Positions 1-64,000 of a stretch of DNA of 64,000 bases are shown here, in pieces. The notes under the pieces are model-generated. The model had not been told where the DNA came from. It worked only from the letters and a program-made list of their open reading frames with translations, and did no database searches. Positions within the stretch are counted from its first letter, which is position 1; the number at the start of each line of letters is the position of its first letter. The stretch covers positions 62,001 through 126,000 of the forward strand of contig JANQFH010000066.1 of assembly GCA_028277945.1 (NCBI GenBank), written 5' to 3'. Origin of the DNA: Oligoflexia bacterium (GTDB lineage Bacteria; Bdellovibrionota_G; JANQFH01). Both the position numbers and the translations under genes were made by a program.

Positions 1-2
1 AG

Positions 3-398
3 GGCGGCCTTACGGTTGTGGATTTGCCTGCAGCGTGGAACGACGCCTATGAAAAATACCTTGGTATTCGTCCGCGAAATGATGTCGAAGGCGTGTTGCA
101 AGATGTGCACTGGAGTCATGGTAGTATTGGCTACTTTCCCACTTATGCGCTCGGCAAGTTGATTGGTGCCCAGCTCTATGCAACTGCGAGACAGCAATTG
201 GATAATCTAGACACGGCATTTGCCCGAGGGGATTTTTCTACTCTCCTGCAATGGACACGTCAGAAGGTGCATCAGCATGCTTCGTTGAAACGGACGCGCG
301 AGATTCTCCAAGAGGCTACAGGAGAGGAGCTGACGGCCGCGCCGTTTAAACGGCATATAGCCGGCAAAGTTGCCACGTTCTATGGGGTTCAAGTTTAG
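3..398 (+). CDS. M32 family metallocarboxypeptidase (Taq type), C-terminal fragment
   Basis: The reading frame is open from the window edge, so only the last 131 residues are present and the catalytic HEXXH region lies upstream, outside the window. The fragment matches the C-terminal part of carboxypeptidase Taq-type enzymes: a run ending in DVHWSHGSIGYFPTYALG is the conserved late motif of the family, followed by the usual helical end. These zinc enzymes release C-terminal amino acids in the cytoplasm. The stop is at 396-398. I am confident of the family; activity cannot be judged from the fragment. Confidence 0.85.
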   Translation, partial: GGLTVVDLPAAWNDAYEKYLGIRPRNDVEGVLQDVHWSHGSIGYFPTYALGKLIGAQLYATARQQLDNLDTAFARGDFSTLLQWTRQKVHQHASLKRTREILQEATGEELTAAPFKRHIAGKVATFYGVQV

Positions 399-430
399 AA
401 CTCTTTGATTTAAATGGCGGAATCGCTCTC

Positions 431-459
431 TTGACCTTTTGCAGCAGTCTCAGTAGACT
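431..459 (+). promoter_or_regulatory. Probable sigma-70 promoter for the CADD-family gene
   Basis: TTGACC at 431-436 and TAGACT at 454-459 are separated by 17 bases. Transcription would start near 466, leaving a leader of about 18 bases before the ATG at 484. The prediction rests on consensus match and spacing only. Confidence 0.45.
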
Positions 460-483
460 CGGCCAGCTGGGGGTAGAAGAGCT

Positions 484-1200
484 ATGAGAACAGAGAAGAG
501 TAAAGCGGGATCACTGTCATTGCAACGGGCGTTGGATGGGACGATTGCGGCTCATGCCATGTTAGAGCATCCTTTCTACAAACTCTGGAGCGAGGGTAAA
601 CTGAGTCGTCACACCTTGGCGGAATACGCCAAGCAGTACTATGCTCAGGTGCGCGCCTTTCCTGCCTATGTGAGTGCTGTCCACTCCCACTGCGAGGAGT
701 TAGACATTCGTCGGCTACTACTAGAAAACCTCATTGAAGAAGAGCAGGGGGTGAACAACCATCCTGAACTCTGGTTACGTTTTGCTGAAGGCCTTGGTGT
801 CGGGAGAAGTGAGGTAGGTTCGGCGGAACTCCTGCCAGAGACCATAGAGTCTGTAAAGCGCATCAAAAAGCTCACCCAGAGTGAAGACTATCTAAAAGGG
901 CTGGCCGCTCTCTACGCTTATGAGTCGCAGATTCCAGAGGTTTCGCGCACCAAGCGTGAAGGCTTGAAAAAGTTTTACGATATTGACGACCGCCGTACGG
1001 TCTCTTTCTTCACCGTGCATGAGAAGGCAGATCTGGAACACCGCCAGGTCGAGCTGGATATTTTAGAGCAGCACTGTACCAGCACTGCTGCAAAGCAGGG
1101 TGTGCTGCGTGCAGCCGAGAGCGCAGCCAAGGCACTGTGGCTCTTCTTGGATGGCGTCTACGCCGCCTACGTCGACAAACGCGAGACAACAGTTCACTAA
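484..1200 (+). CDS. CADD-family self-sacrificing pABA synthase (heme-oxygenase-like dimetal oxidase)
   Basis: A 238-residue helical protein of the CADD/TenA-like heme-oxygenase-fold oxidase group. In Chlamydia trachomatis CADD makes p-aminobenzoate for folate by cleaving one of its own tyrosines, using a lysine amino group. The residues I recall for that protein all reappear here at a constant offset of five: metal ligands E86, H93, E147, H179, D183 and H186, tyrosines Y32 and Y146, and K157. This supports the same chemistry in an organism that is not obviously chlamydial. It is monocistronic between a peptidase gene and convergent thpR. A general TenA-like role is the alternative, but it would not require Y32 and K157. 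Confidence 0.8.
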   Translation: MRTEKSKAGSLSLQRALDGTIAAHAMLEHPFYKLWSEGKLSRHTLAEYAKQYYAQVRAFPAYVSAVHSHCEELDIRRLLLENLIEEEQGVNNHPELWLRFAEGLGVGRSEVGSAELLPETIESVKRIKKLTQSEDYLKGLAALYAYESQIPEVSRTKREGLKKFYDIDDRRTVSFFTVHEKADLEHRQVELDILEQHCTSTAAKQGVLRAAESAAKALWLFLDGVYAAYVDKRETTVH

Positions 1201-1208
1201 AGCCTAGC

Positions 1209-1787
1209 CTAAGGTAGGTCCATTTTTCTGAGAATCTCTGGTAGGGGTTTCTCGTTTAGGGGATAGGAGACCTCTTTACAGTGGTTGGCTCCCTTAGGAG
1301 AGAGCGTGCTGGAGTAGAGGTGGAATTCATCAACGCAGAAGCTGTCGCTCTGAAACAGACTGTGGTTTTGCAAGAACTGTCCAATCTTGGAGATAGGAGT
1401 TCCCTTCAGACGTGCTAAGGTGATGTGCGCAGAAAACTTGCGGCCTTCCGCAGGCAGGCCAAGTTTTACCAGCTCTCTTTCAATGCGGTGGTGTAGTTGC
1501 GTGAGGTTGGTGCTTGGTTTTAGTCCAACCCAGAGGATTCGTGGGTTGCCACGTGGCGGGAAGTGTCCCACACCTTGCAATGTCAGCTCAAACGGTTTCG
1601 CAGAAATATCGGCAAGTACGGAGGCGATGTCCTCAAATAACGTACCATCCACCTCACCAATAAAGCGGAGAGTGAGATGAAGCTGTTCTGCGTCGACCCA
1701 TTTAGCGCCGGGAACACCAACGCAGATCCACTCAAGTTGGCTTTTGATGGACTCGGGTAGGTCAATGGCGACAAAGAGCCGGTACAT
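1209..1787 (-). CDS. thpR: RNA 2',3'-cyclic phosphodiesterase
   Basis: A 192-residue 2H-phosphoesterase of the LigT/ThpR family, which opens 2',3'-cyclic phosphate RNA ends. Both signature tetrapeptides are present: HLTL at residues 37-40 and HITL at 121-124, giving the paired catalytic histidines. Length is normal. The gene is convergent with the CADD-family gene, eight bases apart, and divergent from the [2Fe-2S] protein gene. Substrate in vivo is not known for most members. Confidence 0.88.
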   Translation of the reverse strand: MYRLFVAIDLPESIKSQLEWICVGVPGAKWVDAEQLHLTLRFIGEVDGTLFEDIASVLADISAKPFELTLQGVGHFPPRGNPRILWVGLKPSTNLTQLHHRIERELVKLGLPAEGRKFSAHITLARLKGTPISKIGQFLQNHSLFQSDSFCVDEFHLYSSTLSPKGANHCKEVSYPLNEKPLPEILRKMDLP

Positions 1788-1890
1788 TAATATTAGTTAA
1801 GAATTTATGAGATAGTTTCTAGCAGGAGTGTGTGGTTTTGCCTATGATAAAACTTGTCGGCCAGCGTTGTTCGCGGTAGGGAGTCTAGGC

Positions 1891-2211
1891 ATGGCCAAGC
1901 CACGCAAACATGTCTTTGTCTGTATTAACGAACGGCCGCCGGATTCGCCCAAGGGCTGCTGCGCCGCACGGGGTGGCTTGGAGTTGGTGCGTCTGTTCAA
2001 AGAGCAGGTGCGTGACCGTGGTCTTATTGGCGAAATAAAGATTACCCGAGCGCGTTGCCTTGGCCCATGTGAGCAGGGAGCCAACGTTGTCGTCTATCCT
2101 GAGGGTGTTTGGTACTGTCAGGTGAAGCCGGAAGATGTCGATGAGATTTTTGCTGACCACCTTCTTGGCAACAAGCCAGTGGAGCGCCTAATGAATCCAA
2201 CGATGGTTTAG
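1891..2211 (+). CDS. Thioredoxin-like [2Fe-2S] ferredoxin
   Basis: A 106-residue soluble protein of the Shethna-type thioredoxin-like ferredoxin family. Four cluster cysteines fit the expected spacing: one in the N-terminal FVCINERPP segment, one of the adjacent pair in GCCAARGG, and the two in RCLGPCEQG. I chose the ATG at 1891 over an upstream in-frame start at 1828 because it begins the conserved domain and is preceded by GTAGGGAG. It probably carries electrons or binds a cluster for an unidentified partner. Its stop overlaps the stop of convergent phhB by four bases. Confidence 0.85.
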   Translation: MAKPRKHVFVCINERPPDSPKGCCAARGGLELVRLFKEQVRDRGLIGEIKITRARCLGPCEQGANVVVYPEGVWYCQVKPEDVDEIFADHLLGNKPVERLMNPTMV

Positions 2212-2543
2212 ATAAGTGCTTCGGTCTTGGCGGCAAAGATGAAATCGCTCTCGGTGAGGCCCTCAATTTTATGGGTCCAAATCTGTACCTTGGTGTGTCC
2301 CCAGCCGAGCTGAATCTCTGGATGATGGTTTTGCTCTACCGCCAGCTTGGCAACGCGGTTGGTAAAGTCGACCACCTCTTTGTAGCTGGAAAATTTGAAA
2401 TCTTTTTCTAAGTGGTGCTCGCCAACAAGCCTCCAGTCATGATTGAGCTGCTTGTAGAGAGACTGTAAGGCCGCACCCTTGAGTGGCGGCACGCCACCTT
2501 TGCATGCAACGCATTGTTTTACGGCTAGCGCTTCAAAACTCAT
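2208..2543 (-). CDS. phhB: 4a-hydroxytetrahydrobiopterin dehydratase (pterin-4-alpha-carbinolamine dehydratase)
   Basis: A 111-residue protein with the PCD family core HHPEIQLGWG at residues 73-82, containing the catalytic His-His-Pro. The known role is dehydration of 4a-hydroxytetrahydrobiopterin formed by aromatic amino acid hydroxylases. Many bacteria without such a hydroxylase also carry it, where it may act in folate or molybdopterin metabolism. No hydroxylase gene is visible in the window. Confidence 0.9.
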   Translation of the reverse strand: MSFEALAVKQCVACKGGVPPLKGAALQSLYKQLNHDWRLVGEHHLEKDFKFSSYKEVVDFTNRVAKLAVEQNHHPEIQLGWGHTKVQIWTHKIEGLTESDFIFAAKTEALI

Positions 2544-2647
2544 CCTTCCTTCTCTAATCTCTTCTGCAACATCCGTCTAGATTTGATTTGACCAACAATT
2601 ACATCCGTGTAGATTTAGGAGCCGCGGAGGGGAGGGAGGTAAGTTCA

Positions 2648-3577
2648 ATGATGAAAGTAGAGAGTAGACAGGCTTGGTTGGTCCACAGCCTTCACGCGGT
2701 GGCTATTGCGGCGCGGCATTTACGCAGAGTTTTTTTCCTGCTGCTGTTACTGGCCGTTTGCTTGTCGAGTCCAGGTAGGTTTGCCGTGGCCGCGGGCAGC
2801 GACGGTTTTTCCGTTAGTCGCTACGCGACGATCTTGCAGACTTATGTTGATGATGCCGGCTTAGTCGACTACCAGTCGCTTAAAGCACAACGCCAGCCCC
2901 TAGACGATTTTGTCACAGCCTTGGGTAATCTCGATCCCAAACAGTACGCCACATGGAATGATGCCGCTAAGATTGCCTTGTGGGTCAACGCCTACAATGC
3001 CATGGTGTTGAAAACCGTTATTAACCACTACCCGATTAAGAAACGCTTCACTTTTGTAGGTTACCCTTTAGGCATTCAGCACATCAAAAAGGTTTGGAAA
3101 AGAAAAAAGCACACCGTTATGGGAGAGAAATACTCTTTAGATGGCATTGAGCACGGTATTTTGCGTAAACAGTTTGATGAACCACGTATCCACATGGCGC
3201 TAGTCTGCGCGGCCAAGAGCTGTCCGCAGCTGCGCCGTGAGCCTTACATGGCAGAGAAGCTAGAGGCACAGCTCAAAGATCAGAGTGAAAGCTTTCTACG
3301 TAGTGCGACTAAAGGATTTCGCCTGGATGCGCAGAAGGGCGAGGTTTCGGTCTCGAAGATCTTCAAGTGGTTTGGTAAAGACTTTGTTAGTAAATTTGGC
3401 ACAGATCAGCTGTTCTCCCATATCGGTAGCAAAGAGAAGCGCTCGGTCTTGAACTTTGTTGGCCAACACATAGACAAGGCAAATGCTGAGAAACTTGGGC
3501 AAGGAAAGTACAGCGTGCGTTTCTTTGACTATGACTGGTCCTTGAACGATCAGAAGTCTGCCGGCGGAAAAGGCTGA
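2648..3577 (+). CDS. DUF547 domain protein, exported or membrane-anchored
   Basis: A 309-residue protein with a hydrophobic leader at about residues 28-49 ending near AVAAG, then a DUF547 domain. Family landmarks are ALWVNAYNAMVL and LVCAAKSCPQLRREPY. The start is set at ATG 2648 by the strong Shine-Dalgarno GGGAGGGAGG at 2630-2639; an in-frame upstream start at 2588 lacks one. It overlaps the TVP38 gene in a TGATG junction, so the two are translationally coupled. DUF547 function is unknown; a papain-like fold has been suggested, but I cannot confirm catalytic residues. Confidence 0.8.
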   Translation: MMKVESRQAWLVHSLHAVAIAARHLRRVFFLLLLLAVCLSSPGRFAVAAGSDGFSVSRYATILQTYVDDAGLVDYQSLKAQRQPLDDFVTALGNLDPKQYATWNDAAKIALWVNAYNAMVLKTVINHYPIKKRFTFVGYPLGIQHIKKVWKRKKHTVMGEKYSLDGIEHGILRKQFDEPRIHMALVCAAKSCPQLRREPYMAEKLEAQLKDQSESFLRSATKGFRLDAQKGEVSVSKIFKWFGKDFVSKFGTDQLFSHIGSKEKRSVLNFVGQHIDKANAEKLGQGKYSVRFFDYDWSLNDQKSAGGKG

Positions 3578-4293
3578 TGGGTTCTCGACCTATAGACAAT
3601 AAACCGGTTGCAGCGGCTAACAAAAAACGCGGCATCATCAAGCCGCTTATCCTCATCCTGGTTCTTGCTGCTCTCGTTATCCTTGGTCCGCAGCTGGGTG
3701 TGCGCCAGCTACTTGAAGATACCAAAGACTGGATCCGCGAGTTGGGTGCCTGGGGCCCTGTGGCCTTTGTTGGCATTTATATGGCGGCTACCGTGGGTAT
3801 GGCACCGGGCTGGATACTGACCGTGGCTGCAGGTGCTCTCTTTGGCGCGTTTTGGGGCGTGGTCTACACCACCTTTGGTGCCATGCTCGGTTTGACCGCG
3901 GCCTTTTTGATAGCGCGTTACTTTGCCCGTGATGCCGTAGGCGGCTGGCTCTCTAAGAGCGAGAGGTTTCGTCGTCTCGATGCCATGACTGAAGAGCACG
4001 GCTACATCATTGTGGCGATTGTGCGCTTGGTGCCGCTCTTTCCATTCAACTTTGTCAACTATGCCTTTGGCTTAACGCGTGTGCCGTTTTGGACCTACGT
4101 TGTCTGGTCTCTATGCATCTTGCCAGGAACGATTATCTATGTTGTGGGTACCGATGCCATCGTTACTGGATTGCGTGAGGGACGTGTGCCCTGGGTATTG
4201 GTGGCGGTTCTTCTAGTGATGGTAACCATTGTCACACTCTTGGTGCGCTCCGCCCGTGCAAAGTTGCAGCGTGACAAGCAGCCATCTACCTGA
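3577..4293 (+). CDS. TVP38/TMEM64 (VTT domain) membrane protein
   Basis: A 238-residue inner-membrane protein of the DedA-like VTT superfamily with about six hydrophobic segments. The conserved core includes GALFGAFWG and a later RLVPLFPFNFVNYAFG, typical of TVP38 proteins. These are thought to act in membrane lipid handling or transport; the substrate here is unknown. The start codon overlaps the DUF547 stop and the next gene, a flavoprotein, begins 16 bases downstream. Confidence 0.87.
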   Translation: MGSRPIDNKPVAAANKKRGIIKPLILILVLAALVILGPQLGVRQLLEDTKDWIRELGAWGPVAFVGIYMAATVGMAPGWILTVAAGALFGAFWGVVYTTFGAMLGLTAAFLIARYFARDAVGGWLSKSERFRRLDAMTEEHGYIIVAIVRLVPLFPFNFVNYAFGLTRVPFWTYVVWSLCILPGTIIYVVGTDAIVTGLREGRVPWVLVAVLLVMVTIVTLLVRSARAKLQRDKQPST

Positions 4294-4309
4294 ATGGAGA
4301 GTTTAGATA

Positions 4310-5851
4310 GTGCAAACAGAGGTACAGAATGGCGTGATCCATCCAGCGATTTTACCGTTGGACGAATACAATAAAGAACTTCGCAACAACGTTCATCCGC
4401 CAGAGTGGGTTAACCCAGAACCCGCAGAGTGTTACAACCTGGTGGTTATCGGCGCTGGCACTGCTGGCCTCATTACTGCCATTGGCGGTGTGGGCCTAGG
4501 TGCCAAAGTGGCACTGATCGAGAGACATCTAACCGGTGGCGATTGTCTTAACGTTGGCTGTGTGCCTTCCAAGGCGTTGATCCGTTGCGCCCGCGCTGTC
4601 CACGAAGCACGCCGTGCTAACGAATTTGGCGTCCGCCTGCAAGGCGAGGTCGAAGTAGACTTTGCCGCCATTATGCAGCGTATGCGTCGTATCCGTGCCA
4701 GCATTAGCCCGCACGACTCTGTCTGGCGTCTTCGCGATCTTGGTATCGATGTCTTTTTAGGTGAGGGTAGCTTTATCAACTCCAACACCATTGAGGTAGC
4801 AGATCACAAGCTGCGCTTCAAAAAGGCAGTGATCGCCAGTGGTGCCCGGGCCTTTACCCCGCTCATTCCCGGTCTTGCCGAGGCGGGATATTTGACCAAT
4901 GAGACGGTGTTTTCGCTCACGCGGTTACCACGAAGGCTTGCGGTCATCGGCGGTGGTCCCATAGGCTGCGAGCTCAGTCAGGCGTTTCGTCGCTTTGGTA
5001 GTGAAGTGACCATTTTGCAGTCGGGTTCCCAGTTCTTGCGACGAGAGGATCAGGATGCCGTTGAAATATTAACCGCAGCATTTGCCCGCGATGGTATTGA
5101 GGTCCGGCTTAGTACTAAAACAGAGAAAATCGTCAAGCGGGGCGAAGAGAAAGAGCTGCACATCGATGTTGCTGGCAAAAAGCAGACTTTGACGGTTGAC
5201 GAAATTCTTGTCAGTGCTGGACGTGCTCCCAACGTCGATATGCTCAATCTTGATGCTGTTGGCATTGAGTATGACATGCGTCGTGGTGTTATCGTCAACG
5301 ATTTTCTACAGACTTCCAATCCAAAGATCTACGCTGCCGGCGACATCTCACTTGCTCACAAGTTTACCCACACAGCCGATGCAGCAGCACGGGTGGTGCT
5401 GGCGAACGCACTCTTTTTAGGAAGGCGGCGGTACACCGTGTGGAATATCCCCTGGTGTACCTATACCGACCCAGAGATCGCGCACGTAGGTATGTATGAA
5501 CATGAGGCCGAAAGAAAGGGTATTGAATTTGAAACCTTGATGACACCCTTCGCCAGTGTCGATCGAGCCATTACCGAAGGAGAGACCGAGGGGTTTGTCA
5601 AAATCCACGTAAAAAAAGGTAGTGATAAAGTCCTTGGAGCGACCATCGTTGGCCGAGAAGCTGGTAGTATGATAAGCGAAATCACGGTTGCTATGGTTGG
5701 CGGTGTTGGTCTTAAGACCATCGCCAACGCCATCCACCCTTACCCTACTCAGGCAGAAGCCATCCGTAAAACTGCAGACGCCTTTAACCGTAAGCGCCTG
5801 ACTCCTTTTGTGCAGAAGCTGTTTCAAACTTGGCTGGCATGGAACCGATGA
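4310..5851 (+). CDS. MerA/Lpd-like FAD pyridine nucleotide-disulfide oxidoreductase
   Basis: A 513-residue flavoprotein, GTG start. After an extension of about 40 residues come the FAD-binding VVIGAGTAGL, the redox-active pair C79/C84 in GGDCLNVGCVPSKAL, an NAD(P)-binding VIGGGPIGCEL, the second FAD motif YAAGDI, and a C-terminal HPYPTQAEA providing the His-Glu pair. There is no N-terminal HMA domain and no C-terminal vicinal Cys pair, so it is not a classical mercuric reductase despite the similarity. The TVP38 neighbour suggests a membrane-associated redox role. It is a class I disulfide oxidoreductase of unknown substrate. Confidence 0.85.
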   Translation: MQTEVQNGVIHPAILPLDEYNKELRNNVHPPEWVNPEPAECYNLVVIGAGTAGLITAIGGVGLGAKVALIERHLTGGDCLNVGCVPSKALIRCARAVHEARRANEFGVRLQGEVEVDFAAIMQRMRRIRASISPHDSVWRLRDLGIDVFLGEGSFINSNTIEVADHKLRFKKAVIASGARAFTPLIPGLAEAGYLTNETVFSLTRLPRRLAVIGGGPIGCELSQAFRRFGSEVTILQSGSQFLRREDQDAVEILTAAFARDGIEVRLSTKTEKIVKRGEEKELHIDVAGKKQTLTVDEILVSAGRAPNVDMLNLDAVGIEYDMRRGVIVNDFLQTSNPKIYAAGDISLAHKFTHTADAAARVVLANALFLGRRRYTVWNIPWCTYTDPEIAHVGMYEHEAERKGIEFETLMTPFASVDRAITEGETEGFVKIHVKKGSDKVLGATIVGREAGSMISEITVAMVGGVGLKTIANAIHPYPTQAEAIRKTADAFNRKRLTPFVQKLFQTWLAWNR

Positions 5852-5896
5852 TGCTGTTAGGAGTGCTCTAACAAAAGATTGCAGCGAGGCAGCGGC

Positions 5897-7924
5897 ATGA
5901 AGGCAAGCCACGAAGAACAACTCGATCAGCTCTGTATCAACACCATTCGCATGCTTGCGGTTGACATGGTTGAAACAGCCAGGTCTGGTCATCCCGGCAT
6001 GCCGCTCGGGGCCGCTCCCATGGCTTATCTGCTCTGGACTCGCTGGCTGCAGCACAATCCAACCAATCCCAACTGGTTCAATCGCGATCGCTTTATCTTA
6101 TCGGCCGGCCATGGTTCAGCATTGCTCTACGCACTTCTACACCTCTGTGGTTATAACCTACCACTCGATGAGCTCAGACGTTTCCGTCAATGGGGCAGCA
6201 AAACTCCAGGGCATCCTGAGTATGGCGAAACTCCGGGTGTGGAAATGACGACCGGACCTTTAGGTCAAGGGTTCGCTACGGGAGTCGGCATGGCAATGGC
6301 TGAACGTTACCTAGCCAGCCAGTTCAACCAGGATGACTTGGCCATTATCGATCACCACACCTACGCGATTGTCTCGGATGGGGATCTTATGGAAGGCGTT
6401 GCTGCCGAGTCGGCCTCGCTTGCGGGACACCTGCGGCTCGGTAAGCTGATTTACTTCTACGATAAGAACGATATATCCATTGAGGGCAGCACAGACCTCG
6501 CCTTTACTGAAAGGGTTGATGATCGTTTCCGTAGTTATGATTGGCATGTAGAGGTTGTTGAGGATGGCAACAATCTCGCTGCCATGGACAAGGCGATCGT
6601 GGCTGCGCAAAGTGAGGCACGCCCCTCCCTCATCATCATAAAAACCCACATTGGCTACGGCAGTCCAAAACAGGATCACGCCAGCTCCCATGGTGAGATG
6701 CTCGGCAAAGAAGCGCTGCGTGCCACCCGAGCCTTTTTTGACTGGCCGCCGGATGGCGCCTTTCACCTACCAGCAGAGGCGGTAAATGCCATGCGCCAGT
6801 GTGTAACGCGTGGCCAACAGCAGGAGGCGGCATGGCAGCAGCAGCTGCAACAGTATCAACAAAAGTATCCGCAACAGGCAAAGGCGTTGTTGGCTTGGAT
6901 GCAAGGAGAGCTCCCAGAGGGGTGGCATGATGCTATACCTCGGTTTGCTGCTGTGGAAGAAGCTGGTGCTGTGAAGATGGCCACTCGTTCAGCATCTGGC
7001 AAGGTGCTTAACGCCATTGCCGGAGGGCTGCCGCAGCTCATTGGTGGTAGTGCTGACCTTGCACCGTCGACAAAGACTCTTATCAACGAAGGCGGCGATT
7101 TTTCTGCCGAACTCAACTCGGGTCGCAACCTTCACTTTGGTGTGCGCGAACACGCTATGGGGGCGGCGGTCAATGGTATGGCGCTGCACGGTGGGATCAT
7201 CCCATACGGAGCGACCTTTTTTATCTTTTCTGATTACATGCGTCCAGCAGTGCGGCTCGCTGCACTCATGAATTTGCACTCTATCTTTGTCTTTACCCAC
7301 GATAGTATTGCCGTTGGTGAAGATGGACCGACGCATCAACCTATTGAGCAGCTTGCCTCACTGCGGGCAATGCCTGGGTTGACGGTCATCCGTCCGGCCG
7401 ATGCTAATGAAACAGCAGCAGCCTGGCGGTTGGCTATCGAGAGAAAGAGACCGGTAGCTTTGGTACTGACGCGGCAAAACCTTACGGTGCTCGATGCCGA
7501 GCGTTTTGATATCTCTGGCGGCGTTACCAAGGGCGCCTATGTATTGGCCGACAGTTCCGCAAAACCAGAGATTTTGCTGCTGGCGTCTGGTTCTGAGGTC
7601 GAGTTGATCCTCAAGGTGTGGCAGCGGCTTCAGGATGAGGGTGTAGCCGCAAGGGCTGTTTCCATGCCTTGTTGGGAGATCTTTGCCGAACAACCACAGG
7701 CTTACCGTGATGAGGTTTTGCCGGTTGACGTTAAAACGCGGTTGGCGGTCGAGGCGGCAGCGCCGCTTGGTTGGCACCATTGGGTTGGCGATGCCGGTGA
7801 TGTGCTGGGCATCAATCGTTTTGGAGCTTCTGCACCGGGTGGTGAGAATATGCGCCACTTTGGCTTTGATGAGCAGAAGATTTTTCAGCGTGCTCTGGAT
7901 CTCTGCCGACGGCAAACAAGATGA
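5897..7924 (+). CDS. tkt: Transketolase
   Basis: A 675-residue thiamine-diphosphate enzyme that exchanges two-carbon units between pentose, hexose and triose phosphates. Landmarks are [14 protein letters not shown] near the N-terminus, LSAGHGS, the TPP/Mg region [10 protein letters not shown] through [10 protein letters not shown], a pyrimidine-binding [15 protein letters not shown], and the C-terminal domain. I chose ATG 5897 because the family begins right after it; an upstream in-frame TTG at 5879 adds six unlikely residues. The stop overlaps the pgi start (ATGA). It heads the sugar-phosphate part of the operon. Confidence 0.95.
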
Positions 7925-9654
7925 AGAGTCGTTACAAAATCGAGCTGCAACTCGGTGACTTTGCTGCTGAGGTTGATAGACGGCTGGAGCAGTGGTGTGA
8001 AGAAAATATGTCCGTACGTCTTTGGCAAAAGGACCCGACGATTTGGGTTACGGATGCAGCGCAAGCAGCAGAGACAGCAGAGTTAGGTGACCGCCTCGGT
8101 TGGCTTGAGCTGCCCCAGATGATGGCATCCCACGTGGATGAACTGCAACAGTTTGCTGCAAAGGTTGGTGAGGATGGCTTCCGTAGTGTGGTGCTACTTG
8201 GAATGGGAGGCAGCTCGCTTGCGCCAGAGGTGTTGATGAAGGTCTTTGGTCAGCGTGACGGTTATCCTGGGCTTACCGTTTTAGACAGTACCCATGTGGA
8301 CTCAGTGCAGAGAACCTCCGACGCAGTCAACTTGGCAAAGACACTCTTTCTGGTCTCAAGCAAGTCGGGCACTACCATTGAAACCCTCTCTTTGTTTCAT
8401 TACTTTTATACAGCAGTTAGTCGGGTGAAAAAGAGTCCAGGAGAAAACTTTGTCAGCATTACCGACCCTGGCTCCAAACTCGAAGCCATGGCCAAGGAGC
8501 TTGGCATGCGCCACAACTTTTCCTCACCACCTGATGTTGGTGGTCGTTACTCAGCACTGACCTATTTTGGTTTGCTGCCGGCGGCGTTGATCGGCTTAGA
8601 TGTGGCTGAATTGTTGACGCGTGCCCAAGGGATGGCGCATCAGTGTGGCCAGGATGTCACCCCTTATGACAACCCTGGCATGGTGCTGGGTGCTGTGCTG
8701 GGCGAGCTTGCGCTGGCAGGCAAGAATAAGCTGACGCTCTTTGCCTCCCCGCAGATTGCGCCGTTTGTGGTCTGGATAGAGCAGCTCATTGCTGAGAGCA
8801 CCGGTAAGGATGGCAAAGGCATACTGCCGGTTGTAGATGAGCGAGTCGGAGAGGTTGATGAGTATGGCAGGGATCGTCTCTTTGTCTATTTGCGCCTTGA
8901 TGGCGATAATCATGTTGATTTGGATAAAACCGTCGATAAGTTAAGGGCGGCCTCTTACCCTGTGGTCACCCTACACTTAGAGGATAAGCAAGCGATTGCC
9001 GCTGAGTTCTTCCGTTTCGAAGTGGCAACCGCTCTTGCCGGTGCCATTATGGAGATCCATCCCTTCAACCAGCCTAACGTGGAAGCGGCAAAACATAATG
9101 CCAAGGCGTTGATGGGTAGCTACCAGCGGACCGGACAGCTCCCCGAAGAGTCGCCGACTCTAACTGAAGGAGACGTTGAAGTCTATGGTGGTGGTGAGAT
9201 CTCTGGCGACAGCGTCATCGAATGCTTAGAGAATTTTTTGAGTCAAGTTGAGTTAGGTGACTATCTGGCGTTGATGGCTTATCTACCGGCAAACGAAGCA
9301 ACGCATCTCTGTCTGCAACAACTTCGTTTGGTAATTCGTCAACACTACCGTTTGGCAACAACACTGGGCTACGGTCCACGCTTTCTGCATTCAACCGGCC
9401 AGCTACACAAGGGCGATGCTAATCAAGGACTGTTTGTGCAGATTACTCAGGCAACAGGTTATGATGTCAACATACCGGGGCAGAGCTACGGTTTTGCCAC
9501 ACTCATCCAGGCCCAGGCACAAGGAGACTATCAGGCACTCAAAGAAGCAGGTCGAAGGGTTTTACGTCTGCACCTGCGTAATGAACCGGGCCTGGTACTG
9601 CAAGACCTGCTGCAATCGTTTACCAATAGTTTTTTGCCAGAGAGACAACAATAG
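7921..9654 (+). CDS. pgi: Glucose-6-phosphate isomerase (PGI half of the Tal-Pgi type, stand-alone)
   Basis: A 577-residue isomerase of glucose-6-phosphate and fructose-6-phosphate. It resembles the C-terminal half of bifunctional transaldolase/PGI proteins rather than the canonical E. coli enzyme. Visible motifs are [11 protein letters not shown], the sugar-phosphate loop [11 protein letters not shown] and [14 protein letters not shown]. There is no transaldolase domain before it: the ORF begins with an ATGA overlap with tkt, followed by a short N-terminal segment and then the SIS fold. Gene order tkt-pgi-gnd-zwf-glk-pgl supports the call. Confidence 0.88.
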
Positions 9655-9674
9655 ATGAGAGAAGGAACAAGACT

Positions 9675-10649
9675 ATGCAGATAGCAATGATAGGTCTAGG
9701 ACGTATGGGGATGAACATGTCACGACGACTTCTAGCAGCTGGTCATGAAGTCTTTGCCTTTGACCACGATCGTAGCAAAGCAGAAGAGCTCGTTAGCGCA
9801 GGCGCCGTTGTTGCAGATTCCCTTGAAGATTTAGTAGTAAAGGTTAACGCGCCAAAACATGTGTGGTTGATGGTACCGGCAGGTAAAGCCGTCGATTCCT
9901 TGGTAGAGAGTTTGGCAACACGGTTGGCAACCGATGACCTTATCGTGGATGGCGGTAACAGCCACTATAAAGATGCGCTTCGCCATGCAGAGCGATTGCA
10001 GCGTAAGCAGATACACTTTGTTGACGTGGGTGTCTCCGGCGGTATCTGGGGACTTAAAGAGGGCTACTGTCTTATGGCCGGTGGCAGGGAAGAGGCGTGT
10101 CGCCGATTAGAGCCGATCTTCCAGGCTTTGGCGCCCGAGGGTGGCTATCTCTACTGCGGGCCGGCAGGCGCAGGTCACTTTGTCAAGATGATCCACAACG
10201 GCATCGAGTACGCCATGATGGAGGCCTATGGTGAAGGGTTTGAAGTTATCCAGGCATCTCCCTATGGCCAACACGTTAACATGAGGCAACTTGCGCATCT
10301 ATGGAACCGTGGCAGCGTCATTCGCTCCTGGTTGTTAGAGCTGCTGCAGTCTGCCTTTGAAAAGGATCCCAATCTTGAAAGCATTGAAGGCTATATTGAA
10401 GACTCGGGTGAAGGTCGCTGGAGTGTGGCAGAAGCAATCGATAGTGGCGTACCTGCACTCGGCATAGCGCACGCGTTGTTTCGTCGTTTCCGTTCGCGGC
10501 AAGACAATCCCTTTGCCGAACGGGTGATTGCAGCGCTTCGTCGTGAGTTTGGCGGTCATGCGGTCGTTGGCAAAGGCGAGCATCGTCGTAAGAGTGAGGC
10601 AGGTGCTGGCGAGGTGCAAGCGGCTACCGCGGCCAAGGAGTTTAAGTAA
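9675..10649 (+). CDS. gnd: 6-phosphogluconate dehydrogenase, decarboxylating (short, NAD-type)
   Basis: A 324-residue dehydrogenase converting 6-phosphogluconate to ribulose 5-phosphate and CO2. The Rossmann motif MIGLGRMGMNMSRRL lies at the N-terminus, then DGGNSHYKD, DVGVSGGIWGLKEGYCLMAGG-type substrate segment and KMIHNGIEYAMM with the catalytic lysine. The length places it with the short bacterial class, often NAD-preferring, not the 470-residue NADP enzyme. It lies between pgi and zwf and is followed three bases later by zwf. Confidence 0.93.
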   Translation: MQIAMIGLGRMGMNMSRRLLAAGHEVFAFDHDRSKAEELVSAGAVVADSLEDLVVKVNAPKHVWLMVPAGKAVDSLVESLATRLATDDLIVDGGNSHYKDALRHAERLQRKQIHFVDVGVSGGIWGLKEGYCLMAGGREEACRRLEPIFQALAPEGGYLYCGPAGAGHFVKMIHNGIEYAMMEAYGEGFEVIQASPYGQHVNMRQLAHLWNRGSVIRSWLLELLQSAFEKDPNLESIEGYIEDSGEGRWSVAEAIDSGVPALGIAHALFRRFRSRQDNPFAERVIAALRREFGGHAVVGKGEHRRKSEAGAGEVQAATAAKEFK

Positions 10650-10652
10650 ACC

Positions 10653-12182
10653 ATGACGCGTGAGGCGAGCAGCCACGTTACCGTACACGAACACTACTGT
10701 GTTGAATCGGGTCCTGAGCCCTGTGGTGTGGTGATCTTCGGGGCTTCCGGGGATCTGACCCAGCGCAAGCTCATACCAGCGCTATTTCGTCTCTATGAGC
10801 GTGAGCTGTTGCCGGAGAACTTTTATATTCTTGGCTGTGCGCGCACGGCCATGAGCGATGATGCCTTTCGCCGTAAGATGCGTACCAGTTTTGCTACCAA
10901 TGATAAGATGGCCGCATTTTTGGACCACTGTTTTTACCTCTCAGGAGACTACAAAGAGTTTTCTTTTTATAGAGAGCTAAGAAGCCGATTGGCTAAGTTA
11001 ACCGAAGCATTTAGGACTGGCAGCAACAGGGTATTCTACTTGGCCACCCCACCCAACCTCTATACGGAGATTACCAACCACCTAAGTGAGAGTCAGCTGA
11101 CTAAAGAAGACGACGATGGCAGCTGGGCCCGCGTGGTCATCGAAAAGCCCTTTGGCCGGGACTTGCAGAGTGCCGTCGCCCTGAACCGCGAGTTGCACAA
11201 AAAGCTCACTGAGAGCCAGATCTATAGAATTGATCACTACCTTGGCAAGGAGACTGTGCAGAACATTTTGATGTTACGCTTTGCCAATGCAATTTTCGAT
11301 CCGATCTGGAATCGTCAGTATATCGATAACGTGCAGATTACCGTAGCAGAGAGTATCGGTGTTGAGCACCGTGCAGGATACTATGAGCAATCGGGGTTGT
11401 TACGGGATATGTTTCAAAACCACCTCATGGAGATCTTGGCTCTGGTTGCTATGGAGCCACCGGCATCTTTTGCCGCCAACTGCGTGCGTGATGAAAAGAC
11501 CAAGCTGCTGCGGGCGATACGGCCACTCGTTGAAGATCGCCGCGGCGACAACCTGGTGCGTGCACAGTACGAAGGAGGGCGCATAGACGGGGAGACGGTT
11601 GTCGCTTACCGCCAGGAGGCCGATGTAGCGGCCGATTCTATGGTTGAAACCTTTGTTGCTGCCAACCTAGTTATTGATAACTGGCGTTGGCAGGGGGTAC
11701 CCTTTTATCTCCGCTCAGGAAAGAGGTTACCAAGAAAGGTGAGTGAAGTGGCAATCACCTTTAAAAAGGTGCCGCATTCGATTTTTACGCCGCTGATGCC
11801 TGATGTCCTGCCTGCCAACGTGATGTTGCTCAACCTACAACCCGATGAGGGTATTGGTTTGACCATCCAAGCAAAGAAACCAGGCCCTAAACTCTGTATG
11901 GCCTCTTTAGCCATGGACTTTAACTACCGAGAGATTTTTGGCACCGACAGCATGCCCGATGCTTACGAACGTCTGCTACTCGACTGTATGCTTGGTGACC
12001 AGACGCTTTTTGTGCGCGAGGATAGTATGCAGCTTGCCTGGTCGCTGTTGACTCCACTGTTGCAGAGGTGGGAGGGCAGTGGCAATAGTCCTCCTCTTTG
12101 TTTTTATGCTGCTGGTAGTTGGGGGCCGCAAGAAGCCATCGCACTTTTACAGCGGCAAGGGCGAAATTGGTATACGCAGTGA
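10653..12182 (+). CDS. zwf: Glucose-6-phosphate 1-dehydrogenase
   Basis: A 509-residue enzyme oxidising glucose 6-phosphate to 6-phosphogluconolactone, the entry to the oxidative pentose phosphate branch. The N-terminal nucleotide site FGASGDLTQRKLIPALF and the signature active-site segment YRIDHYLGKETVQN are intact, and length is normal. The stop overlaps the glk GTG start by four bases, indicating coupled translation. Cofactor preference cannot be read from the sequence. Confidence 0.96.
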   Translation: MTREASSHVTVHEHYCVESGPEPCGVVIFGASGDLTQRKLIPALFRLYERELLPENFYILGCARTAMSDDAFRRKMRTSFATNDKMAAFLDHCFYLSGDYKEFSFYRELRSRLAKLTEAFRTGSNRVFYLATPPNLYTEITNHLSESQLTKEDDDGSWARVVIEKPFGRDLQSAVALNRELHKKLTESQIYRIDHYLGKETVQNILMLRFANAIFDPIWNRQYIDNVQITVAESIGVEHRAGYYEQSGLLRDMFQNHLMEILALVAMEPPASFAANCVRDEKTKLLRAIRPLVEDRRGDNLVRAQYEGGRIDGETVVAYRQEADVAADSMVETFVAANLVIDNWRWQGVPFYLRSGKRLPRKVSEVAITFKKVPHSIFTPLMPDVLPANVMLLNLQPDEGIGLTIQAKKPGPKLCMASLAMDFNYREIFGTDSMPDAYERLLLDCMLGDQTLFVREDSMQLAWSLLTPLLQRWEGSGNSPPLCFYAAGSWGPQEAIALLQRQGRNWYTQ

Positions 12183-13171
12183 AGCGGCGTTTGATTCTTG
12201 CCGGTGATGCCGGCGGAACTAAAACGAATTTGGCGGTCTACGCTTGTAAGGGAACATCTCGGCAGAAGGTTCGTGAGCAGCGGTTCAAGAGCAGTGACTA
12301 CCCTGGACTTGCCGAACTGCTGCAGGACTTTCTTAAACCAACACAAGAGCGGATCTCTGCGGCAGCCATTGCTATTGCCGGTGCCATTGTTGATGGCCAT
12401 GTGCAGACCCCAAACCTACCTTGGGAAGTTGAGCAGCAACGGCTGCAACGGGCTGTTGGTTTGACAAATCTGCAATTGATCAATGACCTTGAAGCAACGG
12501 CCTACGGCATACCTTGGCAGCCGGAAGATCAGTTTGCCATCCTAAATATCGGCAAGCAGCGTGCTGGCAATGCCGTATTGCTCGCTGCTGGCACCGGTCT
12601 TGGGCAGAGTCTGCTTTTTTTTAAAGATGGCGAGCTCTATCCCTCGCCCTCGGAAGGCGGACATAGCGACTTTGGCCCGACAAGTGAGATACAGCTCGAT
12701 CTTTGGCGGTTCTTACAAAATGAATTTGGTCACGTTAGCTATGAGCGTCTGCTCTCTGGGCCAGGACTCTACAACATCTACCGCTACCTGAAGACCAGCC
12801 AAGACTTCTCTGAGCCGTCGTGGTTTACGGAGCGTCTTGCCAAGGAAGATCCAGCCGCACTGATTGCGCAAACAGCACTGGAAAACAAGTTGCCGATCTG
12901 TGTGGAGGCGCTTGATCTCTTTGTTAGCATTTACGGAGCAGAGGCAGGCAACCTTGCACTTAAAGGCTTAGCTATAGGTGGTGTCTTTATTGGTGGCGGC
13001 ATTGCCCCCAAGATCCTACCCAAGCTGCAAGAGGGTGGCTTTATGCGCAGCTTTACGGCCAAGGGTAGGTATCGCGATCTACTGGCAGCCATGCCGGTCA
13101 AGGTGATCCTCAATCCCAAGACCGCGCTCGATGGTGCGGCACGCTACGGCCTTATGCATTCAGATTCTTAA
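12179..13171 (+). CDS. glk: Glucokinase
   Basis: A 330-residue ROK-unrelated bacterial glucokinase (Glk family) that phosphorylates glucose with ATP. Motifs are the phosphate loop AGDAGGTKTNLAVY, INDLEATAYGI, the AAGTGLGQSLL adenosine region and GGHSDFGP. I place the start at GTG 12179, which forms a GTGA overlap with zwf and begins directly at the family N-terminus; an upstream in-frame start at 12119 would bury 60 bases in zwf. The operon supplies glucose 6-phosphate to zwf or pgi. Confidence 0.9.
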   Translation: MKRRLILAGDAGGTKTNLAVYACKGTSRQKVREQRFKSSDYPGLAELLQDFLKPTQERISAAAIAIAGAIVDGHVQTPNLPWEVEQQRLQRAVGLTNLQLINDLEATAYGIPWQPEDQFAILNIGKQRAGNAVLLAAGTGLGQSLLFFKDGELYPSPSEGGHSDFGPTSEIQLDLWRFLQNEFGHVSYERLLSGPGLYNIYRYLKTSQDFSEPSWFTERLAKEDPAALIAQTALENKLPICVEALDLFVSIYGAEAGNLALKGLAIGGVFIGGGIAPKILPKLQEGGFMRSFTAKGRYRDLLAAMPVKVILNPKTALDGAARYGLMHSDS

Positions 13172-13176
13172 GATCG

Positions 13177-13920
13177 ATGCGGCGAGATTCTCCAGAGCGA
13201 CAGGTGCAACGCTTTGCAGATTTGGACAGCCTATCGCAAGCAGCTGCGGCCAAGGTACAAGAGCTAGCAACCACAGCTGTTAAGCAACGCGGCCGTTTCA
13301 CTCTCGTACTCTCGGGTGGGTCGACTCCACGTCGACTTTATGAAAAACTTGCTGCAGCGCCCTTTGCCAGCTCCATGCCGTGGCAGCAGATTTTTATCTT
13401 TTTTGGCGATGAGCGTTGTGTACCAGCGGATCATCCAGAGAGCAACTACGGTATGGCACACAATTTCATGCTAGGAAAACTCTCTCTTGCTACAGAGCAG
13501 GTTTTGCGTATGCGCGGTGAGCTCGATCCGCAAGTTGCCGCCAACGAGTATGAGAGACGCCTCAGGGATTTTTTTGTCGTGCAAAATAGCCAACCTCCTT
13601 CGTTTGATTTAATCCTGCTTGGAATGGGGGCTGATGGCCACACTGCCTCGCTCTTCCCAGATTCAGCCGCACTCCATGAACAGCAACGCTGGGTTGTGTC
13701 TGTGCCAGCACCCGAGACAATGGCAGTAAGGTGGCGGCTTACCCTGACGCTGCCGCTGATCAACCGTGCTCGCTGCGTGCTCTTTTTACTCTCCGGTAAG
13801 AAAAAAGGTGAGGTTGCGCGAGCGCTTTTCAACCAACCTCGTGAGGCGGCAAAGCGCTACCCGGCAGCACGGGTGCAACCAGAGGGGCAGCTACTCTGGT
13901 ATGTGGACGCAACCATCTAG
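13177..13920 (+). CDS. pgl: 6-phosphogluconolactonase (DevB type)
   Basis: A 247-residue lactonase hydrolysing 6-phosphogluconolactone, the step between zwf and gnd. Family motifs: LSGGSTPRRLYEKL, FFGDERCVPADHPESNYGMA and LGMGADGHTASLFPDS. It begins five bases after glk and closes the operon. The stop is seven bases from the stop of a convergent deaminase gene, so no terminator space is left on the plus strand. Confidence 0.94.
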   Translation: MRRDSPERQVQRFADLDSLSQAAAAKVQELATTAVKQRGRFTLVLSGGSTPRRLYEKLAAAPFASSMPWQQIFIFFGDERCVPADHPESNYGMAHNFMLGKLSLATEQVLRMRGELDPQVAANEYERRLRDFFVVQNSQPPSFDLILLGMGADGHTASLFPDSAALHEQQRWVVSVPAPETMAVRWRLTLTLPLINRARCVLFLLSGKKKGEVARALFNQPREAAKRYPAARVQPEGQLLWYVDATI

Positions 13921-13926
13921 CGCTTT

Positions 13927-14403
13927 CTAATACACTGTGCGTTTTGGCAGCTGTTGCCATTGATCCAGAAGCTCTTTTGCCTCAGCGTGCATAAAGCCAC
14001 GCTTAATTTTGAGGCGAAGTTTTCCGAGGCTTTTTAGGCGTTGGTTGGAAATGCGCAACTCGTTGAAGCCAAGCCGGGCTATTTCACGGATAGAGCTTCC
14101 ATAGACGATCCTGCCGATGCGCGCCCAGTGGATGGCGGCAAAACACATGACACAAGGCTCGGTAGTGGTATAGATGGTCGCGCCTTTGAGATGGTGGTGG
14201 CCACTCTGTCGGCAGGCCTGACGGATGGCGTTGATTTCAGCATGGCAGGTAGGGTCATGGGTTCGCAAGACACGGTTGTAGGCTACAGCGAGCAGCTTGC
14301 CAGACTTTGTGATGCAGGCACCAAAGGGGCCGCCGGCGTTGCGCCGCATGCCCCGTCTTGCAGCGGCAAGCGCCAGCGCCATAAACTCACCATCTTTTGA
14401 CAT
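13927..14403 (-). CDS. Guanine deaminase-like nucleoside/nucleobase deaminase
   Basis: A 158-residue cytidine deaminase-fold zinc enzyme. The motifs are HAEINAI (zinc His, catalytic Glu) at about residues 54-60 and PCVMC at about 83-87 (two zinc cysteines), with GGPFGACI before them. It resembles GuaD-type guanine deaminases more than tRNA-editing TadA. The start is ATG 14403, seven bases after AAGGAG; a GTG at 14409 is too close to that site. The substrate is unproven. Confidence 0.8.
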   Translation of the reverse strand: MSKDGEFMALALAAARRGMRRNAGGPFGACITKSGKLLAVAYNRVLRTHDPTCHAEINAIRQACRQSGHHHLKGATIYTTTEPCVMCFAAIHWARIGRIVYGSSIREIARLGFNELRISNQRLKSLGKLRLKIKRGFMHAEAKELLDQWQQLPKRTVY

Positions 14404-14475
14404 ACCCACGCTCCTTGGATAAAGCTCTATCGACTTAGTTTATGCCACACAACGGTCATGAAAAGGAGTACAAAG

Positions 14476-14763
14476 ATGGCTGCAAACCATGATACTGGCA
14501 AAATCCACATTGAGAAGCCAAGTGAGGACAAACTCCAAAAGCTCGATGTCTACTCTTGGCCAATCTGGACTAAGGAGACCTCCACCTTTGACTGGCAGTA
14601 TGATGATCAGGAGACCTGCTACTTGCTTGAAGGTGAGGTGGTGGTCAAGACAGAGAGTGGTGAGGTCAGTTTTGGTAAGGGTGATTTAGTTACCTTTCCA
14701 AAGGGGCTCAAGTGTGTTTGGGAGGTTAAGCAGCCGGTGCGCAAGCACTATACGTTTGGTTAG
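14476..14763 (+). CDS. Small single-domain cupin
   Basis: A 95-residue cupin of the DUF861/cupin_3 type, a small beta-barrel commonly related to ureidoglycine aminohydrolase-like proteins. Landmarks are WPIWTKETSTFDW, ETCYLLEGEVVV and GKGDLVTFPKGLKCVWEV. The start is ATG 14476 with AGGAG seven bases upstream at 14464-14468; an earlier in-frame ATG at 14458 precedes that site. The ligand and reaction are unknown. It is divergent from the deaminase gene, 72 bases away. Confidence 0.8.
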   Translation: MAANHDTGKIHIEKPSEDKLQKLDVYSWPIWTKETSTFDWQYDDQETCYLLEGEVVVKTESGEVSFGKGDLVTFPKGLKCVWEVKQPVRKHYTFG

Positions 14764-14788
14764 GATTCCCTATCAGGCTTACGCAGGC

Positions 14789-15640
14789 TTAGTCGTCGGC
14801 GTATTTGAAGAGCTGTCGTGCAGAGGGTCGCGCTTCTACCCGATAGTCTCCTGCAAGCTCTGGGCTATCCGATTCCGTTACTCTCAATCCAAGCAGCTCA
14901 TGGCTGCCGTCTTGCTTAGTTTCGTAGAAGGCCCTAATCGTTAAATGCAGGTATTGGCCTAGGGTGCGGCCACTGGTTTGTGACACTATCTTCACGGTTT
15001 TGCCGTCCTCAGCATCAAAGTTAAGCGGTTCTCTGGCAAAATTTGCAGATGTATAGACGCTGAAACTAAGCTGATCTGCCTCACCTGCGGTGTTAAGGAG
15101 GAGATGTCGCACTGGCCCTAAGTATAAGCTGCCGTCAGCGTCTTCCTCTCCTGCTTCATTCTCTCTGCGGATCTCTAAGACAAAGACCTCCTTTACGTGT
15201 GGATTGCCGCCATATGTTTCTGATCTGTAAAATGTGTGGGAGATGTTATAGCGCTGCCTACCGTTGTGAGTTATTGGTCCTATTTCGATGAATTCAGGAG
15301 CCTCGAAATACTCGATCGTGTTCCATTGCTCTTCTGTACCAGGTTTTAGGTATTGGTGATTCTCAATTTTCCAGGTCAGTTCTGGTGGCAGCGACTTAGC
15401 GTTAAAGAACTGTAGCTGCCCTCTGAAGCCTCCTTCAGGATCTTTTAGTTTTCCTATGCGCAGAAAAGCGGCCGCTGAATATGCACAGGTCTCACAAGCT
15501 TTCTCATGCGTAGGGTAGAGAGCCTCAACGGTTGGATCATTGGAACCCATCGCACCATAGCGGCCAACAAAGTCCCTTATATCCGTGGCCCACAGCGGCT
15601 GCGCAAGAAAGAGTAAAAAGAATACCGTAAGTCGCTTCAT
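14789..15640 (-). CDS. Secreted protein of unknown function
   Basis: A 283-residue protein that I do not recognise. It has a clear signal peptide at residues 1-18 (MKRLTVFFLLFLAQPLWA, cleavage probably after WA). The mature part is beta-rich in appearance and has one CETC pair at about 48-51, which could form a disulfide or bind a metal or heme-free site. It is acidic towards the middle (EAGEEDADG). It lies downstream of hflC, 36 bases away, and could be co-transcribed with hflKC, but no functional link is visible. Confidence 0.6.
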   Translation of the reverse strand: MKRLTVFFLLFLAQPLWATDIRDFVGRYGAMGSNDPTVEALYPTHEKACETCAYSAAAFLRIGKLKDPEGGFRGQLQFFNAKSLPPELTWKIENHQYLKPGTEEQWNTIEYFEAPEFIEIGPITHNGRQRYNISHTFYRSETYGGNPHVKEVFVLEIRRENEAGEEDADGSLYLGPVRHLLLNTAGEADQLSFSVYTSANFAREPLNFDAEDGKTVKIVSQTSGRTLGQYLHLTIRAFYETKQDGSHELLGLRVTESDSPELAGDYRVEARPSARQLFKYADD

Positions 15641-15676
15641 AAGGCACTCCCTCTGGTGCAGACCAGATACTGATTT

Positions 15677-16555
15677 CTACCGTGCGGTACGCATTCCCAG
15701 GCCCTTCAAATACCTAAAGAACTCGGTCTGTGGTGAAAGCACAAAGGTAGTCTCCTCGGTAAAGGACTTCTCATAGGACTGCAGCGTACGTAAGAAGCTG
15801 TAGAATTCTGGATCGCGGTTGTAGGCCGAAGCATAGATCTTCGTAGCCTCAGCTTCGCCTTGGCCACGGATGATGCTGGACTTACGATCAGCCTCGGCTA
15901 AGATGATCTGGCGTTCACGCTCTGCTTCCGAGGTGATCTTCTTAGCCTCTTCCTGGCCTTCCGCACGAAACTTCTTTGCCTGCCGCTCTCTTTCTGTGCG
16001 CATGCGTTGGAAGACGTTTTGTTCGTTCTTCTCCGGTAGATCCACGCGTTTAATCCGTACATCAATAAGCTCAATACCCAAGGCCTGCGCCTTTTCTTGG
16101 CTGTTGGCAAGAATGTCTTGCATCATCTGGCGGCGATCCGAGACGATTTCTGTCATGGCGTGTTTTCCCAGTGTCTCGCGCAGATCCGAATAGATGATGT
16201 CGTCGAGACGGGATTGGGCGCCTGCCTCGGTACGCAGCCGCTGATAAAACAGTAGCGGATCGACAATGCGCCAGCGGGAGTAGTTATCCACCACCAGCTG
16301 TTGTTTGTCTTGAGTGAGCAGCTCTTTGGGGGAGGCGTCGTACTCTAAGATGCGTTTATCAAAGCGGATGATCCGCTGTACAAAGGGTAGCTTAGCGTCG
16401 AGACCTGGTTCGGTCACCGTGCGTACGGGTTTACCCAGTTGCACAACAAGTGCTTGATCCCACTCACGCACAACAAAGAGGCTGTTCATTGCCAAGAACA
16501 CCAATACAATGATGCCGATGACACCAAAAACGCCAAAGAGCCCTGCCTTACGCAT
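15677..16555 (-). CDS. hflC: FtsH-regulatory protease modulator HflC
   Basis: A 292-residue SPFH/stomatin-type inner-membrane protein. One N-terminal transmembrane helix (about residues 5-28) is followed by the SPFH domain and a long charged helix rich in Glu, Arg and Ala (about 190-250), the usual coiled-coil wall region. HflC and HflK assemble a large membrane cage around FtsH. Its ATG overlaps the hflK stop (TAATG), so it is translated with hflK. Confidence 0.93.
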   Translation of the reverse strand: MRKAGLFGVFGVIGIIVLVFLAMNSLFVVREWDQALVVQLGKPVRTVTEPGLDAKLPFVQRIIRFDKRILEYDASPKELLTQDKQQLVVDNYSRWRIVDPLLFYQRLRTEAGAQSRLDDIIYSDLRETLGKHAMTEIVSDRRQMMQDILANSQEKAQALGIELIDVRIKRVDLPEKNEQNVFQRMRTERERQAKKFRAEGQEEAKKITSEAERERQIILAEADRKSSIIRGQGEAEATKIYASAYNRDPEFYSFLRTLQSYEKSFTEETTFVLSPQTEFFRYLKGLGMRTAR

Positions 16556-17598
16556 TAGCGACCCCCCTTCGCTGGAGGTTTGCCGGTTGTCCTTGCTTTA
16601 CCAAGCTCGTTCAGCGGTAGATAGGGCAACACGTTTTTACGCACGCTCTCATCGACAATGATCTTTTGTGTGTTGGGTAAGATCTTCTCCATGGTTTCCA
16701 GGTAGAGGCGTTTGCGAGTAACAAACTTTGCCTGCCGGTACTCCTTGAGCACCTCCTTAAAGCGCTGCGCCTCACCTGAGGCGCGTTTGACCAGAGCTTG
16801 CTTGTAGGCCTCTGCCTCATTGAGTTTTTGTGCCGCAGCACCGCGTGCCTTGGGAATAATGTCGTTGCGATACCCCTTGGCTTCGTTGATCAGACGCTCT
16901 TTATCCTGCTGCGCATTGATCACGTCTTTAAAGGCGTCGTTGACCGCCTCGGGTGGATCCACATCTTGCAGTTTTACCGTTACCACTTGAATGCCAGCTT
17001 CGTACTGATCCAAAATCTGCTGCAGCAGCTCTTGAGACTCGTTTTGGATCAGGCCTTTGCCGGTGGTGAGGGCATCGTCGATCTCTTTTTTGCCGACGGT
17101 CTCACGCATGGCAGACTCAGCCGCGTCTTTTAAGGTTTCAACGGGGTTGCGTACGCGGAAGAGGTAGTGGATGGGGTCTTTGATCTTGAATTGGATGATG
17201 AACTCCAAGTTGACGATGTTCTCATCACCGGTGAGCATCAACCCCTCCGTGGGCACGTCACGGTAGCGCGCCGGCGGTCCCACAGAGATCGTGCGAAAGC
17301 CGACCTCAACCTTTTGGATCTGCGTTACTTTGGGTTTATAGACCCGCTCCATAGGCCAGGGCAGATGCCAGTGGGGGCCTGGGGGTGAGGTGTAGATCGC
17401 CTTGCCAAAGCGGACCACCACGCCAGCCTCATCTGGGGCGACAAAGTAGATGCCGGTGGCTAGCCAGATCAACAGCGCCACCACCAACAGGTAGACCTTG
17501 GGGATGGAGGGTCCGCGCCGCCCCCCAGCAGCTCGCTGCTTCAAGCGGGCAAGCCACTGGTTGATCATCTGCTCAAAATCGACGGTGCCATTGGCCAT
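16555..17598 (-). CDS. hflK: FtsH-regulatory protease modulator HflK
   Basis: A 347-residue SPFH protein, upstream partner of hflC. A basic N-terminus containing Gly-Arg rich residues precedes one transmembrane helix at about residues 34-52, then the conserved VAPDEAGVVVRFGK and a C-terminal helical region. The N-terminal cytoplasmic part is shorter than the Gly-rich N-terminus of E. coli HflK. It acts with HflC in regulating FtsH proteolysis of membrane proteins. Confidence 0.93.
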   Translation of the reverse strand: MANGTVDFEQMINQWLARLKQRAAGGRRGPSIPKVYLLVVALLIWLATGIYFVAPDEAGVVVRFGKAIYTSPPGPHWHLPWPMERVYKPKVTQIQKVEVGFRTISVGPPARYRDVPTEGLMLTGDENIVNLEFIIQFKIKDPIHYLFRVRNPVETLKDAAESAMRETVGKKEIDDALTTGKGLIQNESQELLQQILDQYEAGIQVVTVKLQDVDPPEAVNDAFKDVINAQQDKERLINEAKGYRNDIIPKARGAAAQKLNEAEAYKQALVKRASGEAQRFKEVLKEYRQAKFVTRKRLYLETMEKILPNTQKIIVDESVRKNVLPYLPLNELGKARTTGKPPAKGGR

Positions 17599-17607
17599 AG
17601 TCCGCCT

Positions 17608-17635
17608 ACCATAATGAGGTGGCAGCCCTTGTCAA
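17608..17635 (-). promoter_or_regulatory. Candidate promoter of hflK-hflC
   Basis: On the minus strand TTGACA (complement of 17630-17635) and TATGGT (complement of 17608-17613) are separated by 16 bases. The predicted start point is only about three bases before the hflK ATG at 17598, so transcripts would be nearly leaderless if the promoter is real. Confidence 0.4.
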
Positions 17636-17690
17636 CAGGTGGGATATTAGAACAACGTGGCGATATCAGGAGGGTAGATCTGCTAACGAC

Positions 17691-18875
17691 CTAGTCTAAA
17701 AAGGTGGCGATTTTGGTTAAGAGATCCTTAGGGTCAAAAGGCTTTACTATGAAATCATCTGCGCCAACTTCGTGAGCTGCCTTTTGGTCCTGCTCTCTTC
17801 CTCGCGCAGTTAACATTATTATAGGAATCTGTTTGTAGGCTGCATCAAATTTCAGCAGCCGACAGACCTGGTAACCATCCATCTTCGGCATCATGATATC
17901 GAGTAAAATGAGATCGGGTTTTTCTCTTTTTGCTGTTTCCAAGCCTTCTTGGCCATCATGCGCAATGAGGACCTCGTAGTTTGCTTCGCCTAGGCGCATT
18001 TTTAATAGTTCAACCAATACTCGTTCGTCGTCAACAACGAGAATCTTCTTTTTCATGCTTGCTCCAATCGACTTAAAAGATTTAAGTGTGTTTAGGGTAA
18101 AATGAAATTGTGCTCCCTTGCCTTCCTCACTCTCTACCCAGATTTGTCCATTATGAGCGTCGACAATACGTTTGCAAATGCTCAGCCCTAACCCTGTACC
18201 TTGATATCCAGCCCCTCCCTGGGGACGACTGGTCTGAACAAACTTGTCAAAGAGCATTTGCAGCTGTTTTTTGGAGACTCCCTTGCCATCATCGATAACA
18301 GAGATCTTTATCAGCTTTTCATCTTCAACTCCAGCGTATATGGTAATTCGAGAACGGGCAAAACGAAGCGCATTGCTCACTAGATTCGTGATTACCTGGT
18401 TGATCATATCGGCATCGGCAAAGACCTGTGGCAGATCTTCTGGAAGATCGGTGATCAGCGAGAGCCTCTTTCTTTCGGCTAGAGGGCCTAGGTTGTCGCT
18501 GGCACTACGAATGAGCTGTTGAAGGTCGACGGCGGCTTTATTAAACGTTGCCTTACCAGATTCTAGTCGGGAGAGATCCAAGAGGTCGCTAATCAACAGG
18601 GTTAAGCGATCAACGTTCTCCCTGCCAATGTTCACAACCTTCTTCTGTTCTTCGTTTAGGTTGCCGGCAATACCGTCACGAAGATTGTCCAAAGCTTCCT
18701 TAACAATAGTAAGAGGCGTACGGAGTTCGTGGGAAACGGTGCTTAAAAACTCATCTTTCAGACGATCTAGCTCTTTTCTTTCCGCTACTACAAGCGTGTC
18801 CTTTCTTCGAAGGAGCAAGGACAGCAATACAATAAGGCCGAGAGCAATGGCGACAACGACCAACTGTAGATTCAT
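17691..18875 (-). CDS. Hybrid histidine kinase with C-terminal receiver, no sensor domain
   Basis: A 394-residue protein with one N-terminal transmembrane helix (residues 3-23) and essentially no periplasmic sensor. A HisKA domain follows with phospho-acceptor H49 in FLSTVSHELRTPL, then HATPase_c with N168, DDGKG (195-199) and GTGLGL (226-231). After a short linker comes a receiver at about 275-394 with DD (282-283), D326 and K378. M274 opens the receiver and is preceded by GGAG at ribosome-binding distance (start at 18056), so a free 121-residue receiver may also be made. It follows the secretin gene at the end of the pilus locus and may control it. Confidence 0.88.
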   Translation of the reverse strand: MNLQLVVVAIALGLIVLLSLLLRRKDTLVVAERKELDRLKDEFLSTVSHELRTPLTIVKEALDNLRDGIAGNLNEEQKKVVNIGRENVDRLTLLISDLLDLSRLESGKATFNKAAVDLQQLIRSASDNLGPLAERKRLSLITDLPEDLPQVFADADMINQVITNLVSNALRFARSRITIYAGVEDEKLIKISVIDDGKGVSKKQLQMLFDKFVQTSRPQGGAGYQGTGLGLSICKRIVDAHNGQIWVESEEGKGAQFHFTLNTLKSFKSIGASMKKKILVVDDERVLVELLKMRLGEANYEVLIAHDGQEGLETAKREKPDLILLDIMMPKMDGYQVCRLLKFDAAYKQIPIIMLTARGREQDQKAAHEVGADDFIVKPFDPKDLLTKIATFLD

Positions 18876-18919
18876 GAGCTTAAGCTGTATTCTTTCACTG
18901 GTCTTTTCATAAGTTCCTC

Positions 18920-20266
18920 TTATTTCTGCAACTCTTTCATAATCTCGGAGTCTTCCTCTTCAAAGGCACTTAGCTGCCTGACATGCTCTTTAACAATGCT
19001 CGGTGTGATAAAGACGAGTAGCTCCTTTTTTGTCGTACCCCGACGCGTAGAGCCGAAGAGGGCGCCAAAGATGGGTATGCGATGCAGTACCGGCAGGCCT
19101 CGTTTGGTTTTGGTCTTTTGTAGCTGAAATAGGCCGCCGATAACCGTGGTTGCGCCGTTGTTTAAAAAAACCGTGGTAGCCGCGGTATTGTCAATGATAG
19201 AAGGTATCCCATCCACAGTATTGGCAAAGTCAGGTTGCGATTCGGTTACATCAATAGCGAGACTAATCTTGCCATCCACCGTCACCTGGGGTGTGACGAT
19301 CATGGTAATCCCCGCATCGATCTGCTGTAAATTGGAGGTACCGGTTGACGAGCCAGAGGAAGAGGCAGAGATGGTCAAATCGCCAGACGTTTTGACAAAG
19401 AATTTGACACCACTGTGGATGGTGGCTGGCTGGTTATTCACGGTGACAATGGATGGCCGCGACAGAATGGACAGATCGCCCTTTTCTTCGGCTAAAGAGA
19501 GCTGTGTATCAAACAGGGTATCGCCAAAGGGTCCGAGGCCGAGCGCAACTCCTGAAGTGGGGTTAGCACCACCTAAACCAGTGGCGCTGGTGTTGAGGTT
19601 AAGAGTCCTGCCACTGTCAGCCGCACCTACGGCGTTGAGACCAGCAACCTGAAACTCCCCGGCAGTGTCGGTAAAACCCCATTGCACGCCGAGACTGCGG
19701 ACATAGTCGACTGAGGCCTCAACAATCTTGGCCTCGATCAATACCTGTTTATCGAGCTTGTCGATGTTGGTGATAAGCGTCTGCACGTCTTGTAGGTAGG
19801 GCAGGGTATCCCGAACTGTAAGCGCATTGATACGATCGTCGATCATCACCGAACCGCGTTCAGAAACGAGAGCCTCTACCTGTCCGCCGACGTCTTTAGC
19901 CTTGGCATATTTTAAACGAAATGTTGTAGTCTCTAAATCTTCACCGAGCTCTTCTAAAGCCTCTTTTGTAGCAATGCGGATCACCTTGTTTTTGCTTACT
20001 GCACCTAAGCCGTGGGTTTCGAGAATGGCTTCCAAAGCATCCTGTAGGCTGATACTGTTAAAACTCGCTGTCACCAGACCTTCCATCTTGTCCGGCATCA
20101 CGACGTTCTGCCCATCTATCATCGTCAGCATGCGTACCACATGCTGGATCGGGGCATCTTGAATTTCGATTGTGTAACGTTTGTTTTGCTTAGTTTGGGT
20201 AAAACCTAACGTCGGCAATAGGCAGACAAGTATAGTCAACAGGTGCTGTCGTAAAAAGATAGGCAT
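18920..20266 (-). CDS. mshL: Secretin of the MSHA-type pilus (MshL/PilQ-like)
   Basis: A 448-residue outer-membrane secretin with a signal peptide (about residues 1-23). One STN-like or N0 segment (YTIEIQDAPIQHVVRMLTM) and an N1/N3 region (TTFRLKYAKAKDVGGQVEALV) precede the secretin core. That core contains EAKIVEASVDYVRSLGVQWG and the late LPVLHRIPIFGALFG signature. It is shorter than many PilQ proteins and has no AMIN domains, as in MshL. It forms the pore through which the pilus fibre exits. It abuts the PilP-like gene with no spacer. Confidence 0.88.
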   Translation of the reverse strand: MPIFLRQHLLTILVCLLPTLGFTQTKQNKRYTIEIQDAPIQHVVRMLTMIDGQNVVMPDKMEGLVTASFNSISLQDALEAILETHGLGAVSKNKVIRIATKEALEELGEDLETTTFRLKYAKAKDVGGQVEALVSERGSVMIDDRINALTVRDTLPYLQDVQTLITNIDKLDKQVLIEAKIVEASVDYVRSLGVQWGFTDTAGEFQVAGLNAVGAADSGRTLNLNTSATGLGGANPTSGVALGLGPFGDTLFDTQLSLAEEKGDLSILSRPSIVTVNNQPATIHSGVKFFVKTSGDLTISASSSGSSTGTSNLQQIDAGITMIVTPQVTVDGKISLAIDVTESQPDFANTVDGIPSIIDNTAATTVFLNNGATTVIGGLFQLQKTKTKRGLPVLHRIPIFGALFGSTRRGTTKKELLVFITPSIVKEHVRQLSAFEEEDSEIMKELQK

Positions 20267-20623
20267 CTATGACTTTCCTCCCTGCAGAGAAAGGCGAAAG
20301 ATGCCGTGCTCGTTTCTCAGAATGACCCCTTTTTTCTCAATGGAGACAAGTTCTGAAGAACCGATCTTGTCTCCCTGGCGTAAGACCTGACCGCTGATCA
20401 GGCAAGCTGCGTCCCCCTCCCTATAAACAATGGCCATCAGCTTCAACTCATGTACACTGACGTCATCGAGGTTCTGCACAAAAGGATTGTTTTGCCACTG
20501 AATTTTGTTACTGGGCTCCTTCTGAAAATCCTCGATATTGAGGCCCGACAGGGTATTAGCCCAAGCCACAGCCGTATAGCAGTAGCAAAAGATAAATAGC
20601 CAAATGCTCAACGCATACCGCAT
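20267..20623 (-). CDS. PilP/MshK-like pilus assembly protein
   Basis: A 118-residue protein with an N-terminal signal or anchor (residues 1-22). Its small beta domain has the pattern of PilP/GspC homology regions: NPFVQ, LMAIVYREGDAACLISGQVLRQGDKIG and a final VSIEKKGVILRNEHGIFRLSL. In type IV pilus systems such proteins link the inner-membrane PilNO-type complex to the secretin. The position directly before the secretin gene supports this. Sequence identity is too low to choose between PilP and MshK names. Confidence 0.7.
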   Translation of the reverse strand: MRYALSIWLFIFCYCYTAVAWANTLSGLNIEDFQKEPSNKIQWQNNPFVQNLDDVSVHELKLMAIVYREGDAACLISGQVLRQGDKIGSSELVSIEKKGVILRNEHGIFRLSLQGGKS

Positions 20624-20629
20624 GACAAC

Positions 20630-21190
20630 CTACTGCTGGCCATAAAATCGCCCTTGAATCTCAGCCGTGATACGACTGGAAGGGTCCGAATTTATGGAAA
20701 GGGTTTCAATGATTAGAGGTGCTGGCAGTGCTTCCAGCGTTTCAATATAGGCGCCAATGGCAGCAAAGCTTCCTGACAACGTCAGGTCCGCTTCCCTGTA
20801 AATAAGGCTGCCCTCCTCTCTTAAATCAGCAAATTTGCTCTTAATGATTTTGACTCCTCGAAGTTGTAGTGGCTGAGTCAGAAAGTGGACAGCGTCAACC
20901 ACATCTTGTCGCGAGCCAAACCGTTTGCTATTTATGGTTGCCTTCTCCACCAGGTCACTCTGCATGGCTGGGCTCGCCTCTGCCGTGTTTGGCGCTGCTA
21001 TTAACTGCCGACGTTCTTCACTAGTGGATTCAAGCTGCTGTCTTATTGATGAGATAGCATGGTGACTTGCTAATAGGCATGACCTGACAAAGCCCAAACA
21101 GAGTGCGGCGAGCAGCAAGATAAAGATAGTCCTCTCGCGTCTGTTTGGCTTTTGATTTAAATCGATTTTTGCAAAAGACTTGATATTCAT
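20630..21190 (-). CDS. PilO/MshJ-like inner-membrane pilus assembly protein
   Basis: A 186-residue bitopic protein: short cytoplasmic tail with basic residues, one transmembrane helix (about residues 22-42), a coiled-coil stretch (SSIRQQLESTSEERRQL) and a periplasmic ferredoxin-like domain. This is the PilO/GspM plan. I set the start at ATG 21190, which makes an ATGA overlap with the PilN-like gene; a TTG at 21199 is less likely. It would pair with the PilN-like protein as part of the alignment complex. Confidence 0.75.
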   Translation of the reverse strand: MNIKSFAKIDLNQKPNRRERTIFILLLAALCLGFVRSCLLASHHAISSIRQQLESTSEERRQLIAAPNTAEASPAMQSDLVEKATINSKRFGSRQDVVDAVHFLTQPLQLRGVKIIKSKFADLREEGSLIYREADLTLSGSFAAIGAYIETLEALPAPLIIETLSINSDPSSRITAEIQGRFYGQQ

Positions 21191-21711
21191 CGCATCCAAC
21201 AGGTTAACTGAAAAGCCAATCGTCCCGGTGTTCCCGCATCTTTTAATTGTTGTGAAGAGATCTGAGCAATCTTATCACAGATAGGTAGACTGATTAAACG
21301 GCTCTTGAACTGAGTAACCACTTGCAGGTTTAAGGCCACACCTTCGACAATCAACTTGCGGTCGTCCGTGATCGAGCCTTCTACTCGGTTCAGCTTTACC
21401 TCTTGGGGGGTATTTTTTGATATGTCGTCCAAGAGACCTGCCCAGGCAATAGCATTGTCCAGGTAGTGACGCGTTGTTTCTATTGCGGCCGGAGTGGTCG
21501 AAGCTGTGGCAGGTGAACTCTTTAATTGGGAAATTTCGCCTTGGAGAGCAAAAAGCTGGTTGGCAAGGCCCTGCAGTCTATGTTTCTGTACAAAGGCAAA
21601 GGTAAGAAAGAGCAAGATCAGGCCGGTGGGGATCAACAGCGTCCAAAGGTAGTTGAGCTCGAAATTTCTTAGATCAAAGGCCTTTCTCTCTAAAAAGTTG
21701 ATGTGTTGCAT
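21187..21711 (-). CDS. PilN-like inner-membrane pilus assembly protein
   Basis: A 174-residue bitopic protein beginning MQHINFLERK, the PilN-type N-terminus that binds PilM. A transmembrane helix follows at about 21-41, then a coiled coil and a periplasmic domain. The start at 21711 is chosen for that N-terminal motif; an in-frame upstream ATG at 21786 would add 25 residues read from the pilM gene. Together with the PilM-, PilO- and PilP-like products it forms the inner-membrane platform link. Confidence 0.78.
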   Translation of the reverse strand: MQHINFLERKAFDLRNFELNYLWTLLIPTGLILLFLTFAFVQKHRLQGLANQLFALQGEISQLKSSPATASTTPAAIETTRHYLDNAIAWAGLLDDISKNTPQEVKLNRVEGSITDDRKLIVEGVALNLQVVTQFKSRLISLPICDKIAQISSQQLKDAGTPGRLAFQLTCWMR

Positions 21712-21721
21712 AGCCAATCCA

Positions 21722-22738
21722 TCAGTCCAGCGCCAGTCCCGCTGCCACTCCATAACAGTGCCTTTTCTCGGCAATCTCGTCTTCATAGAAGCTGGCGGTA
21801 TCTATCTTGTTAAACGGTTCTAGCATTGCCGTGGGAACGTTCAGGGTCTGTTGTACATGGGATGCTAGGCCGAAAAGCTGCGAACCTCCGCCTGTGAGGA
21901 AAAGATGAGTGATAGGTTGATTTGGGAATAGCATAAGATAGGTGTCCATCGAACGTTGGATTTCGACGAGCAGCTTGGAGAGGTAGTGCGCTATGGTGTT
22001 CTGCAATGTCTGATTTTTGTCCTCAGGGATCTTTTCTTTTGCCGTTTCAACTTTATACTGCTCTGCTCTCTGTTGATCGATGCCAAGATCGCGCATGATT
22101 TGCTGGGTCAGTGTTTCACCCGCCATGCCGATCATAGGCCTGCAGAACAGTAGTCCCTCTGAACAAACGGTGGCGAAGAGCGTGAAGGTCTTGCCGAAGT
22201 CAATCAAGGCATGCCGATCATTTGGCTCTAGGTCATAATTATACAGCACGTTGTAAGCCAGTGCGTGAATCTGTGGTTCCACCATCCTTGGATCCGCAAG
22301 TCCCAGCTCCTTTAAGTACGCAAGCTGTTCTTGCACCCTTTGCCTTGGTAAGGCAAAGACAAGATAAGGCATGGTCTTTTCACTGGGTAGCGACGAAAGT
22401 GGCAAATAACGAAATAGGTAGCCATCAATCTGATCTGGCCCACCTTGAATCACGTCCTTTAGACTCCAAGGGACGATCTCACGGAGCTCTTCTTCAGGCA
22501 CCCGGGGTAGGTCCACCTTGCGGATTTTCATGTTGGGATCATCGATGCTAACCCGAACCTCTCCACGACGCAGAATGGGGTGACGAAACAACTCTCTTAA
22601 ACCGCGTCGATTATCTCGTTTGAAAAAGGCATGGGCTACAAGGTGGTAGCGACTCGTGTTGTTCTTTAGGCAGATGACTTTAACATGCTCACTGCCTACA
22701 TCGATACCCACGGTCTCGTTTGTTTTTTTAACCATCAT
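21722..22738 (-). CDS. PilM/MshI-like actin-fold ATPase
   Basis: A 338-residue cytoplasmic protein of the PilM family with the FtsA/actin-like fold. Visible phosphate and adenosine loops are GIDVGSEHVKVICL at the N-terminus, ALIDFGKTFTLFATV in the middle and LFLTGGGSQLFGLASHV near the end. PilM binds the PilN N-terminus on the cytoplasmic side. The ATG overlaps the TPR gene stop (ATGA). In Vibrio MshI combines related roles; here PilM- and PilN-like functions are separate genes. Confidence 0.83.
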   Translation of the reverse strand: MMVKKTNETVGIDVGSEHVKVICLKNNTSRYHLVAHAFFKRDNRRGLRELFRHPILRRGEVRVSIDDPNMKIRKVDLPRVPEEELREIVPWSLKDVIQGGPDQIDGYLFRYLPLSSLPSEKTMPYLVFALPRQRVQEQLAYLKELGLADPRMVEPQIHALAYNVLYNYDLEPNDRHALIDFGKTFTLFATVCSEGLLFCRPMIGMAGETLTQQIMRDLGIDQQRAEQYKVETAKEKIPEDKNQTLQNTIAHYLSKLLVEIQRSMDTYLMLFPNQPITHLFLTGGGSQLFGLASHVQQTLNVPTAMLEPFNKIDTASFYEDEIAEKRHCYGVAAGLALD

Positions 22739-23487
22739 CTGAGTTTTTGCAGATGCTGTTTAATTTGCAGAGCCAGCTGCGAATTGTCGTTATCAGAGCG
22801 TTTTAAAAACGCTTGATAGTGGTTCACGGCGCTGCCAAGGTCGCCATTCTTTTCGTACAAGACAGCGAGGTTAAAATAGGGGTCGGCATAGTCCTTTTTT
22901 AAAGAGAGGGCTTTTTTGAGATATGTCTCTGCCTCTATGGTTTCGCCCGTCACCGTTTTCAAATAACCCAGATTGTTAAAACATTCAGCGCAGTTGCCAT
23001 CTAGTTCCAAGGCACGGCTGAAGTGCTTTTCGCTGCTGCTAAAGAGCTCTTTGCGTAGGAAGACAAGACCGAGGTCGTTGTGGATGGTCGCACTATCTGG
23101 GTTTTGTTCTAGGGCCTGTTGGTACAGTTTCAGGCTGGCATCGAGCTGCCCGTTTTCAAACAGGTTTTTAGCCTGCTCTAAGTCGACAGATGGGTTGGTT
23201 GGCAGTGGGACGGCCACAGAGGGCAAGCGGGCCTGTGGTGGTGCGGTTTTTGGCTTGCTGCTCATTTCAGCAACCTGCTCTGTTTGCCAGCGGTTCCAAA
23301 CCCAGAGAGTTGTGGTAGCAGCGGCCATCGCCAGCAATAGGGCTGACAGTAGCCACAGTCTCTTTGTAGAGCTTGCGTTCTTTTTTAAAAAACCGCTTTT
23401 GCCAAGAAAAAGCCCCTCATGGGCCGTGGTCTCTTCGGCTCTTTGTTCTTCTTGTTGGGAGCGCAGAGCTTTTAAAATGACGGACAT
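22735..23487 (-). CDS. TPR protein of the pilus locus (MshN-like)
   Basis: A 250-residue protein that begins MSVILKALRSQQEE, a motif shared with GspB/ExeB and MshN-type proteins. A transmembrane helix follows at about residues 43-65, then a Pro-rich linker and about four tetratricopeptide repeats. The start at ATG 23487 is supported by GGAGG eight bases upstream. The partner of such proteins is the GspA/MshM-type ATPase, whose gene overlaps this one by 16 bases just upstream. It probably helps secretin or peptidoglycan-linked assembly. Confidence 0.8.
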   Translation of the reverse strand: MSVILKALRSQQEEQRAEETTAHEGLFLGKSGFLKKNASSTKRLWLLSALLLAMAAATTTLWVWNRWQTEQVAEMSSKPKTAPPQARLPSVAVPLPTNPSVDLEQAKNLFENGQLDASLKLYQQALEQNPDSATIHNDLGLVFLRKELFSSSEKHFSRALELDGNCAECFNNLGYLKTVTGETIEAETYLKKALSLKKDYADPYFNLAVLYEKNGDLGSAVNHYQAFLKRSDNDNSQLALQIKQHLQKLR

Positions 23488-24320
23488 GACCAAAACCTCC
23501 ACCAAGGTCTAGGAATCGTCCCGCGCAGATCGGTGATCGCCTCCTGTACGACCTCTTTGGTAATGGTCCGCGTCCTCCTGGCATAGGCAGCGAGCAAGAC
23601 CCGATCACACAGGATATTAGCCACACGGGGATAACCACGCGAAAAATCACATACCCTTTTTACAGCCCGCCTCTCAAAAAACAGCCTTCCTTCTCCGCCT
23701 GCTATGGAGAGGCGATGAAAAATATACTGGCGCATCTCTCTGGCATTAAGTGTGCGCAACCGTTGGTGGATACTAATGCGTTGGGCAAGTTGACGCAGAC
23801 GGCGATCCTTGAGAGTTGTCTCTAATTCAGGTTGTCCCACTAAAACAATCTGTACCAGTTTATGTTTGTCGGTTTCCAGGTTGGACAGGAGGCGTGTCAT
23901 TTCTAAAGCCTCTACTGAGAGGTTCTGTGCCTCATCAATGAGGACCACAGCATTGTGGCCATTCTTTGATCGAGACAGAAGAAACCGATTTAGGGCTTCT
24001 AACTGCTCTTCGGCGGTTCCCGCAATTCTTCTATTATCAAAATCTTTATTAATAGCCTGGAGCAGTCCCGTGACTGAAAGCAGGGGGTTTAGGATGACCG
24101 AGATTTCGATATTGGCATGGAGGCGGTTGATCACCTCACGGCACACGGTCGTCTTGCCGGTGCCAATCTCACCAGTCAACAAGAGAAAACCGCGGCGTTG
24201 CTCTATGCCATAGACTAAAGCGGCAATGGCTGCTTCATGTTGATGCGAATGAAAGAGGAAGCGGGGATCGGGCGTCATGCTGAAGGGTTCTTCCTTCAGG
24301 TTGAAGTAGCGCAGATACAC
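23472..24320 (-). CDS. mshM: MshM/ExeA-like AAA ATPase
   Basis: A 282-residue AAA ATPase of the ExeA/GspA family that starts YLRYFNLKEEPFSMTPDPRF, the family hallmark. Walker A is GEIGTGKT at residues 50-57 and Walker B is VVLIDEAQNL with D129-E130. There is no periplasmic peptidoglycan-binding domain, as in MshM. GTG start at 24320 with AGGAGGGG ahead of it. It probably works with the overlapping TPR protein in assembly of the secretin through the cell wall. Confidence 0.87.
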   Translation of the reverse strand: MYLRYFNLKEEPFSMTPDPRFLFHSHQHEAAIAALVYGIEQRRGFLLLTGEIGTGKTTVCREVINRLHANIEISVILNPLLSVTGLLQAINKDFDNRRIAGTAEEQLEALNRFLLSRSKNGHNAVVLIDEAQNLSVEALEMTRLLSNLETDKHKLVQIVLVGQPELETTLKDRRLRQLAQRISIHQRLRTLNAREMRQYIFHRLSIAGGEGRLFFERRAVKRVCDFSRGYPRVANILCDRVLLAAYARRTRTITKEVVQEAITDLRGTIPRPWWRFWSCPSF

Positions 24321-24388
24321 GGACGTCCCCTCCTAATCACATAAAACATAACCCAATTCTATCCATTAGAAAAGAGCCAGCATCTCTC

Positions 24389-26269
24389 TCAGCCATCCGG
24401 CGGCGTAAAGCTAGGAGTGGTCTTGGTGGAGCCGTCCAACATGGTGAAGGTGATATCAAAGGTCTTACCACTCATGTCACCGTTAAAGCGGAAGAAGTTG
24501 ATGGTTTTGGTCTGCGAGGGCGACAGCGAGACGGGCGCTGTCAGGGTTTTGGTCTTGTTCTTTTTTGCCGTACCGCTCCAAACCTGGCTGCGATTGACAT
24601 TGATGTTTTTTACTCGGCGACTGCTGGAGCCGTTCCAGTTGACACTGAACTTCTCCCAGGTAATGGTGCTGGCGCCGTTGTTGGTAATGGTTATACCTTC
24701 TAAGTCTATATCGCCACTTCCGCTAATTGTTGTGCTTGATGTATCGATAGACAGATCACTCGCCTGTGCATCTAGGGTAACGGTTCCTGTCTTGGTGTTA
24801 CCATCAGACAGATCAAAGGTTATTGTGTAAGTTATACCGACGTCGACGGCTTTCTTGAATTGAAAGGTAGTGATATCCACGGCACCGACGCCGTCGCGCA
24901 GGTAGACATCTTTGTCGCCAAAGTCTGCCTTTTGGCCTGAGTTTTTGTTGCCACTGAAGTTGTTGTCATCGGTATCGTCTTGGACTTTGAGCTTTTTAAA
25001 CTGCTGCCCTGAGACGCCGCCGCTCCAGCTGACAGTAACCGCGGTAAGGCCGATGTCATTAGCGCAGGTGTTTTCCAGCGTCATATTTTGCAGATACTTG
25101 TTGTCGCTGCCACCACGGGCAGCATTGGAGGTATCAAAGGTAAGGCAGTTGTGTTGATTACTGGCGAACTGGTCGATGCTGGTTGTCTTACTGGTCGCAT
25201 CGACAAAGGTCCAGATAATCGTGTAATCACGGTTAAGCATCTCATCGCTAAAGTCAAAGCGGTTGTTGGAACTATAGGTTGTCGACGCTGGAATGGTGGT
25301 GTCGATATCTCGAGTTATCCCGCTGTTGGTATTATCCCAAGAGTCGTAAATGTTGCTGTTGTTGATCCTGAACTGTTGCAGGGTGCGGCTTGGCGAAGTC
25401 GGTGTCCAGCTTACCTGGGTGGTGTCGAGCCGAATCGGTAAGGAGCAACTATTTTGATAGGTCAAATCCTGCAGACGTTGCCACTTGCTGCTGTTCCACG
25501 CCAACTTGGCCGCGGAGGTGGTGGCTGTAAAACAGTTAGCCTGGTTGTCGGCAAGAAAGTCAACAGCAACGCTCTTTTGTGAGCCGTCGTTCATGTGAAA
25601 GACAAGCGTAAAGTCTGTATTGGTTACGTTGGTGTCCCAGCGAATGTGGCTTAGGTCGTGGTTGTTGCCGTCGTTGATCACGTAGTCATTGGCGCCAAAA
25701 TCAAAATTGGTGCCTGAGCTCTGTGCCGGACCATCGTACTCCTTAGGGTTTGTGGCAATTTGGATCTGATTGGCCTGTTGTCCCCCGTTAGGCGTCCAGC
25801 TGATCGTCATGGAGTCAATCTGGATGGCAGCGGTGCAGCGTACGGATCGGCTTAACACCAAGCCAGTCAACTTGGTGTTACCAGTGATGGCCTTGCCTGT
25901 GGTGTCGACATTCAGGCAGTTACCCGCGGCGGGCGGATTGGGATCCGTGATGCTAAAGGAATTGCTGGCACTATCCTTTGTTGTGGTGACGTTGACCTTG
26001 CTGTTCGTGCGCGTGATGCTGAAAGCCTCTCCAGCAAAGTGACGTGTGGGAATAGGGTCGGGATTGCCATCGACCTGAATTTGGCGCATGGCGTATTCAA
26101 AAGCCCCATGGGCAGCATAATACGCCTGGTCCATGTAGAGCTGCTGTGTGCGGGTTGATTGGTTGGTAGCTACCAACACGGCCATACCAGTTGCCATGGC
26201 TGCAAGAATACCCATGGCAATGAGCACACCTAATACGGCAAAGCCGCTACGGTGATGCATAGGCTGCAT
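24389..26269 (-). CDS. MshP/PilX-like minor pilin with four tandem beta-rich repeats
   Basis: A 626-residue protein with a prepilin-like N-terminus (MHHRSGFAVLGVLIAMGIL; glycine at the cleavage site but no Glu at position 5) and the YYAAHGAFEYA region seen in MshP/PilX-type proteins. From about residue 116 it is built of four tandem units of about 128 residues (116-243, 244-372, 373-502, 503-626). Each has VSW-type and FDLSDG-type strands. Units 1-3 each have two cysteines (C118/C145, C246/C275, C375/C402), probably disulfides; unit 4 has none. The size and repeats suggest an exposed pilus-tip or adhesive subunit, comparable in place to MshQ. The start could be residue 1 or M4. Confidence 0.75.
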   Translation of the reverse strand: MQPMHHRSGFAVLGVLIAMGILAAMATGMAVLVATNQSTRTQQLYMDQAYYAAHGAFEYAMRQIQVDGNPDPIPTRHFAGEAFSITRTNSKVNVTTTKDSASNSFSITDPNPPAAGNCLNVDTTGKAITGNTKLTGLVLSRSVRCTAAIQIDSMTISWTPNGGQQANQIQIATNPKEYDGPAQSSGTNFDFGANDYVINDGNNHDLSHIRWDTNVTNTDFTLVFHMNDGSQKSVAVDFLADNQANCFTATTSAAKLAWNSSKWQRLQDLTYQNSCSLPIRLDTTQVSWTPTSPSRTLQQFRINNSNIYDSWDNTNSGITRDIDTTIPASTTYSSNNRFDFSDEMLNRDYTIIWTFVDATSKTTSIDQFASNQHNCLTFDTSNAARGGSDNKYLQNMTLENTCANDIGLTAVTVSWSGGVSGQQFKKLKVQDDTDDNNFSGNKNSGQKADFGDKDVYLRDGVGAVDITTFQFKKAVDVGITYTITFDLSDGNTKTGTVTLDAQASDLSIDTSSTTISGSGDIDLEGITITNNGASTITWEKFSVNWNGSSSRRVKNINVNRSQVWSGTAKKNKTKTLTAPVSLSPSQTKTINFFRFNGDMSGKTFDITFTMLDGSTKTTPSFTPPDG

Positions 26270-26753
26270 AGTTATTCCCCGTGTTCCTTAAGAACGTGCG
26301 TGTTCTCAGCGTCAGAGTGCCATGGTCTCCGGGCACATCCATGCCTAGTTGGATGCCGACACTGCGGACTGCAGAGGCTGTTGCCGTGGTATTGCCCTGT
26401 TCATTATAGTAGCTGAAGCTCAGACTGGTCACGTTACTGGCAAGCGTGTCCGTATTGCGTCTTAGGTTGGTGCTGTTGAGGTCATAGGTGATGGCTGTGC
26501 CATCTGGATATTCAAATTGAAAGCTGGTTGATGTACTGACGTTGACCACATCCGCCGAAGACTGGATTAGGCGGATTTCGCGCACCATGCGGTCCATGGC
26601 TGCTCTCGCTTGTGCCAGTGTCTGCTTTCGCGACCAGACCGTATCAAAACCCTTGATGGCACTACTGAGGCCTGGACCCAAAACAGCGCCTAAAATACCG
26701 AGCAGGGCAATGACCAAAACCAATTCAACCAGGGTAAAACCTTTCTGTTTCAT
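26247..26753 (-). CDS. Prepilin-like protein (MshO/PilW position)
   Basis: A 168-residue pilin-like protein with leader MKQKG, then FTLVELVLVIALLGILG with Glu5, a type III prepilin N-terminus cut by a prepilin peptidase not encoded here. After the alpha-helix comes a beta-rich body without cysteines. The start overlaps the preceding pilin stop (ATGA) and the end overlaps the repeat pilin start by 14 to 23 bases. By locus position it corresponds to MshO, a minor pilin of the initiation complex. Confidence 0.82.
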   Translation of the reverse strand: MKQKGFTLVELVLVIALLGILGAVLGPGLSSAIKGFDTVWSRKQTLAQARAAMDRMVREIRLIQSSADVVNVSTSTSFQFEYPDGTAITYDLNSTNLRRNTDTLASNVTSLSFSYYNEQGNTTATASAVRSVGIQLGMDVPGDHGTLTLRTRTFLRNTGNNYAAYASP

Positions 26754-27202
26754 GGCGTGTAGTCTGTAATCAGGGTGGCCAATTGGATAGATCTATTGCC
26801 GTTGTTCCAACTCACCTGAACGGTCACGCGTGCGTATCCAGAACCGGCTGAGGCGTCTAAAAAATCATCGCTGTTATCATCGTCATCAGGATTGACTTCA
26901 AGGGCGGTTGAGTCGAGAACAAAACCAGCAAAACCGCTAACGGGGTTTTCATCATAGGTATTGCTCGTGTTGATTGAAGTGAGCGTAGCCGCATAACCAC
27001 AGCCGGATTCGTTGCAGTCTCTCTGGGCAATAATCCGTTCCATGGTTTCGCGTGCTATATTGGTAGCGATCACCGTCTGATCGGCCACGAGCGAAGAATT
27101 TACCGAGCCTTGAAAGGCGTAGAGCATGCCTACCAGACCAACGCCAATAACAGCAATGGACAGGACTGCTTCAATCAACGTGAAGCCCTCTATAGCCTTC
27201 AT
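26750..27202 (-). CDS. Prepilin-like protein (MshD/PilV-like)
   Basis: A 150-residue minor pilin with leader MKAIEG followed by FTLIEAVLSIAVIGVGLVG, which has Glu5 and the PilV-like pattern of a glycine-rich helix. It then has IARETMERIIAQRDCNESGCG, with two cysteines close together. It overlaps its neighbours by four bases on both sides. By position and N-terminus it matches MshD or PilV minor pilins. Confidence 0.82.
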   Translation of the reverse strand: MKAIEGFTLIEAVLSIAVIGVGLVGMLYAFQGSVNSSLVADQTVIATNIARETMERIIAQRDCNESGCGYAATLTSINTSNTYDENPVSGFAGFVLDSTALEVNPDDDDNSDDFLDASAGSGYARVTVQVSWNNGNRSIQLATLITDYTP

Positions 27203-27741
27203 TGGATGGCCACCATGCCGGTATTGGCGGTAACTGCGATCACCTTGCTATTGGTGCCATCGCTGATGGTCACACTGCCCCCACCTCCCGTGGTAGGAGT
27301 GCCCATGCTGTTGAATTCGACGGTATAGTTGCTGGAAATGACGATGTTAGGATACTTGTTGGCAAGGGTGATCACCATATTCTGTTTATCCAGAGGGCTT
27401 GTTAGAGGCGTTGCCGTGCTGCCCTGATAGACGGTATAGGAGCCGCCACTGATAAACTGTACACCAGAAGTCTGACCCGTCATCATGGCATTCTGTTTGG
27501 CGAATTCGATATCTGATTGTACCTGCTTGCTCGCGGTATCCAGCCGCGCTGAAGTAATAGGAGGTGAAAAGAGGACCACCGCCCCAGCTAGAAGACCTAG
27601 GAGGGCAATGACCAGGATGAGCTCGACAATGGTAAAACCAACTCGATTATCCGCAGTTCGTTGCCTGAATAAAGGTGCCCGCTGAGTTGCTGTACTGGAA
27701 CTCTGTGTCGCCGCTGCCGTTATCAAGTACCCCGTCCCCAT
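27199..27741 (-). CDS. Prepilin-like protein (MshC position) with buried start
   Basis: A type IV pilin-like protein with cleavage motif VGFTIVELILVIALLG and a Gly-rich C-terminal half (PTTGGGGSVTISDG). No usual short leader exists. The preceding pilin stop (27647-27649) lies almost on the cleavage site, and the nearest in-frame ATGs are at 27741, 27750 and 27765, inside that gene, giving leaders of 35 or more residues. I list 27741, but none of the starts has a good ribosome-binding site. Either a long leader is used, an unusual start codon is used, or a small deletion or sequencing error removed the normal start. Gene order places it as MshC. Confidence 0.65.
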   Translation of the reverse strand: MGTGYLITAAATQSSSTATQRAPLFRQRTADNRVGFTIVELILVIALLGLLAGAVVLFSPPITSARLDTASKQVQSDIEFAKQNAMMTGQTSGVQFISGGSYTVYQGSTATPLTSPLDKQNMVITLANKYPNIVISSNYTVEFNSMGTPTTGGGGSVTISDGTNSKVIAVTANTGMVAIQ

Positions 27742-28114
27742 CAACGTCATACGCGTAGCAATCGTCATCAATCTTGAACCACTGCGCATTCACACCATTT
27801 TGTAGAACCTGATTGAAGAGAAGATTGGTGTTGCTTGCAGCAGTACCGTCAGCCAAATCCGATGTCTCCAACAGACTTGGATAGCTTTCGGCGCTTCCAG
27901 AGGCGATCTGATTGGCTGCATAGAGCGACAACCCCGACTGTACCGCGCCAACGGTGGCATTCATGGAATTTGTGCGTGCGTTTGTCAAAGAGATGCCAAA
28001 GAAAGTGGGCAGAGCTGCGACGGCGAGTACACCTAACAGAGCAATAACAAGGACAAGTTCAATCAGCGTAAAACCCTTGCACTGTCGACACTTGCTTTGT
28101 CTTATGGTAACCAT
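27647..28114 (-). CDS. Probable major pilin (MshA-like)
   Basis: A 155-residue prepilin with a 14-residue leader ending in CKG, then FTLIELVLVIALLGVLAV with Glu5. The body ends in a loop bounded by two cysteines (in DDCYAYD and ATNCG) that holds DVDGDGVLDNGSGD, a calcium-loop-like acidic motif. The Cys-bounded C-terminal D-region is typical of type IV pilins. Its place straight after the MshF-like gene and before the other minor pilins suggests the major or MshA/MshB subunit. The stop runs into the next pilin. Confidence 0.82.
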   Translation of the reverse strand: MVTIRQSKCRQCKGFTLIELVLVIALLGVLAVAALPTFFGISLTNARTNSMNATVGAVQSGLSLYAANQIASGSAESYPSLLETSDLADGTAASNTNLLFNQVLQNGVNAQWFKIDDDCYAYDVDGDGVLDNGSGDTEFQYSNSAGTFIQATNCG

Positions 28115-28129
28115 TGCCTCCTCCTTTCG

Positions 28130-28474
28130 TTACCAAGATCCATACCCTTTTGTCGTTGAGTGTAACCATCCTGATTTCGGATCGTAGACATAGGGATTGC
28201 CAAAGGGATCTACGGGCTTGCCTGAAGCATCACGCTGCATACTCCAATTAGGGCTATGAACAGCGTGTTTGGTATCGAGTGCTGTGGCTAGATCAGCAGG
28301 CCACTTTTTCTGCATGCGTAGATAGAGCTGCACCGCAATTCTTAACTGTTTTAACTCAAAAATCAGCGCCTGTTCTCTTTCGGCCCTTTGGGCAAGGTGC
28401 CTATTAATAATGGCAGCTACTGTGGCAACGATCACGACACTGATGATAATGATATACCAATGTTTGCGCTGCAT
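28130..28474 (-). CDS. Small membrane-anchored pilin-like protein (MshF position)
   Basis: A 114-residue protein with one N-terminal transmembrane helix (about residues 7-26) and a coiled region QRAEREQALIFELKQLRIAV. The C-terminal motif DPFGNPYVYDPKSGW resembles the end of GspG-type pseudopilins. It lacks the Gly/Phe prepilin cleavage site, so it is probably a membrane protein rather than a processed pilin. It lies between MshG- and MshA-like genes, exactly where mshF is found in Vibrio. Confidence 0.7.
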   Translation of the reverse strand: MQRKHWYIIIISVVIVATVAAIINRHLAQRAEREQALIFELKQLRIAVQLYLRMQKKWPADLATALDTKHAVHSPNWSMQRDASGKPVDPFGNPYVYDPKSGWLHSTTKGYGSW

Positions 28475-28478
28475 CTGT

Positions 28479-29690
28479 CTATCCTGGAAGCACCACCTTG
28501 GACAGATTCCACACTGGGAGGTAAACTGCCAAGGCCACTAAGGTAATGAGACCAAATACTAAAAATAATAGTAGCGGCTCTATAAGGGTTGTCAAATTCT
28601 TCAAGATATCGTCGATCTCCTCATCGTAGAAGAGTGCAGTAGATTCGAGTAACTCATCTAGTTTTCCAGTCTGCTCCCCTACAGCACAGGTTTCTTGCAT
28701 CATGGGTGTAAAATAACTCGCCTGTGACATGCCTTGTGAGAGTGAGCCTCCTTCCTCGAGATCTTTTTTGAGCGATCGCAGCTCATCCGCGTAGCCGAGG
28801 TTTGTCATGGTATCTGCCACAACCCCAAGGGAATGCGAGAGTGGCAGCCCAGCACGGTAGAGTGCTGCTACCAAATGGCCAAAACGGGCATTGGCAACCA
28901 ATAGATTGAAGTTACCAAAGACCGGCAAACGAAAAGTAACCTGACTCAACCAACGTTTTCCAGCGCTGCTGTTTGTCAGCCGTTTCCAGAAAACTACCGA
29001 GACAAAAAAGAAAAAGAGCGGAAGATACCAATAGGTGGTAAACACTTTGCTCAACCCCAAGAGTATCTGTGTAGGTAGAGGAAGTGCCGTATCGTGCTGG
29101 CCATAGAAGTTCTCAAATGCCGGAATGACAAAGACGAGCATAAGGCAGACCACAATCAGCAACGCTCCAATAACCAGCTTTGGGTATAGTGTTGCAGATT
29201 TGACCTTACTGTGAATTTGATGTTCCTTCTGCAGAACAGTAGCGGCCTCTTTTAGCGTCTTATCCAAAACCCCACCTCTCTCGCCTGCTTCTAGCATACT
29301 TGTATACAGGGTACTGAAATATTGCGGGTGTCTGCCAAAAGCCTGCGCCAAGCGCATTCCACCAGCCACATCCTTATGAATAGTCGACAGAGCTTCCTTA
29401 AGATTGTGATGATGCGTTTGTTTCACTAGCGTCGCCAAGATCCGATCCATGGGGGTACCGGCCTTAAACATCACCTGGAACTGACGGGTAAGGTTGGCGA
29501 GATCTTTAGGCTTTATTTTTTTTTGCAGAAGGGTTTTTAAGGAAAACTCAAATCCCTTAGGCTGTACGGATACAGGGAGGAGACCTCTAATGGCCAAGGC
29601 CTGTTTCACACCTGTTGGGTGTGTGCCTTCTACCTCTCCCGTAATAAGAGCACCCTGAGCATCTCGTGCCCGGTAAACAAATGTAGACAT
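28479..29690 (-). CDS. mshG: Pilus inner-membrane platform protein (MshG/PilC/GspF-like)
   Basis: A 403-residue inner-membrane protein with two T2SSF domains (about residues 68-190 and 270-392) and three transmembrane helices. Motifs include FRQ-type and LEAGERGGVLDKTL in the first domain and VGEQTGKLDELL in the second. It is the platform on which the pilin is extruded by the MshE-type ATPase, whose gene lies four bases upstream. Confidence 0.92.
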   Translation of the reverse strand: MSTFVYRARDAQGALITGEVEGTHPTGVKQALAIRGLLPVSVQPKGFEFSLKTLLQKKIKPKDLANLTRQFQVMFKAGTPMDRILATLVKQTHHHNLKEALSTIHKDVAGGMRLAQAFGRHPQYFSTLYTSMLEAGERGGVLDKTLKEAATVLQKEHQIHSKVKSATLYPKLVIGALLIVVCLMLVFVIPAFENFYGQHDTALPLPTQILLGLSKVFTTYWYLPLFFFFVSVVFWKRLTNSSAGKRWLSQVTFRLPVFGNFNLLVANARFGHLVAALYRAGLPLSHSLGVVADTMTNLGYADELRSLKKDLEEGGSLSQGMSQASYFTPMMQETCAVGEQTGKLDELLESTALFYDEEIDDILKNLTTLIEPLLLFLVFGLITLVALAVYLPVWNLSKVVLPG

Positions 29691-29693
29691 GGC

Positions 29694-31394
29694 TTAACCT
29701 TCTACAGTCACTTTGAGAACTTCTTCTATCGTGGTCAATCCCTGTCGGATCTTTTCTATGCCGTCTTCGAAGATGGTATGAAACCCTGCGGCAGTTGCCT
29801 TTTCTTTCAGTCGAACTTCCGGAGAGCTGTTGTTGATTAAGACGCGGAGTTCATCATCAATTCGTACCAATTCAAAGAGAGCAATGCGGCCTTTGTAACC
29901 GCGCATACCACACTCACGACAACCCTTTCCTCGAAAGGCTTGCAGGCCTTCAGCCTTAGAGCTTAGCCTATGCAAAGCCTCTGCTGGTAGCGGGGCCTCT
30001 ACTCGACACGTTGGGCAGATACGGCGCACCAGCCGTTGTGCCATCACTCCTAAGAGGGTTGAGGATATGAGGTAGGGTTCTATGCCTAAGTCAACAAGGC
30101 GGGCAACAGCACCGATGGCAGTATTGGTGTGCAGCGTCGATAACACCAGATGTCCTGTCATAGCGGCGCGCAACGAGATATCGGCGGTCTCTTGATCGCG
30201 GATCTCACCTACCATGATAATGTCTGGATCTTGACGGAGCATGGCGCGCAGTGCCGTGGGAAAGGTTAACCCGGCTTTGGGATTGATCTGGGTTTGATCC
30301 ACTCCGGCGATTTCGTTTTCAATGGGATCTTCAACCGAGAGCACATGATGTTTTTGACGATCGATCTCTTGGAGGGCAGCATACAAGGTGGTCGTCTTTC
30401 CAGAACCGGTAGGGCCGGTAACCAGAAGAATCCCATGTGGCTTATGGACGAGCTCGGTAAAAGTGTGCAAATCTCTCTCTACAAAACCGAGATCCTCTAG
30501 GGTTATTAAACTCTGTTTAGAGAGTAGCCGTATGGCTGCAGCTTCACCAAACATGGTTGGGTAGGTGGCAATACGCAGGTCTAGTTCTCTACTGTCTATT
30601 TTGAGCCTTACGCGTCCATCTTGGGGAATACGGTGTTCGGCAACATCCATACCTCCAAGAATTTTCAGGCGTGACAGCATTCCTTGATGCAGAGGTTTGG
30701 GTTGCGATTGGATTTCCTCTAAGACGCCATCGATTCTGAGGCGTATTTTCAGGGCATCGCGAGTCGGTCCAAAATGGATGTCGCTGGCTCGTTCACGAAA
30801 GGCCTGTGCCAGTACTTGATCGACGGTATTGACAACCCTTGAGGCTTGCGCCTCTCTTTCTAGCTGGTCTTCAGTCGACTCTTCTTCTACGTTGGCGGAA
30901 GTCTCGTAGCCGACCACTTCCACCGCTGTAGCCGAGTTGTCCTCTTTCTGCCTGTCGCCATAGTGTTGCTCGATGGCATTGTCGATCTCTTCTCGTGAAG
31001 CCAAAACAAAGTCGATCTCTTTGTCCAACTCCATTCTGGCACCATCAAGAACTGTTAGATCAAAGGGATCGGCCGTGGCCACGGTTAGCTTCTCCTCAGT
31101 TTCAAAAAGGGGAAAGAGACTCCATTGACGGGCCTTTTCAACCGGTATGAGCTTCAATACGGTGGTATCGGGTTGGTAGGTAGCGAGCGAGATCACGGCA
31201 ATACCCGCCTTTTCAGCGAGCCTAGTATTGAGCTCCTCTTTGGATAGAAACCGGCGTTGGACTAAAATATCATCTAGGTTACCGCCAAGATTTTTCTGTG
31301 ACTCCAAGGCGACGGCTAACTGATCAGCCGTTAGCACCCCTTCGTCCACCAACTCCTGGGCTATGGTCTCTATCTTTTGCGCACGAACGGTCAT
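29694..31394 (-). CDS. mshE: Pilus assembly ATPase (MshE/PilB/GspE-like)
   Basis: A 566-residue secretion ATPase. N-terminal MshEN-like domain (about 5-145), linker, then the motor: Walker A GPTGSGKT at 327-334, Asp-rich EDPIE at 355-359, Walker B region DIIMVGEIRD at 391-400, His-box LHTN, and a zinc tetracysteine C460, C463, C492, C495. The c-di-GMP binding motif of MshEN normally begins Arg-Leu-Gly twice; here those positions read IETIAQ and NLDD, so binding may be lost or weakened. It is the first gene of the pilus locus; no PilT-like retraction ATPase is present. Confidence 0.93.
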   Translation of the reverse strand: MTVRAQKIETIAQELVDEGVLTADQLAVALESQKNLGGNLDDILVQRRFLSKEELNTRLAEKAGIAVISLATYQPDTTVLKLIPVEKARQWSLFPLFETEEKLTVATADPFDLTVLDGARMELDKEIDFVLASREEIDNAIEQHYGDRQKEDNSATAVEVVGYETSANVEEESTEDQLEREAQASRVVNTVDQVLAQAFRERASDIHFGPTRDALKIRLRIDGVLEEIQSQPKPLHQGMLSRLKILGGMDVAEHRIPQDGRVRLKIDSRELDLRIATYPTMFGEAAAIRLLSKQSLITLEDLGFVERDLHTFTELVHKPHGILLVTGPTGSGKTTTLYAALQEIDRQKHHVLSVEDPIENEIAGVDQTQINPKAGLTFPTALRAMLRQDPDIIMVGEIRDQETADISLRAAMTGHLVLSTLHTNTAIGAVARLVDLGIEPYLISSTLLGVMAQRLVRRICPTCRVEAPLPAEALHRLSSKAEGLQAFRGKGCRECGMRGYKGRIALFELVRIDDELRVLINNSSPEVRLKEKATAAGFHTIFEDGIEKIRQGLTTIEEVLKVTVEG

Positions 31395-31402
31395 ATCTTT
31401 CT

Positions 31403-31432
31403 ATTCTACCTTGCTTCGACGAATCTGTGCAA
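31403..31432 (-). promoter_or_regulatory. Candidate promoter of the pilus locus
   Basis: On the minus strand TTGCAC (complement of 31427-31432) and TAGAAT (complement of 31403-31408) are 18 bases apart. The predicted start point is within about three bases of the mshE-like ATG at 31394. The match is moderate and the leader would be almost absent. Confidence 0.35.
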
Positions 31433-31579
31433 TAAGCTGATATTACTAAAAAAACCGACTATCAACCGTATCAGACGAAATGGCAAGAGCTCTCAAGCTA
31501 GCGAGCCCAACTGGATACAGTAGTAGGAGAGGTTGCATATCATCCGAATAGCGACTACCGCATTGAATTAAGGGATGTG

Positions 31580-32419
31580 ATGCGAGTCAGTGTGGTCATT
31601 CCAACCTACAACCGTGAGCAGACGATTGCGCGGGCGCTGCGTTCGGTTTTGGCGCAGAATTTTAGCGACTACGAAGTGATCGTGGTCGATGATGGCTCTA
31701 CCGATGCGACAGCCACGGTGCTCGACGAGTTTGCTGAGACGATCAAAGTACTGCAACAGCCTAAGAACCAAGGAGTGAGCAGCGCCCGCAATCGGGGTAT
31801 CCATGCAGCCACAGGCGAGTGGCTTGCCTTTCTCGATTCGGATGATGAGTGGTTGCCGAGCAAACTAACACAGCAGATGGACTATATAAAAGATCATCCC
31901 AAAGATCGCATTGTGCAGACCGAAGAGATTTGGATACGCCACGGCCGCAGGGTAAACCCACGAGAGGTTCACCGCAAACGACGCGGCTGGATCTTTCCGC
32001 ATATGCTCCAGCGCTGCCTGGTTAGCCCTTCGGCAGCTATGGTGCACAGCTCGGTGTTTGCCTCCCTGGGTCTGTTTGATGAATCCCTGCCAGCCTGTGA
32101 AGACTATGACTTTTGGCTGCGTGCGGGCGTGCGTTACCCTATAGGCTTGGTGGATGAGCCCTTGACCATAAAATACGGTGGCCACGCTGACCAGCTCTCC
32201 AAACAGTGGGGCTTAGATCGTTATCGCATCCAATCGTTGGTCAAGATTCGAGAGGGGTTGCCGTTGCCAGATGAGTGGCGGCATGCTCTCAATCAGGAGC
32301 TGATAAAAAAGTGTGAGGTCTACCTGAGCGGCTTACGCAAGCGAATGCGGCTTGACGAGGCTGCCCGTTATGAGGAGATCCTCGCGACCACGCGAGAAAT
32401 GCTGGAGAAGCCTGGTTAG
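31580..32419 (+). CDS. Family 2 glycosyltransferase
   Basis: A 279-residue GT-A fold glycosyltransferase. The nucleotide-sugar region is VVIPTYNREQTIARAL, then VDDGSTDATA and the metal-binding DSDDEW (DXD-type), with a later ACEDYDFWLRA acceptor-side motif. No transmembrane helix is present. I use ATG 31580 with AAGGGA ahead of it; a GTG at 31577 is also possible. The donor and acceptor sugars cannot be read. It stands alone between the divergent pilus locus and gpmI; a role in surface polysaccharide or pilus modification is inference. Confidence 0.85.
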   Translation: MRVSVVIPTYNREQTIARALRSVLAQNFSDYEVIVVDDGSTDATATVLDEFAETIKVLQQPKNQGVSSARNRGIHAATGEWLAFLDSDDEWLPSKLTQQMDYIKDHPKDRIVQTEEIWIRHGRRVNPREVHRKRRGWIFPHMLQRCLVSPSAAMVHSSVFASLGLFDESLPACEDYDFWLRAGVRYPIGLVDEPLTIKYGGHADQLSKQWGLDRYRIQSLVKIREGLPLPDEWRHALNQELIKKCEVYLSGLRKRMRLDEAARYEEILATTREMLEKPG

Positions 32420-32482
32420 AGGCGGTAAGGTAGGGTCGATGGCTTGGTCTGCAGGACAACAACACCTCTGGCTTACGCAGCT

Positions 32483-34120
32483 ATGAGCCTAAAACTACAA
32501 AAACTGCCTAGCTTTCCCGGCCGCCCCGGTCCACTGCTGCTTATTATAATGGATGGCATTGGTCTTGCTGCTGACAGTGCCGGTAACGCCGTGACTCGAG
32601 CCCACACTCCCTGTCTTGATCGACTGCAACAGCACTGCCGACTACAGACGACACTCACCGCACATGGGCCTGCGGTTGGCATGCCAAGCTGGAGTGATAT
32701 GGGTAACAGTGAAGTCGGCCACAACGCCTTGGGCGCCGGCCGTATTGTTGATCAAGGTGCCAGCCTGGTGAACAAGGCACTTGCCAGTGGCGAGTTGTTT
32801 CGCACCGACACTTGGCAGGAGGTCGCGGCAGCCGGCAAATGTGGCGGCACGCTACACTTTATTGGCTTACTCTCCGATGGCAATGTCCACTCCCATATCG
32901 ATCATCTCTTTGCCATGCTTCGCCACGCAGCTGCGGAGGGTGTTCAACGCATAGCCCTGCATCTGTTGCTCGATGGCCGCGATGTGCAGCCACGCTCGGC
33001 ACTTGGATATCTTGCCAAAACCGAGAGTCTTCTTGCTGAACTACAACAGCGCTACAGCTGCGATGTTTGCATTGCCTCGGGTGGTGGGCGGATGCAGGTA
33101 ACCATGGACCGCTACAACGCTGATTGGCAAATCGTGGCGCGTGGCTGGCAGGCACACGTACTTGGCCAAGCGCGTACCTTCCGCTCTGCTGAGCAAGCGG
33201 TTGAAACCTTCTACCGAGAACGACCATCGATCATCGATCAGGATCTCGAGGCCTTTGTCATTGTCGACAGTGTTGGCAAGCCGCTCGCTCCGATCGTTGA
33301 TGGTGATGCCGTGATCTTTTTTAACTTTCGTGGCGATCGCGCCATAGAAATCTCTCGTGCTTTTGAAGAGCAGGAGTTCCACGAGTTTGATCGTCAGCGT
33401 CGTCCGCAGGTGATCTATTGCGGCATGATGCGCTACGATGGCGATCTGCTCATTCCTAAACGTTATCTTGTATCCCCGCCGCTCATTCAAGATACCGTTA
33501 GCGAGTACCTCTGTGCTGCTGGCCTCCGCTCCTTTGCCATCTCTGAGACGCAGAAGTATGGCCATGTCACCTATTTTTGGAATGGCAACCGTTCTGGAAA
33601 GGTCGATGCAAAGCTTGAGGAGTATGTCGAGATCCCCTCTGATCGTGTACCGTTCAATGAGAAACCACAGATGCAGGCAGCAGAGATTACCACAGCGACT
33701 AGGGAACTTCTAAAGCGCGGGGAGTTTCGATTTGGTCGAGTTAACTTTGCCAATGGTGATATGGTGGGTCATACTGGTGACTTTGAGGCTGCTGTAAAGG
33801 CGGTTGAGGCTGTAGATCGTGCCGTCGACCTACTGGAAAAAGAGGTCGCAGCTATGCACGGCATTACCCTCATTCTTGCGGATCACGGCAACTGCGAGAA
33901 GATGTTTGTAGAGAGTCACGGCAAACGCAGCATCAAGACCTCTCATACCCTCAATCCGGTGCCCTGTTTTATTTGTGATGCCGATTACCAGGGAGAGTAT
34001 GTCATGGCGCAACTTGGTGAGCGCGGGCTTGGTAATGTTGCCGCTACCCTTTTAAATCTGTTGGGATATGAAAAACCACAGGCCTATGAACCGTCACTGC
34101 TGCGTTTTTTAACAACATGA
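32483..34120 (+). CDS. gpmI: 2,3-bisphosphoglycerate-independent phosphoglycerate mutase
   Basis: A 545-residue alkaline phosphatase-superfamily enzyme interconverting 3- and 2-phosphoglycerate. Metal and catalytic features are D24 in LIIMDGIGLAADSAGN, phosphoserine S76 in MGNSEVGHNALGAGRIV and late ADHGNCEKM. I start at ATG 32483, since an in-frame TTG at 32444 adds residues before the conserved N-terminus. Length is normal. It supplies lower glycolysis, together with the gap genes at the far end of the window. Confidence 0.95.
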   Translation: MSLKLQKLPSFPGRPGPLLLIIMDGIGLAADSAGNAVTRAHTPCLDRLQQHCRLQTTLTAHGPAVGMPSWSDMGNSEVGHNALGAGRIVDQGASLVNKALASGELFRTDTWQEVAAAGKCGGTLHFIGLLSDGNVHSHIDHLFAMLRHAAAEGVQRIALHLLLDGRDVQPRSALGYLAKTESLLAELQQRYSCDVCIASGGGRMQVTMDRYNADWQIVARGWQAHVLGQARTFRSAEQAVETFYRERPSIIDQDLEAFVIVDSVGKPLAPIVDGDAVIFFNFRGDRAIEISRAFEEQEFHEFDRQRRPQVIYCGMMRYDGDLLIPKRYLVSPPLIQDTVSEYLCAAGLRSFAISETQKYGHVTYFWNGNRSGKVDAKLEEYVEIPSDRVPFNEKPQMQAAEITTATRELLKRGEFRFGRVNFANGDMVGHTGDFEAAVKAVEAVDRAVDLLEKEVAAMHGITLILADHGNCEKMFVESHGKRSIKTSHTLNPVPCFICDADYQGEYVMAQLGERGLGNVAATLLNLLGYEKPQAYEPSLLRFLTT

Positions 34121-34130
34121 GGTTTTTGGT

Positions 34131-35084
34131 ATGAAATCACCGCTACGACTCTTACTGCTTGCTTGGTTTGGTATCTGTTTGGCTGCTATTCACGGGCAAT
34201 CCTATCCCTTTTGGCAGGATCAGCATAGCCCGCTTGCTACAGCTGCTGTTCCTAATTTACAGACAGAGCAGGACACAACACCCAAACAAGATGCCGTCAC
34301 CACTTACCTACAGGCACGGGCAACACAGAACTGCGCCGAGCCACAGAGCTGTGTTGGGTTCTATAGCCAACATCTTGAGTCAGCAGAAGCGAGTATTGCA
34401 CAAGATGCCTTTGTCACCCTTGCCTCTTTGCCACTGGATGTGTTGCAGGCGAACATCAAGGGTTTTAATCTTTCGCGACTGCGGCGCCATATTGGCAATC
34501 GCAAGGTAGATATGCGCCGCAGGGACTTCTATGCCTTTCTTTTAGGCATGCAACAACAGTATGCCGATCGCCGTCTCATCGCCGCGCTCATCGATGAGTT
34601 TCTTATCGCAAAGAAGCACCGGCAAACGCCCATGGTCGGCATGCTCGTTGGTTACGGCTATTCGGGTTCTAATTTTGCCCATCCGATGTTTCTTAAAGTG
34701 CTGCGTGCTCGACCTAGATCAACCGTACACGCTGAGAGTGTGCTTCGCGCAGCTAATTTTCTCCACCAGCACGGACCAGAGAAGTTAAAGTCCTGGTTAC
34801 CCAAAGTGCTAAGCCGCACGCTTGACTGGCAGCCACAACTGCAAGGTGATGCCATTCAGTTGGCACGCTCCTGGAGGGAGGCGACCCTATCGCAGCGACT
34901 GGTCGAGTTATATCGTGGTGATGCCACCGAGCTAGAGATACGCCGTGAGATCGAACTCTATTGCGAAGCCATTGCCAATGAGCCCTGTCGTAAGCTGCTC
35001 GCTGAGATCCAGCCACCTTTGCAGGAGAGTTCCGAGCTCGACGAGAGTATCCCATCTCCAGAACCGGCAGCTGCACAACCCTAG
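34131..35084 (+). CDS. Secreted or periplasmic protein of unknown function
   Basis: A 317-residue protein that I do not recognise, with a signal peptide at residues 1-22 (cleavage near IHGQ). The mature protein is mostly helical in look and has a CAEPQSC pair early. A HEAT-like alternation of helices is possible, but no repeat unit is convincing. The C-terminus is Pro-, Ser- and Glu-rich (about 290-317). It starts ten bases after gpmI and 28 bases before the LolA-like gene, so it may belong to the following export operon. Confidence 0.55.
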   Translation: MKSPLRLLLLAWFGICLAAIHGQSYPFWQDQHSPLATAAVPNLQTEQDTTPKQDAVTTYLQARATQNCAEPQSCVGFYSQHLESAEASIAQDAFVTLASLPLDVLQANIKGFNLSRLRRHIGNRKVDMRRRDFYAFLLGMQQQYADRRLIAALIDEFLIAKKHRQTPMVGMLVGYGYSGSNFAHPMFLKVLRARPRSTVHAESVLRAANFLHQHGPEKLKSWLPKVLSRTLDWQPQLQGDAIQLARSWREATLSQRLVELYRGDATELEIRREIELYCEAIANEPCRKLLAEIQPPLQESSELDESIPSPEPAAAQP

Positions 35085-35112
35085 TCTGGAGTCAGGCTGA
35101 GAGAAACCGCCC

Positions 35113-35874
35113 ATGCAGCTGCTGCACAAAACCTTGACTCTAGTTGGGTGCGCTATCCTGTTGCTGGCGCCATTTCGAGTTGATGCCGCTAAAACTGCTA
35201 AGGAGATCCTTGATAGTATCGATGATATGTGGCGCGGAGCATCATCCGCGTCGATCATTCGCATGGAGGTCAAGACTGCTCACTGGCATCGCACCCTGAG
35301 GATGCAATCCTATTCCCTGGGTAAAGACTATTCGTTGATCATGATTCGCCTGCCAAAGAAAGAGCGTGGCACCGCAACGTTAAAAGTAAAGCAGCAGATA
35401 TGGAACTACCTTCCTAAGGTGAACAGAACGGTCAAGGTGCCACCATCGATGCTCGCCTCTTCCTGGATGGGCTCGCACTTTACCAATGACGACCTGGTTA
35501 AAGAGAGTCGTATGACCGAAGACTACACCTTCAAGATAACCTTTACGGGTAAACGTGCAGGCGAGGCCATCTATGAGATTACTCTTACTCCAAAACCCAA
35601 AGCGCCTGTTGTCTGGGGTAAGGTGATTGTAGAGGTGCGGCAAAAGGACTACATGCCTACGGTCGAGCGCTACTACGATGAACAGGGTAAGCTTGTGCGT
35701 ACAGCAACCTTTGCAGATTTTAGCGTCGTAGATGGCAAGCCCATGTTTAAGAGCATGAAGATGGTGCCCAAAGATAAGCAGAATGAGTTTACTGCAGTGA
35801 CACTGGAAAAGATTCAGTTTAATCTGCCACTCAAGGCAGACTTTTTTACGCTTAAGAACTTGCAGAGGCAGTAG
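35113..35874 (+). CDS. Outer-membrane lipoprotein-sorting (LolA-like) protein
   Basis: A 253-residue periplasmic protein with a signal peptide (about 1-25). Its domain matches the outer membrane lipoprotein-sorting family related to LolA/LolB: EILDSIDDMWRGASS, QQIWNYLPKVNRTVKVPPSM, SWMGSHFTNDDLVKES. Proteins of this family are usually encoded beside FtsX-type ABC transporters, as here. It probably carries a lipophilic cargo handed over by the transporter. It lies nine bases before the first permease gene. Confidence 0.85.
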   Translation: MQLLHKTLTLVGCAILLLAPFRVDAAKTAKEILDSIDDMWRGASSASIIRMEVKTAHWHRTLRMQSYSLGKDYSLIMIRLPKKERGTATLKVKQQIWNYLPKVNRTVKVPPSMLASSWMGSHFTNDDLVKESRMTEDYTFKITFTGKRAGEAIYEITLTPKPKAPVVWGKVIVEVRQKDYMPTVERYYDEQGKLVRTATFADFSVVDGKPMFKSMKMVPKDKQNEFTAVTLEKIQFNLPLKADFFTLKNLQRQ

Positions 35875-35882
35875 CAACGAAC

Positions 35883-37250
35883 GTGACCTTTGGCATCCTA
35901 CTGAGAATGGGCTGGCGTAATGTTTGGCGTAACAGCCGCCGCACTACGATAACAGTATCAGCCTTAGTCCTTGCGCAGGTTTTGATGGTTCTCTTCACTG
36001 GTTTGATGTGGGGTATGACCCGCCAATTAGAGCACACCGTCACTCACCTGACCGTTGGTGACTTTCAAATACACCATGAAGACTATCTGGCGGAGTTGTC
36101 ACTCTATGACACGATCGATAGTTACCAGGAGATCCATGATCGCTTAGCAACAGCAGGAATCCATGTTGCACCAAGGTGGTATGGTTATGGACTTGTTGCC
36201 AATGACCGCACCAAGAAATCTGCCGGCGTGCATGTGCAGGCCGTGGATCTAGAACAGGAACAACTCGTGACCGATCTGCATCTGCCAAAGTATCTGGAGC
36301 AGGGCCACTACCTTAGTGGTGCCGTAAAGACCATACCTAGAGAGAAGCCAGGTAGGCGTCGCCTTGAAGGATTGGACGCGGCCTTAGGCATTGACTTTGC
36401 GGCAGACGAGATGGAACTCGAAGCCGAGGAAGAAGAATCGCTCGTAGTTGAAGAGATTGTCCTCGGCAAGAAGGTTGCCAGAATTTTGCGCGCTGAGATT
36501 GGCGATCAACTGGTTTTGGTTACCACCGGCCGTGACGGCTCTATTGGCAATGAATTACTTCGAGTTGTTGGCATCCTAGACAACATTGGTGAGTCTTTTG
36601 ATCGAACTCGCGTGGTCGTTGGCAAGAGGGCCTTTACACGACTCTTCTCGTTTCCAGAAAATGTCACCCATGAGCTGGCGTTGCGCACCTCCCAGCTGAC
36701 GACAAAACAAGAAGTACAAACCCTGCTAAAGGGTTCGTTATCACCCAGCATCGAGTTGCGCAGCTGGCGAGAGGTGATGCCGTTGATCGCTGATGTAGTG
36801 ACGATGATGAACGTCTCGACTATGATTTTGACCTTCATCATTTACATGGCAGCAGCACTTGTGGTCTTGAACGCTGTGCTCATGATGGTGTTTGAAAGGC
36901 TGCGCGAGTTTGGCGTCATGAAGGCGATAGGCACGAAACCTCTGCAGCTGGTGGGGCTAATTCTGCTTGAGACCATCATGCTCACCCTCATCGCTAGCGG
37001 TTTTGGCTGGTCGCTCGCCTATCCTCTAAACCTCTGGTTAGTTCATCGTGGTTTGGACATGGGTCCGTTTGCACCTAATGGTTTTGATTTTTCTGGTACC
37101 ACGATCGATCCACTGATGCGTTCCGTCAGTGATCTGGAGATTTTTCTGCAACCCACCCTGCTGCTTTTTTTAATTACCATCTGTAGTGCGCTCTATCCGG
37201 CTTGGAAGGCAGCACGGATTATTCCCGTAAAGGCGATCTACAGCAGGTAG
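35883..37250 (+). CDS. FtsX/MacB-type ABC transporter permease 1
   Basis: A 455-residue inner-membrane protein, GTG start. It has one N-terminal helix, a periplasmic MacB_PCD domain and three C-terminal helices (FtsX domain, about 320-455) containing ERLREFGVMKAIGTKP. This is the LolC/E and MacB arrangement. An acidic insertion at about residues 177-190 (MELEAEEEESLVVEE) interrupts the periplasmic domain and is missing from permease 2. Works with permease 2 and the ATPase downstream. Confidence 0.88.
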   Translation: MTFGILLRMGWRNVWRNSRRTTITVSALVLAQVLMVLFTGLMWGMTRQLEHTVTHLTVGDFQIHHEDYLAELSLYDTIDSYQEIHDRLATAGIHVAPRWYGYGLVANDRTKKSAGVHVQAVDLEQEQLVTDLHLPKYLEQGHYLSGAVKTIPREKPGRRRLEGLDAALGIDFAADEMELEAEEEESLVVEEIVLGKKVARILRAEIGDQLVLVTTGRDGSIGNELLRVVGILDNIGESFDRTRVVVGKRAFTRLFSFPENVTHELALRTSQLTTKQEVQTLLKGSLSPSIELRSWREVMPLIADVVTMMNVSTMILTFIIYMAAALVVLNAVLMMVFERLREFGVMKAIGTKPLQLVGLILLETIMLTLIASGFGWSLAYPLNLWLVHRGLDMGPFAPNGFDFSGTTIDPLMRSVSDLEIFLQPTLLLFLITICSALYPAWKAARIIPVKAIYSR

Positions 37251-37259
37251 CGGCAGGCG

Positions 37260-38495
37260 ATGATTTACAAGTTGGCATTTCGCAACCTTTCGAGAAACAA
37301 GCGGCGTAGCTTGATTACCGTACTGTCGATCAGCGGCGGTATGATGTTTAGCATGCTGTTTACCGGTTTTCAGGATGGCACTTATTCCAACCTCATTGAT
37401 CTGGCGGCCCGCAGCGGTAGTGGGCATCTCACATTGGAGCACAGGGAATATCGCGACGATCCCGACATCAAAAATAGTATTGGCGATTACCGGCAGCTAG
37501 AAGCGCGACTGCAACAGGTTTCTGGGGTTACTGCATACGCCCTACGCATTAAAGGTAACGGTATGCTGGCTTCGGCTTATGGTTCAGCCGGAGTCTTCTT
37601 TGATGCTGTGGATCCAAAGGTTGAGCTGGATATCTCGCCTCTTGCCAAAGAGATCGTTCGTGGAAGTTTTCTGCAATCGGAAGCACCACGGAGTATTTTG
37701 ATTGGCGACTTGCTTGCCAAGAAACTGAAAGTGGATGTTGGCAGTAAACTCGTGCTCACGGCAAACGACAAAAGTAATGAGACCGTGCAAGAGTTGCTGC
37801 GTGTAGCTGGTATCTTTCATGTTGGCTCGGAACTCTTTGATGGCTTCTATCTACTGATGCAACTACCCACAGCGCAGCGACTGTTGGGATTGGCTAGCCA
37901 TGAGGTCTCCCAAGTAGCGGTGTTTTTACCTTCATTCCGACAGATACCGCCAGTCCAGCAGGATCTCAGGGCTCAGCTTAGTGATTTCGGACAGTTGAGT
38001 TTGCACACTTGGCGAGAGGTGATGCGTGATCTGGCTAATTACATTGCCATGGATCGGGCTTGGAATTATGTGCTGCAACTGATGGTTTTTCTGATTATTG
38101 CCGCGGGCATTCTCAACACCGTGTTGATGTCGGTGTTGGAGCGCCGTTTTGAGTTTGGGGTGATGTTGGCTGTGGGCACGTCACCCATTAGGCTCTTTTT
38201 ACTGGTTTTGGCTGAGACTAGCTTAATTGGCCTGCTCGGAATCCTCTTTGGTTCACTTTTGGGCTGGGGTGTGAACGGTTTGTTTCAGCGCTTTCCGCTT
38301 GATCTACAGTGGTTTACCGATGAGGAGATAAGCATCAGTGGTTTTGCGTTTGAGCCGGTTTTGCGTACAGGTATTTTTGTTGAGCACTATTTGATCACCG
38401 TGTTGCTCATATACCTTTTAGTAGTGCTCGTAGGCATCTACCCAGCGCTCAAGGCAGCCAGGTTTGTCCCGGTGGAGGCGCTGCGTGGTCCATAG
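37260..38495 (+). CDS. FtsX/MacB-type ABC transporter permease 2
   Basis: A 411-residue partner permease with the same plan: N-terminal helix after FRNLSRNKRRSLITV, periplasmic MacB_PCD domain, three C-terminal helices with LERRFEFGVMLAVGTSP. It starts nine bases after permease 1 and ends fifteen bases before the ATPase gene. Two different permeases point to a heterodimer like LolCE. No DUF-type extra domains are seen. Confidence 0.88.
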   Translation: MIYKLAFRNLSRNKRRSLITVLSISGGMMFSMLFTGFQDGTYSNLIDLAARSGSGHLTLEHREYRDDPDIKNSIGDYRQLEARLQQVSGVTAYALRIKGNGMLASAYGSAGVFFDAVDPKVELDISPLAKEIVRGSFLQSEAPRSILIGDLLAKKLKVDVGSKLVLTANDKSNETVQELLRVAGIFHVGSELFDGFYLLMQLPTAQRLLGLASHEVSQVAVFLPSFRQIPPVQQDLRAQLSDFGQLSLHTWREVMRDLANYIAMDRAWNYVLQLMVFLIIAAGILNTVLMSVLERRFEFGVMLAVGTSPIRLFLLVLAETSLIGLLGILFGSLLGWGVNGLFQRFPLDLQWFTDEEISISGFAFEPVLRTGIFVEHYLITVLLIYLLVVLVGIYPALKAARFVPVEALRGP

Positions 38496-38510
38496 CAAAA
38501 GAGGTTGAAG

Positions 38511-39203
38511 ATGGCGATAGTCGAAGTGGAGCAGGTTAGTAAGGTCTATCAACAGGGTGAGGTAGCGGTACGGGCGCTGGACCAGGTCAGCCTAACGGTT
38601 GAGCCAGGAGACTTTATGGCGCTTGCCGGACCATCGGGAAGCGGCAAGACCACCCTGCTCAACCTCATAGGTGGGCTCGACCTGCCCACAGCCGGGCAGC
38701 TACGGGTTGTCGATAAAGAGCTTGCCACCTTATCTCGTGGCGAGCTGGCCGCTTTGCGACGGGATCACATTGGTTTTGTATTTCAGTCGTTCAATTTGAT
38801 TCCCGTGTTGACCGCGTTTGAGAATGCCGAATTCACCCTTTTGTTGCAGGGACATGGGGATAAGGAGCGGCGCCAACGGGTCATGCAGATTCTAAAAGAG
38901 GTTGGCCTTGCGGGCTTGGAGCACCGCTTTCCCAACGAGCTCTCCGGAGGTCAGCAGCAGCGTGTGGCCGTGGCGCGAGCCATCGTCGGTGAGCCGGCCA
39001 TCATTCTTGCTGATGAACCCACAGCCAATCTTGATTCCAAGACCGCCATGGGTTTGCTGGAGACCATGCTGCAAATGAACAACAGCAAAGGCTGCACCTT
39101 TATCTTTTCAACCCATGATCCGCAGGTTATGCAGGTGGCGAAAAAACTCGTCTATCTTCACGATGGTGTGATTACTGAGATCAAGCAGCAGGAAAGTGGC
39201 TGA
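38511..39203 (+). CDS. ABC transporter ATP-binding protein (LolD/MacB type)
   Basis: A 230-residue ATPase. Walker A is GPSGSGKTTL, the Q-loop FVFQSFNLIPVLT, the signature LSGGQQQRVAVARAIV, Walker B ILADEPTANLD and the H-loop FSTHD. Start taken at ATG 38511, after AGAGG; an upstream in-frame TTG at 38505 is weaker. The stop overlaps the barrel gene start (TGATG). Drives the exporter formed by permeases 1 and 2. Confidence 0.93.
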   Translation: MAIVEVEQVSKVYQQGEVAVRALDQVSLTVEPGDFMALAGPSGSGKTTLLNLIGGLDLPTAGQLRVVDKELATLSRGELAALRRDHIGFVFQSFNLIPVLTAFENAEFTLLLQGHGDKERRQRVMQILKEVGLAGLEHRFPNELSGGQQQRVAVARAIVGEPAIILADEPTANLDSKTAMGLLETMLQMNNSKGCTFIFSTHDPQVMQVAKKLVYLHDGVITEIKQQESG

Positions 39204-40462
39204 TGCCGAAGCCATGGCGCATCTCTTTAGCCGTCGGGATTAGTGGGATCTACCTGATGTTATTGGCTTCACCTGTTTTAGCCCAGCTTGATGCCATTGT
39301 TGCCAACGAGGAATTTTCACAGCGTCCGTTTCGTTTTGGTTTGGAGTTGCGTAATTTTACCATCTTTCAGAAAAACTACGCTGGCTTTCCTGTGGGGGGT
39401 GAGGTTGAAGGTTTCAACCTCACCTCTTTGCGCGCTAAGGCAGATTGGCAGGTTCATCAGCAAGTTGCCTTGCAGCTGCATCTTGTACAGAACAGCCTGT
39501 TGAAGAGCGAAGACACCGGAGTGAACTTCAATGGTTTTTCCGTCACCGGCACCGCGGGCAGCTTTCTCATCGACGATCTCACCCAAGATCTAGTTGACGA
39601 GGAGGCAGCCCTGGTAACGCTCTTTCCAGATCGTCTCGCCTTAAAATTTACCCAGCAGAGCTTTGGTGTGGCCCTTGGTCGCCAGGCTGTCACCTTTGGT
39701 CGCACCTTTTTTTGGAACCCCATTGATTGGATTGCTCCCTTTACCCAGAACACCCTTGATCGCAGCTACAAAGCCGGCGCCGACGTAGTGCGCATCGATC
39801 TCTGGTTGCAACGTTTTACGGCATTGTCGTTTTTCTATGCCTTCGGCGCCGACGCTAATTGGGATGAGTCGGCACTCTTCACTAAATTCTCGACGAATGT
39901 CCATCACTTTGATGTTGACCTGTTACTGGGCAAGGTAAAAGAAGATCTACGCTTTGGCTATGGCATTAGCGGCACCGCCGCCTATCTAGGTGGCGGTGCC
40001 CTACGCACTGAAGGGACTTACTATTTGGCTACGGAGTCAGGTGAAGATGACTTCTTTCGTGCTACGGTGGGTTACGATTATCAGGTAACACCCAAGTTGT
40101 TTTTACTCTCTGAGTATTACTTTAACGGCTTTGGCAGTAGTGAGAGCGAGGACTTTCCGCTGCTGTTTTTAGACCCACGTTTTGTCTCAGGCGACATCAC
40201 CAATGTTGGACGCCACTACTTAGCGGGTAGCGGGCGTTACGAAGTGACTCCCCTCTTAGATGCTGAGGCCAGTGTTATTATCAATCTGCTGGATGGCTCG
40301 TTAACGCTCTCTCCGTCGCTGCGCTACTCGGTGGCTGATGAGGTCGAACTGAACCTTGGCAGCCTCATCGCCCTTGGCTCGCGACCGCAGTTACAAGTAC
40401 CTACTTCGGAGTTCGGTACCTACCCCAGCTTTTTCTGGCTTGAACTCACCCTCTCGATGTAG
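39203..40462 (+). CDS. Probable outer-membrane beta-barrel protein of the export operon
   Basis: A 419-residue protein with a signal peptide (about residues 1-28, cleavage near VLAQ). A long series of alternating hydrophobic/polar strands with aromatic ends (for example FRFGLELRNFTIF, LRFGYGISGTAAYL, ATVGYDYQVTPKLFL, FFWLELTLSM) looks like a porin-like barrel. Translational coupling to the ATPase suggests that it completes the route of the cargo across the outer membrane, or is its receptor. No named family recognised; barrel topology is my inference. Confidence 0.65.
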   Translation: MPKPWRISLAVGISGIYLMLLASPVLAQLDAIVANEEFSQRPFRFGLELRNFTIFQKNYAGFPVGGEVEGFNLTSLRAKADWQVHQQVALQLHLVQNSLLKSEDTGVNFNGFSVTGTAGSFLIDDLTQDLVDEEAALVTLFPDRLALKFTQQSFGVALGRQAVTFGRTFFWNPIDWIAPFTQNTLDRSYKAGADVVRIDLWLQRFTALSFFYAFGADANWDESALFTKFSTNVHHFDVDLLLGKVKEDLRFGYGISGTAAYLGGGALRTEGTYYLATESGEDDFFRATVGYDYQVTPKLFLLSEYYFNGFGSSESEDFPLLFLDPRFVSGDITNVGRHYLAGSGRYEVTPLLDAEASVIINLLDGSLTLSPSLRYSVADEVELNLGSLIALGSRPQLQVPTSEFGTYPSFFWLELTLSM

Positions 40463-40464
40463 GA

Positions 40465-40510
40465 TTGTCATGACAATGTATTGACAATTAGTTGATCGTA
40501 CTGTTATGAT
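40465..40510 (+). promoter_or_regulatory. Promoter with overlapping palindromic operator for the RHH-nucleotidyltransferase pair
   Basis: TTGACA at 40481-40486 and TATGAT at 40505-40510 are spaced by 18 bases, a strong sigma-70 match. The perfect palindrome TTGTCATGACAA lies at 40465-40476, and a second TGACAAT copy at 40482-40488 overlaps the -35 box, 11 bases (one helical turn) after the first at 40471-40477. This is the arrangement expected for autorepression by a ribbon-helix-helix dimer. The predicted start point is at about the ATG at 40516, so the mRNA may be leaderless. Confidence 0.65.
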
Positions 40511-40515
40511 GGCCT

Positions 40516-41010
40516 ATGTCTCAAGGCAAGAACCAACACATTCAGATTCGCGTGTCTGCCAGTGAAAAGCAGCGGATTAGGCGGGCGGCAAAGGCTGCTG
40601 GTAAAGGTCTATCTGCATGGATTCTTGGCCAATTGCTACACGATAAGGAGAATGAATTTTATGATCTCGTTAAACTCTTAGCTAAGGGTGACAGACAACG
40701 ACTTGTTCTAGCGAGTTTGCATGACTTTCTCCTACAATTAGGCAACAGAGATTTTAATCGGGCCTTGACCACAAGACCGAATGTCCGACTCCCTGCTCAT
40801 CTCGAAAATATTGTTGCTGCAATGGTTGAGCAATCTGCCTACTTAAAGAGAGTGGACCCACCTCAATGGGTTACCGATATAGAGCCTTTAGCGACACCGT
40901 GGTTTGCATCCAATCTACTGTCGGTACGGACATATCTCTTATGCCATGCTCCAGTAGCGTTTCGACGTCGTAATATCTTTGTCGACTCGACTATGGGTGA
41001 TCGTATTTAA
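40516..41010 (+). CDS. Ribbon-helix-helix protein, putative antitoxin and autoregulator
   Basis: A 164-residue protein. Residues 8-42 (HIQIRVSASEKQRIRRAA, then GKGLSAWILGQLL) have the beta-strand plus two helices of an Arc/CopG-type ribbon-helix-helix DNA-binding domain. The rest is a separate helical domain ending with WVTDIEPLATPWFAS and PVAFRRRNIFVD, probably the part that contacts the partner. No Shine-Dalgarno is visible, in line with a leaderless transcript. The stop overlaps the nucleotidyltransferase start (TAATG). Antitoxin identity is inferred from architecture and operon, not tested. Confidence 0.7.
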   Translation: MSQGKNQHIQIRVSASEKQRIRRAAKAAGKGLSAWILGQLLHDKENEFYDLVKLLAKGDRQRLVLASLHDFLLQLGNRDFNRALTTRPNVRLPAHLENIVAAMVEQSAYLKRVDPPQWVTDIEPLATPWFASNLLSVRTYLLCHAPVAFRRRNIFVDSTMGDRI

Positions 41011-41531
41011 TGGAGATAGGATTAACAAAAAAGCGAATCCTCGAGCTATTTGATCTGCTCAATTTCAAGCTCAAAGCGAAAGACACCATAGGTGAGCTCT
41101 ATTTGGTTGGCGGTGCAGTTATGTGTCTTGTTTTTGAAGTTCGTGAATCCACCAAGGATGTTGATACAAAATTCGCACCCACCTCGGAAATCAGAAGGTT
41201 AGTAGAGATCATTAGCCGAGAAGAGGGGTTGGCGCGCAACTGGTTAAATGACGCAGTAAAGGGCTATTTTGGTGAGAAGCCAGCCTTTAAGTCCTTTTTA
41301 GAGCTAAGCCATCTAAGAGTATTCGTTGCTGAGGCCTCCTACCTGCTTGCCATGAAGTGTCTAGCGATGCGCCTGGGCCCTGAGTTTCACGATGAAGATG
41401 ACATACGCTATCTGCTACGCTACCTCAATATCGCCAGCTATGAGGAGGCATTGACGCGCATTAGCCAATTCTATCCCACGGAAAAATTTCCGCAAAAGAC
41501 TCTCTACGCCCTAGAGGAGATCCTCAGTTAG
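41010..41531 (+). CDS. DUF6036/AbiEii-like nucleotidyltransferase, putative toxin
   Basis: A 173-residue protein with a minimal nucleotidyltransferase fold. GG at residues 34-35 in YLVGGAVMCL and the acidic pair D50/D52 in TKDVDTKF match the active site of the pol-beta-like superfamily. The later LLAMKCLAMR and HDEDDIRYLL segments match DUF6036-type proteins, and the short C-terminus has YPTEKFPQKTL. Relatives AbiEii and MenT act as toxins by modifying tRNA or other targets. Coupling to an upstream RHH gene suggests a toxin-antitoxin pair. A housekeeping nucleotidyltransferase is the alternative. Confidence 0.75.
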   Translation: MEIGLTKKRILELFDLLNFKLKAKDTIGELYLVGGAVMCLVFEVRESTKDVDTKFAPTSEIRRLVEIISREEGLARNWLNDAVKGYFGEKPAFKSFLELSHLRVFVAEASYLLAMKCLAMRLGPEFHDEDDIRYLLRYLNIASYEEALTRISQFYPTEKFPQKTLYALEEILS

Positions 41532-41713
41532 GGACACGCTCTTTTTGTGACAGCTAACGCATTTTGTACCAAGAGTGCCACAGGGTCGCGTAAACTGCGC
41601 GGTCGGACGGATTAAATTTAAATAATACTAATAGGTTACATCTGTATGGCGAGTGCTTGCTTGGCACCGAGTTTGCTTATTAGACCTTCTTAGAGTAATT
41701 AGGAGAAGAGACT

Positions 41714-42364
41714 ATGTATTTTGCCGTTAACAGCTATTTACCACCATCTTTTTTGATAGTTCTTGCTCTACTGTCGACTTCAACGTTGCGAGCAGAGGAA
41801 TCAGCCGATTTCTATGGCGGGTCAGCTAAGCCTAAACTCTGTGTTAGCACGAACTCACATACGAAATTTGTGAGTAATCCTGATCATTTTTTAGATGACA
41901 TTAATAGGTTGGTAGAACGCTTGGACAAGGAAACCTTGGAAAAGATTGGCTCGACTGAAACAGCATTACGCCAGCTTGACGAATTTGCTGCGGCCATGGA
42001 ATCATCGACGCAAGAGGCGAAGCTCCAGCAGTCTACCGCGGCCGATCATGGATATTGGTTAGAGGCCGGGTTTTTGTCGTATATAGGCTGCTCTATAATT
42101 GTTGAGTCTAATGGCAGGGCTCTCTTTAGAGGGGCCGGTCGTTATGAACTGGGATTTTCCAGTGCTAAGAATTTGTCCGATGACTCATTAGGTAAGCTCT
42201 CTCTTGCGAGAGCTAGAGGTAAGCTCGAAAATCAGATGGTTGATGCAGATGAGCCCGATCTGTCAACCTTGAACCTTCACAACATTCTTCCACCTCAATT
42301 TACAATCTATGCGCACAAGAGATATACAACCTGCGTGGATGTTATTGCCGGCTTAAATGACTGA
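41714..42364 (+). CDS. Secreted protein of unknown function
   Basis: A 216-residue protein not recognised. A signal peptide spans about residues 1-28 (cleavage near LRAEE). The mature part has three cysteines, in KLCVST, IGCSI and TTCVD, and a helical acidic stretch at about 55-105. The start at ATG 41714 is supported by AGGAGA about eight bases before. The 182 bases upstream contain no gene; they hold an A+T-rich run around 41612-41640 that could carry a promoter, but I cannot define one. Confidence 0.55.
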   Translation: MYFAVNSYLPPSFLIVLALLSTSTLRAEESADFYGGSAKPKLCVSTNSHTKFVSNPDHFLDDINRLVERLDKETLEKIGSTETALRQLDEFAAAMESSTQEAKLQQSTAADHGYWLEAGFLSYIGCSIIVESNGRALFRGAGRYELGFSSAKNLSDDSLGKLSLARARGKLENQMVDADEPDLSTLNLHNILPPQFTIYAHKRYTTCVDVIAGLND

Positions 42365-42381
42365 AACACTACAGCTTTACT

Positions 42382-42801
42382 TTACTCACCGATAATTTTC
42401 ACGAGGGCGCGTTTGCGGCGGCGGCCGTCGAATTCACCATAGAAGATCTGTTCCCACGGACCAAAATCGAGCTTGCCCTTGGTGATGGCCACAACCACCT
42501 CGCGTCCCATGATCTGGCGCTTCATATGCGCATCGGCATTGTCCTCACCGGTATCGTTATGGCGGTATTGCTCAATGGGTGCATGCGGTGCAACCTTCTC
42601 GAGCCACTTCTTGTAGTCGTGGTGTAAGCCAGACTCATCGTCGTTGATAAAAACTGCGGCAGTGATGTGCATGGCATTGACCAGCACCAAACCCTCTTTG
42701 ACCCCGCTTGCTTTAATGCACTCTTCTATCTCTGGAGTGATGTTGACAAAGTCCATACGCTTGGGAATGTTGAACCAGAGCTCTTTACGATAACTCTTCA
42801 T
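42382..42801 (-). CDS. yjbQ: YjbQ/UPF0047 family protein
   Basis: A 139-residue protein of the secondary thiamine-phosphate synthase (YjbQ) family. Motifs are [26 protein letters not shown] and the C-terminal [20 protein letters not shown], the family signature with a conserved His and Asp cluster. E. coli YjbQ has weak thiamin phosphate synthase activity but its true role is unclear. It is convergent with the secreted protein gene 17 bases away. Confidence 0.9.
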
Positions 42802-42867
42802 AACAACGCCTCCTCGTCAGAGCCTTCCTTGGACAATCACCTCGGTTTTCGCTAGGCTCTTATAAGC

Positions 42868-42975
42868 ATGTCACTCTCTATTGGCATGACACTGCTCTAT
42901 ATCATCTTTCCTGTTGGTTTGCTGCTCTTTGTTTGGGTCAAGTACTGGTTGGAAGAGCGAGGCGATAAATCGTGA
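42868..42975 (+). CDS. Symporter small accessory protein (35 residues)
   Basis: A 35-residue single-span membrane peptide: MSLSIGMTLLYIIFPVGLLL is followed by WVKYWLEERGDKS. It fits the small accessory proteins encoded directly before SSS-family sodium/solute symporters, with a hydrophobic helix and a charged cytoplasmic tail. The stop overlaps the symporter GTG start by four bases (GTGA), so translation is coupled. It is too short for most gene callers. I see no strong Shine-Dalgarno ahead of ATG 42868. Confidence 0.75.
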   Translation: MSLSIGMTLLYIIFPVGLLLFVWVKYWLEERGDKS

Positions 42976-44408
42976 ATCTTGAGATCCTTGCAACCTTTAT
43001 CGCTTATCTGTTCTTGATTGTTATCATTGCCTACATTGCATCCAAACGACTCACATCGAGCAGCGATTTTTTTATTGGGGGTCGCAACCTGGGTGCCTGG
43101 GTGGCAGCCATCTCTTCAACCTCAACCTCAGAGAGCGGCTGGATCATTCTCGGTGCCTGTGGCATGGCTTACAAAATGGGAGTAGCGGCGGTCTGGTTTG
43201 TGCCAGGTGTTCTGGCCGGCTATGTTTTCAACTGGTACTTTCTCGCCAACCGTCTGCGTCAGGCTACAGCAGCGGCCGAGGCCATCACCTTGCCAGATCT
43301 TTTGGCGCACTGGTTTGGCGATCCGCACCACAGGCTGCGTATCACCGCTGGCGTGGTGATCTTTCTCAGCATGATGGGTTATGTGGCGGCACAGATGACC
43401 GCCACTGGCAAAGCCTTTGATGCGGTCTTTTCTTGGCCCTATCCGGTTGGTGTGATTGTCGGGGCGGTGGTGATCATCTTATATACGATCATGGGTGGAT
43501 TTCGTGCGGTCGCGTGGACCGATCTGTTGCAGGGTTTGTTGATGGTCTTTGGCCTGGTGTTGTTGCCTCTGATGGCGCTTAGTCAGATCGGTAGCATTGC
43601 CGAGCTCTGTAGCTCACTACAACAGCTAGGCAGTGAGCTGACCAGACTCGATCAAGGTAAGAGTGGCGCCGCGCTCTTTGGCATGGTGGTTGGGCTGCTC
43701 GGTATTGGCCTTGGCTATCCCGGTCAGCCACAGGTGTTGGTACGCTATATGGCGACGAGAGATTGGCAGAGTGTACGCCGTGGCCGTGTGATTGCCATTA
43801 CCTGGGGGCTGCTGGTCTACTACGGTGCCATTGCCGTGGGTCTCTGTGGCCGGGCGCTGATTCCAGAGGTTGATGACCCAGAGTATATCTTTCCCATACT
43901 GGCAACCCAACTTCTCCACCCTCTCTTTGCCGGCATGATGCTAGCAGCCATCATGGCAGCGATCATGTCCACGGCAGACTCACAGTTGCTCGTGGCCTCC
44001 TCAGCCATTGTGCATGACACCTATGAAAAGCTCTTTGGCAAAATGCGCCAGCCGAGGCAACTCGTACTGTTGTCACGTCTTGCAGTTGTGGTGTTGGGCT
44101 TGCTCTCAGTGATCTTTGCCCTCACCGAGGCGCGGGTGATCTTCTGGCTGGTGCTCTTTGCTTGGTCTGGTTTAGGGGCGAGTTTTGGACCGGTGATTCT
44201 CGCAGCGCTCACCTTCAAGCGAACCAACCACTACGGTGCACTGGCTGGAATGATCACGGGCTTTAGTGTGACGGTTATCTGGAAGCTCTCTGGTTTGAGT
44301 GATCGTATCATCTACGAGCTGGTTCCTGCCTTTTTGCTGGCGCTGTTAGTCACTGTTGTTGTTAGTGTGTGCAGCGGTGGTCGAGTTGCTTCGCGTTCAT
44401 CATCTTAG
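42972..44408 (+). CDS. Sodium/solute symporter (SSS family, PutP-like)
   Basis: A 478-residue polytopic membrane protein of the sodium/proline-type SSS family, with about 13 helices. Family landmarks are DFFIGGRNLGAWVAAISS near the N-terminus, GYPGQPQVLVRYMA and the late MAAIMSTADSQLLVASSAIV sodium-site helix. It begins with GTG inside the stop of the small accessory gene. The substrate is a small organic solute, possibly proline or another amino acid; this cannot be decided. The end overlaps the convergent pseudouridine synthase by nine bases. Confidence 0.9.
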   Translation: MNLEILATFIAYLFLIVIIAYIASKRLTSSSDFFIGGRNLGAWVAAISSTSTSESGWIILGACGMAYKMGVAAVWFVPGVLAGYVFNWYFLANRLRQATAAAEAITLPDLLAHWFGDPHHRLRITAGVVIFLSMMGYVAAQMTATGKAFDAVFSWPYPVGVIVGAVVIILYTIMGGFRAVAWTDLLQGLLMVFGLVLLPLMALSQIGSIAELCSSLQQLGSELTRLDQGKSGAALFGMVVGLLGIGLGYPGQPQVLVRYMATRDWQSVRRGRVIAITWGLLVYYGAIAVGLCGRALIPEVDDPEYIFPILATQLLHPLFAGMMLAAIMAAIMSTADSQLLVASSAIVHDTYEKLFGKMRQPRQLVLLSRLAVVVLGLLSVIFALTEARVIFWLVLFAWSGLGASFGPVILAALTFKRTNHYGALAGMITGFSVTVIWKLSGLSDRIIYELVPAFLLALLVTVVVSVCSGGRVASRSSS

Positions 44409-45344
44409 CTGTTGTAAGAAATCGTCTAGTTCTGTAGGTAGAGATGACGCTACTTCCAGCATCGCGTTGGTTTGCGGATGGGGCAGCTTGATATGTGCGG
44501 CGTGTAAAAAGTAACGCTGCCAGGTTGGTTTGTTGGCATGAGGTTGGTTATAAAGATCTTCGCCAACAATGGGGTGGCCGCAGGAGCTCAGATGCAGGCG
44601 AATTTGGTGCATGATGCCTGTTGTGATACAAACCTTCACGAGCGTGAAGTCTGCATAGTGTTGCTGTGGTGCGATTTTTGTGTACGCCTTTAGAACAGGG
44701 CCACGGTAGTCGCGTGGACGAGTGGTTGGTTCGACCACGACCATGCGGCTCTTCTCGGTTTTATGCCGCGCCAGTGGTTGATCGATCTCTATCTTACTTT
44801 CTAAGTTGCCCTGTACCAGTGCCATGTAGGTTTTAAGGACTTTGCCACTCTGCCAGAGGCTGCGACAGCGTTGGTAGTTTTTTTGGCTCTTGGCTGCCAC
44901 AACCAGTCCAGAGGTCTTGATGTCGAGGCGATGCACGCAGCCTGCTTCTAAAGGACTATTGCCAACACCTTGGAAGCAGGAGTGGTATGCGATTAGCGCA
45001 TTGGCGAGGGTTTCGGTTTGCAGCGGTGAGAGGGGGTAGGTAGGCAGTCCAGAGGGCTTCTCAGCAATGAGCAATGCCTCATCCTCAAAGGCGATGGACA
45101 GAGGAATCTTTGCGTTGGGTATGGGTAGGGTGGAAAGGTTAGGCATGTCAGGCCATAAGAGCGACTCCCCCTGCTTTAGCAGGGTCCCCTTCTTGCAGCC
45201 GTGGCCGTTGTGGAGAATGGCGCCGCTGCCAAGAAGCTGGCGTACGTTAGCCATGGAGAATCCTTTAAGCTGCTGCTGCAGAAAACGATCCGCACGGATG
45301 GGTTTGCTGCCATGATAAGAGAACTCCTGCGTTCGCTGGGTCAT
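44400..45344 (-). CDS. RluA-family pseudouridine synthase
   Basis: A 314-residue RNA-modifying enzyme. An S4-like N-terminal segment (RADRFLQQQLKGFSM) precedes the catalytic core with the RluA motif HRLDIKTSGLVVAAKS, whose Asp is the nucleophile, and the late GIMHQIRLHLSSCGHPIVGE. It belongs to the RluC/D branch by architecture, but I cannot assign the rRNA position. Stand-alone gene, convergent with the symporter. Confidence 0.88.
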   Translation of the reverse strand: MTQRTQEFSYHGSKPIRADRFLQQQLKGFSMANVRQLLGSGAILHNGHGCKKGTLLKQGESLLWPDMPNLSTLPIPNAKIPLSIAFEDEALLIAEKPSGLPTYPLSPLQTETLANALIAYHSCFQGVGNSPLEAGCVHRLDIKTSGLVVAAKSQKNYQRCRSLWQSGKVLKTYMALVQGNLESKIEIDQPLARHKTEKSRMVVVEPTTRPRDYRGPVLKAYTKIAPQQHYADFTLVKVCITTGIMHQIRLHLSSCGHPIVGEDLYNQPHANKPTWQRYFLHAAHIKLPHPQTNAMLEVASSLPTELDDFLQQLR

Positions 45345-45446
45345 GCCTGTTTACATAGTAGAATTTTTCCAAAGTGCAAAGTGCTGAATAGACAGGAGAT
45401 TTTTTCTGTAGCGGCTGGATCTTCAGTAAAAACTACAGTAGAATAA

Positions 45447-47396
45447 ATGGTTATGGGAGGGGTCTGGTTGCGTTGGTGGTCCATGGCTTGGATCGGTTGT
45501 TGCCTTGGCACAGCTATGATTGCTGCGGCAGCAGACTCGGGCGAGCACTTCCCCACCTACGACGGCATTCGCGACAACGTCGAGTTTTGGCAACAGATTT
45601 ACTCCCACTACAACAGTCGTCAGATTGTTGTTCACGACTCAAAACAACTCATGCGTATCTATGGGGTCTACACCCTACCTGCCGGCGTGAACCCCTATAG
45701 TCGTCGTGCCAGAGGTTATGCCAAGAGAGAGAAGGCAAAGTACCGAGCCGTGTTACAGCGCTTGGGTCGCAGTGGCCAACCCACGAGCAAACTAGAACAG
45801 CAAGTTTTTGCCCTATTTGGCGATGAGGCAACGCCGGCGACTCTGCGCCAAGCCGCAAGGCAGCTTAGAGTGCAGACTGGCCAGGCAGACCGTTTTCGCC
45901 GTGGCGTGATTCGCTCTGGCCGCTACCTCCAGTATATTAAGGATGTCTTCGCCCAATACGACTTGCCCGAGGAACTTGCCTATCTTCCTCATGTCGAGTC
46001 CTCATTTGATTACAAAGCCTACTCTAAGTTTGGCGCTGCAGGTATTTGGCAGTTTATTCGCTCTACCGGTCGTCTCTACATGAAGGTTGGTTACACCATT
46101 GATGAACGGCGCGATCCAATCCGTGCTACCGTGGCTGCAGCAAAGCTGTTGAAACGCAATTATGCAAAGCTTGGCTCCTGGCCACTCGCAGTGACGGCAT
46201 ACAACCACGGGTCGGCAGGAATGCAGCGAGCTGTAAGGCGACTAGGCACCAAAGACTACATGACGATCTTTGCCCGACACCGTGGGCGTCGTTTTGGCTT
46301 TGCCTCGCGCAACTTCTATAGTGAGTTTATTGCTGCAAAGGAGGTAGCGCAAAATTACCAAAGGTACTTTGGCGACCTGCCCATCGAGTCACCGCTGCAG
46401 TACCGTGAGGCCATACTGCCCAAAAGGATAGACCTGCCAACGCTGGTGCGTCACCTCGGCGTGGATGAGAAACAGTTCCGCGATCTCAATCTTGGCTTTA
46501 GACCAGCAGCCTACCGATATGGTAAGCGTGTGCCTAAAGGCTACCGTATCCGTCTGCCACGCGAGGGCTTCACGGATTATGAGACCCTATTGGCGTCGTT
46601 ACCGCAACCGCAGCCCCGCTCTCGCCCAAAGGGCAGCGACTGGATCCAAGTTCAAGCTGGCGACACACTCTGGGATATCAGCCGCGAACTGCAGGTATCC
46701 GTAGGTGAGTTGCGCGCGCTGAATGAGATCTACGGCAGTCGCATCTTTGCTGGCCAGGTGCTACGCATTCCGCAGAGCGTCGGTCAAGCGAAGATCCTTC
46801 CAGCCAGGGAGAGTCGTGTTGCCAAGAGAAGTAAACGTGAAACCGCATCTGCGCAGAGAGTCCTTAAGGCGACGGTCCTACCCGCTAGTTTAAACAAGGC
46901 CAATCCTGCTACTCGCTATGGGCCGCCGCAGCCACGGCAGTGGCACGGCTCGCTAGCGGTTGACGGCATCCATGAGAGACGCGGTTACAAATCTGGAAGC
47001 ATCCGTTTGGCGGCTGAGGAAACTCTAGGCCATCTCGCCGATTGGCTCAGTGTGCCTACACAGCGTATCCGTGATCTCAACGGTTTTTCCTTTCAACGCA
47101 GCGTCCATGTTGGTGAGACGATTCGCGTACCATTGGATCGAGTCACTGTTGAGAGTTTTGAAGAGCGTCGCCTGGAATACCATCGTGGTTTAGAAGAAGA
47201 CTTTTATGGCAACTACCGTGTGGAGAATATCGCAGAGTATCGCGTTAAGGCAGGCGACTCGATTTGGCAGCTATGCAGCCAGCAGTTTGAGATACCCTTG
47301 TGGCTGATAAGAGAGTTAAATCCCGGGGTCGATTTTAATAGCCTCAAAGTAGGAACAACCATTCGCTATCCTGTTGTTGTCCCCAGCCAATCTTAA
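45447..47396 (+). CDS. mltD: Membrane-bound lytic murein transglycosylase with LysM repeats (MltD-like)
   Basis: A 649-residue periplasmic enzyme. Signal segment at about residues 8-29, then an SLT domain with catalytic E184 in LPHVESSFDYKAYS and the IWQFIRSTGRLYM segment. Three LysM modules follow (about 400-442, 519-565 and 601-646). It cleaves peptidoglycan with formation of anhydro-muropeptides. The start is uncertain: ATG 45447 has no Shine-Dalgarno, while TTG 45468 is preceded by GGGAGGGG and would give a tidier signal peptide. No lipobox cysteine is certain (CC at residues 18-19). Confidence 0.88.
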   Translation: MVMGGVWLRWWSMAWIGCCLGTAMIAAAADSGEHFPTYDGIRDNVEFWQQIYSHYNSRQIVVHDSKQLMRIYGVYTLPAGVNPYSRRARGYAKREKAKYRAVLQRLGRSGQPTSKLEQQVFALFGDEATPATLRQAARQLRVQTGQADRFRRGVIRSGRYLQYIKDVFAQYDLPEELAYLPHVESSFDYKAYSKFGAAGIWQFIRSTGRLYMKVGYTIDERRDPIRATVAAAKLLKRNYAKLGSWPLAVTAYNHGSAGMQRAVRRLGTKDYMTIFARHRGRRFGFASRNFYSEFIAAKEVAQNYQRYFGDLPIESPLQYREAILPKRIDLPTLVRHLGVDEKQFRDLNLGFRPAAYRYGKRVPKGYRIRLPREGFTDYETLLASLPQPQPRSRPKGSDWIQVQAGDTLWDISRELQVSVGELRALNEIYGSRIFAGQVLRIPQSVGQAKILPARESRVAKRSKRETASAQRVLKATVLPASLNKANPATRYGPPQPRQWHGSLAVDGIHERRGYKSGSIRLAAEETLGHLADWLSVPTQRIRDLNGFSFQRSVHVGETIRVPLDRVTVESFEERRLEYHRGLEEDFYGNYRVENIAEYRVKAGDSIWQLCSQQFEIPLWLIRELNPGVDFNSLKVGTTIRYPVVVPSQS

Positions 47397-48145
47397 TCCT
47401 GCCGCGGATCTTCAGGAAACCACTGTTTGAATACGTCCATGATCTGATAGGCTTGTTTTGCATTGGTGACGGTAAACTTGCTCTGTTCTTGATAGCCTTT
47501 GGCGCCTTTGCGGTAGCGTCTTATGGAGATCTTTGGAGGGCCATAGTCGCTGGTTTTGCGATTGAGTTCGCGGTAGAGAAACATAATCGTCGTCCAGCTG
47601 CCGCGAGTAAGAATTTCCTTTTTGAGTTCCTCGCGTACCAAAACGCCATTTTCATCTTTCCAGTTGAGTGTGATTGCATCAATTGTCTCTGCCATTTCTA
47701 CTCTCCCTTTGACACCGAGGCCATGCTCAAATACCAACTCTCCCCCACGGGTAGCTGTAATTGCCACGATAATGGCTAAGCCAAAGGCTATGCCAAAACG
47801 CACCACTCGCATCCACTGTAGGGCTACAACCATAAGAATACCAGAGATCACGGTGAGGCAAAGATAAAACCAAATGATATAGCTGCCTATTTCAGCATGG
47901 TGGCGAATCCATTCCTTTGCCTGCGGGATGCTGGCAATGTGGACACTCTCTGCCATCTCACCAGTAAAATTGGCGAGGAAGGAAAAGGCGACACCTAAAA
48001 CCGCAAGAATGAGAAAGATCAAATCGAGCTCTCGGCGCTTCTTTTTGTAGGCGACAGCAACACATTCCAAAACAATCCAGATCATCGTAATGGCAATAGG
48101 AAAATGCGCCATAACGGCATGGTAGAGCTCTTTTCTCACAAACAC
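47393..48145 (-). CDS. Membrane protein with DUF2231-like N-terminus
   Basis: A 250-residue protein with about four transmembrane helices in residues 10-140, starting with AVMAHFPIAITMIWIVL like DUF2231 proteins. A soluble C-terminal part of about 110 residues ends with RRYRKGAKGYQEQSKF. The function is unknown. It starts eight bases after the PEP/pyruvate-binding gene, so the two are probably one transcription unit. Its end overlaps the convergent mltD stop by four bases. Confidence 0.65.
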   Translation of the reverse strand: MFVRKELYHAVMAHFPIAITMIWIVLECVAVAYKKKRRELDLIFLILAVLGVAFSFLANFTGEMAESVHIASIPQAKEWIRHHAEIGSYIIWFYLCLTVISGILMVVALQWMRVVRFGIAFGLAIIVAITATRGGELVFEHGLGVKGRVEMAETIDAITLNWKDENGVLVREELKKEILTRGSWTTIMFLYRELNRKTSDYGPPKISIRRYRKGAKGYQEQSKFTVTNAKQAYQIMDVFKQWFPEDPRQD

Positions 48146-48153
48146 CGAGTACC

Positions 48154-50490
48154 TTAATCCTGTAGAAAGGCTAAAGCAGCGTTCTTTTCTCCGTCCATAT
48201 AGAGGTGGAGTTTCTGTCCTGTCTTTGTTTTGCGGATATCGATCACACGGACAAATTCTTCGACGTCAGAAAAGTTGGGCACAATTTCGCGTAGACTGTT
48301 TGGCGATTTCATGAGGAAATCCGTATTAAAGACATTGCCATCTTCATCGGGATATAGTGGCAAGTAAAAGATGTTGCTCTCGACAAGATCCTGAAAAAAG
48401 TGCGTACCAAAGGAGACCTCGGGCACGTAGCCGTCTTTCATATGGGCGACTTCGATGAGCGCTCTGGTGTTGTTGATATCATTATAGGTGATGCGAACAC
48501 CGAGATTGATATCGTTGCTTCCCCATCTGCCTGGGCCCATGAGAATGAAGGTGCTGCTGTGGAGCTTTTGGTTTAAGGCGCCAATGGCACGTCCAACACG
48601 TTCCTTGGTTTTAAGGCTGTCAATACGGTCGTAGCTGGTTGCCGGTACGTAGATAACGTAGTCAATATCTTCAAGCTTGCCATTACGCACCTCTTTGGTA
48701 GCTGAAAAGATCTGCCGTTCTTTTGGGATGGATGTGGGCAGTGTCACTCGATCCCACTCAATCTGTTTACTCATGGGGCGACACTGGAGTAGATAGAGCT
48801 CCTCACCATTGCTGGTGAACTCAATATCGACTGGACAGCCATAGGTTGTCTCAAGGCTTTTCAAAATCCAGTGCATCTGCTCTGCAAAAGAGGTGTTGCT
48901 GATAAGCTTGTCAAACGTGATGCAGAGCCTGGTTGCCTCAGCATCAACGTGTTTGCCAATAACGGGTCTCAGTAAGTCTTCATCGCAAACCGAGACGACC
49001 CGGTCTAGATGTGCCATAGGCTGATCAAAGCGCAGATCGGCGAGTGGAATGGTCTCAAACCGTTTCTGCTTAATATTGATAACATCTAAATATCTTTGCG
49101 AGTATTTGAGAATGTCCGCTACCGATCCCTGCGAACGTAGTGTCGGTTCGGTGAGCGCGATGATCCTCGGGTAATCGGAACTAACTCGATCCACCGCACG
49201 GGTACCAAGTCCCATCACCATGCGGATCATGCCATCTTCTTTTTTGATTCGACTGCTCCAACGGTATTCATTTCTGGAATAGGCAACACCGCTAAAGAGG
49301 GGGAAAAAGAAATCGCCAAAGTAGTTGCCGACAACCGGCTGGATGAGAATAGCCATCATTTCGTCGTAATCGAGAAGGTTGCGGGCACGTCGGTAGACAA
49401 GCGGATCTGGATGGAGGATGCTGGCGTAGACGGCACAGATTGCGCCAATAAACTGTTCAAAACGTTTTTTTTCCGTGCCTTGATTGGCAAGATAGATGCT
49501 ACGATATTTACCGCAGAAGGCAGCGCCAAAGTTGTCTTCAAGCAGGCTTGAAGAGCGAACGATCAACGGCCGTTTGCCAAGCTTGCGGAGTAACTGTTTC
49601 AGCTCATCAAGAATATCATCCGAAAACGAACCGTTTTTAAAGATCTCTTGGATAACCGGATACTCTGTTTGGATGGTCTCGACGTCTTTGTACTTGAGAT
49701 CATAGTAGTGTGAGAGGTCATTGCGTTTGACGAAGTCGAGGTAAAGATCGGATCGCAAATGATAAGAGATAGGAAAACGTAGGCGAAATTCCAGCTGTTT
49801 CTGCAGCGCCTCTCTCTCTGTTTCTATGATGCGGTTGGCGAGTATCATGCCGGCGGCCTTGCCGCCGACACGCCCTGCACCACGACGAGGGCCGATGGAG
49901 TTTTCAGCAGCCTTGTTGAGGTCGATAATGCGAATGTACTTTTTGGCAACACCCAGATAATCGAGCTGGTCACTGATAAAGTGGTGTATGAGACAGACCC
50001 GTGTCGCCATGAGGTCTGATATTGGCAGGCTTATCGAGGGTTTTGGTAAGCTGCAGAATTCGCTGACTTTTTGCGCCAGTAGATCAAAAGATACGTTGGG
50101 GAGTCGCGCCAGGTCTTCTAGGTTTTGCACCTCTTCGCGACGCACGACGAGTTTGATGATGTCGTCGATCTCCTCTTCAGAAAAGTGCATTGCCACGGTT
50201 TTGAGAACCAGTTTTTGAATTGCTTTTCGTTCTCGCTCACTCCATCTCGAGGGAATGTAGATATTGTCTGCTCGTCTTCTCAGGTTAAGACTCTGTAGGG
50301 TAGACTTTTTACCATGTGCGATGGTCTCGTAAATCTCGTCAATCGATATGATGCCGCGACTGTGCAGCATTATCAGAAACTGTTGAAAGATTTTGTTTTC
50401 CAGGCTCGGAAACTGCTTGATACCGCTGAGGAGCGTTCCGCGGGCAGTGCGTTCTTCTTTTGTGAGCGCCTTGGATTGCTTAAAGGCCAT
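48154..50490 (-). CDS. PEP/pyruvate-binding (PPDK N-terminal-like) protein without His domain
   Basis: A 778-residue cytoplasmic protein. A helical N-terminal region of about 200 residues is followed by a PPDK/PEP-synthase ATP-grasp part with GGKAAGMILANRII, PLIVRSSSLLEDNFGAAFCGKY-type loop and MAILIQPVVG. The C-terminal part has MGPGRWGSNDINLGV. I find no GGxxSH-type phosphohistidine domain and no TIM-barrel PEP domain, so it cannot be a full PPDK or PEP synthase. It may phosphorylate an unknown substrate using ATP. Upstream is gdhA, downstream a membrane protein. Confidence 0.75.
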   Translation of the reverse strand: MAFKQSKALTKEERTARGTLLSGIKQFPSLENKIFQQFLIMLHSRGIISIDEIYETIAHGKKSTLQSLNLRRRADNIYIPSRWSERERKAIQKLVLKTVAMHFSEEEIDDIIKLVVRREEVQNLEDLARLPNVSFDLLAQKVSEFCSLPKPSISLPISDLMATRVCLIHHFISDQLDYLGVAKKYIRIIDLNKAAENSIGPRRGAGRVGGKAAGMILANRIIETEREALQKQLEFRLRFPISYHLRSDLYLDFVKRNDLSHYYDLKYKDVETIQTEYPVIQEIFKNGSFSDDILDELKQLLRKLGKRPLIVRSSSLLEDNFGAAFCGKYRSIYLANQGTEKKRFEQFIGAICAVYASILHPDPLVYRRARNLLDYDEMMAILIQPVVGNYFGDFFFPLFSGVAYSRNEYRWSSRIKKEDGMIRMVMGLGTRAVDRVSSDYPRIIALTEPTLRSQGSVADILKYSQRYLDVINIKQKRFETIPLADLRFDQPMAHLDRVVSVCDEDLLRPVIGKHVDAEATRLCITFDKLISNTSFAEQMHWILKSLETTYGCPVDIEFTSNGEELYLLQCRPMSKQIEWDRVTLPTSIPKERQIFSATKEVRNGKLEDIDYVIYVPATSYDRIDSLKTKERVGRAIGALNQKLHSSTFILMGPGRWGSNDINLGVRITYNDINNTRALIEVAHMKDGYVPEVSFGTHFFQDLVESNIFYLPLYPDEDGNVFNTDFLMKSPNSLREIVPNFSDVEEFVRVIDIRKTKTGQKLHLYMDGEKNAALAFLQD

Positions 50491-50516
50491 AGGACAACAT
50501 CATGTTACCGCTGTGG

Positions 50517-51767
50517 TTACACCCAACCACGCAGTTTACAAGCCTCGGCGACCCGTTGCACAGCCAGTAAATAGGCGCCTGTGCGAAGATCGACCTTATG
50601 CCTCTTGTGTGAGTCAAAAGCAGCGTTGAATGCATGCGTCATCTTAGCATCGAGTTGCTTGTGGACCTCATCTTCATCCCAGTAGTAGTTAGTGGCGTTT
50701 TGCACGCCCTCAAAGTAGGAAACCGTAACACCTCCGGCATTCGCAAGAAAGTCGGGAATTACGAAAACCTGCTTGTCTTTTAAGATCTTGTCTGCTTCTG
50801 GGGTCACCGGGCCGTTGGCAAGCTCACAGATGAGTTTGGCCTTTATCTCACTGGCGTTCTCTTCGGTAATGGCGTTTTCGAGAGCAGCGGGATAGAGAAT
50901 GTCTACATCTAGCGCTAACAGCTCCTCGTTGCTTATGACTTCGGTGTTTTCAAAGCCTTCGACCTGGCCGGTTCTCTGTTTGTAATGCACCAAAGCCTCT
51001 GGATCGATCCCGTCTTTGTTGTAGACACCACCACGCGAGTCGCTTACAGCAATGAGCTTGCCACCTCCAAGTATCTTGGGGTGGAGGAGGGCGGCGTTCT
51101 GTCCAGAATTACCAAATCCCTGCACCGCATAGGCAGCTTCGGCAGGCGCGATGTTGAGGTGTTTGGAGGCTTCGCGCACGGTGTAAATGCCGCCGCGAGC
51201 TGTGGCATCGAAACGTCCTTGCGATCCGCCAAGCTGTAGGGGCTTGCCGGTTACAACACCGCGATGGTGTTCTCTAAAGATCGATTCAAACTCATCCATC
51301 ATCCACGCCATGATCTGTTGGTTGGTGTAAACATCCGGCGCTGGGACGTCTTTGCGTTCATGTAGCAGAGGAAAGACTTGGCGCACGTATCCACGTGCTA
51401 GGCGTTCCTTTTCGCGTTCACTGAGTTCCTTTGGATCGCAGGTCACCCCGCCTTTGCCGCCCCCCAAAGGCAGTTCGAGCAGAGAGGTCTTCCAGGTCAT
51501 CCAAGCCGCTAGTGCCCGCACGGTATCCAAGGTCTCTTCGGCGTGCCAACGAATGCCTCCTTTGGCTGGACCCCGACTCGTGTTGTATTGCACGCGGTAG
51601 CCGCGAAAGGTCTTGACCTTGCCATCATCCATCCTGATAGGAATTGAGACGGTGGCCTCAAACATGGGTTGGCGCAAGAAGGTGCGTGTGGAGTCGTCCA
51701 AGCCGAGCAACTCCATGGCATCATCCAGTTGTGCCTGCGCCATTTTAAAGGGATTGAACTCACTCAT
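50517..51767 (-). CDS. gdhA: Glutamate dehydrogenase (Glu/Leu/Phe/Val dehydrogenase family)
   Basis: A 416-residue enzyme with the family core: substrate site KGGIRWHAEETLD and GGGKGGVTCDP with the catalytic lysine region, then the Rossmann motif VQGFGNSGQNAALL and late FANAGGVTVSYFE-type loop. Oxidative deamination of glutamate to 2-oxoglutarate is most likely given length and motifs, but leucine-type specificity is not excluded. AAGGA lies ahead of the ATG. It is followed 26 bases later by the PPDK-like gene. Confidence 0.9.
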   Translation of the reverse strand: MSEFNPFKMAQAQLDDAMELLGLDDSTRTFLRQPMFEATVSIPIRMDDGKVKTFRGYRVQYNTSRGPAKGGIRWHAEETLDTVRALAAWMTWKTSLLELPLGGGKGGVTCDPKELSEREKERLARGYVRQVFPLLHERKDVPAPDVYTNQQIMAWMMDEFESIFREHHRGVVTGKPLQLGGSQGRFDATARGGIYTVREASKHLNIAPAEAAYAVQGFGNSGQNAALLHPKILGGGKLIAVSDSRGGVYNKDGIDPEALVHYKQRTGQVEGFENTEVISNEELLALDVDILYPAALENAITEENASEIKAKLICELANGPVTPEADKILKDKQVFVIPDFLANAGGVTVSYFEGVQNATNYYWDEDEVHKQLDAKMTHAFNAAFDSHKRHKVDLRTGAYLLAVQRVAEACKLRGWV

Positions 51768-51790
51768 GGCTTTGTCCTTTTCTTGCAGGG

Positions 51791-51820
51791 ATTCTAAGCA
51801 AGATATCAGACAGTTGTCTA
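51791..51820 (-). promoter_or_regulatory. Candidate promoter of gdhA with palindromic site
   Basis: Minus-strand TAGACA (complement of 51815-51820) and TAGAAT (complement of 51791-51796) are 18 bases apart, placing a start near 51784 and a leader of about 17 bases. An inverted repeat AGACA-GT-TGTCT at 51808-51819 overlaps the -35 box and could be an operator. The promoter match is moderate. Confidence 0.4.
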
Positions 51821-51866
51821 GTCTTTGCTGAACGAAATCCTGGCACGAAGAGTTTGGCAGGTCTTG

Positions 51867-52676
51867 TTAGTGCGCCCCAAATCCCGTTAGTACAACCCTA
51901 ACGGTCTTCAAGAGGATTCGCAGGTCGAGGGCATACGACTGATTGTTGACATAGTACATGTCATAGGCCTGCTTTAATTTGGTAGCATCTACTGAGGCGG
52001 CATAGCCGTTGCTTACCTGCGCCCAGCCGGTGAGCCCTGGTTTGACCGCAAGGCGTTGGTAATAGCCGGGGATGGTGTTGCAAAGGTGGCCGAAGAATTC
52101 AGGTCGTTCGGGACGCGGTCCAATGATGTTCATATCACCCTTGATGACGTTCCAAATCTGCGGCAGTTCGTCGATGCGCGTCTTACGTAAAAAGCGACCA
52201 AAGGGTATACAGCGCTCGTCTTTCTTTTTTGCCCAAACCGCTCCCTTGCCATCTTCGGCATCGACGATCATGGTGCGGAGCTTGTGAATGATGAATGGCT
52301 TGCCGCGATAACCGACACGTCTTTGTCGGTAGATCACCGGACCGCGGCTGCTCAGTCGTACTAGCAGCATGCCGACCAGCATCAGCGGCAAGGTCACTAC
52401 GAATAAGAGGATGGCGAAGAAGAGGTTTAACAGGCGATAGAGGGGCGAGGTTTGATGCGGGCTGACGCATAACCCGCGCACCGCCTCATACCAGTCGATA
52501 GTTGCAATGGCATGATCCTCTAAGTAGAGGGCGCGGTTTTGGGTGCGATACTTTAGATTAACATTTTCAGCTAATTGCATCTCCAACTTTCCTAAGCTTG
52601 ACTCATCAGCAAAAGGCGTGCCATCTATGCCATGCTCCCGCATAGAAATCAAGCAGATTTCACTTAAAAAATTCAA
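51867..52676 (-). CDS. Bacterial sugar transferase (polyprenyl-phosphate glycosyl-1-phosphate transferase)
   Basis: A 269-residue initiating glycosyl-1-phosphate transferase. About 75 N-terminal residues of unclear nature precede one membrane helix (about 80-107), then the catalytic domain with YRQRRVGYRGKPFIIHKLRTM-type motif, the DE pair in RIDELPQIWNVIKGDM and IGPRPERPEF, ending with the GLTGWAQV segment. It starts surface polysaccharide chains by transferring a sugar phosphate to undecaprenyl phosphate. The start could instead be M12 of this ORF. It follows the arabinose-type cluster on the same strand but has its own leader. Confidence 0.87.
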   Translation of the reverse strand: MNFLSEICLISMREHGIDGTPFADESSLGKLEMQLAENVNLKYRTQNRALYLEDHAIATIDWYEAVRGLCVSPHQTSPLYRLLNLFFAILLFVVTLPLMLVGMLLVRLSSRGPVIYRQRRVGYRGKPFIIHKLRTMIVDAEDGKGAVWAKKKDERCIPFGRFLRKTRIDELPQIWNVIKGDMNIIGPRPERPEFFGHLCNTIPGYYQRLAVKPGLTGWAQVSNGYAASVDATKLKQAYDMYYVNNQSYALDLRILLKTVRVVLTGFGAH

Positions 52677-52729
52677 TGGATTACAGGCTTATGCAGGATC
52701 TCTCGGGTTGCTGCGAGCGAGTCACAACC

Positions 52730-52772
52730 AAAAAGCCTCTCAGGTTTTTGACTTTTATTTCAAAAAACTGAG
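52730..52772 (-). terminator. Probable terminator after the DprE2-like gene
   Basis: An imperfect inverted repeat pairs 52739-52750 with 52761-52772: CTCAG/CTGAG plus TTTTTG/CAAAAA, with one mismatch and a 10-base loop. On the minus strand the stem is followed by AGGCTTTTT. It lies in the 134-base gap between the DprE2-like and sugar transferase genes; nothing else is evident in that gap except an A+T-rich palindrome at the DprE2-like stop. Confidence 0.45.
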
Positions 52773-52810
52773 GTGGTTTTTTTAACCCAGAGGTTTAATA
52801 ATGCGATGCA

Positions 52811-53557
52811 TTATAGTTTTAACCGTTTAAAGATGATCTCTGGGATGTGTCTGATGACAAACATGATAGGCCGCCAAAATCCAGGCAGGTAGACCGTATG
52901 ACGTTTTTTCTCGATGGCGGTGACAATACCCTGGGCGATCCGGTGCGGTTTTGTCGAGAGCAGCCCTTTGCGTAGATGGCTAGTCATCGGCGTATCCACC
53001 ATACCGGGCTTTATGGTGATGACACGCACACCTTGGCGGAATAGGCGATTACGCAACCCCTGTAAAAACACGGTTAACCCCGCCTTTGCTGCTCCGTAGA
53101 CGTAGTTGCTCTGGCGCCCTCTGTCGCCTGCCACCGACGAAAGCACGACGATGGTCCCGGTGCAACTGGCGACAAACCAGTCACTGATAGCGTGCAACAG
53201 TGAAACAGCACTAGCAAAGTTCGTTTGCACGATATCGTTGGCGTGCGTAAAATCTTTCTCGGCGCGATGTTGGTCACCGAGCATACCATAAGCGATAAGA
53301 GCGATATCGGCCCTCCCCACACTCTTGGTGATAGCCGCAATAAGCTCGGCGTGGTCCTCGGTGTTTGACAAGTCTGCGACCCACTTGTCTACCTGACTGG
53401 CACCGCGAACAGCGAGATCGTTGCTCACCATCTCCAGCCGCTCTGCGTTTCTAGCGACAAGAACTATGTGGGCACCCTCTTGCGCCAACAGTCGCGCCGT
53501 CGCCTGGGCAATGCTCGATGTCGCGCCAAATATAACAATGGTTCTTTTTTTGCTCAT
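52811..53557 (-). CDS. Short-chain dehydrogenase, DprE2-like
   Basis: A 248-residue SDR with TGxxxGxG-type site FGATSSIAQATARLLAQ and catalytic Ser and Tyr-Lys in VLSSVAGDRG and YVYGAAKAG. It ends in a membrane-associating C-terminus. In mycobacteria DprE2 reduces the keto intermediate made by DprE1 to form decaprenyl-phosphoarabinose; the direct neighbourhood of a DprE1-like oxidase and a UbiA-type transferase supports the same role here. The ATG overlaps the DprE1-like stop (ATGA). Confidence 0.85.
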   Translation of the reverse strand: MSKKRTIVIFGATSSIAQATARLLAQEGAHIVLVARNAERLEMVSNDLAVRGASQVDKWVADLSNTEDHAELIAAITKSVGRADIALIAYGMLGDQHRAEKDFTHANDIVQTNFASAVSLLHAISDWFVASCTGTIVVLSSVAGDRGRQSNYVYGAAKAGLTVFLQGLRNRLFRQGVRVITIKPGMVDTPMTSHLRKGLLSTKPHRIAQGIVTAIEKKRHTVYLPGFWRPIMFVIRHIPEIIFKRLKL

Positions 53558-54879
53558 GGACTAGGGGTCACCCTCCGCCAAAAACTTGATGAAAACAGCG
53601 GGTCGACAAAGTCTTTAAACTCTCTCCACGCTGGGTAGGACTGCTGAAAGATCTGTGCACTCATCTGTGCATCCTTGGCCGGATAAATACGGCCACCGTG
53701 TTCGACCACAACAGCATCCAGTTGCTGAAAGAGCTCAAAGGTCTTCTGGCCGTAGTTGGCAAAGTCCAAACTCAATGTAATGCCTGGAATTGGAAAAGAC
53801 ATCAACCCAGATGCCTCGATGTCTCCGAACTGCTTGAGTACCGCTAGCGAGGCTGGCAACCGCGAATCCGCCACGGTCTCCAAGATCAGACGAATTGCCC
53901 GCGCATGACTATTTGGTAGAACGAGTTGGTATTGGAAAAATCCCCGCTTACCGTAGAGGCGGTTCCAAGCACCAATCTTGTCGAGGGGATAGAAAAAAGC
54001 ACCGTAGTGTTGATGCCTGCGCACCTGTTTCCTTCTCTGTCGGTGATAGTAAAACGCGTTGAACAGCTTGATACTCAGTGAGTTGAGTAGGAACTCTGGG
54101 GCATTGCAGGGTATGGTCAAACTCAAACTGTTAGAGTCGGTGGTGTAGCGAGGAGGAGTGCAGTGGAGATGATTTCCTCTAATAAAGATACCGCGACCAA
54201 GACTGTCTCTCGTTGCCAAACAGTCTATCCAGGCAACCGTGTACTCAAATTCCTTATCAGAAGTTTCTGAAAGGTGAAAAAACTCCTCTAGGTTGGCGAA
54301 GCGAATCGTCTCGCAGTCGATCAAAGAGGAAGTGATCGGCTTGAGTTGGATTTCCGCCCAGGTAATCAAGCCGGTCAGTCCTAATCCACCAATGGTGGCG
54401 CGGAATAGATCGCTATGCTGTTCTGCAGAGCAGATGATAGGTTTGCCATCGGAACGAACCAGTTCAAACCGTTTGACATAACGACCAAAGGTACCTGATT
54501 TGTGGTGGTTTTTCCCATGGACATCGTTAGCAATGGCCCCACCCACAGTGACGAACTTGGTTCCTGGTGTCACCGGGAGAAACCAGCCACGTGGTACCGA
54601 AAAGTTGAGAATGGTTTCCAGCGAGACGCCTGCTTCGCACTGCAGAATCCCGTTTTCCCGGTCAAACGTACGCAACCGGTCTAAGTTGTTGGTGACGAGT
54701 AGTATACCGTGATCGTTTAAACAGAGATCACCATAGCTTCGGCCGTAACCAAATGGCAGTACCGATAGCTTCTCACTTTCAGCCTGTGTGAAAAGCGTGT
54801 CATCGGTCCAGTACACGGGCACGACTCTATGGCTGTAGTTAAAATAGCGTCCCCAGGAGTTGTAGGTCTCTGTACTCAT
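53554..54879 (-). CDS. FAD-linked oxidase, DprE1-like
   Basis: A 441-residue VAO/PCMH-type flavoenzyme. The N-terminal FAD-binding region includes LPFGYGRSYGDLCLND and TPGTKFVTVGGAIANDVHGKNHH, and the C-terminal D-arabinono-lactone oxidase-type part is complete. DprE1 oxidises decaprenyl-phosphoribose at C2. I set the start at ATG 54879 just after the UbiA stop; a TTG at 54900 overlaps the preceding gene. Identity as a DprE1 homolog is from architecture and gene order. Confidence 0.85.
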   Translation of the reverse strand: MSTETYNSWGRYFNYSHRVVPVYWTDDTLFTQAESEKLSVLPFGYGRSYGDLCLNDHGILLVTNNLDRLRTFDRENGILQCEAGVSLETILNFSVPRGWFLPVTPGTKFVTVGGAIANDVHGKNHHKSGTFGRYVKRFELVRSDGKPIICSAEQHSDLFRATIGGLGLTGLITWAEIQLKPITSSLIDCETIRFANLEEFFHLSETSDKEFEYTVAWIDCLATRDSLGRGIFIRGNHLHCTPPRYTTDSNSLSLTIPCNAPEFLLNSLSIKLFNAFYYHRQRRKQVRRHQHYGAFFYPLDKIGAWNRLYGKRGFFQYQLVLPNSHARAIRLILETVADSRLPASLAVLKQFGDIEASGLMSFPIPGITLSLDFANYGQKTFELFQQLDAVVVEHGGRIYPAKDAQMSAQIFQQSYPAWREFKDFVDPLFSSSFWRRVTPSP

Positions 54880-54886
54880 CCCAGCA

Positions 54887-56338
54887 CTAATGTGCCGCAA
54901 TTAGAATGATGATCACCGCCAATACCAGCAAATAGCTCACCCGGTCTTTGATCACAAAAACAACAGGGTCTGTATGCAGGTGACCGCGATGCCCTATGAG
55001 CCATACTCGGCTTACCCAGTAGAGGATCAACGGACAGATGAACCAGAGCAGGGTGGGTCTTTGGTATAGCTTAAAAACTTGCTCACTGTTGAGATAGAGT
55101 GCAAATACCAAAACCGCAAGATAGCCGCTTGCTGAACCAAATGACATTAGCTGGCTAAAGTCTACGACTTCGTAACTCCGACCGACGACCGATAACTTGT
55201 TCTGTTTCTGCAGCGCCTGGAGCTCGGTTGTCCGTTTTAACAGGGCCAGGCTAAAAAATATAAAGATAGAGAAGCTGATAAGCCAAGGAGAGATGTCCAC
55301 ACCCACAGCAACCCCACCTGCCAAGATCCGCCACGCATAAAGCGCTGCTAAGACCAGTACGTCTAACAGCAACAACCGTTTGAAATAAAATGAATAACTA
55401 GTGGTCAGCAAGAGATAGCCAAGCAGTATCAAAAAAAACTCAAGCGGCAAACCCAAGCTAAACAAGAGTCCTAACACCAACAGGGCTGGAGCCGCCAAGC
55501 AGCCCCAGGCCAGCGGTAGTTTACCTGCGGCAAGAGGGCGTTCGCGCTTGTGCAGGTGTTGCCGGTCGGATTCCAAATCGAGGAGGTCGTTGAGCACGTA
55601 CACGCCTGAAGCACAGAGGCTGAATGCGAAAAACGCCTGCACTGTGTCTAGCAGCAGGTTGAATTCCGAGAGCCGGTGGGCCATGACTAGAGGGACAAAC
55701 AAAAGAATGTTCTTAGCCCACTGGTGTGGCCGCAAGGAATCTATAAGAGAGTTGAGACGAAATGTCGGTGCAGACAGAGTGCTGAACTTTGTGTTCATAC
55801 GGTTGATTTTTGTCTGAAGACGACGCGAAGGCTGCACTACAATAACCTCCGCTGCCTTTTCCCAGACGGGAATATCGCTGCTGCTGTTGCCAACATAGGC
55901 AAAGCCATCCTGCCCAAAACGTTTTGCCAGCACGTCAGCTTTTTTTTCACCTTTGAGATTGAGAGAGCCCGAAGTTGAGAGCACCTCAGTAAAAAGTCCC
56001 ACCTCCGATGCTACGGCACGGGCAATGGTCTCATGCGCTGCCGTTGCCAGCACCAGCTCTCGCCCACGTGATTTCTCGGCTTTTAGGTAAGCGAGCACGG
56101 CTTCGTTGTATGGCAACAGCGCCGCGTTGGGGACAGCTTTTTGCATGAGCTTGGCTTTGAAAGCTGCTCTGCCTTGCAACAGCCAAAAGGGCAGAGAGAA
56201 CAGTAGCCACGGCCGCTGCCTTGTCAGCGTGAGTAGAGACTCGACCAAGGTATCGCTGGTGGTTAGCGTGCCGTCAAGATCCACACACAGTGGCCACATG
56301 CCGGCTGCAGCATCTGCCGGTTTTTTTTCGCCAGCCAT
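54887..56338 (-). CDS. HAD phosphatase-UbiA prenyltransferase fusion
   Basis: A 483-residue two-domain protein. Residues 15-200 form a HAD hydrolase with DLDGTLTTSD (nucleophile D20, acid D22) and a VGNSSSDIPVWEKA motif IV region. From about 205 a membrane UbiA domain has the NDLLDLESDRQHLHK signature and about eight helices. In the arabinose pathway a UbiA enzyme attaches phosphoribose to decaprenyl phosphate, and a phosphatase then removes the 5-phosphate; here both activities may be in one chain. Strong ribosome-binding site AGGAGG before the ATG. First gene of the cluster. Confidence 0.87.
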   Translation of the reverse strand: MAGEKKPADAAAGMWPLCVDLDGTLTTSDTLVESLLTLTRQRPWLLFSLPFWLLQGRAAFKAKLMQKAVPNAALLPYNEAVLAYLKAEKSRGRELVLATAAHETIARAVASEVGLFTEVLSTSGSLNLKGEKKADVLAKRFGQDGFAYVGNSSSDIPVWEKAAEVIVVQPSRRLQTKINRMNTKFSTLSAPTFRLNSLIDSLRPHQWAKNILLFVPLVMAHRLSEFNLLLDTVQAFFAFSLCASGVYVLNDLLDLESDRQHLHKRERPLAAGKLPLAWGCLAAPALLVLGLLFSLGLPLEFFLILLGYLLLTTSYSFYFKRLLLLDVLVLAALYAWRILAGGVAVGVDISPWLISFSIFIFFSLALLKRTTELQALQKQNKLSVVGRSYEVVDFSQLMSFGSASGYLAVLVFALYLNSEQVFKLYQRPTLLWFICPLILYWVSRVWLIGHRGHLHTDPVVFVIKDRVSYLLVLAVIIILIAAH

Positions 56339-56432
56339 GCCCTCCTAGTCCTCGGGAGCCCTATACCACTATTCGCAATGGATTGCTAAATCTCTGGACA
56401 ATGCATGACAATATATTACATTCATTTTTCTT

Positions 56433-57113
56433 ATGAAAGTCGTGGATAGAGACGAATTTAAAGATCTTGAGAGCACCCTTGAGGAGGTCGTTGATGGTCT
56501 GGTACAAGAGATTGCTCAGCGCCCGACCGAGCCCAAACGTATCGCCAGGCCGCAACAAGGCCATGGTGTGCGGCAGATGCAGGCGACCTATCTCGAACTC
56601 TGTCGTCAGGCGCTTAATCCCGTGGTGCGGTATATCAAGGCTATGCAGCGCGGGGTAGCCACCAAGGAGATGATCGAGGTGATGGCACTCATTGTGGCGC
56701 CCTTGATCAAGAAGACCCACGCTGTAGGTCTGGATTTGCACGGTCGCAGACTGCGTTCATTACAGATTGTCTTACAGGGCATTATCCGCAGCAAGGCTAG
56801 GCGTATTACCTTGGAGCAACAGCATTCCCTTGGCGAGGTGTATTGGCCGGTGCATGAGGCCTTTGCCCTCAAGATGCGTGGACACTGTTTGGCAGTAGCC
56901 AACCTGCTTGAATTCTATCGCAAGCTTAAGCGTAGTAAGCAGGTCACACTCAGTGAGATTCGCGCCCTGTTTGCCATTGGCATTCCCTCGTTGACAATGA
57001 TTCGCAAGAGTTCGCTTACGGAGTTGATCTCACTTACGGGTATTGCCAGGGCACGCGTGCGTCACATCCGTAACATTGCGCGTGAGTTTCAGCTGCTCTG
57101 GTACTTGGCGTAG
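56433..57113 (+). CDS. Helical protein of unknown function with C-terminal HhH-like motif
   Basis: A 226-residue basic, largely helical protein that I do not recognise. Residues 1-45 are acidic to mixed (DEFKDLESTLEEVV). The C-terminus (about 180-215) has IRKSSLTELISLTGIARARV, which resembles a helix-hairpin-helix of DNA-binding proteins. No transmembrane helix or signal. No ribosome-binding site precedes ATG 56433; the upstream A+T-rich stretch carries a CATGACAAT element like the RHH operator. Nucleic-acid binding is a guess from the HhH-like end. Confidence 0.55.
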   Translation: MKVVDRDEFKDLESTLEEVVDGLVQEIAQRPTEPKRIARPQQGHGVRQMQATYLELCRQALNPVVRYIKAMQRGVATKEMIEVMALIVAPLIKKTHAVGLDLHGRRLRSLQIVLQGIIRSKARRITLEQQHSLGEVYWPVHEAFALKMRGHCLAVANLLEFYRKLKRSKQVTLSEIRALFAIGIPSLTMIRKSSLTELISLTGIARARVRHIRNIAREFQLLWYLA

Positions 57114-57163
57114 GCTGCTGTAGCACCTTCAATAGGCTCGTTAGATAGTGTAAATTGAGGCTT

Positions 57164-58201
57164 ATGGTCTCTACTCCGTCTGAGCAAGAGGGTGTCGGGG
57201 AAGCGTCAAAAGCGCTCTTTCGTCAGCGACGCTTTGCTATAGCTCTTTCACTTGCGCTTGGTTTTGTGCTGTTGGCTGGCAAGTTTCTCGCCTTCCATCT
57301 AACCGGTTCAACAGCGATTCTTTCTGATGCTGCTGAATCTATTGTTCACGTTGCCGCGACAGCCTTTGCCTTCTACAGCGTGCTGTTCGCCTCTCGTCCT
57401 GCAGATGAATCTCATCCTTATGGTCATGGCAAGATCGACTTTTTTTCAGCAGGTTTTGAGGGTGGGCTCATCTGTGTCGTAGCGCTGTTTATTCTCTTTC
57501 GTGCCGGAGAGGCGCTTTTCTTTCCACGTCCGTTGCAACACCTTGATGCCGGCCTAATCATAGTCACCATCGTCGGTACTCTCAACGGCTTGATGGGAGC
57601 TTATCTCATCTCTAAAGGCAAACAGACGCGCTCGCTCGTACTGGTGGCTGACGGCCAACATCTGCTTGCCGACACCTATACCAGCATCGCCCTTGTTGTC
57701 GGACTTGGGGTTGTTTACCTTACTGGCCTGCACTGGCTTGATCCGCTCATCGCCATCGGTCTAGCGCTCTACATTGTCACCATGGGTATCAAACTTGTGC
57801 ATCAGGCCTTTAGCGGCCTCATGGACGCTGCCTCGCCGCAGCTTTTGGAGCGCGTGGCGACCGCACTGCAAAAGATACGTGAGCCGTCGATGATCGATAT
57901 CCACCATCTACGTTGCCGACGTGCAGGTGATCTACACCATATTGACTTTCACCTGATCCTGCCGCGCTACTGGGATATGGAGCGATCTCATACTAAAGTG
58001 CATGCGGTTGAACGCCAACTATTAACCCGTCTTGGGGAACAGGGCGAGGTGATTGTCCATCCAGAGCCCTGTAATGCCGACTTTTGTAAGATCTGTGCCA
58101 TGGCCAACTGTCCAGTACGCAGCGAACCACAAAGCCAGCAACGGATCTGGAGCCGTAACGATCTAACCTTGAATCGGAATCTCAGAAAAAAATCGTTGTG
58201 A
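57164..58201 (+). CDS. Cation diffusion facilitator transporter
   Basis: A 345-residue CDF metal exporter with six helices and a C-terminal cytoplasmic domain. The transport site on helix 2 reads ILSDAAESIVHV, with D55, E58 and H62, and helix 5 has DGQHLLADTYTS. After the ferredoxin-like C-terminal domain comes a cysteine cluster C-N-A-D-F-C-K-I-C-A-M-A-N-C, a likely extra metal site. I use ATG 57164; a TTG at 57155 is also in frame. Metal specificity (Zn, Fe, Mn or other) cannot be decided. Confidence 0.9.
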   Translation: MVSTPSEQEGVGEASKALFRQRRFAIALSLALGFVLLAGKFLAFHLTGSTAILSDAAESIVHVAATAFAFYSVLFASRPADESHPYGHGKIDFFSAGFEGGLICVVALFILFRAGEALFFPRPLQHLDAGLIIVTIVGTLNGLMGAYLISKGKQTRSLVLVADGQHLLADTYTSIALVVGLGVVYLTGLHWLDPLIAIGLALYIVTMGIKLVHQAFSGLMDAASPQLLERVATALQKIREPSMIDIHHLRCRRAGDLHHIDFHLILPRYWDMERSHTKVHAVERQLLTRLGEQGEVIVHPEPCNADFCKICAMANCPVRSEPQSQQRIWSRNDLTLNRNLRKKSL

Positions 58202-58202
58202 G

Positions 58203-58424
58203 CTAGGCGACGCCAAACTTCCGTCGCACTTCCGAGAGCGGCCGTCGATTCAACAGGCGTAATGCCCGCGCCGATACCTTCAGGCGCACCCAGCGCTTGG
58301 CCTCATCATCCCAGATGCGTTTGCTCTGAACGTTAGCCTGTTGGCGATGCTTGCGACGGTTTTTCGCATGCGAGACGCGGTTGCCCGTGAGGGGCTTTTT
58401 GCCGGTGATCGTGCAGCTGGCCAT
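58203..58424 (-). CDS. rpmB: 50S ribosomal protein L28
   Basis: A 73-residue L28: MASCTITGKKPLTGN and VSHAKNRRKH are the family hallmarks, ending KVSARALRLLNRRPLSEVR. It lies two bases after rpmG on the same strand, reversed from the usual rpmB-rpmG order. Confidence 0.95.
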   Translation of the reverse strand: MASCTITGKKPLTGNRVSHAKNRRKHRQQANVQSKRIWDDEAKRWVRLKVSARALRLLNRRPLSEVRRKFGVA

Positions 58425-58426
58425 GA

Positions 58427-58600
58427 CTACCTCAACTTTGTCTCTTTGAAGGTGACGTGTTTCTTCACCTTGGGGTCGTACTTTGACAGCTCTAACTTGC
58501 CGGGGTTGTTGAGCCCTCGTCCCCGGGTGGTGGTGTAGAAGTAGCCTGTACCGGCGCTGGAGACTAGCTTGATCTTATCGCGTTTGCTTTTACCTGCCAT
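58427..58600 (-). CDS. rpmG: 50S ribosomal protein L33
   Basis: A 57-residue L33 beginning [20 protein letters not shown], start at ATG 58600. An in-frame start at 58639 would add residues not found in the family. It has no CXXC pairs, so it is the zinc-free type. It precedes rpmB in the transcription unit. No terminator or promoter could be fixed in the short flanks. Confidence 0.93.
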
Positions 58601-58702
58601 AGTCTTCGGGCCTCGAGCTCGAGCGCCTCTTATAGTCAAGCCAGGGGCGAATGTCCAGCACTCATTGCACCTTTAAGGCGACCCGGCTATAGAGGGGATC
58701 CC

Positions 58703-59665
58703 ATGAACCTGGTGCTCTTTCTGCTGCTTGCCCTCATCTGGGGCGGCTCCTTCCTGGCGATCAAGCTGGTGGTTGAGGTGTGGCCGGTCTTTGCTGCCGC
58801 CGCTACCCGGGTATGGATTGCCACGCTAGTGGCGGTGTTCTTTGTCATCTGGCAACAGCGCACCTGGCCACGCCAGTTTAAGGTTTGGTTTGCGTTTCTT
58901 GGTCTTGGCATTCTTGGCATGGGACTACCGTGGGCGCTACTGTTTTGGGGACAGCAGCATGTCGCCCCAGCGCTTAGCAGTATCCTCAATAGCTCTGTGC
59001 CGATCTTTGTCGTGCTCTTATCGGCAATACTCTTAAGAAGGGTTGAGCTGCTCTCTTGGCAGAAATGCCTTGGTGTTGGCGTCGGCTTTGTCGGTATTTT
59101 CGTTATCTTTTATCCTGCTCTTGGACCTGTTCCAGGTTTGCTTGTGTTTAAGAGTGACGAGACGCTCTTGGCCATGGTGGCGATTCTCTGTATGGCGATC
59201 AGCTATGCCGCCCACATTGTCTTGCTTAAACGCATGGGAGGCGTGATTACCATGGTAGAGACATTGGCGATTCAAGGCATAGGTGCCTTTGTCTTCTTGT
59301 TGCTGATCTCGCTCGCCTTTGAAACCTACCGTTGGCCGCCTCTGTGGTCTGTGGACTCTCTTAAAGCCATTCTCAGCTTACTCTACCTCGGTATTCTGTC
59401 GACCTATCTTGGCTGGCGTCTCTTCTTTCGTCTTATTGATAGTATTGGTGCCGTGCGTGCTGGAGCCGTCACCTTTTTGGTGCCTTTGGTCGCGATCGTG
59501 CTCGATCTGTTCTACTATGGAGTGTGGCCGAGATGGAATCAAATGGGCGGTACCGCCCTGATCTTTTTTGGTCTGAGCATGATTCATTACCAGGGGCTAA
59601 GCCGCCACAGCCTTGCACCGGACTCCTCTTATCCGCAGACGCCAGCAGCAGGAAAAATTCTTTGA
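58703..59665 (+). CDS. EamA/DMT-family transporter
   Basis: A 320-residue inner-membrane protein with ten helices in two EamA repeats. The first repeat starts LLLALIWGGSFLAIKLVV, the second is around residues 150-290, with EPlimata-type segment AGAVTFLVPLVAIVLDLFYYG. Members export amino acids, purines or other small molecules. No substrate clue in the neighbours. Stand-alone between rpmG and a small basic gene. Confidence 0.88.
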   Translation: MNLVLFLLLALIWGGSFLAIKLVVEVWPVFAAAATRVWIATLVAVFFVIWQQRTWPRQFKVWFAFLGLGILGMGLPWALLFWGQQHVAPALSSILNSSVPIFVVLLSAILLRRVELLSWQKCLGVGVGFVGIFVIFYPALGPVPGLLVFKSDETLLAMVAILCMAISYAAHIVLLKRMGGVITMVETLAIQGIGAFVFLLLISLAFETYRWPPLWSVDSLKAILSLLYLGILSTYLGWRLFFRLIDSIGAVRAGAVTFLVPLVAIVLDLFYYGVWPRWNQMGGTALIFFGLSMIHYQGLSRHSLAPDSSYPQTPAAGKIL

Positions 59666-59695
59666 TTTTGTGGGGATGCGTATCAGGTAGGGCAA

Positions 59696-59815
59696 TTAGC
59701 GACGTTTGCGCTCCTCACGCACTGCCTGAGCGCGCCGCTTGGCGCGTGCTTTCTTCTTCCGCTGCCCGCGTCGACGTTTGACTTTGGGGCCAAGTCGGTT
59801 GTCTGCTTTGCCCAT
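59696..59815 (-). CDS. Very basic 39-residue protein
   Basis: A 39-residue ORF starting MGKADNRLGPKVKRRRGQRK and continuing as Lys/Arg/Ala-rich sequence. About half the residues are Lys or Arg. The MGK start and composition are like small ribosome-associated proteins, but I do not recognise the family. The run of conserved-looking basic codons and clean start favour a real gene over chance; the ribosome-binding site is weak (GGGG). It is antisense to the end of the 3' flank of the EamA gene, with no other gene in that strip. Confidence 0.45.
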   Translation of the reverse strand: MGKADNRLGPKVKRRRGQRKKKARAKRRAQAVREERKRR

Positions 59816-59889
59816 GCCCCACAATTAATGAGCCAGCTCTGAGATGGCAAGGGAAAAGTGCCATGCGCGATATCATAAACACAGGGATG

Positions 59890-60337
59890 GCGGCACGGTA
59901 GTATGCGGCCTTTCCTTACGGGCGATGCTGGCAGTATGTCTGTTTTACTCGGAGGGTGAGCGTCTTGCCGCCAAGGAGGCGCTCACCCATGCTGGGATTT
60001 CCCCGATTGTCTTTGAAGCGCGCTATGGCCTGGCATTGCTTAACGGCAGCAATTTCATCTTGGGCATTGTTGCGCTGTTTGCAGCAGGCAGAGATTGCCG
60101 TAGCCGACAATCCGCTCTTTCTTGTTGATGAAAACCGTGTGTTAACCGGCGCCAACTTTCAAGGCGCTGGAATCGGGCGATCTTAAAAAAGGCAAGGGCA
60201 CGGAGGCGGCCTTGCAAACCATCCGTGAGGTAGTTCCACCGCTCTATGTAGATCATAACAAGATCGTCGAGCTTTTACGGCAGGGGGAGATCCTTGCCGC
60301 GGTCGATGAGAACGTCGGCAAACTGCAGCGCTATTAG
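59890..60337 (+). pseudogene. Decayed aromatic amino acid ammonia-lyase (HAL/PAL/TAL family) remnant
   Basis: Three ammonia-lyase fragments lie in different frames, separated by deletions. The first (about 59890-60095) has KEALTHAGISPIVFEARYGL and ALLNGSNF, matching the helix after the MIO prosthetic site. The second (about 60085-60186) has ADNPLFLVDENRVLTGANFQG, the DNP and GGNFHG region. The third (about 60170-60337) has KGKGTEAALQTIREVVPPLY and ends LQRY before a stop. A functional enzyme has about 500 residues; only some 140 remain, and no Ala-Ser-Gly MIO triad can be read. It is a clear gene relic. Confidence 0.75.
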
Positions 60338-60357
60338 CAACTCGTTGATCCGTTTTC

Positions 60358-60385
60358 TTGACGAACAGTAAAAAATTCCTAAAAT
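60358..60385 (+). promoter_or_regulatory. Promoter of the histone-like gene
   Basis: TTGACG at 60358-60363 and TAAAAT at 60380-60385 are 16 bases apart. Predicted start near 60392, giving a 30-base leader that contains AAAGGAAG ahead of ATG 60422. Consensus match and position are both good. Confidence 0.6.
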
Positions 60386-60421
60386 AGAGTGTGACCTAAA
60401 ACTCTTTTAAAGGAAGTAGCG

Positions 60422-61003
60422 ATGGGACAAAAAGTTTTTCGTAGTGGCATTCGCAGAGAAACCGGCTGGCTCTATTACCTCGACAAGAGAGGTAACATCT
60501 CGCGCACAAAAATGGCCCGAGGTGGTCGGAGTGGTCGCTCAAGTTCGCAAACCGTGGTAACCGCTCACGTGGATAGAGAGCCAGGGTTTCTTTACTATAT
60601 CGATTCAGATGGTGACATCTCGCGGGTGAAGATGAAGCGTGGTGGTACCAAGAAGAGAAAAACTAGCAAACGTAAAGCTGCAAAACGGAAGACCACCAAA
60701 AGAAAAGCCAAGAAGAAAAAGACGACAAAAAAGAAAACAGCTAAACGTCGAACACCCAAACGCAAAACAGCTAAGAGGAAAACGACCAAGCGGCGTACCA
60801 CCAAGAAAAGAGTAACCAAGCGCAAAGCCAAGCGTAGAACGACGAAGCGCAAGCCTACCAAGCGGCGTAAGACAACCAAGAAACGCAAGACCACCAAACG
60901 CAAAACCACAAAAAAACGCAGTACCAAGAGAAAAACAACCAAAGGTAAAGCCAAACGCAAGACTGCGAAGCGCAAAACCACGAAGCGTCGCAAAAGACGT
61001 TAG
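60422..61003 (+). CDS. Lysine-rich histone H1-like protein with duplicated N-terminal module
   Basis: A 193-residue, extremely basic protein. Residues 1-77 hold two copies of a module of about 40 residues with the pattern RETGWLYYLDKRGNISRTKM and REPGFLYYIDSDGDISRVKM, each followed by a basic-Gly-Gly stretch. From about 78 to the end the chain is almost only Lys, Arg and Thr in KRKTTKR-type repeats, like eukaryotic H1 tails and bacterial AlgP/HctB proteins. It probably binds and compacts DNA. The N-terminal module is unknown to me. Own promoter and strong terminator make it a monocistronic gene. Confidence 0.8.
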   Translation: MGQKVFRSGIRRETGWLYYLDKRGNISRTKMARGGRSGRSSSQTVVTAHVDREPGFLYYIDSDGDISRVKMKRGGTKKRKTSKRKAAKRKTTKRKAKKKKTTKKKTAKRRTPKRKTAKRKTTKRRTTKKRVTKRKAKRRTTKRKPTKRRKTTKKRKTTKRKTTKKRSTKRKTTKGKAKRKTAKRKTTKRRKRR

Positions 61004-61012
61004 TTCTTCAAT

Positions 61013-61070
61013 AGGTACGGCCTTACTTTTAGGGAATGCCATTCCCTAAAAGTAAGGCCGTACCTTTTTT
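61013..61070 (+). terminator. Terminator with perfect 26-base-pair stem
   Basis: The arms 61013-61038 and 61040-61065 are exact reverse complements with a single base between. The right arm ends in ACCT followed by TTTTT (61066-61070). The plus-strand U-tract shows it terminates the histone-like gene; there is no U-tract on the minus strand. The stem is much longer than usual for an intrinsic terminator. Confidence 0.8.
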
Positions 61071-61076
61071 GCCTTT

Positions 61077-62072
<996 letters not shown>

Positions 62073-63092
62073 TTACTTTTTAACCTCAAAAGCTGCGAGC
62101 CGTTCAAGCAGCTCGACCACACGACAGGCATAACCCCAGCCATTGTCAAACCAGGTTAAGGTCTTTAGCAGGTTGCCATGCAAAACCCGCGTAGACAGGC
62201 CATCAAAGATAGCCGAGTGGGTGTTGCCAATGACATCACTGGAGACAATGGGATCTTCTACGTATTGGATGATATTTTTAAACTGTCGACTGCCAGCAGC
62301 AGACTGTATCAAGCTATTGATCTGTGCCGCTGTAACCTCGGTTTCCATCTCGCTAACGAGATCAACAATCGAGCCATCGGGTATGGGCACGTTCATGGCG
62401 ATGCCTTGTAGACGTCCTTGCAGTTGCGGCAACACACGCGCCAATACCTGTGGTGCAGAGGTTGGGGCTGGAATGATATTCTCAGCTGCTGACCGCGAGC
62501 TGCGATAATCTGCGTGCGGCACATCGGCGAGACGTTGGGCATTGGTATAGGCGTGCACTGTGGTCATGGCGGCACGCCTAACCCCATAAGCCTCGTGCAA
62601 CAGTTTCAAAATAGGCGCGAGGCAGTTGATGGTCACCGAGCCGTTGGAGACGACGCGTGTCTTAGCAGAGAGCAGCTCGTTGTTTACACCCATGACTACG
62701 ATGTCGATGTTTTCTCCCTCTTGCGGTGGTACGGTGAGGACAACCCGCTTGGCGCCCATCTGTAGGTGTTGCTCTAATAGTTTTCGGCTGCGGTACTTGG
62801 TGGTGGCCTCAATAACAAAGTCAGCACCCAAATCCTTCCAGTCTACGTCCCCGGGCGCGGCACCGTTCACCAGATGGATTTCACTGCCAGCCACATAGAG
62901 ACGGTCTTGTTTGAGCTCGACCTTGTCTGGGAAGGGGCCGTGTACCGTATCCCAGCGTAACAGGTACTCAATCGTCTTGAACGGCGCAATGTCGCTGATG
63001 GCCGTGACTTGGAGGTCCTTGCGTTCGTGCAAAATACGAAAGATGTTGCGGCCAATGCGACCAAAACCCATGAGCCCAATGTTTATTGACAC
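62073..63092 (-). CDS. GAPDH paralog lacking the catalytic cysteine
   Basis: A 339-residue GAPDH-family protein upstream of gap. The fold is well kept: [60 protein letters not shown] (His 180). But the active-site SCTTNC reads SVTINC (V153 in place of Cys) and the C-terminal DNEWGY reads DNGWGY. The codon is GTG against TGC, more than one base change. It should not oxidise glyceraldehyde 3-phosphate by the thiohemiacetal route. I start at GTG 63092, with TAGG upstream; an in-frame TTG at 63110 is weaker. A structural, regulatory or otherwise adapted role is likely. Confidence 0.85.
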   Translation of the reverse strand: MSINIGLMGFGRIGRNIFRILHERKDLQVTAISDIAPFKTIEYLLRWDTVHGPFPDKVELKQDRLYVAGSEIHLVNGAAPGDVDWKDLGADFVIEATTKYRSRKLLEQHLQMGAKRVVLTVPPQEGENIDIVVMGVNNELLSAKTRVVSNGSVTINCLAPILKLLHEAYGVRRAAMTTVHAYTNAQRLADVPHADYRSSRSAAENIIPAPTSAPQVLARVLPQLQGRLQGIAMNVPIPDGSIVDLVSEMETEVTAAQINSLIQSAAGSRQFKNIIQYVEDPIVSSDVIGNTHSAIFDGLSTRVLHGNLLKTLTWFDNGWGYACRVVELLERLAAFEVKK

Positions 63093-63166
63093 CGACCTAC
63101 CATGACCCAAATCAGCACAAATGTCAGCTACACTTTTTAAATTGGATCCGCTAGAATCCAGCTGTT

Positions 63167-64000
63167 GTGAGCAGCAAGCTTGAGAACCCCAGTAGGCTCG
63201 TTACGGAGGCGGAGTACGCCATTATTGGCGCTGGCTTTGCGGGTTTGCCAACGGCTTATTTTCTGACCAAGGCGGGTAAACGTTGTGTCATCCTTGAGCA
63301 AGAGAGCAAGATTGGCCAGCACGCCTCTGGCAGGAACGCCGCTTTTTTTCGCCACTTTGGTGAAGATGTGCGCATGCTTACCATGGCCATTGAGAGCGGG
63401 CGTCTGCTAGAGGAAATGGGTGCCAAACCGTTGTTACGGACCACTGGCTCGCTACTGTTTGGTTCACCCCAACGTATGGACAGGTTTGTGAAGATTGCCG
63501 GTAATGCGCTGGAGTGCGAGCGTCTCTCCAGAGGCGATATCGTTAAACGCTTTAGTTTTTTAGAGCGTGGCAACTTTCATGAAGCGATTTTCGTACCTGC
63601 CGATGGTGTACTGAATATCAAAGCGCTGTTGCAGCTCTTTGTCGATGGTGCCTGTGGTAAAGGTGCCAAACTGATGACCGATTGTCAGGTCGTCGGCGTT
63701 GAAGAGGGTATGCATGGTGTCTCGCTTAAGACCAAGCGTGGAAAGATCAACTGTCGCATTGTCATCAATGCCACGGGCGCATGGTCCTCTTCTTTAGCCA
63801 AGGCTCTCGGTGGACCCGTGATTCCCTTTACCCCATTGAAGCGGCAGCTACATAAGTTACGCAGACCCGCTTGGCTGCAACATAGCCACCCATTCTTTTG
63901 GCACTTTGAAGACCACATCTACTTTCGTGCCGATGGCAACTATGTTTTGGTGGGTGTGTGTGAAGAGATCCCCACCACCCCTGGCGATGAGGTTCTAACC
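63167..64000 (+). CDS. FAD-dependent oxidoreductase (DAO/glycine oxidase-like), 5' part
   Basis: An open frame of 278 residues runs to the window end. The N-terminal FAD motif is AIIGAGFAGLPTAYFLTKAG, then the GRNAAFFRHFG segment, a substrate-domain TTGSLLFGS and INATGAWSSSLAKALGG, typical of the D-amino acid oxidase / glycine oxidase family (GlpD/ThiO-like fold). A stop (TAG 63152-63154) lies just upstream in frame, so the start is GTG 63167. The C-terminus is outside the window, so the substrate cannot be inferred. Confidence 0.85.
   Translation, partial: MSSKLENPSRLVTEAEYAIIGAGFAGLPTAYFLTKAGKRCVILEQESKIGQHASGRNAAFFRHFGEDVRMLTMAIESGRLLEEMGAKPLLRTTGSLLFGSPQRMDRFVKIAGNALECERLSRGDIVKRFSFLERGNFHEAIFVPADGVLNIKALLQLFVDGACGKGAKLMTDCQVVGVEEGMHGVSLKTKRGKINCRIVINATGAWSSSLAKALGGPVIPFTPLKRQLHKLRRPAWLQHSHPFFWHFEDHIYFRADGNYVLVGVCEEIPTTPGDEVLT

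Follow-up and report, generated by a model that had tools for sequence, protein, structure and literature searches.

A probable catalytically dead GAPDH subunit encoded directly upstream of an active gap gene in at least five bacterial phyla

The window analysed here, a stretch of 64,000 nucleotides from an Oligoflexia bacterium (contig JANQFH010000066.1), carries two type I glyceraldehyde-3-phosphate dehydrogenase (GAPDH) genes in tandem on its minus strand. The upstream member, which we call pseudo-GAPDH, occupies 62073..63092 (−) and encodes 339 aa from a GTG start; the downstream member, a canonical gap at 61077..62069 (−), encodes 330 aa with Cys149, His176, Arg231 and Glu314 all present. 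Both Pfam GAPDH domains (Gp_dh_N and Gp_dh_C) are found in each protein. The pseudo-GAPDH stop codon (62075-62073) and the gap ATG (62069-62067) are separated by exactly 3 nt (62070..62072, −), in agreement with the three-base coupling to an intact gap reported in a preliminary description of this DNA. The pair forms an isolated bicistron: the gene before it, for a DAO-type oxidoreductase, is divergent, and the ORF after it is convergent. The two GAPDH genes are the only ones of type I in the genome (2.86 Mb, 95.6% complete), and the downstream gap is the sole catalytically complete one.

Elsewhere in the window, a short (F/W)LYYIDxDGxISRxKMxRGG motif occurs twice in a 193-aa ORF with no Pfam match (60422-61003, +); after the two copies comes a long histone-H1-like tail rich in Lys, Arg and Thr, with KTTKRK repeats. 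A sugar-phosphate series at 5879-13171 (+) comprises transketolase, a 577-aa protein whose PGI domain is confined to its first half, 6-phosphogluconate dehydrogenase, glucose-6-phosphate dehydrogenase and glucokinase. A type II secretion/pilus-type cluster with a secretin and a T2SSE ATPase (18920-31394, −) encloses a 626-aa ORF (24389-26269) that has no Pfam match.

We numbered residues as in B. stearothermophilus GAPDH by motif alignment and took residue roles from earlier work (PMC9287727, PMC5119734). The active-site stretch of the window pseudo-GAPDH reads VVSNGSVTINCLA, where canonical gap reads SNASCTTNC, and base-for-base inspection of the ORF found a GTG (Val) codon at 62634..62636 (−) in the position of the catalytic Cys149. 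GTG differs from the Cys codons TGT and TGC by three base changes. The earlier judgement that a sequencing error is unlikely was borne out by these three substitutions, by a second genome of the same phylum (G002) that carries the same tandem with Ile in place of Val and WYDNGWAY as its signature, and by dozens of paired relatives in other phyla. As also described previously, the active-site His176 (62553..62555, −) is retained, within MTTVHAYT, and NEWGY has become NGWGY: a GGC (Gly) codon at 62139..62141 (−) replaces Glu314, giving WFDNGWGY where the canonical gap has WYDNEWGY. Further losses comprise Arg231→Asn (AAC, 62391..62393, −), Arg195→Ser, Gly209→Ser and Thr151→Ile; in active type I GAPDHs, Arg195 and Arg231 are the arginines of the Ps site, which binds the substrate phosphate (PMC9287727). 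The NAD-binding residues (GxGxxGR, Asp32, Asn313 and Tyr317) are all conserved in the window copy and nearly all across its clade, with changes in the surroundings of the adenine pocket (Asn31 and a nearby Thr-Gly). At the sequence level, catalytic inactivity of the pseudo-GAPDH is strongly supported.

None of the curated NCBIfam models fits this protein. Against GAPDH-I (TIGR01534) it scores 345.0 bits, under the curated cut-off of 367.2, compared with 433.0 for the downstream gap, and it falls below the cut-offs for GapB (PRK07729; 349.6 vs 546), erythrose-4-phosphate dehydrogenase (Epd/E4PD, TIGR01532; 296.4 vs 530.6) and ArsJ-associated GAPDH (NF033735; 297.5 vs 450). An AlphaFold monomer model (pLDDT 90.8) nonetheless predicts a GAPDH fold, with B. 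stearothermophilus GAPDH C149A as its best PDB match (TM 0.92, Foldseek). Residues 186-192 and 194-203, mainly around the S-loop, fall below pLDDT 50. A single-chain AlphaFold model of the pair (A2), with the in-frame TAA read through, reached pLDDT 56 and pTM 0.44 on a shallow alignment of 11 sequences.

The paired architecture — an upstream paralogue with the NGW signature, then a canonical gap directly downstream — recurs well beyond the window. A one-genome-per-species scan yielded 80 loci, with the pair in all but a few that are cut by contig ends, and it is present in Acidobacteriota, Acidimicrobiia/Actinomarinales, Neomarinimicrobiota, Fibrobacterota and the window's own phylum (at least five phyla). 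We also searched by a degenerate 24-base pattern that encodes W(F/Y)DNGW(G/A)Y and is blind to the catalytic residue and to neighbouring genes. In a broad sample of 385 genomes it hit two, both of the window's phylum; group by group it hit 23/297 genomes of Acidobacteriota, 51/247 of the class of Actinomarinales, 4/120 of Neomarinimicrobiota and 2/5 of the window's phylum. At all 57 signature loci from the last three of these searches, some of which repeat the first locus set, a catalytically complete gap follows the pseudo-GAPDH immediately, and the pseudo-GAPDH has lost Arg231 (57/57). The 11 genomes searched whole (that of the window and ten others) each contain exactly two GAPDH-I genes, namely the pair; the pseudo-GAPDH gene is absent from many relatives in these lineages. 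At one Actinomarina locus (L107, 4259-5267), the pseudo-copy is broken into two ORFs that overlap in different frames, owing to either a frameshift or an assembly error; its partner is intact.

Tallies over 49 non-redundant pseudo-GAPDH members define what the clade has lost and kept. Glu314 is Gly in 49/49, an invariant signature, and the Arg231 position is Asn (35), Thr (10), Cys (2) or otherwise Ser or Asp, with Arg in none. Thr151, Gly209 and Arg195 are variable. His176 is retained in 48/49 members, Ser148 in all and Thr150 and Thr208 in most, as are the NAD residues Gly7, Gly9, Arg10, Asp32, Asn313 and Tyr317. Position 149 may be N, S, C, V, I, A, F or G among orthologues next to gap, a variability that rules out Val149, prominent in the preliminary description, as a conserved hallmark. 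Orthologues with Cys149, which that description had named as evidence against its reading, do exist and make up about one third of the family; because they too are without Arg231 and Glu314, we regard loss of Cys149 as a secondary event and disfavour these proteins as active enzymes. Within the family, the active site is most degraded in a Holophagales-type clade (L078-L081, L084, L085, L087-L090, L094, L099, L110), where position 149 is Phe and position 176 is Arg (VRAY). Acidobacterial pseudo-GAPDHs (L119-L124) combine SNASC or SNTSC and the His with Asn or Cys at Arg231 and WYDNGWGY, and appear to be intermediates on the way to a fully dead site.

Every tree grouped the pseudo-copies in one clade (UFBoot 100, SH-aLRT 99, 100% of bootstrap trees). 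Their branch is long in trees with ordinary GAPDHs, and the single clade was also recovered in a tree without long branches. Parsimony assigned one change to Glu314→Gly, one to the loss of Arg231 and at least nine to the loss of Cys149, indicating that Arg231 and Glu314 were lost first and the nucleophile later and repeatedly. Median dN/dS was 0.12 for pseudo-copies versus 0.07 for their canonical partners, and median identity between lineages was 43% versus 63%. Distances within the two families were correlated across 39 non-redundant pairs (r = 0.92), as expected for joint inheritance of the pair, although shared species history contributes too.

Gene order within the pair is tight. Of 73 measurable loci, 56 overlap by 1-8 nt, mostly as the 4-nt ATGA, and 16 are spaced by 0-20 nt, so that 72/73 overlap or lie within 20 nt. 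Gene pairs that overlap or lie this close encode subunits of heteromeric complexes more often than expected, with a 4.5-fold enrichment in E. coli (PMC10666635). Beyond the pair, neighbours differ by lineage, including PFK (L034), PPi-PFK and aldolase (L062), DNase IV (L112) and, in Acidimicrobiia, the F420 genes CofG/CofH; the pair itself is therefore the conserved unit, and we dropped wider genomic context as a clue to function. At five Acidimicrobiia/Actinomarinales loci (L035, L044, L061, L066, L092), the gap pair stands divergent beside F420-precursor genes, with NCBIfam confirming CofG in L035 and CofH in L066 and the other three alike by sequence.

We then asked how conservation is distributed over the subunit interfaces, using P, Q and R ranges from a solved GAPDH (PMC5119734) transferred by alignment offset. 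Interface columns of the pseudo-subunit are more conserved than the remainder (1.32 vs 1.75 bits), and only 2/331 circular shifts gave a value as low. The signal is driven by the R interface, formed by the S-loop (6/331 shifts; 62478..62549, −, in the window), and by the Q interface (9/331 shifts), with P-interface strands no more conserved than average. Conservation of the S-loop core (mean entropy 0.39 vs 0.52) and of the DPIVSSD segment (0.38 vs 0.80) is stronger in the pseudo-subunit than in its active counterpart. In other GAPDHs the S-loop contacts the neighbour's coenzyme across the R-axis (PMC3728087). S-loop position 185 is small (Ala/Ser) in both partners and Leu in unpaired GAPDHs; shared S-loop residues could, however, be inherited from the ancestor before duplication. 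We likewise set aside the paired-only residues Tyr43, Leu187 and Ala/Ser188 (canonical numbering) as proof of co-evolution, since common ancestry also explains them.

On balance we think it reasonably probable that the pseudo-GAPDH is a catalytically dead GAPDH subunit, probably still able to bind NAD, that is produced at a constant ratio to its active partner and joined to it in a prozyme-like heterotetramer. The suggestion of a pseudoenzyme partner thus survives as the best reading, through the cross-phylum clade, tight coupling, purifying selection and conserved interfaces, without Val149 as its hallmark. Consistent with a prozyme-like arrangement, catalytic residues were lost under purifying selection and the gene co-occurs obligately with an active paralogue. 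A single ancient duplication would have given rise to the upstream copy, which probably lost glyceraldehyde-3-phosphate processing together with Arg231 and Glu314, a step strongly supported by sequence; sequence and structural model show that the fold of GAPDH, its NAD motif and His176 persist in the dead copy, as do the regions of tetramer contact. Judging from the gene layout, the pseudo-subunit would be translated just ahead of the active subunit, usually through coupling and in a fixed ratio. We infer hetero-assembly of the two chains, most likely into a heterotetramer in which dead subunits, probably NAD(H)-bound, would give their S-loops to the coenzyme sites of active subunits and, in the manner of prozymes, may determine how active, cooperative or stable those subunits are. 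Against this heterotetramer we count the merely average conservation of the P-interface strands, the many relatives in these lineages that do without the gene, and the absence of overlap in the window, where the 3-nt gap departs from most relatives. A homotetramer of pseudo-subunits also fits the gene overlaps and the conserved interfaces.

Such a homo-oligomer, co-expressed with gap, might act outside the GAPDH tetramer, either as a sensor that binds NAD(H) or phosphate or as a moonlighting regulator. The largely kept NAD motif, Asp32, Asn313, His176, Ser148, Thr150 and Thr208 suggest a ligand pocket without a nucleophile, a homotetramer would need the conserved interfaces too, and TbGAPDHL, a predicted inactive GAPDH-like flagellar protein, has been proposed to retain its cofactor site (PMC4106842). 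Yet the gene was always found beside gap and is nearly always coupled to it, neither of which a free-standing sensor would need, and the genes flanking the pair are not conserved; we consider this explanation unlikely. Somewhat less likely still is a dehydrogenase of altered chemistry or other substrate specificity that requires neither Cys149 nor Arg231. Strong conservation of Gly314, His176 and the NAD motif, and the Cys149 of roughly one third of members, would suit such an enzyme. We disfavour this second proposal of the preliminary description because no nucleophile or other catalytic group is conserved at position 149; Thr151, Arg195 and Gly209 also vary, and the Holophagales-type clade has replaced the His by Arg. 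It is improbable that the pseudo-subunit only helps canonical GAPDH to fold or assemble, as a chaperone that does not stay in the mature tetramer: the upstream, coupled gene order and the low-confidence S-loop of the monomer model would accord with this role, but the NAD site and pocket residues would then need no retention. That the gene is a recently decaying duplicate, a pseudogene or an assembly or sequencing artefact is hardly credible, since its faster evolution relative to its partner is outweighed by intact ORFs and conserved motifs in five phyla, a dN/dS near 0.12, the three codon substitutions and the presence of the pair in an independent genome of the same phylum.

Few enzymes have been studied as much as GAPDH, whose bacterial form is treated as a homotetramer. 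To our knowledge, a GAPDH built from working and non-working subunits is not known in bacteria, and our search of the open-licence PMC literature found no published description of a bacterial GAPDH pseudoenzyme pair. The pseudo-GAPDH shares both Pfam domains, the fold, the NAD motif and His176 with homotetrameric type I phosphorylating GAPDH (GapA; TIGR01534), and the window copy differs from it in lacking Cys149, Arg231, Glu314, Gly209 and Thr151. Chloroplast A2B2 GAPDH (GapA/GapB) is a heterotetramer, as we propose for the bacterial pair, but its GapB is catalytically competent and carries a CP12-like C-terminal extension, whereas the tail of the bacterial pseudo-subunit is only short and variable and its site is dead. 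B. subtilis GapB and Epd are likewise second GAPDH-type paralogues in bacteria; they are active enzymes with Cys, and the window copy lies far under their NCBIfam cut-offs. Further parallels are trypanosomatid prozymes of deoxyhypusine synthase (PMC3663545) and AdoMetDC (PMC5201418), in which a dead and an active paralogue form a heteromer with a proposed activating or regulatory role. Those are eukaryotic polyamine enzymes with demonstrated complexes, whereas the GAPDH pair is bacterial and glycolytic, translationally coupled by layout and putatively heteromeric. T. brucei flagellar GAPDHL resembles the pseudo-GAPDH as a predicted inactive homologue with a possibly retained cofactor site (PMC4106842), but it is reported as an independent eukaryotic protein, poorly conserved among species, and forms no operon with an active gap.

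More tentatively, and with slightly less than even confidence, we suggest that the sole glycolytic GAPDH of several phyla is an obligate heterotetramer with NAD(H)-binding regulatory pseudo-subunits, of single ancient origin and with dead sites left to drift freely. If the heteromeric reading is true, GAPDH would be a heteromer in these lineages of five or more phyla, the abundant marine Actinomarinales among them, and would offer a natural system in which to study the control that dead subunits exert on a model cooperative enzyme. The family would also carry a warning for annotation, as many genes labelled 'GAPDH' cannot be GAPDHs. Finally, the repeated losses of Cys149 that followed a single loss of Arg231 and Glu314 outline a stepwise route from enzyme to pseudoenzyme.
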